In this document: positions 1-38,879 of the stretch, in pieces
Layout of the letters: each line of letters opens with the position of its first letter
How positions within the stretch are numbered: the stretch's first letter is position 1
Source of the DNA: a bacterium
GTDB taxonomy: Bacteria; Zhuqueibacterota; QNDG01; DTFT01
Direction of reading: 5' to 3'
Length of the DNA stretch: 38,879 nucleotides
Assembly: GCA_030372965.1 (NCBI GenBank)
Contig: JAUCQC010000229.1
Coordinates: 1-38,879 of the forward strand
The notes under the pieces: generated by a model
What the model was told of the DNA's origin: nothing
Databases searched by the model: none
Seen by the model: only the letters and a program-made list of their open reading frames with translations
Translations under genes and position numbers: made by a program

Positions 1-23
1 CCCCCCCCCCCCCCCCCGCGCCG

Positions 24-821
24 GTGATTTTCGTCTGCCACAACGTTCTGCCGCACGAGACGAACGCCGTCCTGGAGCGGATCGCCCGTTCCGCGCTCGG
101 AACGGCCGACGGCTTTGTCGTGCACAGCGAGGCGGACCGCGGCCGCCTGCTCGGCCTGCGGCCCGGCGCGGCCGTGATCCGCTGTCCCATCGCGCCGCAT
201 CCCAGCCTGCCCCCGTACCGCGGGAGCCGGCGCCAGGCGCGGGCCGAACTGGATATCGGCGGCCGCGCGCCGGTTTTCCTGTTTTTCGGATTCGTCCGGC
301 CCTACAAGGGGCTCGACCTCCTGCTGGACGCCATGACGGCCGTCGCGGCCCGGCGGCCCGGCGCGGTCCTGCTCGTGGTGGGTGAATTCTGGGAGCCGGT
401 CGGGAAAACCCGCGAGAGAATCCGGGAGCTGAAACTCGAAAACGCCGTGCGCATCGTGGACCGGTACGTGGGCAATGAGGAGGTCGGCGTCTACTTCGCG
501 GCCTGCGACGCGGTCGTCCTGCCCTACCGGAGCGCCACGCAGAGCGGCGTGCCCCAGATGGCCGCGGCCCTGGGACGGCCGGCCGTGGTCACGGACGTCG
601 GCGGTCTCGCGGAGAACGTGAAGCGGACCGGCCTGGGCCGCGTCGTTCCGCCCGGGGATCCCGGGGCCCTGGCCCGCGCCATGCTGTCCGTCGCCGCGGG
701 TCCGGAACCGGCGCGTCCGAGGGGGCCGGACCCGGCCTGGTCGGACATCGTGGCCGCCATCGAGACGCTCGGCCGGCGGCGGCCGGCCGGGAAAGGCGCC
801 GGATTAAGGGGACCCGGGTGA
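24..821 (+). CDS. GT4 glycosyltransferase, 5'-truncated by window edge
   Basis: This is the C-terminal two thirds of a GT-B fold glycosyltransferase (265 aa visible; the family is usually 350-400 aa). The donor-binding half is clear: 'FFGFVRPYKGLDLLLDAM' opens the second Rossmann domain, and 'LPYRSATQSGVPQMA' followed by 'VVTDVGGLAENV' is the nucleotide-sugar site of group 1 transferases. The GTG at 24 is only the first available codon. The frame is open to the window edge, which is a run of 17 C, so the true start is missing or corrupted. Its stop overlaps the next start (GTGA), so it is the first visible gene of the polysaccharide operon. The sugar specificity cannot be read. Confidence 0.85.
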   Translation: MIFVCHNVLPHETNAVLERIARSALGTADGFVVHSEADRGRLLGLRPGAAVIRCPIAPHPSLPPYRGSRRQARAELDIGGRAPVFLFFGFVRPYKGLDLLLDAMTAVAARRPGAVLLVVGEFWEPVGKTRERIRELKLENAVRIVDRYVGNEEVGVYFAACDAVVLPYRSATQSGVPQMAAALGRPAVVTDVGGLAENVKRTGLGRVVPPGDPGALARAMLSVAAGPEPARPRGPDPAWSDIVAAIETLGRRRPAGKGAGLRGPG

Positions 822-1786
822 AAAAGGACCCCCTGAAGACGGCGCGCCGCGTTACGCGGCCGGGAAAACCGGACGTGTCCGTGGTCATCCCCTCGTACAA
901 GCCCGGCGACTCCGTGCTCCGCTGCCTGGACGCGGTCAAACGGCAGTCGGCGCGCCTCTCGGCTGAAGTGATCGTGGTCGACAGTTCGCCCGAGCCCGTG
1001 GACGAAATGATCCACCGCCGCCATCCGGACGTGACCGTGGTTCAGCTCGCGAAGCGGACCCTGCCCGGCCGGGCCCGGTCCATCGGCGGCCGCATGGCCC
1101 GGGGCCGGGTGGTGTGTTTCACGGACACCGACTGCGTGCCGGACGAAGGGTGGCTGGACCGGCTGTGGAAAACCGTGAACGGCGGAACCCGGGTGGCGGG
1201 CGGCAGTGTCGTCAACGGCACGCCCCGCAGCGCCGTCGGCACGGCCGAATACCTGCTGGAATTCAACGAGATCAACCCCGGCATGCCCGGCCGGGAGATC
1301 GGCGCCCTGCCCTCATGCAATCTCGCCGTGGAGCGGCCGGTGTTCGACGCGGTCGGCGGGTTCCCCGATTTCATGAAGGGCGAGGACACCATATTCTGCG
1401 ACCGGGCCCTGGCCCTGGGGAACCGCATCCGGTTCGTGCCGGAAGCGCGGATCACGCACATGAACCGGACCGGATTCGCGCACTTCCTCAGGAACCAGAC
1501 CGCCCTGGGCGAGGGCGCGGCCGAGACGCGGCGGCGGACGCGGCGGCACGGCCATTTCCTGATCCGATGGCCCGTTCTGGTCGTCCTGATCCCGGCATTC
1601 CGGACCGCGGCCATCGGACTGCGTTTGCTGAAATCGGACCGCGGTCTGTTCCTGCGGTACCTCGGCCTGTACCCCCTGATTTTCCTGGGGCTCCTGTGGT
1701 ACACCTGGGGATTCATCCGGGGCCCGCACCGCTCCGGGCTGAGCACCGAGAACCCGGGCGCATCCAAAGAGGGACATATCAAATGA
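818..1786 (+). CDS. GT2 glycosyltransferase with C-terminal membrane segments
   Basis: A GT-A fold family 2 transferase of 322 aa. 'VSVVIPSYKPGDSVLRCLDAV' is the N-terminal nucleotide-binding strand-helix, and 'CFTDTDCVPDEGWLD' holds the DxD metal/nucleotide-sugar motif. 'FMKGEDTIFCDRAL' matches the acceptor-side ED motif. Two hydrophobic stretches near the C-terminus ('WPVLVVLIPAFRTAAIGL' and 'YLGLYPLIFLGLLWYTWG') should anchor it in the inner membrane. The start GTG shares bases with the upstream TGA, and its own TGA overlaps the next ATG, so translational coupling is likely. It probably adds a sugar to a lipid-linked repeat unit; the donor is unknown. Confidence 0.88.
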   Translation: MKKDPLKTARRVTRPGKPDVSVVIPSYKPGDSVLRCLDAVKRQSARLSAEVIVVDSSPEPVDEMIHRRHPDVTVVQLAKRTLPGRARSIGGRMARGRVVCFTDTDCVPDEGWLDRLWKTVNGGTRVAGGSVVNGTPRSAVGTAEYLLEFNEINPGMPGREIGALPSCNLAVERPVFDAVGGFPDFMKGEDTIFCDRALALGNRIRFVPEARITHMNRTGFAHFLRNQTALGEGAAETRRRTRRHGHFLIRWPVLVVLIPAFRTAAIGLRLLKSDRGLFLRYLGLYPLIFLGLLWYTWGFIRGPHRSGLSTENPGASKEGHIK

Positions 1787-3429
1787 CCCCATCCGTCCGA
1801 TGGACAACGGAGAACCGGACGCTCCGCGTCCTGATTCTGGCCGGTCTGCTCGCGGCCGGCGGCTTTCTCCGCCTGTGGAACCTGGGCGCGGCCAGCCTCT
1901 GGGTCGACGAGCTCAACACCCACTACTCGGCCCGGTCGTGGAACGAGGCGGGGAAGGATCTCTTTCCCTCGGGCAAGCAGGACGGACGCGCCCAGGCGTT
2001 GACCCTGACCACGGCCCTTTCCTACCGCCTGTTCGGGATGAACGAGGCGGCGACGCGGCTCCCGTCGGCCCTGTTCGGCATCCTGTCCATCTGCGCCGCG
2101 TACGGCCTGGCCCGCCGGCTCTTCGGGACGAACGCCGGACTGATGACCGCGTTTTTCACGGCATTCTCGCATTTCGAAGTCGGATGGTCCCGCACCGCCC
2201 GCATGTACACCCTCCTGCAGGCGTTGACGCTTTGCCTCGCGTGGATGTTCCTGAACGGCTTCGAACGGCCGACAAGCCCGGAGCGTCCCGCCGCGTCCGG
2301 CCTGCTGAAGCGGATCTCCGGCCAGGGCGTTTCCCTGCCATGGCTGGCGGGATTCGCGGCCGTGACCGCGGCCGCGTTCTTCTGGGTCCATCCGCTGGTC
2401 GCGCTTCTCCTGCCCGGCGTCTGGCTGTACTGGCTCGGCTCGGCCGCGGCCGAAGGATCGGCCGGCCGGGGCCGGAACCGGCTGAGGAACAAGTACGCGA
2501 CCGCGGCCGCCCTCTCCGTCCTCGCGGCCGCGGCCCTGCTCCTGCTCCCGGGCGTCCGGTCGACCGCGTCGTATTTCCTGTTTTACACGCCGCCGTGGGC
2601 GGCCGGCGAATCCGCGGCCCGAATCCGGACGCTCCTGCTCGACTTTCTCGTCTCCGGACAGCGCTTTCCCCTGGCGGCCCTGTTCTTCATCGGCACGCTG
2701 ATGCTCATCTCCAGGCCGATCCGCGGCGGCTGGCTGGTCTGGTGCATGTTCGCCGCGCCGCTGGCCATGCTGACGCTGGTGTTCAGCCACCGCGAGCCGA
2801 CGTACCTGTTTTTCGTGTATCCGTTCTTTCTCATGATCGCGGCCTTCGGATTCGTCCGCCTGATCGAAGGCGAGATGGACCGCATCGGGAAAGGGTTCCG
2901 GCGTCTCCTGCTGGCCGCGGCCGCAGCCTCGGTGTTTGTCGTGTCCCCCTGGCTGCGCATCACGGCGCACATCCCCTTTCTGCCGGACGGCGTCACCAAC
3001 ACGGCGGTCACGCCGGAGGAATGGCGCGAGGCGTCCGCGGCCGCGCGGGCCGCGATGCGGGAGGGCGACTGCGTGATCACCAGCCTGCCGCAGGCCGCGC
3101 TCTACTACGGCCTCCGCTCCGACTGGTGCCTGAACCGGGCCGTGGCCGAGCAGTCCGTCATGGAAAACTTTCCGAGGGACGGCCAGGGCCGCATCCTGGA
3201 CGTGTACGCGGGCGTGCCCTGCGTGACGTCGCTCGATTCGCTCCGGGCCCTGGTGGAGGGCCGTGACCGCGGGTGGATACTCGTCACGTCCTTCCACTTC
3301 GAGAACACGGCGCATGTCACGCCCGACATCCGCGCTTTTCTGACGGAGCGTCTCGGACCGCCGGCGGCCACGGCGCACGGCACCGTGCTGACCTTCCGGT
3401 GGCCCAGGGACGCGGAGGGCCGGCCGTGA
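1783..3429 (+). CDS. GT39/ArnT-like polytopic glycosyltransferase
   Basis: An integral membrane transferase of the PMT_2/GT39 class, about 548 aa. The first membrane helix ('LRVLILAGLLAAGGFLRLW') is followed by 'LGAASLWVDELNTHYSA', the periplasmic loop with the acidic catalytic pair (DE) seen in polyprenyl-phosphate-dependent transferases. About ten further hydrophobic segments follow, then a soluble C-terminal domain. The ORF track starts at 1114, but that extension is a shadow of the GT2 gene. The ATG at 1783 overlaps the GT2 stop as ATGA and sits directly before the first helix. Members move a sugar from a lipid-phosphate carrier onto a glycan, lipid or protein outside the membrane. The substrate is not evident. 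Confidence 0.85.
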   Translation: MTPSVRWTTENRTLRVLILAGLLAAGGFLRLWNLGAASLWVDELNTHYSARSWNEAGKDLFPSGKQDGRAQALTLTTALSYRLFGMNEAATRLPSALFGILSICAAYGLARRLFGTNAGLMTAFFTAFSHFEVGWSRTARMYTLLQALTLCLAWMFLNGFERPTSPERPAASGLLKRISGQGVSLPWLAGFAAVTAAAFFWVHPLVALLLPGVWLYWLGSAAAEGSAGRGRNRLRNKYATAAALSVLAAAALLLLPGVRSTASYFLFYTPPWAAGESAARIRTLLLDFLVSGQRFPLAALFFIGTLMLISRPIRGGWLVWCMFAAPLAMLTLVFSHREPTYLFFVYPFFLMIAAFGFVRLIEGEMDRIGKGFRRLLLAAAAASVFVVSPWLRITAHIPFLPDGVTNTAVTPEEWREASAAARAAMREGDCVITSLPQAALYYGLRSDWCLNRAVAEQSVMENFPRDGQGRILDVYAGVPCVTSLDSLRALVEGRDRGWILVTSFHFENTAHVTPDIRAFLTERLGPPAATAHGTVLTFRWPRDAEGRP

Positions 3430-4868
3430 GCCTGAAGCGGGGCGCCCTGTACCTGATGGCCGGATGGTTCGCCATTCTCGTCACCGGATACGGCCTCAAT
3501 CTCGTTCTCGCGCGCTGGTTCCCCCTGGGGTCCTTCGGCGATTACGGCACCGTGATGACCGTCCTGCTCTGGATCGAGATTCTGGTCATCACCGGACTGC
3601 CGTTCGCCGTGCAGAAGTACGCGTCCGCGCACGGGGGCGAATCCCGCTCCATTCTCCAGGCCGCGCTGCGCATCCAGGCCGCCGTGACCGCCGGCCTGAC
3701 GGCTCTGCTCGTCCTCGCCGCGCCGCTCTTCGCCGGTTTTTTCAGGGATCCGCACCTGACGCCGTATTTCCGGCTGGCTTTCCTGAACCTGCCGTTCTAC
3801 GGCTTTTTCCACCTGGTCGTCGCGTATCACAACGGCCGGCGCGCGTTCGGCAGGCAGGGCGCCTGTTACGTGTTCTACGGCCTGGCCAAGCTCGGGTCGG
3901 TTCTGCTGCTGTGCCGGCTGCGTCCGGCGCTGGATTCCGCGTTCACGGGCAACATTCTCGGATCGGCCCTCTCGCTGGCCTTCGCCTGGGCGCTGATGGA
4001 CGACCGGAAATCCCGGCCGCCGCGTTACGGCCGCGAACTGGTCCGTTTCGCCCTGCCCGCGCTCCTGTATTCGCTGATGACCCAGCTGCTCATGTCCGTC
4101 GATCTCTGGTCGGTCCGGGCGCTTCTCGGGGACGCCGCCAGCGGACATTACTACGTGGCCGCGACCCTGTCCCGCATTCCGTATTACGGCCTGGCCGGGC
4201 TTTCGGCCGTGCTCATGCCGGTCGTTTCGGAGGCGCTCGCCTCGGGCGCGGTCGAACGGGCGGGCCGGACCATGGCCAACGCCATCCGGTTCGCGGCGTT
4301 CATGCTCATTCCCCTCTGCCTGATGATCACCGTGTTCAGAGGGGAGATCGTGCTTCTTCTGTTTCCGGAGGCGTATCTTCCGGCGGCGCCCCTGCTCGGC
4401 ATACTGGCCTGGGCCATGACGGCCATGGCCGTGCTGAACATGCTCCTGACCCTGATCAGCGCGGACGGACGGCCCCGCCAGTCCTCCAGAATCGCGGCCG
4501 CTTCGGTGGCCGCCGATCTGGTCCTCATCGCGGTTCTGGCGCCCCGGTTCGGCGCCCGGGGCGCGGCCTGGGCGTCGCTGGTCTCCATCGGACTCGCCTG
4601 CGTCTGGGGCGCGGCCGACGTGCTGGCCAAATACGCGGCCCTTCCCGGCGGTGCCTCGATCGGCCGCATCGGCATGGCGACGGCCGGGCTTCTGGCCTGC
4701 CTGGTTCTTCCGCCCGTCCGCGGGCCGTGGTTCATGGCGGCGGCGGCCGCGGGAACCGCCGTCTTCGCCGGCATTCTGCTGGCCACGGGCGAACTGCGGC
4801 GCGACGACCTGAAGGTTTTTACACGGTCTCCGGGTCCGGCGCCGTCCCCGCCGCCGGAATCGGCATAG
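3426..4868 (+). CDS. Wzx-type polysaccharide flippase (MOP superfamily)
   Basis: A polytopic protein of about 480 aa with 12-14 hydrophobic helices spread over the whole length. This is the normal size and layout of MOP-superfamily oligosaccharide-lipid flippases. The N-terminus 'LKRGALYLMAGWFAILVTGYGLNLVLAR' resembles the first helix of Polysacc_synt proteins, and 'LSRIPYYGLAGLSAVLMPVVSEA' is a typical central helix. GTG at 3426 overlaps the previous TGA (GTGA); the track start at 3273 would add residues overlapping the GT39 gene. It should move undecaprenol-linked repeat units across the inner membrane. A second flippase lies at 21126, so the window may contain two export routes. Confidence 0.87.
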   Translation: MSLKRGALYLMAGWFAILVTGYGLNLVLARWFPLGSFGDYGTVMTVLLWIEILVITGLPFAVQKYASAHGGESRSILQAALRIQAAVTAGLTALLVLAAPLFAGFFRDPHLTPYFRLAFLNLPFYGFFHLVVAYHNGRRAFGRQGACYVFYGLAKLGSVLLLCRLRPALDSAFTGNILGSALSLAFAWALMDDRKSRPPRYGRELVRFALPALLYSLMTQLLMSVDLWSVRALLGDAASGHYYVAATLSRIPYYGLAGLSAVLMPVVSEALASGAVERAGRTMANAIRFAAFMLIPLCLMITVFRGEIVLLLFPEAYLPAAPLLGILAWAMTAMAVLNMLLTLISADGRPRQSSRIAAASVAADLVLIAVLAPRFGARGAAWASLVSIGLACVWGAADVLAKYAALPGGASIGRIGMATAGLLACLVLPPVRGPWFMAAAAAGTAVFAGILLATGELRRDDLKVFTRSPGPAPSPPPESA

Positions 4869-4879
4869 GAGGCCGCCGC

Positions 4880-5980
4880 ATGCGCATCGCCATTCTCGGC
4901 ACCCGGGGCATACCGGCGAATTACGGCGGGTTCGAGACCTTCGCGGAGCAGCTGTCCGTGCGCCTGGCCGAACGCGGGCACGACGTCACGGTGTACGGCC
5001 GCTCGAATTACATCCGGACGCGGGCCCGGCGGTACCGCGGCGTCCGGCTCGTGCTTCTGCCGACGATCATGCACAAGTACCTCGACACGCCCGTGCACAC
5101 CGCCCTGTCCGCGGGCCACGTCATGTGGCGGCGGTACGACGCCCTGCTGTTCTGCAACAGCGCGAACGCGATCTGCACGATCGGGCCGCGCCTGACCGGC
5201 CACCGGGTGGCCCTCAATGTCGACGGCCTGGAATGGCAGAGGGGCAAGTGGAATTCCTTCGGCCGCGCGGTGTACCGCATGTCCGAATACCTGTCAACGC
5301 TTCTGCCGCACGCGGTGGTGACGGACGCGGAAGTGGTGCGGCGGTACTACCTGAGCCGGTTCGGCCGCGAAAGCGTTTTCATCCCCTACGGCGCGCAGGC
5401 CGAACGGGTCCGGACCACCGAAGCGCTCGACCGTTTCGGGGTGCGGCCGGGACGGTATTTTCTGTACGTCAGCCGGCTCGAGCCGGAGAACAACGCCCTG
5501 GCCGTGGTCCGCGCCTTTGAGCGCCTGGAGACGGACCGCCGCCTGGTGATCGTGGGCGACGCGCCCTTCAGTTCCGCCTACATCCGCGAGCTGAAGGCCA
5601 CGGCGGACAAACGGATCGTGTTCACGGGATACGTGTTCGGCCGGGGCTACCACGAGTTTCAGTCGCACGCCTACGCGTACATCCAGGCCACCGAGGTCGG
5701 GGGCACGCATCCGGCCCTGCTCGAGGCCATGGCGCACGGCAACTGCATTCTCGCGAACGACGTGCCCGAGCACCGCGAGGTGCTGGGGGACGCCGGCGTC
5801 TATTTCCGCGCGTCCGACATCCGCACCCTGACGGAGAAAATGCGGAGCCTGCTGGCCCGGCCGGCCCGGGTGCGGACTCTGGGCCGGGTGGCGAAACGGC
5901 GCGCGGAGGAGCGGTATTCGTGGGACGGCGTGGCCGGACGGTACGAGCGGCTGTTCCGCTCCCTGGCGGGGAGGCGATGA
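4880..5980 (+). CDS. DUF1972 / GT4 glycosyltransferase (rhamnosyltransferase-like)
   Basis: This 366-aa GT-B enzyme begins 'MRIAILGTRGIPANYGGFETFAEQL', the hallmark of the DUF1972 N-terminal domain found in rhamnosyl- and other transferases of O-antigen and capsule loci. The second domain has 'YFLYVSRLEPENNALAVVRAFE' and the donor-site motif 'EVGGTHPALLEAMAHGNCILANDVPEHREVL'. The ATG at 4880 is preceded by an 'AGGAGG' Shine-Dalgarno sequence; the longer track ORF from 3464 is a shadow of the flippase. The stop overlaps the start of the RmlD-like reductase, which fits a deoxysugar being made and transferred by adjacent genes. That pairing is an inference from context only. Confidence 0.88.
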   Translation: MRIAILGTRGIPANYGGFETFAEQLSVRLAERGHDVTVYGRSNYIRTRARRYRGVRLVLLPTIMHKYLDTPVHTALSAGHVMWRRYDALLFCNSANAICTIGPRLTGHRVALNVDGLEWQRGKWNSFGRAVYRMSEYLSTLLPHAVVTDAEVVRRYYLSRFGRESVFIPYGAQAERVRTTEALDRFGVRPGRYFLYVSRLEPENNALAVVRAFERLETDRRLVIVGDAPFSSAYIRELKATADKRIVFTGYVFGRGYHEFQSHAYAYIQATEVGGTHPALLEAMAHGNCILANDVPEHREVLGDAGVYFRASDIRTLTEKMRSLLARPARVRTLGRVAKRRAEERYSWDGVAGRYERLFRSLAGRR

Positions 5981-6891
5981 AGACGCTGGCCGTCACGGGC
6001 GGAAACGGACTGCTGGGCCTGAAGGTGCTGGAAGCGGCCGCGTCCCGGTTCCGCACGGTTTCCCTGGACATTCAGGAAGGCCCGGCCGCCGGGTCCTCCG
6101 CCGAAGCCTACGCCCGGTGCGACGTGACGTCCGCGGAACAGGTCGCGGCCGTTCTGGGGCGGGCGCGGCCGGACGCGGTGATCCACACGGCCGCTTTCAC
6201 GGACGTGGACGGATGCGAAACGCGGCGCGAGGAATCCCTCGCCGTCAACGCGGGCGGCGCGCGCCACGTCGCGGCCGCGTGCCGGAGGCTGGGCGCGCGG
6301 ATGGCGCACATCTCCACGGATTACGTGTTCGACGGAACCGCGGGGCCGTACACGGAGACGGACGAACCGAATCCGATCAGCCATTACGGCCGGACCAAGC
6401 TCGAAGGCGAGCGGGCCGTCCGCGAGGAGCTTCCGGACGCGGTGATCGCGAGGACCATGGTGCTGTTCGGCTTCGCCCCGGGGAGTCGGGATAATTTCGT
6501 CACCTGGCTGGTCCGAAAACTCTCGGCGGGAGAGCCGGTCTCGATCGTCACCGACCAGTTCGGCCACCCGACGCTCGCGGACGACCTGGCGAGGGCCGTA
6601 CTTTTGCTGGTCGAGCGCGGCGCGTCGGGCCTGTACCACGCGGCCGGTTCGGAGTGGCTGAACCGTTTCGATTTCGCGGTCAAGACCGCGTCCGTGTTCG
6701 GCCTGGACGCGTCGCTGATACGGCCGACCACCAGCGCCGCTTTCCGCCAGCCCGCGCCCCGTCCGCTCCGCTCCGGCCTGGATTCCGGAAAGCTGAAAGC
6801 CGAATTCGGCTTCACCCTGTCCTCCGCGGAGGAGGCGCTGAAAACCCTTCGCGGCCAGATGGAAGCCGCGGGACAATGGAGACCCCTTTGA
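5977..6891 (+). CDS. RmlD-like SDR nucleotide-sugar reductase
   Basis: An extended short-chain dehydrogenase of 304 aa. The NAD(P)-binding loop is 'VTGGNGLLGLKVLE' near residue 6. 'VIHTAAFTDVDGCETR' and 'HISTDYVFDGTAGPYTETD' are diagnostic of the RmlD_sub_bind family, and the catalytic Tyr/Lys pair is in 'HYGRTKLEGE'. Family members include dTDP-4-dehydrorhamnose reductase, the last step of dTDP-L-rhamnose synthesis. No RmlA, RmlB or RmlC is in the window, so the exact substrate is open. The ATG at 5977 overlaps the previous stop as ATGA; the track start at 5920 lies inside the upstream gene. Confidence 0.85.
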   Translation: MKTLAVTGGNGLLGLKVLEAAASRFRTVSLDIQEGPAAGSSAEAYARCDVTSAEQVAAVLGRARPDAVIHTAAFTDVDGCETRREESLAVNAGGARHVAAACRRLGARMAHISTDYVFDGTAGPYTETDEPNPISHYGRTKLEGERAVREELPDAVIARTMVLFGFAPGSRDNFVTWLVRKLSAGEPVSIVTDQFGHPTLADDLARAVLLLVERGASGLYHAAGSEWLNRFDFAVKTASVFGLDASLIRPTTSAAFRQPAPRPLRSGLDSGKLKAEFGFTLSSAEEALKTLRGQMEAAGQWRPL

Positions 6892-8729
6892 TGAAATCCA
6901 CAGGCCGGAAAAAGACCGGGGCGAAAAGCGGCCGGCGGCCGCTCCGTCCGGTCCCTGCCGCGAAGCGGGACGCGGCGGTCCCGACCCGGCCGGGCGGCGG
7001 CATCGACGCCAGGCCCGCGGCCATTCTGATCGGCGCCGCGATTGTCCGCGTCGTGCTCATCCTCGCGTTCCGGCAGGCGGTGAGCTTCGACGAGCCCCAT
7101 TACCTCCGGCTGGCCGGGTCCTTTCTCGAACGCGGATTCACCGGGCTCCTGCACCCGTACTGGCCGCCCTTCTTTCCGCTGGTCATCGCGTTATTCAAGC
7201 CGTTGACCGGGAATCTGGAAACCGCGGGCCGGCTGGTGAACCTGCTGTCCGCGTGCGTCACGGTGTGGCTGGTGTTCCGCATGTCCGGCGCCCTGTTCGG
7301 GAAAAGGGAATCGCTGATCGCCGCCGGATTCGCGGCGTTTTACCCTCCCCTGGCATTCGCCTCCACCAATGTCATGCCGGAAACCCTGTTTTCGGCCCTG
7401 GGACTTGGAGGGATCTGGATCGCGTGGAAAGCCCTGACCGCGTCCATTCAAGCCGGACCCGGGTGGAAATCCGGACTCAGCGCAACTGCCGCCGGTCTCC
7501 TCTGGGGCGCGGCGTATCTCGTGCGGCCCGAAGGCATCGGATTTCTCCTGGTCTTTCTGGCGGCCGCGGTTCTCGTCTTCCTCTTCAGCCGGACGGACCG
7601 GAGACGCGCGGCCGCGGCCGCGGCGTGCGCGTCCGCGGGATTCCTGATTCTGGCGGCGCCGTACTGGGTTTATCTGCGGACCGAGACCGGCGCCTGGACG
7701 CTTTCGACCAAGGGTTCGGTGAACCAGCAATTCGAGTCCGCGGTCTATTTTCAGGATGAATCCAACCCGGATCCCTTCTATCACCTGACCCCGGACAACC
7801 GGCACCTGCCGGTCGACATGGCCTATCATTCCGGCACGCTCCGGGAACTGGCCGCGGTCGAGGGGGGCCGCGAACGCGTTGCGGAGATTCCCCTCTCGCG
7901 GACCGCGGTCAAGTTCGCGAGGAATTACTACCGCGTTCTCAAGCAGTACATCCCCCAGGTTTTTTCGGCCCTTCTGCTGGCGCTGTTCGGGGCAGGCCTG
8001 GCCGGCGGACTCACCGCGCCCGGGCGCTGGGGCTTCGCGGCGTACCTGCTGGCCTTTCCGGCTTTTTTCTGGCTGGCCGTGATCCCGATGTTCCACGTGA
8101 ACGAACGGTATTTTCTGCCCCTGTTCCCGCTCATGCTGCCGTGGATCGGACGGGGCGCGGTCTTCCTGTCGGAAAGGACGGCCCTTTTCCTGTCCGAATC
8201 CTTTCCGGTGCGTTTCGGCCGGAAGCCTGGACGGATCGCCGGACCGCGCGCCGCGGGGAGAATCGCGGCCGCGGTGACGACGGCCGGGATTGTCGTGTTC
8301 GGACTCCTTCCCGAAACCGCGCGCCTGGCGGGCATCCGGTCCGATTCCGCGGGCGCCTGGGCGGACCCGGTCGAATTGAAGGAGGCGGGCCGCTGGCTCC
8401 GCGCCGCGAACGGCCGGCCGCCGGTGCTGATGAGCCTCAACAAGGCCGTGGACTTTTACGCCGGACAGTACGACATGCGCAAGGGCGCGTCCTTTTCCTA
8501 TGACGACGTTTCGCGGAACCTGGCCTACGCCCGGTACCGGGGGGTGGAATACGTGGTGTTCAGCTCCAGAACCCTGTTCTGGTTCCCCAATCTCGCGCCG
8601 CTTCTCACGGAGGGCGCGCCGCCCGAGGGGCTCCGTCTCGTGTACGCGTCCGACCGGCCGCGGGGAGTCCGCACGGTGGTGTACCGCGTCGAGCCGGTCG
8701 AATCCGAAGCGGCGGGGGAGGGGCGATGA
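6891..8729 (+). CDS. GT39 family polytopic glycosyltransferase
   Basis: A PMT_2-type membrane transferase of about 612 aa. A basic cytoplasmic tail precedes the first helix ('ILIGAAIVRVVLILAFRQ'), followed by the periplasmic acidic motif 'VSFDEPHYLRLAGSFLERG'. 'PYWPPFFPLVIALFKPLTG' and the following helices match the GT39 core. The C-terminus is a soluble domain with 'YRGVEYVVFSSRTLFWFPNL'. The ATG at 6891 overlaps the upstream TGA by one base; an in-frame ATG at 6876 is possible. It is the second of three GT39-type proteins in the cluster, so lipid-carrier-dependent decoration appears to be important here. The acceptor is unknown. Confidence 0.85.
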   Translation: MKSTGRKKTGAKSGRRPLRPVPAAKRDAAVPTRPGGGIDARPAAILIGAAIVRVVLILAFRQAVSFDEPHYLRLAGSFLERGFTGLLHPYWPPFFPLVIALFKPLTGNLETAGRLVNLLSACVTVWLVFRMSGALFGKRESLIAAGFAAFYPPLAFASTNVMPETLFSALGLGGIWIAWKALTASIQAGPGWKSGLSATAAGLLWGAAYLVRPEGIGFLLVFLAAAVLVFLFSRTDRRRAAAAAACASAGFLILAAPYWVYLRTETGAWTLSTKGSVNQQFESAVYFQDESNPDPFYHLTPDNRHLPVDMAYHSGTLRELAAVEGGRERVAEIPLSRTAVKFARNYYRVLKQYIPQVFSALLLALFGAGLAGGLTAPGRWGFAAYLLAFPAFFWLAVIPMFHVNERYFLPLFPLMLPWIGRGAVFLSERTALFLSESFPVRFGRKPGRIAGPRAAGRIAAAVTTAGIVVFGLLPETARLAGIRSDSAGAWADPVELKEAGRWLRAANGRPPVLMSLNKAVDFYAGQYDMRKGASFSYDDVSRNLAYARYRGVEYVVFSSRTLFWFPNLAPLLTEGAPPEGLRLVYASDRPRGVRTVVYRVEPVESEAAGEGR

Positions 8730-9448
8730 CGCGGAAAAAAGCGTCCCCGTCCGTGCTGGCCGTGGTCCCCGCCTTCAATGAGGCCGGCGGCGTCGCGGGC
8801 GTGGTGGCCGAGATTCTGGCCGTGCGGCCGAAAGTCGACGTGCTGGTGGTGGACGACGGATCCTCGGACCGGACCGCGGAGAAGGCGGCCGCCGCGGGCG
8901 CGACCGTGGTGCGCCTGCCCTACAATCTCGGCATCGGCGGCGCGGTGCAGACGGGATTCCGCTACGCGGTCCGCAACGGGTACGACGCGGCCGTGCAGGT
9001 CGACGGCGACGGACAGCACGTGCCGTCCGACATCCCGGCCCTGCTCGCCGCGCTGGGGCCGGGCGGAGCGGACGTCGCGATCGGCTCGCGGTTCCTGAGC
9101 GCCGGGGGCTACACGACCACGCGGCTGAGGCGGGTGGGCACGCGCGTTTTCGAGCGCGTCAACTCGTGGGTGCTGGGCCAGACCATCACGGACAACACGT
9201 CGGGGTTCCGGGCCTACAACCGCAGGGCCCTCGGCTTTCTGGCGGAGAATTACCCGCAGGACTATCCCGAGCCGGAGTCCGTGGTGCTGCTCGGCCGCAA
9301 CGGGTTCCGAATACGGGAGGTGCCGATCCGCATGCGCGAGCGCGGGCACGGCCGCTCCTCCATCTCCTCGTTCCGCTCGGTCTATTACATGATCAAGGTG
9401 CTGCTCGCGATATTCGTGGACTGTTTCAAGGCCAGAACCAACCGATAG
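8726..9448 (+). CDS. DPM1-like GT2 polyprenyl-phosphate glycosyltransferase
   Basis: A compact GT2 enzyme of 240 aa. 'VLAVVPAFNEAGGVAGVVAEI' and 'DVLVVDDGSSDRTAEKAA' form the donor site. 'AAVQVDGDGQHVPSDIPALL' carries the D-D-D metal motif of dolichyl-phosphate-mannose-synthase-like enzymes, and 'VPIRMRERGHGRSSISSF' is the conserved C-terminal RxxGxSS-type segment. It lacks the C-terminal helices of ArnC/GtrB proteins, but the next gene is a DUF2304 membrane protein, a very common partner that may serve as its anchor. It probably makes the polyprenyl-phosphate-sugar used by the neighbouring GT39 enzymes (inference). The start overlaps the upstream stop as ATGA. Confidence 0.9.
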   Translation: MTRKKASPSVLAVVPAFNEAGGVAGVVAEILAVRPKVDVLVVDDGSSDRTAEKAAAAGATVVRLPYNLGIGGAVQTGFRYAVRNGYDAAVQVDGDGQHVPSDIPALLAALGPGGADVAIGSRFLSAGGYTTTRLRRVGTRVFERVNSWVLGQTITDNTSGFRAYNRRALGFLAENYPQDYPEPESVVLLGRNGFRIREVPIRMRERGHGRSSISSFRSVYYMIKVLLAIFVDCFKARTNR

Positions 9449-9455
9449 AGGGATT

Positions 9456-9854
9456 ATGCAGACCCGCATGACGATCGCCGCCGTGGGCCTCGGGCTCATT
9501 CTCCTGGCCGTGATCTTCCAGCTCATCCGCAAGAACCGGCTCCAGGAAAAGTATTCCATCCTCTGGATCGCCTCGGCGGTGCTGATGTTGGCGCTCTCGG
9601 TGTGGACGCAGCTGCTGAAGAGTTTCGCGGCGTGGATCGGGATTTTCTATCCGCCTTCGGCCCTGTTCGCGGCCGCGGTTTTCTGCGGCCTGGTCATCGC
9701 CCTCCACTATTCGGTGGTGCTTTCGACCCTGACCAGCCAGAACAAGACGCTCGCGCAGGATCTCGCCCTGCTGCGCGAGGAGGTGGACCGACTGCGGCTG
9801 GAACGCTCCGGCGGCCGGAAGAGGCCGGCCGGCAGGCGCGGAGCCCGCCGATGA
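9456..9854 (+). CDS. DUF2304 small membrane protein
   Basis: A 132-aa protein with three hydrophobic helices ('MTIAAVGLGLILLAVIFQLI', 'SILWIASAVLMLALSVW', 'PPSALFAAAVFCGLVIALHY') and a charged C-terminal helix ('TLAQDLALLREEVDRLRLE') that looks like a short coiled coil. The 'EKYSILWI' segment between the first helices is typical of DUF2304. The family has no proven enzymatic role and is found next to DPM1-like GT2 genes, as here, seven bases downstream. The likely role is membrane partner of the GT2. The start at 9456 follows an 'AGAGGGATT' stretch. The stop overlaps the next gene as ATGA. Confidence 0.85.
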   Translation: MQTRMTIAAVGLGLILLAVIFQLIRKNRLQEKYSILWIASAVLMLALSVWTQLLKSFAAWIGIFYPPSALFAAAVFCGLVIALHYSVVLSTLTSQNKTLAQDLALLREEVDRLRLERSGGRKRPAGRRGARR

Positions 9855-11122
9855 CGCGGATTTCCGAACGGCGGGAAACGGACCGGACCCTCCGCGCGCT
9901 GGCGTGGATCGTCCTGGCGGCCGTGCTGATCCGGCTGGCCTTCGTCCTGTTTTTCTCCGGTTTCACGGAACAGAACCTCGGCGATTCGGTGCGCTACAAC
10001 CGGGTCGCGAAGTTCCTGCTGGAGAGGCACGCGTTCTGGGAGTACGTCCGGAAGCCCACGGCCTTCGTGCCGCCGCTCTATCCCGCGTTCCTGGCCGGCG
10101 TGTACGGCCTTTTCGGATTCCACGCGATCGCGGTCAAGGTCATCCAGGCCCTGATCGGCGGACTGCTCCCGTGGGTCGTTTTCAAGGCCGCCCGGCGCAA
10201 CCTGGACGGCCGCACGGCCCTGGTCGCCGCGGCCTGGACCGCGGTCTATCCCGAACTGATCGTGATGACCGGTTACCTGTACACGGAAACCCTGTTCATC
10301 CTCGCGCAGGCGCTCGCGTTCGTCTTCCTGCTCGCGGCGTTCCGGGACGACCGGAGGCGCGATTGGATCGTCGCGGGCCTGCTGCTGGGCGTCAGCGTCC
10401 TGATCCGGAACATCCTCCTGATGTTCCCGGTTTTTCTGCTCCTGATCTGCCTCGCGGACGCGGAACTCCGGAAGCGCTGGAAGCGCGTCGTTCTGTCCGC
10501 GGCGGTCATGGCGGCGGTCGTCCTGCCCTGGACGGTGCGGAACGCCCTGGCTTTTCACGAATTCATACCGGTCACCACGGGCGCGGGGAACGAGTTCTGG
10601 ATCGGGAGCGACGTCAGCCGGGGCGGGCGGCACCGCCACGGCGAGTCCCTGGAGGCCATCCGGGCGCTGACCAAGGGCGCCAGGACGGAGACCGAGAAGG
10701 ACCGCATGCTCATCGCGGACGCGATCCGCAACATCCGGAGCCGGCCGCTCGGGTACGTGAAGGTGTGTCTCGGAAAGGCTTTCCGCGCCTTCTTTCAGGT
10801 CTACGAGAACGTCCCGACGGGCAGGAGCCGGCGGACCAACCCGCTCCTGCTGCTGATGCTCGGACTTTCCTACTATCCGGTGCTCGTGCTGGGCGCCGCC
10901 GGCGTATGGATCACGTCCGGCCGGTGGCGGCAGTGGCTGCCCCTGACCGCCCTGCTCGCGTACTCGGTTCTGCTGTTCACGGCGGTTCACTTCGTTCCGA
11001 GGTACCGCATTCCGCTGATTCCGTTCTGCATCGTGTTCGCGTCGGTGGCGGCCGTCCGCGCCGCGGACCGCCTCTCCGGACGGGCCGCATCCCAAGGGGG
11101 TTCATGGATCTCTCGAAAATAA
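9851..11122 (+). CDS. GT39 family membrane glycosyltransferase
   Basis: Third GT39/PMT_2-like protein, 423 aa. The first helix is 'LAWIVLAAVLIRLAFVLFFSG', followed by 'NLGDSVRYNRVAKFLLERHAFW', where the acidic catalytic position is represented by GDS rather than the usual DE. 'PPLYPAFLAGVYGLFGFHAIAVKVIQALIG' and 'TGYLYTETLFILAQALAFVFLL' are well-conserved core helices of the family. The C-terminal part is short and membrane-embedded. The ATG at 9851 overlaps the DUF2304 stop; the ORF-track start at 9602 is an out-of-frame shadow of DUF2304. The reading frame ends 19 bases inside the next gene, an unusually long overlap for this operon. Confidence 0.83.
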   Translation: MTRISERRETDRTLRALAWIVLAAVLIRLAFVLFFSGFTEQNLGDSVRYNRVAKFLLERHAFWEYVRKPTAFVPPLYPAFLAGVYGLFGFHAIAVKVIQALIGGLLPWVVFKAARRNLDGRTALVAAAWTAVYPELIVMTGYLYTETLFILAQALAFVFLLAAFRDDRRRDWIVAGLLLGVSVLIRNILLMFPVFLLLICLADAELRKRWKRVVLSAAVMAAVVLPWTVRNALAFHEFIPVTTGAGNEFWIGSDVSRGGRHRHGESLEAIRALTKGARTETEKDRMLIADAIRNIRSRPLGYVKVCLGKAFRAFFQVYENVPTGRSRRTNPLLLLMLGLSYYPVLVLGAAGVWITSGRWRQWLPLTALLAYSVLLFTAVHFVPRYRIPLIPFCIVFASVAAVRAADRLSGRAASQGGSWISRK

Positions 11123-12489
11123 TATTCATCGCCCTGTCCCTCGTCTTTTTCGCGGTCGTTCCGGCTTTCCTCCGGGATGTGCGCCGGTACTACCTGGGGA
11201 TGGCTTCCTTCATGTACGTCTTCACGTCGGGATGGGTCTTCTACCATTACACCGGCCTGATGCTGGCGGACCTGCCCATTCTGGCCCTGCTGGCCGTCAG
11301 CGTGTTCTCCGGCCGACGGATCCGTTTTTCCCAGCCGCCCGTCGGAGGGTTTCTGCTGGCCATCATCGCGCTCGGCCTGGCGTCGGCCGCCTGGAGCAAA
11401 CAGCCGGGATGGGCCATCGCGGAAATCTCCAAGTACATGCGCGGCTACCTGCTCATGGTGGTGCTCGTCCACAACATCCGCGACGTCCGGGACCTGCGGC
11501 TCGTCGTGAACGGAACCCTGGCCGGACTGCTCATCGAGTCCCTGCTCGGCATCTACCAGTGGAAATTCGGGGCGCTCGGCGTCTGGTTCCTCGGGGAAAG
11601 GCCCGCCTGGCGCGTGGACTGGAGGACGTTCGGCACGTTCTTCGTGCCCGCCTTTTACGCGAATTACGTGGCCATGGCGCTGAGCCTCTCGCTGCGCATG
11701 TTCCTCTACTACCGGCCGTCCAAGGTCGGCACGGCGGTCTACTACGGAGCCGTCTCGGTGTTCGGCCTGATCGCGCTGTACACCACGTATGCGCGGGGAC
11801 CCTGGATCGGCGCGGTGACCGGCATTCTCCTCGTGTCTCTCCTCAGCATGACCCGCGCCCGGTTCCGGCCCCGGGCGAACTGGACATTCGCGGTATTCGG
11901 AATCTTTCTGGCGGTTTTTCTGCTGCGGTACAACCAGCACATCGTCGATCAGTTCGGCGCGGGACGGAAGAAAGCGTACGAATCCCGGTTCTCCCAGGCG
12001 AACGTCGCGTACCGCATCATCGCCAAAAATCCGCTTCACGGCGTCGGGCTGGGCAATTACCAGGAAGTCTCGTGGGACTACCTGACGCCCGAGGAGAAAT
12101 CGCTGGACAGCGCGTACGTGGTGGCCTGGATGGTGCACAATTCCTACCTGCTGCTCGCGTCCGAACTGGGGATTCCGGGAGGGATCCTCTTCGTCTGCTG
12201 GTTCCTCAGCATTTTGTCCCTCGCCTGGAGGGTGCTGAATCACAGGATGCAGCATCCTTTCGTCACCCAGGTCTCGATGGGAATCCTGGGAGGGATCCTG
12301 TCCCTGATGGTTTTTCTGATTCCGGGGCCGGACATCCACGAGTACTCGCTCATGTACCAGATCTGCCTTTACAGCGGCATGCTCCTGGCCGCGAAGAACA
12401 TACTCGACCGGGCCGAGCGGACCCGGGCGCTTCGCGCCAGGTCCGGCCCGGACGGGACCTCCCCTGTCCGGGACCCATCACAATCCTGA
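11104..12489 (+). CDS. O-antigen ligase / Wzy-like polymerase
   Basis: A 461-aa polytopic membrane protein with about 11 helices, a periplasmic loop and the Wzy_C-type motif. 'TYARGPWIGAVTGILLVSLL' is the helix preceding the loop. 'NPLHGVGLGNYQEVSWDYL' and 'VVAWMVHNSYLLLASELGIPGGI' form the conserved (G)xxxN..H(N)xY motif of O-antigen ligases, polymerases and O-oligosaccharyltransferases. It would either polymerise repeat units or attach the glycan to its final acceptor; the sequence does not separate these. The ATG at 11104 overlaps the upstream gene by 19 bases; the longer track ORF is shadow. A 61-bp AT-rich gap follows, so a first transcription unit may end here. Confidence 0.87.
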   Translation: MDLSKIIFIALSLVFFAVVPAFLRDVRRYYLGMASFMYVFTSGWVFYHYTGLMLADLPILALLAVSVFSGRRIRFSQPPVGGFLLAIIALGLASAAWSKQPGWAIAEISKYMRGYLLMVVLVHNIRDVRDLRLVVNGTLAGLLIESLLGIYQWKFGALGVWFLGERPAWRVDWRTFGTFFVPAFYANYVAMALSLSLRMFLYYRPSKVGTAVYYGAVSVFGLIALYTTYARGPWIGAVTGILLVSLLSMTRARFRPRANWTFAVFGIFLAVFLLRYNQHIVDQFGAGRKKAYESRFSQANVAYRIIAKNPLHGVGLGNYQEVSWDYLTPEEKSLDSAYVVAWMVHNSYLLLASELGIPGGILFVCWFLSILSLAWRVLNHRMQHPFVTQVSMGILGGILSLMVFLIPGPDIHEYSLMYQICLYSGMLLAAKNILDRAERTRALRARSGPDGTSPVRDPSQS

Positions 12490-12550
12490 CATCCCCTCCT
12501 TTTTCCGAAAATCTGGCAGGAAAATTGCATCATAATTAAAAGGTTATCCT

Positions 12551-13249
12551 ATGCTGAAATTGATACACGACAAATTGACCCAGGCGATTTGCCGGCTGAA
12601 AAGGGGCCGTCAAATTCAACCCGATCAAGGGGTTGTAAAAGTCAACCTCGGGGCGGGTCTGCATGTCGCTCCGGGCTGGTACAACGTGGACGGCCACCTG
12701 CGGGCATTTTTTTCCACATGGCCTGATTTTGTGATCCACTGGCTGTACCGGGTCATCCAGACCTCGAATCAGGAGTTCACCCGGGAAGCGTACACGCGGA
12801 TCCTGAAGGAAAACCGGTACATCCACCACGATCTGACTTATGGAATACCGTTCCGGGACGGAAGCGTGGATTTCCTGTACGCCTCCCACCTGCTGGAACA
12901 CCTGCACCGGGACGAGGCGGAACGGCTGATACGGGAGGCGGTGCGGGTGCTCAAGCCGGGCGGCGTTTTCCGCGTGGCCGTTCCGGACCTGGCGCACGCC
13001 ATGGATCTTTACCGGAAGGGCGAGAAGCGCCTCTCCCTCGGGTATTTCTTCAATGAATCGAAACAGGACAACTACACCTATCACCGTTACCTGTACGACG
13101 AGGAACTCCTGACGGACGCGCTGATCCAGGGCGGATTCGCCTCGGTGAAACGCTGCGCGTACCGGCAGGGAGTCACCCCCGACGCCGGAACTCTGGACAA
13201 CCGGCCCGAGGAATCGCTCTATGTGGAGGCGTTCAAACAGTCCCCATGA
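12551..13249 (+). CDS. Class I SAM-dependent methyltransferase
   Basis: A 232-aa Rossmann-fold methyltransferase. Motif I is unusual but readable ('VNLGAGLHVAPGWYNVD', residues 31-47), a form seen in methyltransferases of polysaccharide loci. 'DLTYGIPFRDGSVDFLYASHLLEHL' gives motifs II/III, with 'HLLEHL' typical of Methyltransf_11. 'EAVRVLKPGGVFRVAVPDLAHAM' is the post-motif segment. The start lies after a short AT-rich gap, and its own stop overlaps the next GT4 start (ATGA), so the two are coupled. It probably O-methylates a sugar or a nascent chain end. The target is inferred from context only. Confidence 0.87.
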   Translation: MLKLIHDKLTQAICRLKRGRQIQPDQGVVKVNLGAGLHVAPGWYNVDGHLRAFFSTWPDFVIHWLYRVIQTSNQEFTREAYTRILKENRYIHHDLTYGIPFRDGSVDFLYASHLLEHLHRDEAERLIREAVRVLKPGGVFRVAVPDLAHAMDLYRKGEKRLSLGYFFNESKQDNYTYHRYLYDEELLTDALIQGGFASVKRCAYRQGVTPDAGTLDNRPEESLYVEAFKQSP

Positions 13250-14526
13250 AGGTGCTCCTGTCCGACAAATATTATTTCGTCCGGGGGGGAGCCGAACGGT
13301 ATTTCTTCGACCTGAAGGCCGTGCTGGAGGCGAACGGCCACACGGTCATCCCTTTTTCGATGCGGCACCCGGACAACTTTCCGACGCCGTACGACCGGTA
13401 TTTCGTGGACCGCATCGAATTCGACGCGCGGGGTCCGGCGCAGAAGGCGCGGGTCGGCCTGCAGTCCATCGGCCGGATCTTCTGGTCGACCCAGGCCGCG
13501 GACCGGCTGGGCCGCCTGGTGCGCGACACCCGGCCGGACATCGCGCACCTGCACATGATCGATCACCAGATTTCGCCCTCCATACTCCCGGTCCTGCGGA
13601 GGGCGGGCGTTCCCGTGGTGCAGACGGTTCACACGTACAAGCTGGTGTGCCCGACCTACCGACTCTACCACATGGGCCGGAACCGCGTCTGCGAGAAGTG
13701 CCTCGGCGGATTCTACTGCCGCGCGCTCGCGGAGCGGTGCCACAAGGATTCGTTCTGGGCGACGCTTCTGCTCGCGGCTGAAACGTCGTTCCACAAGGCG
13801 GGCCGGTTCTATGAGCGCGGCATCGACCGTTTTCTCGTGCCGAGCCGGTTCATGGGCCGCAAGCTCGAGGAGGGCGGCATCCGGCCCGACCGGATCCGGC
13901 ACCTGCCCTACACGATCGATCTCTCCGCGTACCGCCCTTCGTTCCGCGCCGGCCGCTACGGCCTGTACATGGGGCGGCTCTCCGCGGAAAAGGGGATCAA
14001 AACCCTTCTACGGGCCGCGGCGGCCGGGTTCGAATGGCCGCTCGTCATCGCCGGCGAAGGGCCGCAGCGGGCCGAACTCGAAGCGTTCGCGTCCGAACGG
14101 GGCCTCACGCGGGTGCGTTTCGCGGGCCGGCTCGACGGCGAAAAACTGAGGAATACGATCGACGGCGCGGGCTTCGTGGTGGTTCCGTCCGAGTGGCACG
14201 AGAACTCGCCGCTGGTCGTCTATGAATCGTTCGCCATGGGCAAGCCGGTCATCGGCGCGGCCATGGGCGGCATTCCCGAGCTCATCTCGGACGGCGTGGA
14301 CGGCGCGCTGTTCCCCGCCGGGGACGCCGAAGCCCTGGCGCGGCGGCTCTCCGAATTCGCCCGCCGGGGGCCGGCCGGCCTGTCCGTCATGGGCCGCGCG
14401 AGCCGGCGCAAGGCCGAGAGGCTCTTCTCGCCGGAACCCCATTACCGGGAACTGTCCGGCATCTACCGGGAACTGGTCGACCGGGCGAAAACACGTCGCC
14501 GGGTGGGCGACCGGAATCACGAATGA
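13246..14526 (+). CDS. GT4 glycosyltransferase with cysteine cluster
   Basis: A 426-aa GT-B transferase. 'YYFVRGGAERYFFDLKAVLEANGH' is the N-terminal glycine-rich acceptor-side motif, and 'YMGRLSAEKGIKTLLRAA' starts the donor domain. 'PSEWHENSPLVVYESFAMGKPVIGAAMGGIPELI' is the classic E(x7)E region. Between residues 135 and 165 there are five cysteines ('CPTYRLYHMGRNRVCEKCLGG..CRALAERC'), an insertion known in a subset of bacterial GT4 enzymes and possibly metal-binding. It is coupled to the methyltransferase by ATGA. A 64-bp gap separates it from the secreted-protein pair. Donor and linkage are unknown. Confidence 0.9.
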   Translation: MKVLLSDKYYFVRGGAERYFFDLKAVLEANGHTVIPFSMRHPDNFPTPYDRYFVDRIEFDARGPAQKARVGLQSIGRIFWSTQAADRLGRLVRDTRPDIAHLHMIDHQISPSILPVLRRAGVPVVQTVHTYKLVCPTYRLYHMGRNRVCEKCLGGFYCRALAERCHKDSFWATLLLAAETSFHKAGRFYERGIDRFLVPSRFMGRKLEEGGIRPDRIRHLPYTIDLSAYRPSFRAGRYGLYMGRLSAEKGIKTLLRAAAAGFEWPLVIAGEGPQRAELEAFASERGLTRVRFAGRLDGEKLRNTIDGAGFVVVPSEWHENSPLVVYESFAMGKPVIGAAMGGIPELISDGVDGALFPAGDAEALARRLSEFARRGPAGLSVMGRASRRKAERLFSPEPHYRELSGIYRELVDRAKTRRRVGDRNHE

Positions 14527-14590
14527 AAGAGTCAGGCTTTTCATACCGCTCCGCCGCCGGCGGAGCCGCAACGATCCGGAGGAGACACTC

Positions 14591-16435
14591 ATGAGGACGC
14601 GTCGCACCATCTGGGGGATACTGGCGCTGGGTCTGCTGGCCGCGGCGGGGACCGCTTCGGCCGCGATGACGCAGGAGCAGGTGTTTCAGGCCAAGAAGAG
14701 CCATTACCTCTCCACCGACGGCGAAACCCTGCTCATGTACCACGAGCGCGTCTGGGGGTGGCTCGAGAAGATCCGGAACGGCACCATGAGCCCCTCCCAG
14801 CCGGTGAAGGACGTCGGCGGCGTGTACCGGCCCGTGAGCGAGGTCATCAGCAAGATCATCCGATGCTGGGGCACCACCTGGACGGCCAGCGGCTACCCCA
14901 CCTACGGATATGCGTGGTTTTTCGGGGAATGGTACTCCAATCTCGCGCTGATCTACATGTACCTGGAATACAACGCCGAGTTGACCAGCGCGGACCGGCT
15001 TTTCATCCAGAATGTGTACAACAACGCGATCACCTCCCGGGACTTCGGACCCGGTTCCGAGAACAGCCGGATGTTCGACATGGTGGGGCGGTATCTCTGG
15101 GTGCAGTACTACAAGTCGACCAATGTCACCTATTCGTACAACCCGCCTCCCACGACCAACATTTACGCTTTCAGCTGGGGCGGACGCTCGTACACGCCCG
15201 GCGGCACCTACAACGCCTATCAGCTGGCGACCGACTGGATCTATTACTTCATGGACAAATGGGTGTCCAGCGGAAACGCCGAACTGGACAGCCCGCACTA
15301 CACCTGGTGCCTTTTCTACGCCTACTGGGCGCTCTATGATCACGCGCTGGACGAGACCATGCGGAGGAAGGCCCGGATGATGCTGGACTTTCTGTTCCTG
15401 GAGTCCGGCATGGATTACAGCGCCAACCACTGGGGCGGGGCGCTGGGCCGCGTCTACGGGGTGACGATCGCGGGCGGACGGACGAGGATGTACTGGGACT
15501 TCTTCTTCGAGGGGGCCGCGGCCACGGGGTACGAGCCCAGCTATTCCGTGATCGCGTCCGATTACCGGCTCCCGGACGTGGTCTGGGACGCCATCGATCT
15601 GAACGATGAGCCGGACAATTACTACCACATCAACATGGAGTACAACGGCAGCATCGTGTACGCCTCCGGCACCGGAAAGTGGAACTACGTCACCAAGTAC
15701 TACAATCTCGGGGGCCGGATCGGGGCCGGGTGGCAGCTCTGCGTCAAATCGACGGACACGCCCGGCTCGTTCAACCATCCGGGGACGCCCTTCATCGCCT
15801 GGATCAACACCTACGACACGGGCGGGGGGAGCAGTACGCCCGCCCAGGGCGAGACCTACATCACCCAGGGAGAATCCGGGTTTCAATACCGAAACGCCCT
15901 GTTCAGCTGGGGATACAAGTGGCACGAGGCCATCTCTCCGAACAGCTGGGATCTCAACCAGAAGGAAGGGAACTGGCAGTTCTTCAAGGAAGGCCGGACC
16001 ATGGTGGCCGTGATCCGGGACAGCGTCAACAAGGTGTCGGGCATGGAAGTGGGCATCGAGGGCGTCGATTACGCAACCTGGGACGACTTCAAGCGGGCGA
16101 TCCGCGGAAACGCCGCCCTGGCCGTCTGGAGCTTCACCACGAGCCGCGGCAACAAGATCAGCTGCAAGGCCCTGCCCGGCAGGGTGGACTGGGACGCCGT
16201 GGTCATGAGACCGGGCGACGCCGACTACTCCTTCGTCTGGCCCTACCCCTTCCAGCGCATTCAAACGGTCGACTACCGCAACCAGGCGATCGTGCGCTGG
16301 GAGGGGAACAAGCTGATCGTCAAGAAGCACGGCCGACAGCGCATCTATGACTTCAACTCCTGGACGTGGACGGACTCGGCCGCGGGAGACGACACGACCC
16401 CGCCCGCGGCGCCGGTCGGCGTCAACGTGCGGTAG
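14591..16435 (+). CDS. Secreted aromatic-rich protein, possible alpha/alpha-toroid polysaccharide-active enzyme
   Basis: A 614-aa exported protein. The signal peptide is 'MRTRRTIWGILALGLLAAAGTASA' with an AxA-type cleavage site. Residues about 25-420 are helical and very rich in Tyr/Trp, with repeated helix pairs such as 'YNAYQLATDWIYYFMDKWVSSG' and 'HYTWCLFYAYWALYDHALDETMRRKARMMLDFLF', then 'HWGGALGRVYG'. This looks like an (alpha/alpha) toroid of heparinase or alginate-lyase type. The rest looks like beta structure ('GNWQFFKEGRTMVAVIRDSV'). I cannot assign a family or catalytic residues with confidence. It ends in 'DDTTPPAAPVGVNVR', like the start of an FN3 domain that is absent. A good 'GGAGGAGACACTC' RBS precedes the ATG. 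Confidence 0.75.
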   Translation: MRTRRTIWGILALGLLAAAGTASAAMTQEQVFQAKKSHYLSTDGETLLMYHERVWGWLEKIRNGTMSPSQPVKDVGGVYRPVSEVISKIIRCWGTTWTASGYPTYGYAWFFGEWYSNLALIYMYLEYNAELTSADRLFIQNVYNNAITSRDFGPGSENSRMFDMVGRYLWVQYYKSTNVTYSYNPPPTTNIYAFSWGGRSYTPGGTYNAYQLATDWIYYFMDKWVSSGNAELDSPHYTWCLFYAYWALYDHALDETMRRKARMMLDFLFLESGMDYSANHWGGALGRVYGVTIAGGRTRMYWDFFFEGAAATGYEPSYSVIASDYRLPDVVWDAIDLNDEPDNYYHINMEYNGSIVYASGTGKWNYVTKYYNLGGRIGAGWQLCVKSTDTPGSFNHPGTPFIAWINTYDTGGGSSTPAQGETYITQGESGFQYRNALFSWGYKWHEAISPNSWDLNQKEGNWQFFKEGRTMVAVIRDSVNKVSGMEVGIEGVDYATWDDFKRAIRGNAALAVWSFTTSRGNKISCKALPGRVDWDAVVMRPGDADYSFVWPYPFQRIQTVDYRNQAIVRWEGNKLIVKKHGRQRIYDFNSWTWTDSAAGDDTTPPAAPVGVNVR

Positions 16436-16457
16436 CCGTCCGCGGCCCGTGGACGGC
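16435..16457 (+). terminator. GC-rich hairpin after the secreted toroid-like gene
   Basis: An 11-bp stem (GCCGTCCGCGG / CCGTGGACGGC, one G-U pair) begins at the last base of the preceding stop codon. No U-tract follows, so it may slow decay or attenuate readthrough rather than end transcription outright. Confidence 0.35.
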
Positions 16458-16513
16458 CGGCAGGTTGTCGCGTTTCACGCGCTGGTGATGGAACTTTTTT
16501 CGTGAGGTGTGAT

Positions 16514-18439
16514 ATGATCCGAATGCCCGCAACCGATCGGTCCTTTCCCGCCCCGCGCCTCCCGCGGAAGGCGGCCGCGCTCCTTGCGGTTCTTCTTCTC
16601 GGAACGGCGCCCGGCCTGCGGGGGCAGGACGTCAACCCCCCCTATCCGCGGCTGGGGATTTTCACCTTCAGCGGGCAGACCTACGCGAGCCTTGACATCC
16701 TGAAGGACTTCGACATCATCGGAATCACGCCCAACAACGAACAGGCCCGCCGGTTCAAGGCGCAGAATCCGAACGTCATCATGCTGGCGGCCGCGGCCAT
16801 GTTCATCAACGAGCGGCTCAGCTACAGCGGCGTCAACAACCTGCCGGAATCGTGGTTCTTTCACGACGTCTCCGGGAAGCGGTTCGAGACGTGGGACAAC
16901 GTGTACCGGATGAACGTGTCGCCCTTCTGCCCGAAGGTGGACATGGGCGACGGTTACGGCCCCAGCCAGTACGCGGATTACGCGCTCCGGTTCGTGCAGT
17001 CCCGCATCGACTTCACCGCGTTTGACGGCATTTTCCACGACTGGTGGTGGAACCAGGTCGGATGGTCGCAGGCCAGGACCGGCGACTTCAACAACAACGG
17101 AATCGCCGACATGGACGAGTGGGGCGGCCCCGATTCCGTGAACGCGGTCTGGTGGCGGTCCATCCACGCCTACCACGACCGGGAATACAGCCTGCCCGGG
17201 CTGAAATACGTGGTGGTGCAGCTGGGCGGCGTGCCCTGGCCCAACGTGAACGGCGGCTGTTACGAGGATTTCCCCATGTACAACGGCCCCTTCGCGTACT
17301 GGCTGTCGCACTACACGGACGACATCACGACGAAGCGGACGCCCTCCCTGACCCTCATGAACGCCTCGCACCGCTTCTACCACCTGTATTTTCCGGTTGA
17401 ACCGTACAAGAACAACTACCGATCCGTGCGTTACAACCTGGCCGCCTGCCTGCTCACGCAGGCGTACTTCTACGTCGACGAGGGGAACGAACTCGGGCAC
17501 CACGGCAACGTGCACATCTACGACGAATTCGAGGCCAAGGGCATGCTCGGCTACCCGAGGTCGGCCCCGATCAAGCTGGAGGGAAAGACGCTCGCGTCCA
17601 CGCCGTGGGCCAGCGGGGTGTGGGTGCGGTTCTTCGACAACGGCGTCAGCATCATCAACGCCACGGGCCTGCCCCAGACGATCACGGCCTCGGAGCTGGC
17701 GATGGTCGATCCGGCCGGCGGACAGCCGTACTACCGTTTCCTCGGGGGCCAGGATCCCGCCACGAACAACGGACAGCAGGTGACCGACGCGAATCCCGTC
17801 TCCCTCTGGGGCGACATCCGGACCACCGCCGTGACCAATCCGGAGGTGTTCGGCGACGGCGCCATGCTGTTCCGGACACGGAGGACCCTGATCACGCCCA
17901 TCGTGGTCGACAACAACGTGAACAACCAGACGTCCCCGGGATCGGATCCCGTGCAGTACTCGGGGAGCTGGGTGCTGAGTTCGGACGGCGACAAGTATTA
18001 CGCGTTCTACACCGGCCGTGATTACGCCGAGTTCCAGCCGAACGGGTTCGCCTGGTGCCCGCCCGGGAGCGGGGAGAACACGGCCGTGTACGTGCCGACG
18101 ATCGGCACGCCCGGCATGTACGAGGTGTCCGAGTGGCACGGCTACCGCGGGAACTCGGAGACGAGTTATCCGCTTTCGTCCGCCGTTCCCGCGCGGATCG
18201 TCTGTTCCGGAAAGGACACTTCGCTCACGATCGATCAGACCAGGAACTTCGGGCAGTGGAACAAACTGGGTGTCTTTCCGTTCGACAAGGGGACTTCGGG
18301 CAGGGTCACGCTGTCGAACAAGACATCCGGCATCGTCCTATCCGACGCCATCCGTTTCACTTACAAGGGCCCCGTTTCTGGGTACGACACCACGCCGCCG
18401 TCTCCGCCCCGGGATGTCCGCGTCGTGCCGCTCCGGTGA
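16514..18439 (+). CDS. Secreted GHL15-like putative glycoside hydrolase with golvesin-like C-terminal domain
   Basis: A 641-aa exported protein. The signal peptide contains 'AALLAVLLLGTAPGLRGQ'. The TIM-barrel-like catalytic part begins 'YPRLGIFTFSGQTYASLDILKDFDIIGI'. It has the acidic strand-end motifs 'FDGIFHDWWWNQ' (about residue 168) and 'GGCYEDFP', and the late segment 'NYRSVRYNLAACLLTQAYFYVDE'. This order matches the hypothetical glycosyl hydrolase family GHL15. Residues about 484-620 ('AVYVPTIGTPGMYEVSEWHGYRG', 'SLTIDQTRNFGQWNKLGVFPF', 'SDAIRFTYKG') resemble the golvesin C-terminal/CBD-like domain. The ATG at 16514 has 'GAGG' six bases upstream; GTG 16502 and ATG 16523 are alternatives. 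It ends 'DTTPPSPPRDVRVVPLR', a tail shared with the upstream gene. Confidence 0.78.
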   Translation: MIRMPATDRSFPAPRLPRKAAALLAVLLLGTAPGLRGQDVNPPYPRLGIFTFSGQTYASLDILKDFDIIGITPNNEQARRFKAQNPNVIMLAAAAMFINERLSYSGVNNLPESWFFHDVSGKRFETWDNVYRMNVSPFCPKVDMGDGYGPSQYADYALRFVQSRIDFTAFDGIFHDWWWNQVGWSQARTGDFNNNGIADMDEWGGPDSVNAVWWRSIHAYHDREYSLPGLKYVVVQLGGVPWPNVNGGCYEDFPMYNGPFAYWLSHYTDDITTKRTPSLTLMNASHRFYHLYFPVEPYKNNYRSVRYNLAACLLTQAYFYVDEGNELGHHGNVHIYDEFEAKGMLGYPRSAPIKLEGKTLASTPWASGVWVRFFDNGVSIINATGLPQTITASELAMVDPAGGQPYYRFLGGQDPATNNGQQVTDANPVSLWGDIRTTAVTNPEVFGDGAMLFRTRRTLITPIVVDNNVNNQTSPGSDPVQYSGSWVLSSDGDKYYAFYTGRDYAEFQPNGFAWCPPGSGENTAVYVPTIGTPGMYEVSEWHGYRGNSETSYPLSSAVPARIVCSGKDTSLTIDQTRNFGQWNKLGVFPFDKGTSGRVTLSNKTSGIVLSDAIRFTYKGPVSGYDTTPPSPPRDVRVVPLR

Positions 18440-18472
18440 GGGGCGGACGTGACGGTGTCCGCGTGACCGTGA

Positions 18473-18520
18473 CCGCCCGTCCGGAAAGGATCTCACCCCG
18501 TTCCGGACGGGCGGAATTTT
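18473..18520 (+). terminator. Strong Rho-independent terminator
   Basis: A perfect 14-bp stem (CCGCCCGTCCGGAA / TTCCGGACGGGCGG) with a 14-nt loop is followed by AATTTT. It lies 33 bases after the GHL15-like gene and should close that transcription unit. The remainder of the 305-bp gap to 18745 has no convincing gene. A TTGACA hexamer at 18542 lacks a suitable -10. Confidence 0.8.
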
Positions 18521-18744
18521 CCGACATCCAAGCATTCGGTGTTGACATTTTGGCTTCCTGTCCCGCCCGCGGATCCGTGACCCTCACGGACCGTATCGGG
18601 AAACGTACCGGCGCCGCGGCCGGCCACCCCGGAAGAACGCGGCGGTCGCGGGGCTTTCGGACAGCCGTCTCACTCAACCGCAATGGGTTCGGTCCTGCCG
18701 CAACGCCGCAGGCATGAACTCCCCCCAGAAGAGGATGAACCGGA

Positions 18745-20703
18745 ATGAGTTATAAGTTCTATTCATTCAAGGACCCGAATGAACACAATCTGGAGCAATG
18801 GTCCCAGAGAACCGTGGAAGGCGAGCTTGGAAGCATCCGGGGCCGGACGCTGGAGGGCATTTTCGGGCGCCATCTCCGCGATCGTTCCGTGAACATTCTC
18901 GAGGCGGGATGCGGGCTCGGCGGATGGGTCATTGACCTGAAGGAAAAGGGGTTCCGGATCACGGGCGTTGATTTCGACCCCCGCATCGTCGAACGCGTCC
19001 GGGCCCACGACAAGCGGATCCCGGTCGAAGTCGGGGACGTCTGCCGTCTTCGTTTCAAGGACGGTTCCTTCGGCGCGTACATCTCCCTGGGCGTTGTCGA
19101 GCATTTTGAAGAGGGGCCGGAACAGGCACTTCGCGAGGCGTACCGCGTGCTTCGGCCGGGCGGCCTGGCGTTCATCACGGTTCCGTATCTGAACGGTTTC
19201 CGCAAACTGTGGGTCCATCCGCTGCGGAACCTGTTTTTCGGCGTGCGCCGGCAGATCCTCGGGAAAAGGGACTATTTCTGGGAATACCGCTACACCCGCA
19301 AGGAATTGGCGGATTTTCTCGCGCAGGCCGGCTTTGAAATACTGGAAACCACGATTGACGATTATGCGGAGGCCGACCGCAGGCACCACATCGGGCTCTA
19401 CGCGGATTTTTTCTTCCTGAGAAAAAAGAAAGGCGGCATCTGGGAGCTGAACGCCCCGGGAAGACTCCTGCTCCGGATCGCGCGTAAATTTTCCCCCTGG
19501 CTTGTCTGTTCGGGCCTGCATATCGTGGCCCGCAAGCCGGTTCAACGGATCGGGCCGGCAGGACCGCAGGCTTCCCGAAGGCGGATACGCGTTTTACAGC
19601 TGGTCGAAGGCTTCAACCTGGGCGGCGCGGAGAAAAAACTGCTTGAGCTGGTCCGGATGATGGATCCCGCCCGCTTCAAAACCGTGGTGTGCAGCCTGGG
19701 TCTCGGCGACCGGATCCGACCGGAGTTTGACCGGCTCGGAAACGCGGGCGTGGATGTGACCGTCCTTCCGCGCAGGAGCCGCGTGGATCCCATTCAGATT
19801 CACCGGTTGATCCGGCTGATCCGGAAACACCGCATCGATGTCATCATGACCACGCTGTTTTACGCGGACGTCATGGGACCCATCGCCGGGAGAATCGCCG
19901 GCGTCAGGGGCATTTTCAGCTGGGAGACGATTTCGGCCCCGGAGTGGCTGATTTCGCGACGGCTCTGGCCGTATCGATTCGTCATCCGTCTGGCCGACGG
20001 TGTCGTGTCCGTTTCCCGGGCCACCGCGGAGTGGCTGCAGGCCAAAAGGGGGGTTCCCGCCGGTAAAATACGGGTCATCCCCTACAGCGTGGACCTGAAC
20101 CGATTCACGACCGGCGAGGGGAAAAGCGTTCGCAAAAGGCTGGGCATCGGTCCTCGGGATGTCGTGGTCGGAATGGTCGGACGGCTTCATCCCCAGAAGG
20201 GGCAGACCTATCTCATCCAGGCGGCGCCGAAAATCATCCAAAGCGAGCCCAGAGTCCGTTTTGTCCTGATCGGCGACGGAGAATCGCGGCCGGAACTCGA
20301 GGCCCGGATCCGAAACGCGGGCCTGGAGAAGCGCTTCCTCCTCCTCGGTTTCCGGCAGGATGTGCATGAAATCCTGCACGCGATCGATATTTTCACGCTT
20401 CCCTCCCTGTATGAGGGGCTTCCGAATGTCATCCTCGAGGCCATGGCCGCCGGCAAACCCGTTGTCGCGACATCCGTCGACGGCACGAAAGAGCTCATTG
20501 AACACGGGAAAACCGGCCTGTTGATCCCCCCCGGGGATCCGGACCGGCTGGCCGAAGCGATCATCCAATTGATCCGGAACAGGGAACGGGCGGCCCGGAT
20601 GGGCCGGGAGGCCAGGAAAAACATCGAGAAAAATCATTCCATCGAAAACCAGATCCGGGCTTTTGAGGAATTGTACGAGAATACCTGCCGGGAAAAACCC
20701 TGA
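18745..20703 (+). CDS. Methyltransferase-GT4 glycosyltransferase fusion
   Basis: A 652-aa two-domain protein. Residues 1-265 are a class I SAM methyltransferase: motif I 'ILEAGCGLGGWVIDL' (51-65), 'GVDFDPRIVERVR', and 'SLGVVEHFEEGPEQALREAYRVLRPGG'. After a basic linker a full GT4 begins at about residue 280: 'RIRVLQLVEGFNLGGAEKKLLELV', then 'VVGMVGRLHPQKGQTYLIQAA', and the donor motif 'PSLYEGLPNVILEAMAAGKPVVATSVDG'. Both halves look intact, so it can plausibly transfer a sugar and methylate it or a chain end. ATG 18745 follows a purine-rich 'AGAAGAGGATGAACCGGA' leader. Codon use is slightly less GC-extreme than the neighbours. It is the only gene between a strong terminator and a 400-bp gap, so it is probably transcribed alone. 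Confidence 0.9.
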   Translation: MSYKFYSFKDPNEHNLEQWSQRTVEGELGSIRGRTLEGIFGRHLRDRSVNILEAGCGLGGWVIDLKEKGFRITGVDFDPRIVERVRAHDKRIPVEVGDVCRLRFKDGSFGAYISLGVVEHFEEGPEQALREAYRVLRPGGLAFITVPYLNGFRKLWVHPLRNLFFGVRRQILGKRDYFWEYRYTRKELADFLAQAGFEILETTIDDYAEADRRHHIGLYADFFFLRKKKGGIWELNAPGRLLLRIARKFSPWLVCSGLHIVARKPVQRIGPAGPQASRRRIRVLQLVEGFNLGGAEKKLLELVRMMDPARFKTVVCSLGLGDRIRPEFDRLGNAGVDVTVLPRRSRVDPIQIHRLIRLIRKHRIDVIMTTLFYADVMGPIAGRIAGVRGIFSWETISAPEWLISRRLWPYRFVIRLADGVVSVSRATAEWLQAKRGVPAGKIRVIPYSVDLNRFTTGEGKSVRKRLGIGPRDVVVGMVGRLHPQKGQTYLIQAAPKIIQSEPRVRFVLIGDGESRPELEARIRNAGLEKRFLLLGFRQDVHEILHAIDIFTLPSLYEGLPNVILEAMAAGKPVVATSVDGTKELIEHGKTGLLIPPGDPDRLAEAIIQLIRNRERAARMGREARKNIEKNHSIENQIRAFEELYENTCREKP

Positions 20704-21125
20704 GGGCTGACCCGTGTCCAATTGACCCCGCGGGCTTTCAAGGTAATTTAATCCGGTCGATTGACCCCGCTCCGCCGGAGACTCCAGTCTCCGCGCATCA
20801 TGGGATGGAACGCGGATCGGGCGGACGCCGCGGTGGCGGCGCGCGGATTCCCGCGGATAGAGCGAGGGGACAGGGTAATTCTTCGATCGGAACGCCGATC
20901 ATCCGTCCTCCTGTTCCGAAGCGCGAATATGGTGTCCAGTTTGAATCGGAACGGGAATCCTCTGACAGGCCTAAAATCCGCAAAAAATTTTGCTTCGAGC
21001 CCGTTTATTACGTAAATTAAATCTCCCATGACTCATTCCGTCAGGATGCGAACCATTCCGATTCCGAACGCGGAAACGCCCGATCGGCCGGTCCCGCCGG
21101 CTCTTGTCCGGTGAGAGGTCCCGGC
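20704..21125. other. Intergenic region with short repeats and hairpins
   Basis: No convincing gene lies in these 420 bases; the ORFs in the track have no recognisable pattern. An 11-bp direct repeat ATTGACCCCGC occurs at 20721 and 20760. A tight hairpin GGAGACT-CC-AGTCTCC lies at 20777-20792, and a second, GATCGG-AACG-CCGATC, lies near 20885. The phrase 'GGGGACAGGGTAATT' near 20867 resembles ends of small degenerate repeats common in environmental genomes. This may be a decayed mobile or REP-like element. The last 60 bases carry the leader of the flippase gene. Confidence 0.4.
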
Positions 21126-22535
21126 ATGCCCAGTCTCTTCCGAAACACGTTTTACATTTCCCTGACCCAGGGCTGGCAGATGATCATGGCCCTGATTCTC
21201 TTCAAGACGGCCACGGTGGGGCTGGGCGAGGCGGGATTCGGGGTCTACACGCTGGCCATGACCCTGATGTATTTCGTCCTGCTGTTCGACGACTTCGGCG
21301 TCACCACTCTGGTCACGCGCGACATCGCCCGCAGTCCGTCCCGGAGCGGACCCGTGCTGGCCGGCGCGATGGGCCTCAAGATCCTCCTCGTGCCGGTCAG
21401 CTTCGCCTTTCTCGGCGTCTACACCGCCCTGACCGGGCCCGATTCCGTGACCTGCCGCGTGATCTGGATCACCGCCGTGTACGGGCTGAGCTCGTCCTTC
21501 ACCCAGCTCGTCTTCGCCGTGTTCCGCGGCCACGAGCGCATGCAGTACGAGACGCTGACCGTGCTGGTCGAGAAAACGCTGTCGACCGCCCTCTGCGTGG
21601 CCGCCGTACGCGCCCGCCTGGGCCTCGAGGCATTCGCGCTCGGTTTCACGCTGGCGGGGGCCGTCTCCCTGGGACTCTCGCTCCTGATCCTGCGCAGACG
21701 CTTCCATGCGGCCGGCGTCCGGACGGACATCCGGGAGAGCCGACGCCTGTTCCGGGAATCGCTTCCGTTCGGGCTGGCCCTGTTCGTCACGTATTCGTAC
21801 GGCCAGTTCTCCGTGCCGATTCTACGTCAGATGCGGGGCGACGCGGCCGTGGGCCTGTACGGCGCGGCCCAGAAGCTCATGAGCTTCACCAACCTGATTC
21901 CGATGGTCTTCGCGACCGCCTTTTTCCCGCGTCTCTCGGCCGTGTCCGCGGACCGGGAGGAAACCTCCCGGGTTTTCACCCTGGGCCTGAAGGCGCTCTT
22001 CATGATCGCGGCGCCGCTCGTGCCGGGCGTGCTCCTCACCGGGGACCGGCTGATCCTCCTGCTCGCGGACGCCCGGTACGCGGCCGCATCGGCGGCGCTC
22101 AACGTGCTGGCCTTCGCCGCGGCGCTCAATTTTTTCAACGTCTTTCTGGCGAGCCTGTACAACGCGGTGAACCGCCAGCGCCTGTTTCTCGCCTTCGAGG
22201 CGGGCGCGCTCGCCTGCAACATCGTCTTCAACCTCCTGCTCATCGGCCGGTTCTCCTTCATGGGCGCGGCCTGGACCACCTTGATCACGGAGACGTGCAT
22301 GTTCCTGCCCGCCATGGGGTGGGCGCTGGCGCGGCTGGCGCGGATCACGGAATGGGCCGTCTGGCCCAGAGTGCTGGCCGCGACGGCCGTCATGGCGGTC
22401 TTTCTTGCGGCCACGCCCGGGTGGTCCGTTCTGCTGGCCGTCCCGGCCGCGGTCGCCGTGTACGCCGCGGCCCTGCTGGCTTTCCGGGCGGTGTCGATCA
22501 CCGAAATCAGGACGCAAATGGCGGCGCTGAGATGA
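21126..22535 (+). CDS. Second polysaccharide flippase (MOP superfamily)
   Basis: A 469-aa polytopic protein with about 12-14 hydrophobic helices. The start 'MPSLFRNTFYISLTQGWQMIMALILFKTATVGLGEAGFGVYTLAMTLMYFVLLFDDFGVTTLVTRDIAR' is the classic Polysacc_synt N-terminus with the 'G..GFG.Y.....' and 'FG...L..RDIAR' motifs. 'LFVTYSYGQFSVPILRQMRGDAAVGLYGAAQKLMSF' is a well-conserved central region. ATG 21126 has 'GAGAGG' seven bases upstream and is preferred over GTG 21111. It overlaps the following UPF0104-like gene by ATGA. It differs clearly from the flippase at 3426, so it is not a recent duplicate; the two may serve different lipid-linked glycans. Confidence 0.88.
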   Translation: MPSLFRNTFYISLTQGWQMIMALILFKTATVGLGEAGFGVYTLAMTLMYFVLLFDDFGVTTLVTRDIARSPSRSGPVLAGAMGLKILLVPVSFAFLGVYTALTGPDSVTCRVIWITAVYGLSSSFTQLVFAVFRGHERMQYETLTVLVEKTLSTALCVAAVRARLGLEAFALGFTLAGAVSLGLSLLILRRRFHAAGVRTDIRESRRLFRESLPFGLALFVTYSYGQFSVPILRQMRGDAAVGLYGAAQKLMSFTNLIPMVFATAFFPRLSAVSADREETSRVFTLGLKALFMIAAPLVPGVLLTGDRLILLLADARYAAASAALNVLAFAAALNFFNVFLASLYNAVNRQRLFLAFEAGALACNIVFNLLLIGRFSFMGAAWTTLITETCMFLPAMGWALARLARITEWAVWPRVLAATAVMAVFLAATPGWSVLLAVPAAVAVYAAALLAFRAVSITEIRTQMAALR

Positions 22536-23680
22536 GGAGACTTCGGGACTGGAAATTGTGGGCCGGCGTTCTGGTCAGCGGCCTGTTCCTCTGGCTGGCC
22601 TTCCGGAAAACGGACCTCGGGGAAGTGGGCCGGGCCTTTTCGGAGGCCCGTTACGTCTGGCTCATCCCGTCCATTGCCGCGAATTTCATCGGGCTCTGGA
22701 TCCGTTGCGTCCGCTGGGGCCTGCTCCTCAGGCCCCTGGCCAAAGTCCGCATGAAGGACCTGTTTCCCTCCACGATCATCGGTTTCATGGCCAACAACCT
22801 GCTTCCGGCGCGCATCGGCGAGTTCGTGCGCGCCCTGGTGCTCGGAAGGAAGACCGGCGTCCGGGTGTCGGCCTCTTTCGCCACCATCGTCCTGGAGCGG
22901 GTGTTCGACGGCGTCACCGTGCTCCTCTTCCTGCTCGTGACGGTCGGACTGCTGGACCTGCCGTTTCCGGACTGGCTCCGCAAGGCGAGCCTGGTTTCGC
23001 TCGGGGCCGTGGCCCTGCTGCTCGTCCTGCTGGTCGCGCTGAAGGCGAAGACCGGCGTCGTGCTCGGGTTTTTCGGGACCCTGCTCGGGCCCTTTCCGCA
23101 GGCGTTCCGGAAACGGGCCCTCGGTTTTCTCGAGTCTTTCGCGGAGGGCCTGCGCATGCTGCGCGACTGGAAGTCCGTGGCCGCCGCGTCCGCGCTCTCC
23201 GTGGCGCTCTGGGTTTTTCCGGCGCTGTCCCTGCATTTCGGCGTCATGGCCGCGGGGATTCACCTGCCCCTGGCGGCCTCGGTGTTCGTGCTGGTGATCC
23301 TGTGCATCGGGGTCGCGGCGCCGTCCGCTCCCGGATTCGTCGGCACCATTCAGTTCGTGTCCGTGCTCGGGCTCGAACTGTTCGGCGTTCCCAGGCCGCA
23401 GGCATTGAGTTTTTCCATCCTCTACCACCTGAGCCAGTACATTCCGGTGACCACGCTCGGCCTGGTCTATTTCTTCTCCGAGGGGCTCTCTTTCTCAAAA
23501 ATACGGTCCGGGGAGGGGGAAGAGAGTGACGGGGTGACGGAGTATCGGAGAAACAGAGAAACGGAGAAGCGGGGAAGCGGAGAAAAAAGTGACGGAGTTA
23601 CAGAGTATCGGAGAAACGGAGAAACGGAGAAGCGGAGAAGCGGAGAAGCGGAGAAAAAGAGTGACGGGGTATCGGATTGA
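22532..23680 (+). CDS. LPG-synthase-TM / UPF0104 membrane protein with repeat-encoded tail
   Basis: A 382-aa integral membrane protein of the lysylphosphatidylglycerol synthase transmembrane (UPF0104/YbhN-like) family. 'LVSGLFLWLAFRKTDLGEVGRAFSEARYVWL' is the N-terminal signature, 'GFMANNLLPARIGEFVRALVLGRKTGV' the conserved NNLLPxRxGE loop, and 'SFATIVLERVFDGVTVLLFLL' the ERxxD helix. 'PSAPGFVGTIQFVSVLGLELFGV' follows near the C-terminus. Such proteins often sit beside glycan export genes, with a proposed lipid-transport role. The last ~55 residues ('ESDGVTEYRRNRETEKRGSGEKSDGV...') are hydrophilic and encoded by an octanucleotide repeat, so the natural C-terminus may originally have been near residue 330. 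ATG 22532 overlaps the flippase stop. Confidence 0.87.
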   Translation: MRRLRDWKLWAGVLVSGLFLWLAFRKTDLGEVGRAFSEARYVWLIPSIAANFIGLWIRCVRWGLLLRPLAKVRMKDLFPSTIIGFMANNLLPARIGEFVRALVLGRKTGVRVSASFATIVLERVFDGVTVLLFLLVTVGLLDLPFPDWLRKASLVSLGAVALLLVLLVALKAKTGVVLGFFGTLLGPFPQAFRKRALGFLESFAEGLRMLRDWKSVAAASALSVALWVFPALSLHFGVMAAGIHLPLAASVFVLVILCIGVAAPSAPGFVGTIQFVSVLGLELFGVPRPQALSFSILYHLSQYIPVTTLGLVYFFSEGLSFSKIRSGEGEESDGVTEYRRNRETEKRGSGEKSDGVTEYRRNGETEKRRSGEAEKKSDGVSD

Positions 23681-23690
23681 CGGAGAGGAA
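23525..23690 (+). repeat. CGGAGAAR octanucleotide minisatellite
   Basis: Two long units (63 and 72 nt) and a partial third each start with AGTGACGG. Within them, 8-bp words close to CGGAGAAA or CGGAGAAG occur five and six times. The tract starts inside the UPF0104-like CDS and continues just past its stop. Because the word length is 8, gain or loss of a unit shifts the reading frame of the tail. Confidence 0.8.
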
Positions 23691-23805
23691 TCGGGATCTG
23701 GCGAGGATAAGCTTAATATTTTAAAATATTTGATGTTGATTTCTGTTAAAAATCTTTGTTTTTTATGATTTTTTCCGGAAATTTGGATTCCGCAAACGAT
23801 TGCGG

Positions 23806-23834
23806 TTGATTATACACGATTGAATGATTATATT
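23806..23834 (+). promoter_or_regulatory. Candidate sigma-70-type promoter of the symporter-phosphorylase unit
   Basis: TTGATT (23806-23811) and TATATT (23829-23834) are separated by exactly 17 bases inside a markedly AT-rich 230-bp gap (23681-23911). The predicted start would be near 23841, leaving a leader of about 70 bases that ends with a 'CCGGGAGAAACATC' ribosome binding site before the ATG at 23912. Sequence match only. Confidence 0.5.
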
Positions 23835-23911
23835 ATCACTTCAATTCCGGACAACGCGCTTCGTGCGATGAACCATCCGAATCCATCGTCCGTCCAACCG
23901 GGAGAAACATC

Positions 23912-25753
23912 ATGAAACTGGGTGTGATCGACATCGGCATCATCATCGGTTACCTGATTCTGACCGTGTTGATCGGCTTCATTCTGACCAAAAAGGCGTC
24001 CAAGGGACTGAATTCCTACTTTCTGGCGGACAAGGGCCTGCCGTACTGGATTCTCGGCGTGTCGAACGCCTCGGGCATGTTCGACATCACGGGCACCATG
24101 TGGCTGGTCTACATCACCTTCGTCTATGGCCTCAAGTCGGTGTTCATCCCCTGGCTGTGGCCCGTGTTCAACCAGATTTTTCTGATGGTGTTCCTCTCGA
24201 AGTGGATGCGGCGCTCGAACGTCATGACCGGGGCTGAATGGATCAACACCCGGTTCGGACACGGGAGGGGGGCGGTGTTGTCGCATCTCAGCGTGGTGGT
24301 GTTCGCCCTGGTCAGCGTGATCGGTTTCATCGCCTACGATTTCGCGGGTGTGGGCAAGTTCGCCGCCATGTTCCTGCCCTGGCAGTTCTCCGCGGACCCG
24401 GTCGTTAACGGCAACTGGTACGCCGTGGGCCTGATGCTGCTGACGTCCGTGTACGTGGTGGCGGGCGGCATGTACAGCGTGGTGGTCACGGAACTGCTCC
24501 AGTTCGTGGTCATGACCGTGTCGTGCGTGGGCGTGGGCATCGTGGCGATGGTGAGGACGTCGCCCGACGCGGTTTCCGCGGCCGTGCCCGAGGGGTGGAA
24601 GAACGTCTTCTTCGGGTGGCATCTGAACCTCGACTGGTCGAACCTGATCCAGAGCGTGAACACGAAGATCGCGGAGGACGGGTATTCTCTCTTCACCATA
24701 TTCTTCATGATGGTGCTGTTCAAGGGCATACTCGTCAGTCTGGCCGGGCCGGCGCCCAATTACGACATGCAGCGTGTGCTCGCCACCAAGAGCCCGAAAG
24801 AGGCGTCCAAGATGAGCTGGTTCGTCTCCCTCTGCCTGTTCCCAACGCGCTACCTCATGATCACGGGCATCACCCTCCTGGGGCTTGTCTTCTTCAGCCC
24901 CCAGCTCAATTCCATGGGCACCGGCATCGACTTCGAGAAGGTGCTGCCGTACGTGCTGGGGCATTTCATGCCGGCCGGGCTCCTCGGCCTCGTTCTGGCG
25001 GGCCTGCTCGCGGCGTTCATGTCCACGTTCGCGGCCACGGTCAACGCGGCCCCGGCCTACGTGGTGAACGACATCTACAAGCGCTACATCAACCCCAACG
25101 CCCCGCACCGCACCCTGATCTGGATGAGCTACGCCGTGTCGTTCGCGTTCGTCGTCATTGGCATCCTGTTTGGCCTGCACGCCAAGGACATCAACCAGGT
25201 CACGCAGTGGATCGTCTCGGCCCTGTGGGGCGGGTACACGGCGGCCAACATCCTCAAGTGGTACTGGTGGCGGTTCAACGGGTACGGGTATTTCTGGGGC
25301 ATGGCCACGGGCATCGCCGCGGCGCTGGTGCTGTCGAAGTTCCCGGGCCTCTACCTCTGGGTCTACCCGGAGATCGTGCCGAACCTGTACGCCCTGTACT
25401 CCTTCCCGGTCATCCTTTTTCTGTCGACCATCGGATGCGTCCTCGGCACGTTCCTGACCAAACCCGAGGACGACAAGATTCTGATGCAGTTCTACAAGCA
25501 GGTGCGGCCGTGGGGTTTCTGGAAACCCATCCACGACAAGGTCGTGAAGGCCGACCCGAAATTCAAGTCGGACGCGAACTTCAAGCGCGATGCCTTCAAT
25601 GTCGCGGTGGGCATTGTCTGGCAGACCTCGCTGATCCTGATCCCGGTGTACCTGGTGATCCGCAGCAGGGCGCCCTTCTTCGAGGCCGTCGCCGTGCTCG
25701 TCATCACATCCCTGATCCTGAAGAAGACCTGGTGGAACAAGCTCTCGGACTGA
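23912..25753 (+). CDS. Sodium:solute symporter (SSS family), probable sugar transporter
   Basis: A 613-aa protein with about 14 hydrophobic helices. The N-terminus 'GVIDIGIIIGYLILTVLIGFILTKKASKGLNSYFLADKGLPYWILGVSNASGMFDITGTMW' is the standard SSS opening, with the 'SYFLA.+.LPWW..G.S' motif and the TM1 unwound region. 'TGAEWINTRFG' and 'LYVVAGGMYSVVVTELLQFVVM'-like segments follow. 'GLLGLVLAGLLAAFMSTFAATVNAAPAYVVNDIYKRYI' is the conserved Na2-site helix region with Ser/Thr. It should import a small sugar or glycoside with Na+. The gene directly downstream is a mannosyl-glucose phosphorylase, which suggests a beta-mannosyl-glucose or mannobiose-like substrate (inference). It probably has its own promoter at 23806. 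Confidence 0.9.
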   Translation: MKLGVIDIGIIIGYLILTVLIGFILTKKASKGLNSYFLADKGLPYWILGVSNASGMFDITGTMWLVYITFVYGLKSVFIPWLWPVFNQIFLMVFLSKWMRRSNVMTGAEWINTRFGHGRGAVLSHLSVVVFALVSVIGFIAYDFAGVGKFAAMFLPWQFSADPVVNGNWYAVGLMLLTSVYVVAGGMYSVVVTELLQFVVMTVSCVGVGIVAMVRTSPDAVSAAVPEGWKNVFFGWHLNLDWSNLIQSVNTKIAEDGYSLFTIFFMMVLFKGILVSLAGPAPNYDMQRVLATKSPKEASKMSWFVSLCLFPTRYLMITGITLLGLVFFSPQLNSMGTGIDFEKVLPYVLGHFMPAGLLGLVLAGLLAAFMSTFAATVNAAPAYVVNDIYKRYINPNAPHRTLIWMSYAVSFAFVVIGILFGLHAKDINQVTQWIVSALWGGYTAANILKWYWWRFNGYGYFWGMATGIAAALVLSKFPGLYLWVYPEIVPNLYALYSFPVILFLSTIGCVLGTFLTKPEDDKILMQFYKQVRPWGFWKPIHDKVVKADPKFKSDANFKRDAFNVAVGIVWQTSLILIPVYLVIRSRAPFFEAVAVLVITSLILKKTWWNKLSD

Positions 25754-25786
25754 GGGCCGGGTCCGCGTGACGGGGAGAAGAGAGCC

Positions 25787-26977
25787 ATGAATCGAAAACA
25801 GTTCAAACGGGCGGTGGCCGCCCTCCGGTACAGGCACGAGACCCTGATCCTTCGCCGCAACCCGCCCCTGGCCGGCGGGAACGGCGTGTTCAGGCGGCAC
25901 AAATACCCGGTGCTCACCGCGGAACACACACCGCTGTTCTGGCGGTATGATTTCGACTTCGAGCGCAACCCCCATCTCATGGAGCGCCTGGGCGTCAACG
26001 CTGCGTTCAACTCGGGCGCGGTCGAATTTGACGGCAGGATCGCGCTCGTGGCGCGCGTCGAGGGCGCGGACCGCAAGTCGTTCTTCGCGGTCGCGGAAAG
26101 CCCGAACGGCATTGACCGGTTCCGGTTCAGGGACTATCCGATCACGATGCCCGAAACGGACGACCCGGACGTCAATGTGTACGACATGCGGGTGACCCGG
26201 CACGAGGACGGCTGGATTTACGGTGTGTTCTGCACCGAGCGCAGGGACCCGAAGGCGTCTCCCGGAGACCAGTCGTCCGCGGTCGCCCAGGCGGGCATCG
26301 CGCGGACGCGGGACCTGGAGCGCTGGGAGCGGCTCGACGACCTGAAGAGCCCGTCTCCCCAGCAGAGGAACGTCGTTCTGCACCCGGAATTCGTTGGCGG
26401 CAAGTACGCGTTCTACACGCGGCCCATGGACGAATTCATCAGCACCGGGTCGGGCGGCGGCATCGGATTCGGCCTGTCGGACTCCATCGAGCACGCGGTC
26501 ATCCGCGAAGAGACCATCATCGACCCGAAGCTCTACCACACGGTCAACGAGGTCAAGAACGGACAGGGGCCCGCGCCGATCAAAACTTCCGAGGGCTGGC
26601 TGCACCTGGCGCACGGCGTGCGGAACACGGCCGCGGGGCTCCGGTACGTGCTGTATTTGCTGATGACGGACCTGAACGATCTCACGAAAGTCATCCGCAG
26701 GCCCGGCGGGTATTTTCTCGCGCCGGAGGGAGAGGAGCGGGTGGGGGACGTGTCGAACGTGGTGTTCAGCAACGGGTGGGTGGCGAAGGCGGACGGACGG
26801 GTGTTCATCTATTACGGGTCGTCAGACACCCGCACGCACGTCGCAACGACCACGGTGGAAAAGCTTTTGGACTACTGCCGCAACACGCCCCCGGATCCCC
26901 TGCGCTCCGCGGCCTGCGTCAGCCAGCGGAACGAGATGATTCGCAGGAACCTCGAGATTCTCAAAAAGAAACGGTAG
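25787..26977 (+). CDS. GH130 4-O-beta-D-mannosyl-D-glucose phosphorylase
   Basis: A 396-aa cytoplasmic glycoside phosphorylase, the usual length for GH130 subfamily 1. The five-bladed propeller starts '[37 protein letters not shown]'. '[37 protein letters not shown]' is strongly conserved. The predicted general acid is Asp133 in '[22 protein letters not shown]', matching Asp131 of the Bacteroides fragilis enzyme (from memory). '[24 protein letters not shown]' and '[24 protein letters not shown]' complete the active-site blades. It would split mannosyl-glucose with phosphate to give alpha-mannose-1-phosphate and glucose. No signal peptide; it is 33 bases behind the symporter, so import and phosphorolysis are probably co-expressed. 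Confidence 0.9.
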
Positions 26978-27042
26978 CCGTCCCTCGACCATCGAGATGG
27001 AAATCGTCAGAAACAGCCGATCCGGATCGCATTATTTACAAG

Positions 27043-27069
27043 GCCCAGGACCGTGTCCCGGGCTTTTTT
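27043..27069 (+). terminator. Rho-independent terminator after the phosphorylase
   Basis: An 8-bp stem with one mismatch (GCCCAGGA / TCCCGGGC) and a 5-nt loop is followed directly by six T. It lies 66 bases behind the GH130 stop and should end the symporter-phosphorylase transcript. Confidence 0.75.
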
Positions 27070-27599
27070 CATTACGGGGGTCGGGACCGGATCCGTCCAA
27101 AGGGTCGGGCATTGTCATGGAAAGCATCAAGGACCGCCCTTTTCGCCGCTGAAAACCATGGTTATTCCTTGATTTATTCTTTTTCGCGTTCTATATTAAG
27201 ACAACGAATTTATCCACGGTTTTTCATCCTCATGCTCGCAACGGGAGGGATTTTTGCCGCTCGATGTCAGAGAATTCCATCATATATTCGGATTGAACCG
27301 GTCCGGAACGAGAGCCTTTTCCGCTTCGATTCCTTCCGCCGGCGAGAGTTCTCGCCTTCTCCTGTCTTTAAGAAATGCCTTTTCTTTCGGTGCGGGTCGG
27401 CCGGGCATCGCGCGTTTTTATGTCGACACGCTCACGGTAAGATGGATCGGGGGTAAGTGGGACCAGGGGATTAAGTATTGTGATGTTAATTCTCTGGGAT
27501 TGGAGAAAAAGAATAGTCGGATAATTCCACTAATAGGAAAACTTTTTTCCTACTATTGGAAAATGGTTGGATCGCGGGGTTCCATCTAATAATAAGTTA
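27070..27599. other. Gene-poor stretch with a drop to AT-rich DNA
   Basis: No gene is convincing in these 530 bases. A 111-aa ORF (TTG 27254 to 27589) has no recognisable domain and its start is poor. From about 27430 the composition changes sharply to AT-rich and stays so through the cassette-like region. An imperfect 15-bp inverted repeat (CCACTAATAGGAAAA / TTTTCCTACTATTGG, 27527-27559, 3-nt loop) lies just before the first attC-like palindrome. It may be the remnant of a further, decayed cassette. Confidence 0.4.
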
Positions 27600-27702
27600 G
27601 CCGAACCCGCGCATTGAGCGGACGGAAACCTAATTTGCATTGGCTTCTTTGATTTAATGCAAGCCGATGTCTAACGTTGCCCGCCGCTCAATCGCGTTAG
27701 CC
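27600..27702 (+). repeat. attC-like site 1
   Basis: Left end GCCGAAC and right end GTTAGCC act as candidate R'' and R' boxes, each one base off the attC consensus. The left arm CGCGCATTGAGCGGACGG pairs with CCGCCGCTCAATCGCG on the right, but the left arm has an extra C and an extra A. This is the asymmetry (extrahelical bases on the bottom strand) expected of attC. TTAGCC also appears as a direct repeat exactly 100 bp apart (27597 and 27697). Confidence 0.6.
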
Positions 27703-27716
27703 AATTTAAAAATGAC

Positions 27717-27745
27717 TTGATTATTAACAGAATTATTTATAAACT
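27717..27745 (+). promoter_or_regulatory. Candidate promoter of the toxin-antitoxin cassette
   Basis: TTGATT (27717-27722) and TAAACT (27740-27745) are 17 bases apart, just inside the cassette after attC-like site 1. Toxin-antitoxin cassettes usually carry their own promoter. Confidence 0.4.
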
Positions 27746-27748
27746 ATT

Positions 27749-27760
27749 GTACAATTGTAC
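27749..27760 (+). promoter_or_regulatory. Palindromic operator candidate GTACAATTGTAC
   Basis: A perfect 12-bp palindrome lies four bases after the proposed -10 box and 20 bases before the toxin start codon. The position would let a Phd-type antitoxin or toxin-antitoxin complex block the transcription start, the usual autorepression of these modules. Confidence 0.45.
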
Positions 27761-27780
27761 GAGTTATCGAGAGAGTTAAT

Positions 27781-28173
27781 GTGAAAATTGTAATCGACAC
27801 TTCGGCTATAATTTCAGTAATAACAAATGAGAAGAATAGAAATGCACTAATAAAAATTACGAAGGGAGAATCAATAATTGCCCCCAACTCAATGCACTTT
27901 GAGATAGGAAATGCTTTTTCAGCTATGTTAAAGCGTAATAGAATTTCTATTGATAATGCTTTATTGGCAATAAAATCTTATGAAAAGATACCAATTCAAT
28001 TCTGTCCCATAGATCTCGAAAAATCGATAAAAATATCCTCGAAACTAAATATATATGCTTATGATGCATATTTTATCGAGTGCGCAGAAAGAAACAGATC
28101 GCCAATATTATCATTGGATCAGGGGATGATTGATGCTGCAAAATCATACGGTATAAAAATAATTGAGGTTTGA
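27781..28173 (+). CDS. PIN-domain (VapC-like) toxin
   Basis: A 130-aa PIN-domain ribonuclease. The four acidic active-site residues are present: Asp6 in 'VIDTSA', Glu41 in 'HFEIGNAF', Asp95 in 'YAYDAYFIECA', and Asp113 in 'LSLDQGMIDAA'. The length is typical of VapC, which cleaves RNA (often tRNA) with Mg2+ or Mn2+ when its antitoxin is degraded. The start is GTG at 27781. Base composition is strongly AT-rich, unlike the GC-rich host genes. The antitoxin gene begins one base after the toxin stop; toxin-first order is the reverse of most vapBC operons. It lies between two attC-like sites, so it is probably an acquired cassette. Confidence 0.9.
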   Translation: MKIVIDTSAIISVITNEKNRNALIKITKGESIIAPNSMHFEIGNAFSAMLKRNRISIDNALLAIKSYEKIPIQFCPIDLEKSIKISSKLNIYAYDAYFIECAERNRSPILSLDQGMIDAAKSYGIKIIEV

Positions 28174-28174
28174 A

Positions 28175-28393
28175 ATGACCACTTTTACCTATTCAAAGGC
28201 ACGACAGAATTTCTCGGATGTTTTGGACCAAGCCTCCAAGAAAGGGGAAATTTTTATCAAACGAAGAGATGGATCTATATTTGTGATAAAACCACTTACA
28301 AAAACAGTATCACCCCTTGATGTCTCATCAGTTGATATCAATATCTCGAAGCGTGAAATTGTTGAATTAATTAGAGAGATACGTGAACGATAG
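28175..28393 (+). CDS. Phd/YefM-family antitoxin
   Basis: A 72-aa protein. 'TFTYSKARQNFSDVLDQASKKGEIFIKRRDGSIFVIKPL' is the Phd/YefM DNA-binding fold (Ala-Arg-xx-Phe...). The last ~25 residues ('VDINISKREIVELIREIRER') form the toxin-binding helix. The ATG at 28175 has 'GAGGT' five bases upstream, inside the toxin's last codons, which supports it over the TTG at 28163. It should neutralise the upstream PIN toxin and repress the operon, perhaps at the palindrome 27749-27760. Phd-type antitoxins with PIN toxins are known. Confidence 0.87.
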   Translation: MTTFTYSKARQNFSDVLDQASKKGEIFIKRRDGSIFVIKPLTKTVSPLDVSSVDINISKREIVELIREIRER

Positions 28394-28402
28394 TTAATTT
28401 TT

Positions 28403-28506
28403 AGCCAACCCTGTCATTCACGGGACGGTGCTGCTCAGTATTAATTCTCTGAACGCTGTGCAAGCCGTAAATGATGTCGCCCGCCCGTGATGACCCATCC
28501 TTAGCC
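28403..28506 (+). repeat. attC-like site 2
   Basis: R''-like AGCCAAC and right end CTTAGCC (G replaced by C in the crossover triplet). The left arm TCATTCACGGGACGG pairs with CCGCCCGTGATGA, with one extra T and one extra A on the left, separated by six paired bases as in the aadA-type attC. TTAGCC recurs 100 bp apart (28401 and 28501), as in site 1. The central segment 'TGCAAGCCG...GATGTCGCCCGCC' is shared with the other copies. Confidence 0.6.
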
Positions 28507-28550
28507 GACAATCGATCCAAGACGGATAGAGTCATGAAGGAGGAATATTC

Positions 28551-28991
28551 ATGAAATGGCGTTTTATCATGTCCGGTTTTGCCACTTCTGCAATCAATCT
28601 ATGCCTCAACGCTTTCGCGTACAAAGTCTTATTAAAAGACTTTTATCATTCCCATTCCGCCATATCAGAAGAATGCATGAGACAGCTTCACCGACAACCG
28701 AACGAGTTAATCGTATGGGCGATGGTAATCACTTCATTGTCAATGGGATTTCTGATCACAATGATAATGAAATGGTCAGGCGCGAATGATTTTATGTCAG
28801 GGTTAAAAAAAGGGCTTTTAACCGCGCTTCTTTTCTGGGGCTCTGTCAACTTTGGATTATACGCCTCGTCGAACTTTTTTTCTCAATCCACGGTATTTGT
28901 TGATTATGCCTGCAGCGTAAGCGCAATGACAGTTTCCGCGGCTTTTTCAGCCTGGATGTTGGGCGGAAGAAGGGATGTATCGAAAAGTTAA
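28551..28991 (+). CDS. Small four-helix membrane protein of unknown function
   Basis: A 146-aa protein with four predicted membrane helices: 'MSGFATSAINLCLNAFAYKVLL', 'ELIVWAMVITSLSMGFLITMIM', 'GLLTALLFWGSVNFGLYASSNFF' and 'YACSVSAMTVSAAFSAWMLGG'. The layout (a short polar loop after helix 1, 'W' and 'G' in helix 2, 'F..GLK.G...' before helix 3) recalls small 4-TM families such as DUF1761, but I cannot assign it firmly. A very strong Shine-Dalgarno sequence AAGGAGGA sits seven bases before the ATG. It is the only gene between attC-like sites 2 and 3, so it looks like a single-gene cassette. Function unknown. Confidence 0.75.
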   Translation: MKWRFIMSGFATSAINLCLNAFAYKVLLKDFYHSHSAISEECMRQLHRQPNELIVWAMVITSLSMGFLITMIMKWSGANDFMSGLKKGLLTALLFWGSVNFGLYASSNFFSQSTVFVDYACSVSAMTVSAAFSAWMLGGRRDVSKS

Positions 28992-29001
28992 GTGTCGCCC
29001 C

Positions 29002-29107
29002 AGCTGACCCGTTCATCAAACGGACTGTGCCCTGATCGGTTGTGACTTCCGAAAGACTGTGCGATCGGTAACCGATGCCGCCCGACCAGTGATCAACCCC
29101 GTTCATT
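29002..29107 (+). repeat. attC-like site 3 (degenerate)
   Basis: R''-like AGCTGAC and right end GTTCATT. The arms 'GTTCATCAAACGGACTG' and 'CGACCAGTGATCAAC' pair only partly. The block 'GGACTGTGC...GATCGGTAACCGATGCCGCCCGACC' aligns with the other two copies. It is the weakest of the three and may be inactive. Confidence 0.45.
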
Positions 29108-29151
29108 CCCGTGGTTTGACTATCAATCAAAATACAACAGGAGAAGAAGAC

Positions 29152-30120
29152 ATGAGAAAAATCCCGAATCGTTCAACCCGGCGAACAATCGCGGGGGCAG
29201 GCCATTCCCGTTCGGCAGCCGCTGTTTTCGCGTTGGCCGCCGCGCTCGCGTCCCAGGCCCCGGCGCAGAACGACCGGATGACACCCATCGAAACGCCTTC
29301 GCAGCCGAATGCGATCGAGATCGGCACCGGTCCGCTGCCCGGCGCGACGAACCCGGAGTCGTGGCACATGCAGTACGGCAGTCATTTCGCGAGAAACGTC
29401 ACGGTGGCGACGCTGACCCCGTTTCTTCCGGATCCCGCCAAGGCGAGCGGCGCCGCGGTTGTCGTCGCGCCCGGCGGCGGTTTCATGACCCTGTCCATGG
29501 AAAATGAAGGCTGGAACGTCGCCCGCGGCCTGGCGGAAAAGGGCGTCGCCGCGTTTGTCCTCAAATACCGCCTGAACCAGACACCGGCGGACATGCCGGC
29601 GTTCGAAAAATCCATGCGGGACATGTTCTCTTCCGTGGCGAGGCCGACGAGACCCGACTCCGCCAGGAGAATGGCCGGTCTTGGACCGCAGATCGCGGAC
29701 GCCCGGGCTGCGTTCGCGCTTATCCGGAAACGTTCCGCCGAGTGGCATGTCGACCCCGACCGGATCGGCATGGTCGGCTTTTCCGCGGGCGCGGGGCTGA
29801 CCATGGCAACCGCGCTCGCGGGAGAGGACGCGAAGCCCGCATTCATCGGCAACATCTACGGCCCTCTCGCGGCGGTCACGGTGCCGGCAGACGCGCCGCC
29901 GCTGTTCATCGCCCTGGCCGCGGACGACCCCTTCTTCGCGAACGGCGGCTACGGGCTCATCGACAGTTGGAAAGCCGCGAAGCGCCCAGTTGAATTCCAT
30001 CTCTATGAACAGGGCGGCCACGGCTTCGGGATGTACCCGAAGGAAACGACGAGCACCGGTTGGTTCGACGCCTTCGTGCGCTGGCTCGGAATGCACGGCA
30101 TGCTGAAGCCGAAAGGATGA
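29152..30120 (+). CDS. Secreted alpha/beta-hydrolase, acetyl-esterase-like
   Basis: A 322-aa exported alpha/beta hydrolase. The signal peptide 'SAAAVFALAAALASQAPAQ' ends in an AxA site. 'AAVVVAPGGGFMTLSMENEGWNVARGLAEKGVAAFVLKYRL' is the oxyanion-side motif of the BD-FAE/acetyl-xylan-esterase-like group. The triad is Ser211 in 'GFSAG', an Asp near residue 258 in 'ADDPFF', and His290 in 'GGHGFGM'. It probably removes acetyl groups from plant polysaccharides outside the cytoplasm. The ATG at 29152 has 'AGGAGAAG' upstream; the track start at 29059 would read through attC-like site 3. It is GC-rich like the host but begins right after the array, so it may be the host gene at the boundary. Confidence 0.85.
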   Translation: MRKIPNRSTRRTIAGAGHSRSAAAVFALAAALASQAPAQNDRMTPIETPSQPNAIEIGTGPLPGATNPESWHMQYGSHFARNVTVATLTPFLPDPAKASGAAVVVAPGGGFMTLSMENEGWNVARGLAEKGVAAFVLKYRLNQTPADMPAFEKSMRDMFSSVARPTRPDSARRMAGLGPQIADARAAFALIRKRSAEWHVDPDRIGMVGFSAGAGLTMATALAGEDAKPAFIGNIYGPLAAVTVPADAPPLFIALAADDPFFANGGYGLIDSWKAAKRPVEFHLYEQGGHGFGMYPKETTSTGWFDAFVRWLGMHGMLKPKG

Positions 30121-30135
30121 TCCGGCGGCGGGGCC

Positions 30136-30165
30136 GCGGGCGCCGGCAGGCATGCTGGCGCCCGC
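30136..30165 (+). terminator. GC-rich hairpin after the esterase
   Basis: A 12-bp stem (GCGGGCGCCGGC / GCTGGCGCCCGC, one G-U pair) with a 6-nt loop lies 16 bases after the stop. There is no U-tract, so it is only a possible terminator or a stabilising 3' end. Confidence 0.4.
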
Positions 30166-30330
30166 GATCAGGCCTGTCCGATCGATCCTGACGGACAGTT
30201 GAACCGGCCCTGGCCCTGTGGCCACACCTCCGGGGAATTGGGTGATGAGAACAGGCGCTCTTTCCGGCAGGCTCACAGTGCCAGGGTCCGTTCCGGACCG
30301 TATTCCAACACATCAAAGGGGAAAATCCAT

Positions 30331-31794
30331 ATGAGACGCGCAGCAATCCGTTTGGCCCTTGCCGTTCTGGCTATCTTCATGTTCCAGGAAAGCGGCGGGG
30401 CTGTGAAACCGGGCGTGGGCGGGGGGAACCGGCTCTCGGTTTCGGGCGATCAGATCGTCAACGCGAAGGGAGAACCGGTCGTCCTTCGCGGTTTCGGACT
30501 CGGCGGCATGCTGCACATGGAGAATTTCATCAACGGGTATCCCGCCAACGAAGAAGCCATGCGCGAAGGGCTGCTGGAGGCGCTGGGCCGGGAAAAGTAC
30601 GATCTGTACTTCGACGTGCTCCTGAAAAACTATTTCACGGAACCGGACGCGGAATACATACACAGCCTGGGGATGAACCTGGTCCGGATTCCGATCAATT
30701 ACCATCTTTTCGAGGATGACATGAATCCCCGGGTCATCCGCCAAGGCGCGTTCGAACACCTGGACCGGGTGATCGAGCTGTGCGCCAAACATGAAATCTA
30801 CACCATCATCGACCTGCATGCCCTGCCGGGGTTCCAGAATCAGCACTGGCACAGCGACAATCCCACCCACGTGGCCCTGTTCTGGAAGCACAAGGACTTT
30901 CAGGACCGGGCGATCATCCTGTGGGAGGCGATTGCCCGGCGTTACAGGGACCAGCCGTGGGTGGCCGGCTATGATCTGATCAATGAGCCAGCCGATCCCA
31001 CCGGGAAGCTGGTTTTCCCGTATTACAGGCGCCTGGTGGACGCCGTGCGGAAGGTCGATCCGGACCACATTCTGTTCCTGGAAGGCGATCGGTATGCCAG
31101 GGATTTCAGCTCGTTCACGGAAGTGTGGGACAATGTCGTGTATGCCAATCACGATTACGCGAGACCGGGTTTCGGCGGAGAATATCCGGGAGTCATCGAC
31201 GGCCGTTACATGGACAAGGACTCCCTGGAGCGGGATTTCCTCCAGAAGAGCGATTTCATGTTGTCCCGAAAGGTTCCGATCTGGGTCGGTGAATTCGGCC
31301 CGCTCTATACCGGCGATCCGAAGCGGGACGAGACCCGGTACCGGGTGCTGAAGGATCAATTGGCCTATTTCGACAAATACGGAGCGAGCTGGTGCATCTG
31401 GCTGTACAAGGACATGGGGCTTCACGCCATTCTGCATCAGAAAGCGGACACGCCCTACATGAAACTGGTTTCTTCGTTTCTGGCCAAGAAGGATTCTCTG
31501 GGAGCGGACGCCTGGGGATCGAGCGACAGGAATATCCGGTCGATCATGGCGCCGATCGAGGACCTGTTTCAAAGGGAATTTCCAGGATTCGATCCCTACC
31601 CGTCCGGTCCGAACCGGCACATCCGCCAGCTGGTCAGGCACATGCTGATCTCCGAAGCCTTGTTGCCGGAATACTGCGGCCTGTTCAGGGGTCTTTCGGA
31701 AAAGGAGCTGGTCGCTCTGGCCGAGTCCTTCCGGTTCGAGAATTACGTGAAACGGCAGCGTCTGGAGGACATTCTGACAGGCAGGGAAAAGTAA
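30331..31794 (+). CDS. Secreted GH5-family glycoside hydrolase with C-terminal helical extension
   Basis: A 487-aa exported enzyme. The signal sequence is 'IRLALAVLAIFMFQESGGAV'. The GH5 barrel runs from about residue 30 to 375: 'GEPVVLRGFGLGGML', 'LGMNLVRIPINYHLF', 'HEIYTIIDLHALPGFQNQHWH', acid/base Glu219 in 'LINEPAD', and nucleophile Glu321 in 'WVGEFGP', with 'SWCIWLYKDMG' closing the site. The family cleaves beta-1,4-glucans, mannans and related chains. With the GH130 phosphorylase and the esterase nearby, glucomannan is an attractive substrate, but the subfamily is not clear. The last ~100 residues are helical ('IRQLVRHMLISEALLPEYCGLF') and absent from standard GH5 enzymes. The ATG at 30331 follows 'AAAGGGGAAAATCCAT'. 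Confidence 0.88.
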   Translation: MRRAAIRLALAVLAIFMFQESGGAVKPGVGGGNRLSVSGDQIVNAKGEPVVLRGFGLGGMLHMENFINGYPANEEAMREGLLEALGREKYDLYFDVLLKNYFTEPDAEYIHSLGMNLVRIPINYHLFEDDMNPRVIRQGAFEHLDRVIELCAKHEIYTIIDLHALPGFQNQHWHSDNPTHVALFWKHKDFQDRAIILWEAIARRYRDQPWVAGYDLINEPADPTGKLVFPYYRRLVDAVRKVDPDHILFLEGDRYARDFSSFTEVWDNVVYANHDYARPGFGGEYPGVIDGRYMDKDSLERDFLQKSDFMLSRKVPIWVGEFGPLYTGDPKRDETRYRVLKDQLAYFDKYGASWCIWLYKDMGLHAILHQKADTPYMKLVSSFLAKKDSLGADAWGSSDRNIRSIMAPIEDLFQREFPGFDPYPSGPNRHIRQLVRHMLISEALLPEYCGLFRGLSEKELVALAESFRFENYVKRQRLEDILTGREK

Positions 31795-31894
31795 ACAAAA
31801 AAATAGACCGGGGCCGCGCCCAGATCGGAGGGCCTTCACTTATTCAAGAGTCATCTGCCGGTTTCCTTCAGGGGCGCAGCCCTTCATGATGATA

Positions 31895-31921
31895 CGCACC
31901 GGGGTGGAACCCCAGTGTGCG
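31895..31921. repeat. Short GC-rich hairpin in intergenic DNA
   Basis: CGCACCGGGGTGGAACCCCAGTGTGCG folds into a stem with a small internal mismatch. No U-tract follows on the + strand. Role unknown; it may be part of the leader of the downstream secreted protein. Confidence 0.3.
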
Positions 31922-31993
31922 ATCGTGGAAATGTCGGGAGCAATAATCACTGACGGCACAATCAACGGGCTTTAAAAAAAGAGAGACACGAAC

Positions 31994-32473
31994 ATGAAAA
32001 AATCGATCACATTCGGACTTGTCTTGCTCTTCGTGGCAGCGTTTGGGTCATTCGCATCCCAACAGGAAACAGCCCCCGTCGCGGCAAGCCTCACGCCCGC
32101 GGAGCAGGAAATCATCAATCTCTCGAAAGAAAAGTGGCAGTGGATGGCGGACAAGAAAGCGGACACCCTGGCCGGCCTCTTTCACGAGAAAGCCGTGTTC
32201 GTCCACATGGGCGGAACCATGCCCCGGGAGCATGAACTCAACGTCATCCGCACAGGCGGGATCCACTATAAAAAAGCGGACATCCATGAAGTGTCGGTGA
32301 ACATCATCGGCACGACGGCCATCCTGCTGAACCGGATCACCCTGCTGGCCGTGGTCGGCGGCAATGAGGTCACCAATCCCTTCATGGTCACGGAAGTGTA
32401 CGTGCGGCAGGACGAAGCCTGGAAACTGGCGGCAATGACTTTCACCCGTCTGCTCACGCCGCCCGGCCGGTAA
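31994..32473 (+). CDS. Secreted SnoaL/DUF4440-like (NTF2-fold) protein
   Basis: A 159-aa exported protein. The signal peptide is 'MKKSITFGLVLLFVAAFGSFASQ'. The NTF2-like cone fold is suggested by 'AEQEIINLSKEKWQWMADKKADTLAGLFHEKAVFVHMGG', 'HEVSVNIIGTTAILLNRITLLAVVGG' and the final 'TEVYVRQDEAWKLAAMTFTRL', the last pattern being typical of DUF4440/SnoaL-like proteins. Members bind small ligands or act as isomerase-like enzymes, but most have no known role. It stands alone between the GH5 gene and the AraC-type regulator, with an A-rich leader. Substrate unknown. Confidence 0.82.
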   Translation: MKKSITFGLVLLFVAAFGSFASQQETAPVAASLTPAEQEIINLSKEKWQWMADKKADTLAGLFHEKAVFVHMGGTMPREHELNVIRTGGIHYKKADIHEVSVNIIGTTAILLNRITLLAVVGGNEVTNPFMVTEVYVRQDEAWKLAAMTFTRLLTPPGR

Positions 32474-32491
32474 GCGGTTCGCTGTGGGATC

Positions 32492-32526
32492 GAAGAGCGA
32501 CGCGCCTTGAAGGCGCGCCGCTCTTC
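32492..32526. terminator. Long hairpin after the NTF2-like gene
   Basis: GAAGAGCGACGCGCCTT and AAGGCGCGCCGCTCTTC form a nearly perfect 16-17 bp stem with a very short loop, 19 bases after the stop. It is followed by AAAA rather than a T-run, so it may protect the transcript end or isolate the downstream promoter. Confidence 0.55.
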
Positions 32527-32546
32527 AAAACGCGTCGCACTTCCCC

Positions 32547-32575
32547 TTGACATTGATCCCGTATCCCGTTATATT
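32547..32575 (+). promoter_or_regulatory. Near-consensus sigma-70-type promoter of the AraC gene
   Basis: TTGACA (perfect -35, 32547-32552), a 17-base spacer and TATATT (32570-32575). Only eight bases separate the -10 from the ATG at 32584, so the transcript would begin at or next to the start codon. Confidence 0.65.
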
Positions 32576-32583
32576 ATCTGCAC

Positions 32584-33714
32584 ATGGAAGGGACCGCGGG
32601 ATATTCCGTCCTCACGCTGATCAGCGGCGCCACCTGGATACAACTGGTGTTCTTCGCCTTTTTCCTCCTGATCCGCAAGACAGAAAATCCGGTGTCGAAC
32701 CGGAGGCTGGCGGCGTTTCTGGCCGCCGAAAGCATTCCGATCGGCAATCTGACCCTTCAGCTTCTGGGAATCTGGAGCCGGCCGCCCTTCATCCAGATCT
32801 TCGGATTCGGGGAATCCTTCGTCTTCCTGTGGGGCCCCCTGCTGTATCTGTACACGAAATCCATCACGCACAAGGAATACCGCCTCCGGCCCTCAGCCGC
32901 GCTTCACGTGATTCCATTCGCGGTCCATCTCTGCCTGATGTCCGCCCGCTTCAACCTCCGCCCCGCCGCCGAGAAACGCGTCCTGACGGAGACCTACGGC
33001 ATCCTCTCACTCAACGAATACCGCATCCAATCCGTCATCATGCAGGGGCTGATCCTCGCCTACATTCTCCTGTGCCTGAGGGAGCTGGCCCGGTACAGGC
33101 GGGACATCCGGGACTCCATGTCCACGATCGACCGGCACAACCTGTCCTGGCTGGTCGTGGTCCTGTTCGGTTACGCGGCGCACTGGACGCTTGACACGGT
33201 CTATTATGTGTATCACAGCCTGACCGGAACCGGTTCGCGCGGGATCGCGATCGCGGCCATGGCCGCGGCGCTGTTCTCCATCCAGATCCTCTTTTTCAAG
33301 AGCATGCGTCAGCCCGCGGTTGAATTCGGAGTTGAGGAAAAACCGAAATATGTGGGTTCCGCGCTGACGGAAGAACAGAAAAAGCGGTATCTGGAACAGC
33401 TCGAACGGGTCATGCGGGAACAGAAGCCGCATCTGGACCCCATGCTGACTCTCCCCGCGCTGGCGGCCAGGGCGCACATCCCGCCGAGATACCTGTCCCA
33501 GATACTGAACGAATCGCTGAACCAGAGCTTTTTCGATTACGTGAACCGGCGGCGCATCGAGGAGTCGAAGCGCATGCTGTTGGCCGGCAAGGAGCAGGGC
33601 AAATCAGTACTCGAAGTGCTCCTGGAGGCGGGTTTCAACTCCAAGTCCGTGTTCAACACCGCGTTCAAGCGGTACACGGGCATGACCCCAACGGATTTTC
33701 TCCGTTCCGGCTGA
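32584..33714 (+). CDS. Membrane-anchored AraC-family transcriptional regulator
   Basis: A 376-aa regulator with two parts. Residues 1-245 contain about seven hydrophobic helices ('TLISGATWIQLVFFAFFLLIRK', 'FGESFVFLWGPLLYLYTKSIT', 'LHVIPFAVHLCLMS', 'IIMQGLILAYILLCL'-type and others), a 7TM-like sensor found fused to HTH domains in Bacteroidetes and relatives. Residues about 270-376 are the AraC DNA-binding domain: 'LTLPALAARAHIPPRYLSQILNESLNQSFFDYVNRRRIEESKRML' and the second HTH 'SVLEVLLEAGFNSKSVFNTAFKRYTGMTPTDFLR'. It probably responds to a membrane or extracellular signal. There is no Shine-Dalgarno; the start sits at the predicted transcription start. Its targets are unknown; adjacent secreted genes are candidates. 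Confidence 0.9.
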   Translation: MEGTAGYSVLTLISGATWIQLVFFAFFLLIRKTENPVSNRRLAAFLAAESIPIGNLTLQLLGIWSRPPFIQIFGFGESFVFLWGPLLYLYTKSITHKEYRLRPSAALHVIPFAVHLCLMSARFNLRPAAEKRVLTETYGILSLNEYRIQSVIMQGLILAYILLCLRELARYRRDIRDSMSTIDRHNLSWLVVVLFGYAAHWTLDTVYYVYHSLTGTGSRGIAIAAMAAALFSIQILFFKSMRQPAVEFGVEEKPKYVGSALTEEQKKRYLEQLERVMREQKPHLDPMLTLPALAARAHIPPRYLSQILNESLNQSFFDYVNRRRIEESKRMLLAGKEQGKSVLEVLLEAGFNSKSVFNTAFKRYTGMTPTDFLRSG

Positions 33715-33887
33715 CCGTTTCTTCGCCCCGGCAGGATATCCCGCAAATCATTGGTTTTCAGGTAAGAACGGGCAGAATCGCCGATCCTGCCTTCCGTTTT
33801 CCGCTCTCCAAAGCCGCGGACCCCGCGTTCGACTTCATGCATCCGGACGACAACGGCCTCCCGGTTTTCTATCTTGCAGCCGTTCAC

Positions 33888-33913
33888 GAAGGGCGCGCCC
33901 GACGACGCCCTTC
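33888..33913. repeat. Hairpin in the leader of the beta-propeller gene
   Basis: An 8-bp stem GAAGGGCG / CGCCCTTC with a 10-nt loop lies 33 bases before the ATG at 33946. The 230-bp gap 33715-33945 holds nothing else that I can support. Confidence 0.3.
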
Positions 33914-33945
33914 AGGGATTCATTCATCAAGGCTGCGAGGACTTC

Positions 33946-35748
33946 ATGAAACAGATGTTCAAACGGTTCATCCTGGGCGCCTGCCTGGCGCTGCCGGCCC
34001 TGTACGCCTTCTCCGCGGATCCGGTGGCCTGGCGGTTCAAGACCGGTGGGCACGTGTACGCGACCCCGTTCATCCACGAGGGCGTGGTTTACATCGGAAG
34101 CGTGGACAGCGTGTTCTACGCGCTCGACGCGGCAACCGGCGCGGAGCGCTGGCGCTACAAGTCGGGCGACCAGATCTACTCGACCGCCGCGCTGCACGAG
34201 GGAACGCTCTGCTTCGAGAGCGGGAACACTCTGTACGGCCTGGATATGCAGGGCGGCCTGCTGTGGAAAACCCGGCTTTCCGAGGCGCCGGTGGTGGAGC
34301 GCAACGACGACTGGGACGACTTCCACTCCTCCCCGAAAATCGTCGACGGCATCGCCTACATCGGGTCCGAGAACGGCGAAGTGTTCGGAATCGAAGTCGC
34401 GACCGGGAACCAGGTGCTCCACTGCCAGGCGCCGGACGACCGGTCCACAGTCGAGACGACGCCGGCCGTTTACAACGGCAAGATTTATGTCGGCACCTGG
34501 AATGGCGTGCTCCACGTGTTCGACCGCGTCACGGGAGAGCGGCAGTGGTTCTACGACACGCGGCTCGACGGCACCTACAGCTGGGTGAACCTCATCCAGT
34601 GGGAACCGATCATCCATGACGGCAAGGTGCATTTCGCGGGCCGGCACACTTACCTGATCGCCCTGGACGCGGAAACAGGAGAGAAGAAGTGGATGTACCG
34701 CGACCCGGCCGCTCTATGGGCCATGGGCGGGCCGGTCTTGTACGACGGTGTGTTCTATCTGGGCAGTTCGAATCAGAGCTATGTCATCGCAGTCGACGCG
34801 GACAACGGCACGCAGAAGTGGGTCGGGGGCGTTGACGGCCGCGTGTACGGCAGGCCGCTGGCGGCCGGAAATTACGTCTTTGCGGGCACTGGGTGGGAGA
34901 CGAACGAGACCCGGGGATCCTTCTGGGCGCTCGACAAGGCGACCGGAGAAGCGGTGTATAAGATGGACTGCGGCGGCCAGGCGCACTCCTCGCCCGTGCT
35001 CTCGGACGGGAAGGTGTTTTTCGGGTGTTCCAGCGGTTTCGTGTACGCGATCGACCCGGCCGTGTTCACGAGCCAGCAGTCTCCGAAGACGGGCTTCGCG
35101 GACCCGTCCGCCGTCCAGCTCGGCGACATTCCATCGGACAGCGGCATCGTGACCGTGCCGTTCGAGTTCGTCAACCAGGGCTCGGGACCGGATTCCGTGA
35201 CCCTGAGCCTGACCATGGGTTCCGTCCTCGTCAAGGCGAACGCGGTCGTCCTGTCCGAGACCCGTTTCGCGCTGGGGCCCGGCGAGACAAAAACCGTGAC
35301 CGCGGCCATCGACCCCTCCGCCGTTCGCAAGACCCGGTACAGCTTTCTGGTGAACTTCAGCTCCAGATACAACCTCACGGCGGCTTCGGGCACAAAGACC
35401 TTCCAGTTCCGCGTCGTCGACCCGAGCGCGGTGGAATCGGTGGGGAGCGGCGGCCCGGCGTCTTTCGGGCTCCATCCCAATTATCCGAATCCTTTCAATC
35501 CCGAAACGCGCGTCACGTTCTCCCTGGCCGGCCGTTGCGCGGTGCGACTGGAGGTTCTCGACGCGGGAGGCGGCCGCGTGCGGACCCTCGAGGCGGGGAC
35601 GGTCGAAGCGGGCGTTCATTCCGTGGTCTGGGACGGAACCGACGACAGGGGAATTCCCGCGGCCGGCGGAATCTACGTGTGCCGCCTGACCCTGACGGCG
35701 GACGGTGCGCCCCGGATATGGGCGCGAAAAATGACCCTCCTGAAATAG
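33946..35748 (+). CDS. Secreted PQQ-like beta-propeller protein with C-terminal sorting domain
   Basis: A 600-aa exported protein. Signal peptide 'MFKRFILGACLALPALYAFSA'. Residues about 25-370 form PQQ-type propeller blades with the repeated 'G.VY.GS.D..+YALDA.TG...W.+' pattern ('GVVYIGSVDSVFYALDAATGAERWRYKSG', 'GIAYIGSENGEVFGIEVATGNQV', 'VFYLGSSNQSYVIAVDADNGTQKW'). An Ig-like region follows ('VTVPFEFVNQGSGPDSVTLSLTMG'). Residues 505-600 are a FlgD-like/type IX sorting domain starting 'FGLHPNYPNPFNPETRVTFSL' and ending 'GIYVCRLTLTADGAPRIWARKMTLLK'. No quinone-enzyme residues are obvious, so a structural or binding role is likely. It is probably exported and displayed on the surface. Confidence 0.88.
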   Translation: MKQMFKRFILGACLALPALYAFSADPVAWRFKTGGHVYATPFIHEGVVYIGSVDSVFYALDAATGAERWRYKSGDQIYSTAALHEGTLCFESGNTLYGLDMQGGLLWKTRLSEAPVVERNDDWDDFHSSPKIVDGIAYIGSENGEVFGIEVATGNQVLHCQAPDDRSTVETTPAVYNGKIYVGTWNGVLHVFDRVTGERQWFYDTRLDGTYSWVNLIQWEPIIHDGKVHFAGRHTYLIALDAETGEKKWMYRDPAALWAMGGPVLYDGVFYLGSSNQSYVIAVDADNGTQKWVGGVDGRVYGRPLAAGNYVFAGTGWETNETRGSFWALDKATGEAVYKMDCGGQAHSSPVLSDGKVFFGCSSGFVYAIDPAVFTSQQSPKTGFADPSAVQLGDIPSDSGIVTVPFEFVNQGSGPDSVTLSLTMGSVLVKANAVVLSETRFALGPGETKTVTAAIDPSAVRKTRYSFLVNFSSRYNLTAASGTKTFQFRVVDPSAVESVGSGGPASFGLHPNYPNPFNPETRVTFSLAGRCAVRLEVLDAGGGRVRTLEAGTVEAGVHSVVWDGTDDRGIPAAGGIYVCRLTLTADGAPRIWARKMTLLK

Positions 35749-35761
35749 GGGGGCTTTAAAG

Positions 35762-35820
35762 CCGGCGCATCCGACAACCGCCTCCCTTCCGGCGGCCCGG
35801 ATGCGCCGGTGCTGTTTTTA
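35762..35820 (+). terminator. Strong terminator after the beta-propeller gene
   Basis: A perfect 12-bp outer stem (CCGGCGCATCCG / CGGATGCGCCGG) encloses a smaller CCGCC/GGCGG stem and is followed by TGCTGTTTTTA. It lies 13 bases after the stop. Confidence 0.85.
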
Positions 35821-36150
35821 CGGTCACTTGATTTCACTGAACGGAGAAAGATGGCCGTCTGACGTTTTAAATTTTTGATGAATCACATTCTGTAGAATTT
35901 TATCAAAATAATGATGATTCCTATTTTCATGTTGTCATTACCTGAAGTTATTAGATCTCGGAGATTTTTCTTCTTATAAGCCTATATTTTACAATGCTTT
36001 TTTTACATTCTTTTACCTTGTTTTCCAAATAAATATCAGTAAATTAAGTCACTCAAGGAGTGACTGGCGGGGAGGGGGTACGGTCCATCCGGACCGGCCG
36101 ACCCCGTCTCAACAGGCCGCCCTGGCTTTCTTCACCACAGGAGGTTTTCA
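35821..36150 (+). promoter_or_regulatory. AT-rich leader/promoter region of the DUF362 gene
   Basis: No gene is present. About 200 bases (35860-36050) are strongly AT-rich, as expected for a promoter, but I could not fix a single good -35/-10 pair. Two small perfect hairpins follow: AGTCACTC-AAG-GAGTGACT (36047-36065) and CGGTCC-ATCC-GGACCG (36081-36096). A consensus AGGAGG (36139-36144) precedes the ATG by six bases. Confidence 0.45.
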
Positions 36151-38052
36151 ATGAAAAAATTCTTCAAGAATTTGTTCCTTCCGGTTCTCGGACTGTCATC
36201 CCTGGTCTGGTTCCTGATCCGGGTCATCCCCAAGCCAAGTCGCGCGCAGTACCCCTGCATGAAGGCCGCGGCTCCCCTGGCTTCGGCATTCGTCGTGTGG
36301 GTCATGGGCCTTTTCGGCTCCGTTCTTCTCTTTAAAAAATCCCGCCAGTTCATGGTTCAGTCGCGCAAGGTTCTGGCCGGCGTCGCCCTGTCCGCGGCCG
36401 TGGTCCTGGCCCTGGTTTCCCAGCTCTCCAAACCGGCCGAGATCCGCGCGAACCTGACGTCCACTCTGGAGGGCCCGAACCTGCCCATGGGAACCGGCAC
36501 GGGCATCCATCCCGGACGGGTCGCCTGGATCCACAACACCGCGGCCACGGACGAGACCTGCAAGAATTCGAGCGGGGACTACTGGTACCAGGACGACAAC
36601 ACCAACCAGGCGGTTGTCGATCAGATGCTGTCCGACGGCCTGAAGCGGCTGACAGGCGAGGCGAGCGACGCGGCTGCGTGGAACGCCCTTTTCCGCTACT
36701 ATAATCAGCAGCACGGAAAGGGTGATGTCGGATACACGGCGGGCGAAAAGTTCGCGATCAAGATCAATCTCAACGGCCTGAACAACGGCACCCGCAAGGA
36801 CGCCAATATCAATACGTCCCCGCAGGTCTGTCTGGCCCTACTGCGCCAGCTCGTGGATGTCGTGGGCGTGGCCCAGGCCGACATCCACATCGGCGACACG
36901 AATGTCGGGATGAATTCCGCCCTGTACAACAAGCTGCACGCCGCTTACCCGAACGTCAAGTACTGGGGCTCAGGGCCCGGGATGACCGCGGTCACGGCAT
37001 CGAGCAGCCCCGTGCTGTTCGCCAGCGACGGATCCTTCGAAGACAAGGTGCCGAAAGCCTATCAGGACGCGGCCTACCTGATCAATGTGCCGGTCCTCAA
37101 GAAGCACCACAGGGCCGGCATCTCCATCGCGTGCAAGAACCATTTCGGCTCCCTCGGCGCTTTCACGGGCGGCGCCTGGCACCTGCACCCCAGCCTGCCG
37201 GCCACGGAGGGCGGGGGCGAAGTCAACAACGGCGAATACGGGGTTTACAGGAGCTTCGTGGACTTCATGGGACACAAGGACCTGGGACTCAAGACGCTTC
37301 TCATCCTCGTGGACGGACTCTGGAGCTCGGTCAACTGGGGCCATCCCGCGGTCAAGTGGGAAATGACCCCCTTCAACAACGACTGGCCCAATTCGCTCTT
37401 TCTCTCCCAGGACCAGGTCGCGGTCGAATCCGTGTGCTTCGATTTTCTGTACAAGGAATTCGACGAGGACCACCCGACCGAGGGCGCGCCGGCCACGGAC
37501 AGCAAGGGGCCGTTCCCCCATTTCGCGGGCACGGACGATTACCTGCACCAGGCCGCGGATTCCCAAAACTGGCCGTCGGGCCTGACGTACGATCCGGACA
37601 ATGACGGGGTTCCGATGCCCGCCAGCATGGGCACGCACGAGCACTGGAACAACGATGTGGACAAGAAGTACTCCCGGAATCTCGGGCTGAACAAGGGCAT
37701 CGAGCTTTCCACCAACGTGACCAATCCGGTGCTGGAAAGGCCGGAGGGATCCGTGGTCCCGGCCGGATTCAGCCTGGAACCGAATTATCCCAATCCGTTT
37801 AACGCGTCGACCACGATTCAGTACCGCCTGGACGCGCTGTCCCGGGTCCGGCTGACCGTGTACGACGCGGCGGGCCGCAGGGTCCGCACGCTGTTCGACG
37901 GCACGGATGTTCCCGGCGAGCGGTCACGGCAGTGGAACGGCCTGGATGACAATGGCTCCCCGGTTCCCACCGGCGTGTACATCTGCCGGATCACGGCGCG
38001 GGCCGAGGGCCGCTCGTTCAGCGCGGAAAGAAAAATGGTGATGGCGAAATGA
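36151..38052 (+). CDS. DUF362 protein with N-terminal membrane helices and C-terminal sorting domain
   Basis: A 633-aa protein. Three hydrophobic helices occupy residues 7-25, 40-61 and 74-92 ('LGLSSLVWFLIRVIPKPSRAQYPCMKAAAPLASAFVVWVMG'). The DUF362 core follows: 'VAWIHN', 'KFAIKINLNG', 'DIHIGDTNVGM', 'AAYLINVPVLKKHHRAGISIACKNHFGSLGAFTGG' and 'LFLSQDQVAVESVCFDFLYKEF'. The CKNHFG and DxVAxE motifs are typical of the family. There is no CxxCxxC ferredoxin motif. Residues about 535-633 are a FlgD-like sorting domain ('FSLEPNYPNPFNASTTIQYRL' to 'AERKMVMAK'). Function is unknown. The stop overlaps a possible start of the next gene, a lipoprotein, so the two are probably co-transcribed. Confidence 0.87.
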   Translation: MKKFFKNLFLPVLGLSSLVWFLIRVIPKPSRAQYPCMKAAAPLASAFVVWVMGLFGSVLLFKKSRQFMVQSRKVLAGVALSAAVVLALVSQLSKPAEIRANLTSTLEGPNLPMGTGTGIHPGRVAWIHNTAATDETCKNSSGDYWYQDDNTNQAVVDQMLSDGLKRLTGEASDAAAWNALFRYYNQQHGKGDVGYTAGEKFAIKINLNGLNNGTRKDANINTSPQVCLALLRQLVDVVGVAQADIHIGDTNVGMNSALYNKLHAAYPNVKYWGSGPGMTAVTASSSPVLFASDGSFEDKVPKAYQDAAYLINVPVLKKHHRAGISIACKNHFGSLGAFTGGAWHLHPSLPATEGGGEVNNGEYGVYRSFVDFMGHKDLGLKTLLILVDGLWSSVNWGHPAVKWEMTPFNNDWPNSLFLSQDQVAVESVCFDFLYKEFDEDHPTEGAPATDSKGPFPHFAGTDDYLHQAADSQNWPSGLTYDPDNDGVPMPASMGTHEHWNNDVDKKYSRNLGLNKGIELSTNVTNPVLERPEGSVVPAGFSLEPNYPNPFNASTTIQYRLDALSRVRLTVYDAAGRRVRTLFDGTDVPGERSRQWNGLDDNGSPVPTGVYICRITARAEGRSFSAERKMVMAK

Positions 38053-38066
38053 AGGGGAGCGGCATC

Positions 38067-38756
38067 ATGACTGAAAATCGAATTCGAACATTCAAGGGAG
38101 CGGCGGTTCTGCTCCTGTCCGCCCTGGCCGCCGCGTTTGTCGCCTGCGACAATCCGACGGAATCGAAGGACAAGAAGGGCTCGATCCGGGGATTCATTCT
38201 GAGCGGCGCGACGCAATCGGCGGTCGGCCGTCCCGCGTGGGTGTTCCAGGGGGACAAGCTTCTCGCGACAGCGGATTCGACCGGCGCGTTCAGCATCCCG
38301 TCGCTGGCGCCGGGAACCTACACGCTGACCGGGGCCGCCCTGAACCACCGGGACACCGTGCTGACCGTTGAAGTGGGCAAGGGGAGCGACGTTCTGCTGG
38401 ATTTCACGCTCGGCCCCGACGCCGTGGAGAAACGCGCCATCGGCGAGTTCCAGAACGCGGTCATTTTCCGGTCGAATCCCGCATGGGCCGATTCGAGCGC
38501 CAAGGCGATATACGACGGAGCCACGGGCGCGACGATACAGCAGAAAGAGCCTCTCTGGGATTGGAATGAAAAACAAGTGTTTGTCGGGGACAGCCTGCTG
38601 GACACGGACGACTGGGGCCAGTATGGGTTCAGACTGAAAGCCAACACAATCCCCCTGCGGGCACACTGTCCCGGATACAAGGACCAGGTGATCGTGGTTA
38701 AACTGATACCTGAAAACCGGATCATCGTCAACTTTTTCATGGAACCGGAAGGCTGA
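38067..38756 (+). CDS. Lipoprotein with carboxypeptidase-regulatory-like domain
   Basis: A 229-aa exported protein. 'GAAVLLLSALAAAFVACDNPTESKDKK' is a lipoprotein signal with a slightly atypical lipobox (FVA-C). 'GSIRGFILSGATQSAVGRPAWVFQGDKLLATADSTGAFSIPSLAPGTYTLTGAAL' is the beta-sandwich of a carboxypeptidase regulatory-like or SusD/TonB-associated CarboxypepD_reg module. The remainder is not recognised. ATG 38067 has 'AGGGGAG' seven bases upstream and is preferred over ATG 38049, which overlaps the DUF362 stop. It may act with the DUF362 protein at the cell surface (inference from operon only). Confidence 0.8.
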   Translation: MTENRIRTFKGAAVLLLSALAAAFVACDNPTESKDKKGSIRGFILSGATQSAVGRPAWVFQGDKLLATADSTGAFSIPSLAPGTYTLTGAALNHRDTVLTVEVGKGSDVLLDFTLGPDAVEKRAIGEFQNAVIFRSNPAWADSSAKAIYDGATGATIQQKEPLWDWNEKQVFVGDSLLDTDDWGQYGFRLKANTIPLRAHCPGYKDQVIVVKLIPENRIIVNFFMEPEG

Positions 38757-38786
38757 TCTTTCGGATCCGTACAGGGGTACAATCGG

Positions 38787-38826
38787 GCCACCTCCCAATC
38801 ACAAGTAAATTAGGAGGTGGCTTTTT
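38787..38826 (+). terminator. Rho-independent terminator
   Basis: A perfect 9-bp stem (GCCACCTCC / GGAGGTGGC) with a 17-nt loop and five T. It closes the DUF362-lipoprotein unit. The last 50 bases of the window are AT-rich and hold no visible gene. Confidence 0.85.
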
Positions 38827-38879
38827 ATTAGACGAGGGCTCAAAAACATATTAATAATAAAAAAATGACGGTTATTAAT

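Follow-up and report, generated by a model that had tools for sequence, protein, structure and literature searches.

P1 and P2, two adjacent genes for exported proteins in a Wzx/Wzy-type polysaccharide locus, encode what we judge, with slightly better than even confidence, to be a cooperating pair that processes the locus's own glycan and is brought together by a C-terminal tail tag common to both. The window, as we call the whole 38,879-nucleotide stretch of DNA that was analysed, comes from an uncultured KSB1/Calditrichota-type MAG, and its relevant part is laid out as follows.

11119..12489, + strand: O-antigen ligase/Wzy_C polymerase-type protein (Pfam, E 2.3e-16)
13246..14526, + strand: GT4 glycosyltransferase upstream of P1 (Pfam)
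14591..16435, + strand: P1, 614 aa, secreted (ORF and coding signal)
16514..18439, + strand: P2, 641 aa, secreted
18745..20703, + strand: methyltransferase-GT4 fusion downstream of P2 (Pfam)
21111..22535, + strand: Wzx-type flippase (Pfam Polysacc_synt, E 4e-34)

P1 and P2 are spaced by 78 bp, each has a third-position GC of 0.89, which is of the coding type, and both proteins begin with signal-peptide-like segments; a GTG at 16502 provides an alternative start for P2. Upstream there are also more GTs, PMT_2 proteins, a second flippase and RmlD, and the GT4 gene adjoining P1 is found again in a sister genome (G001) and in G005. A search for RNA families in the window found none. The sequence-only reading had placed two secreted proteins within a polysaccharide locus, and the reading frames, their N-termini and the GT and flippase genes on either side bear this out.

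The association of P1 and P2 with glycan loci exceeds chance, because glycan genes are present in 22/28 P1/P2-homologous regions and in 0/20 control regions drawn from genomes of the same phylum, a region being scored as positive when it holds at least three GT, flippase, Wzy or PMT genes. Relatives across the phylum thus keep the homologues together with glycan clusters; some P2 loci (e.g. L113, L120 and L144) are without window-like GT genes in their vicinity. P1 homologues are present across the phylum, and P1 and P2 are direct or near neighbours in MAGs of KSB1, Chloroflexi, Patescibacteria and Phycisphaeraceae, a multi-phylum conservation that the earlier reading had missed. A search for viral relatives of P2 returned none. 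Two loci encode P1-P2 fusions in a single ORF (L048, 1877 aa; L135, 1504 aa), and in L060 and L069/L098 P2 adjoins a PL8-type lyase that bears the same tail. The suggestion that the two proteins form a processing pair therefore gains support from their adjacency in several phyla, from the two fused loci and from the matching type of their C-terminal modules. The two checks proposed with that suggestion, on the folds and on co-occurrence with glycan clusters in relatives, both turned out favourably, the fold check more weakly for P1 than for P2.

P2 consists of a GHL15-type TIM barrel (residues ~45-350), a beta-sandwich and a Golvesin_C module (479-616), with the following features.

17039..17041, + strand: P2 Asp176, candidate catalytic acid (29/31 homologues)
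17084..17119, + strand: EF-hand-like calcium loop DxNxNGxxDxxE, residues 191-202 (homologue conservation)
17264..17266, + strand: P2 Glu251, candidate catalytic acid (30/31 homologues)
17948..18361, + strand: Golvesin_C (PF25275), xanthan-lyase-type C-terminal domain (Pfam E 3.6e-17)

The description of P2 as GHL15-like fits its barrel. The protein's own score for GHL15 (PF14885) is 19.6 bits, under the Pfam cut-off of 27, and several homologues score 27-53.1 bits. Profile matches of the barrel to the fucanase-like PbFucA (8rg5, E 3.7e-8) and to a GHL15 structure (9nhf, E 7.5e-7) agree with Foldseek, which matched P2 to 8rg3 at E 7e-11 and gave TMt values of 0.67 for PbFucA, 0.64 for GH168 fucanases, 0.60 for the PelA hydrolase and 0.54 for Ega3. 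The fold evidence for P2 is thus strong, and it comes with conserved candidate catalytic acids. In the alignment to PbFucA, Asp176 is paired with the second Asp in 'DGVFMD' and Glu251 with a Glu; in the GH168 enzyme FunA, D206 and E264 are essential (PMC7401878). The EF-hand-like loop, missing in the PbFucA alignment, retains D191 and D199 in 31/31 homologues and E202 in 28/31. Golvesin_C, also missed by the sequence-only reading, scores 63.1 bits against a cut-off of 31.6 and matches the C-terminal domain of a Paenibacillus xanthan lyase (PDB 6f2p) at profile E 4.2e-24; it is probably a glycan-binding module. Our literature search on golvesin found nothing direct.

The case for P1 is built on a model and on conserved residues. 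Its AlphaFold2 model (pLDDT 77.7, pTM 0.82) has an alpha-toroid at ~28-335 followed by a beta-sandwich at ~345-597, and three residues stand out as candidates for catalysis.

15062..15064, + strand: P1 Asn158, candidate charge-neutralising residue (invariant in 12 homologues)
15299..15301, + strand: P1 Tyr237, candidate general acid/base (invariant in 19 homologues)
15626..15628, + strand: P1 His346, candidate second catalytic residue (11/12 homologues)

When P1 is aligned to the related family A5, Asn158 falls on the Asn of its 'ENHL' and His346 on a conserved His, and hhalign pairs the Tyr237 segment with the 'ExSxxYH' segment of Hepar_II_III, a pairing that alone is non-significant. The toroid-like label given to P1 from its sequence thus survives as a modelled toroid/beta-sandwich layout, but every database and fold match is statistically non-significant. 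P1 had no match in Pfam, NCBIfam, PDB sequences or a PDB profile search; Foldseek with the model gave nothing below E 0.001 (best lyase E 0.011, TM 0.23); and hhalign gave E 0.19 against heparinase-type proteins and E 0.043 over 42 columns against PL8, so that P1 is not detectably PL8. Membership of P1 in a recognised lyase family was accordingly rejected, and its link to lyases is suggestive only.

Both proteins end in the same kind of tail, which the earlier reading had also overlooked.

16382..16432, + strand: C-terminal tail of P1, ending DDTTPPAAPVGVNVR, then stop (profile E 2.3e-5, own genome)
18386..18436, + strand: C-terminal tail of P2, DTTPPSPPRDVRVVPLR, then stop (profile E 2.9e-5, own genome)

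The motif common to the two is D-x-TPP-x-PP-x-G/N-V-x-V, with the stop a few residues away. No FN3 continuation was seen in another frame past the stop, the gap between P1 and P2 being only 78 bp. In profile searches, on which all genome-wide counts of the tail are based, it appears exclusive to P1 and P2 within their own genome, a view that is refuted at the level of the phylum, where 59 of 66 unique top hits lie at most 8 residues from the stop. All six hits in 17 genomes of other phyla are internal FN3 starts, and this control rules out chance as the origin of the tail. Its bearers in the phylum include GH39, GH30, apiosidase-like, PL8 and alginate-lyase-like proteins, a phytase and a phosphatase, so one motif ends unrelated exported proteins, as a general tag would. 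The C-termini of P1 and P2 are of the same type in 15/15 genomes where both were read, with the tail in 12 and Dockerin_1, dockerin-like or SLH-like modules in the other three; an extra P2 copy (L045, in G006) is without the tail. No hydrophobic stretch was seen in the last 60 residues, and no exosortase was found in the genome, which is ~85% complete; lacking a membrane helix and an exosortase, the tail was rejected as a PEP-CTERM signal. A literature search on KSB1 sorting signals found nothing direct. As judged from sequence, the tail may be an undescribed C-terminal address or localisation tag for the cell surface. More speculatively, and with low confidence, we envision a new class of tag without a membrane segment, in which an isolated FN3 strand-A-like peptide would dock as an added beta-strand in an FN3-like receptor, located either at the cell surface or on the machinery that exports the exopolysaccharide, thereby co-assembling glycan-processing enzymes.

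From the gene context we infer that the pair acts on the glycan made by the organism itself. P2 would hold it through Golvesin_C and hydrolyse it with its GHL15/PbFucA-type barrel via Asp176 and Glu251. P1 would use beta-elimination or C5-epimerisation to process this glycan where it contains uronate, with Asn158, Tyr237 and His346 carrying out the chemistry at the toroid/sandwich interface. The shared tail, serving as a localisation or docking tag, would bring both enzymes together at one cell-surface site.

The last of these steps must be weighed against the possibility, which we regard as somewhat doubtful, that the tail plays no part in sorting and is merely an unstructured linker or what is left of an FN3 start. 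The motif does resemble FN3 strand A, some P1 and P2 homologues have a complete FN3 domain at the tail position, and the P1 model shows the tail as disordered (pLDDT below 50 for residues 604-614). However, the longer homologues that have gained FN3 (L056, L061 and L065) end in the tail again, and the few columns of P1 that are invariant in 12 homologues include the tail prolines P605 and P608. A leftover also sits poorly with a motif that is C-terminal on many unrelated secreted proteins of this phylum and internal in others, and that P1 and P2 exchange jointly for dockerin or SLH-like modules.

What the pair does to the glycan can likewise be read in other ways. P1 might be a uronate C5-epimerase or another non-cutting modifying enzyme, the pair then maturing the polymer during synthesis instead of trimming it. 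Its homologues are located in synthesis loci, a setting where epimerases occur, as AlgG does in alginate loci. Human dermatan sulfate epimerase 1, moreover, also has an alpha-toroid and beta-sandwich fold and uses His205/Tyr261/Tyr473 (PMC8006597). Nevertheless, no similarity of P1 to epimerases could be detected, and the tailed PL8-type lyase beside P2 in L060/L098 favours P1 as a cutting enzyme; we regard this alternative as unlikely. We similarly doubt that P1 and P2 are a scavenging module that degrades foreign polysaccharide for food and lies beside GT genes by accident. The downstream part of the window encodes a GH5, a GH130 and a sodium:solute symporter, which could indicate glycan use and so count against a role in synthesis; the symporter and GH130 are also in the sister genome, and some tailed proteins elsewhere (phytase, GH39) appear degradative. 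Yet the symporter and GH130 were seen nowhere but in the window and in its congener, whereas the GT/flippase/Wzy context is kept across many families of the phylum. Least probable of all is that both are non-catalytic, glycan-binding matrix or adhesin proteins: the glycan-binding-type module on P2 and the lack of known activity among the closest KSB1 relatives would fit, but D176 and E251 of P2 and N158 and Y237 of P1 vary hardly or not at all.

Hydrolases and lyases of exopolysaccharide loci are known from few model bacteria, and P1 and P2 would represent a conserved two-enzyme version, with candidate catalytic residues, from a phylum that is mostly uncultured. The tail that they share points to a way in which such enzymes may be retained where the polymer is exported, and it offers a short sequence for finding surface-directed enzymes of KSB1/Calditrichota. 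Because it is exchanged with dockerin/SLH-like modules on the same enzymes, the localisation hypothesis is directly testable.

Among known systems, the toroid lyases of PL12/PL15/PL17/PL21/PL35/PL39 share the alpha-toroid and beta-sandwich layout that P1 has in its model, but P1 differs in having no significant sequence or fold score. Its candidate residues follow the N/Y/H order of PL12/PL17/PL35/PL39 (PMC12088678), at a longer Asn-Tyr spacing (79 versus ~54 in the PL families) that could be due to a beta-hairpin insert between Asn158 and Tyr237 in the model. With GHL15, PbFucA (GH114-like) and the GH168 endo-fucanases, P2 shares the fold, a significant profile match and two aligned candidate acids; it differs in adding the EF-hand-like calcium loop, a beta-sandwich and Golvesin_C, in being only ~12-14% identical and in being encoded in a synthesis locus. 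The PelA hydrolase domain and Ega3 have a related TIM barrel by Foldseek and are likewise secreted and encoded with polysaccharide machinery; in contrast to PelA, P2 shows no sequence match, has no deacetylase domain and belongs to a Wzx/Wzy operon rather than one with a Pel synthase. The Paenibacillus xanthan lyase (PL8, 6f2p) is matched by the tailed PL8-type neighbour of P2 in L060. As for the tail, PEP-CTERM/exosortase and MYXO-CTERM/myxosortase similarly involve a short C-terminal motif on unrelated secreted proteins (PMC1569441; PMC11980579), and PEP-CTERM tags are linked to exopolysaccharide (PMC1569441), but the KSB1 tail has neither their transmembrane helix nor their basic cluster. 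In Chloroflexi and Patescibacteria MAGs, the place of the tail on P1 and P2 is taken by dockerin and SLH modules; these are folded modules of ~60 residues or more, whereas the KSB1 tail spans ~12-20 residues.

The two secreted proteins, P1 (614 residues) and P2 (641 residues), are encoded 78 bp apart, and their open reading frames are borne out where the sequence-only reading had placed them:

14591-16435, + strand, P1, third-position GC 0.89, same as adjoining genes
16514-18439, + strand, P2, third-position GC 0.89, same as adjoining genes

Both have signal-peptide-like N-terminal segments, judged from sequence and hydrophobicity peaks, and they are flanked by GT4 and GT2 transferases, PMT_2 proteins, two flippases, RmlD, an O-antigen ligase/Wzy_C protein and a methyltransferase-GT4 fusion. 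The window corresponds to contig C229 from a MAG of 3.28 Mb; its nearest named relative is MAG contig JAFGAX010000008.1, with P2 at 92% identity, and the remaining named matches are mostly to candidate division KSB1 or Calditrichota. Elsewhere, the genome carries two genes belonging to the UDP-sugar dehydrogenase family, and uronate synthesis is possible on this evidence. Within the window, an otherwise gene-poor stretch holds two small overlapping ORFs (27781-28393) that by eye resemble a PIN-domain toxin (130 aa) and a Phd/YefM-type antitoxin (76 aa).

Homologues of P2 were found in 67 of 99 genomes and those of P1 in 43 of 99, many of the latter being weak matches to a related family. When the GT, flippase, Wzy and PMT proteins of the window itself were used as probes, at least three such genes were present in 22 of 28 homologous regions versus 0 of 20 control regions from genomes of the same phylum, a large contrast measured against a small control hand-picked at arbitrary positions. 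The association of P1 and P2 with glycan synthesis genes is not chance. This context and the fold of P2 back the proposal, originally made by eye, that the two proteins form a glycan processing pair, and we lean slightly towards the full model of a cooperating exported pair in a Wzx/Wzy-type exopolysaccharide locus, co-localised by a shared C-terminal tail.

The pairing itself recurs. P1 and P2 are adjacent or close in KSB1 genomes and fused in L048 (KSB1) and L135 (Patescibacteria), and they are also adjacent in MAGs labelled Phycisphaeraceae (L095), Chloroflexi (L143 and L144) and Patescibacteria (L133). Binning errors could have a bearing on any of the off-phylum assignments. The L095 pair (8229-11851) carries KSB1-type tails and reflects either gene transfer or such an error. 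In L060 and L069/L098, P2 is followed by a PL8-type protein that bears the same tail and has sequence matches to both chondroitin AC lyase and xanthan lyase.

Several lines of evidence indicate that P2 is probably a glycosidase of the GHL15/PbFucA type. Its own GHL15 match falls below the Pfam threshold, and several homologues exceed that cut-off. A profile of 31 homologues matched PbFucA (8rg5, E 3.7e-8), the GHL15 protein 9nhf (E 7.5e-7) and, in Paenibacillus xanthan lyase, the C-terminal domain (6f2p, E 4.2e-24); Pfam places Golvesin_C at residues 479-616 (E 3.6e-17). The AlphaFold2 model (pLDDT 84.3) matched xanthan lyase, GH168 endo-1,3-fucanases, PbFucA, the PelA hydrolase domain and Ega3 in the PDB. 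Asp176 and Glu251, kept in 29 and 30 of the 31 homologues, respectively, align with the acids of PbFucA; FunA, a GH168 enzyme, depends on D206 and E264 as essential residues (PMC7401878). By the time Cwp19, whose gene lies in an anionic polymer locus, was solved, GHL families had been put forward as likely glycosidases with a TIM barrel, and most of their characterisation was still to come (PMC5765458). A conserved DxNxNGxxDxxE loop at residues 191-202 looks like a calcium site.

P2 homologues vary in architecture. Long forms (L061 8938-11742, L065, L066, L067, L068, L079, L080) gain an FN3 domain and another beta-sandwich module before a terminal tail; that module resembles one in the L060 PL8-type protein, which matches a lectin and rhamnosidase B in the PDB. 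A Chloroflexi MAG (L113 7004-18210) encodes three P2 paralogues within 11 kb, all with SLH-like C-termini, and in a contig-end fragment of which only the C-terminal half was read (L045 7949-10363), FG-GAP and UnbV_ASPIC domains replace the tail.

What stands out as most unusual in the finding is the tail. Both proteins end in D-TTPP-xx-P-x-G/D-V-x-V followed by 0-5 residues, as do nearly all of their homologues in the phylum. Profile A3, built from 36 C-termini of P1, P2 and neighbours, gave two clear matches in the window's genome, P1 and P2, and six weaker ones; the additional matches that a preceding pattern search gave there lay out of frame. Recovery of P1 and P2 is expected because the profile was trained on such tails, and the independent evidence is instead the unrelated proteins found across ten and then 62 phylum genomes. 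These include GH39 with DUF2961, GH30, apiosidase-like, PL8 and alginate-lyase-like proteins, phytase, purple acid phosphatase, beta-helix and BNR proteins, and DUF2271 with CarboxypepD_reg. The motif lay within 8 residues of the stop in 59 of 66 unique top matches from the phylum genomes, and 24 of 26 matches were C-terminal (one reaching a contig end) in regions chosen to avoid P1/P2. All six matches in 17 genomes of other phyla were internal, at FN3 or FN3-like starts. Phytase-like and purple-acid-phosphatase-like secreted proteins stand side by side in L219, L223/L280, L270 and L279, each with the tail, and are possibly tagged phosphorus-scavenging sets.

Replacement is the chief reason to propose a role in localisation. 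The tail ends both proteins in 11 KSB1 genomes and L095, and it occupies the position of surface-attachment or complex-assembly modules in other lineages: Dockerin_1 ends both proteins in L144, an SLH-like module does so in L143 (74% identity over 199 residues between the two; the SLH score on P2 is just under cut-off), and a dockerin-like repeat not scored by Pfam does so in L133 (57% identity over 80 residues). We would put the chance of the tail being a localisation tag at about even. It is not a PEP-CTERM signal, since the sequence after the motif has no hydrophobic segment and no exosortase matched in the genome, which at ~85% completeness makes that absence short of proof. Two other window proteins (33874-35748 and 36151-38052) have FlgD_ig/Por_Secre_tail-like C-terminal domains, and the genome therefore also uses a different sorting-type ending.

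P1 had no match in Pfam, NCBIfam or PDB sequence searches. Its AlphaFold2 model (12-sequence alignment, pLDDT 77.7) places a beta-sandwich after an alpha-helical toroid. Foldseek gave nothing below 0.001; the best 15 matches include a PL17 lyase (E 0.011), chondroitin ABC lyase (E 0.037) and beta-propeller proteins, the last with TM scores near 0.1 and probably spurious. P1 is kin to a multi-copy phylum family of roughly 600 residues (hhalign E 6.5e-34) that likewise gave no Pfam or PDB match; members of 600-840 residues occur in L036, L038, L039, L040, L035 and L037, and we regard these KSB1 proteins as a broad toroid-type family that is so far undescribed. Alignment to heparinase-type proteins of the phylum was not significant (hhalign E 0.19) and sets the Tyr237 segment opposite the heparinase ExSxxYH segment. 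The likeness to toroid lyases, in modelled layout and in candidate residues, is a lead, not membership, and whether P1 is a lyase seems to us evenly poised; as DS-epi1 illustrates, the fold also serves epimerases (PMC8006597). Toroid lyases share an Asn, Tyr, His triplet (PMC12088678), and Asn158, Tyr237 and His346 of P1 follow the same order; the Asn-Tyr interval is longer in P1, coinciding with a modelled beta-hairpin.
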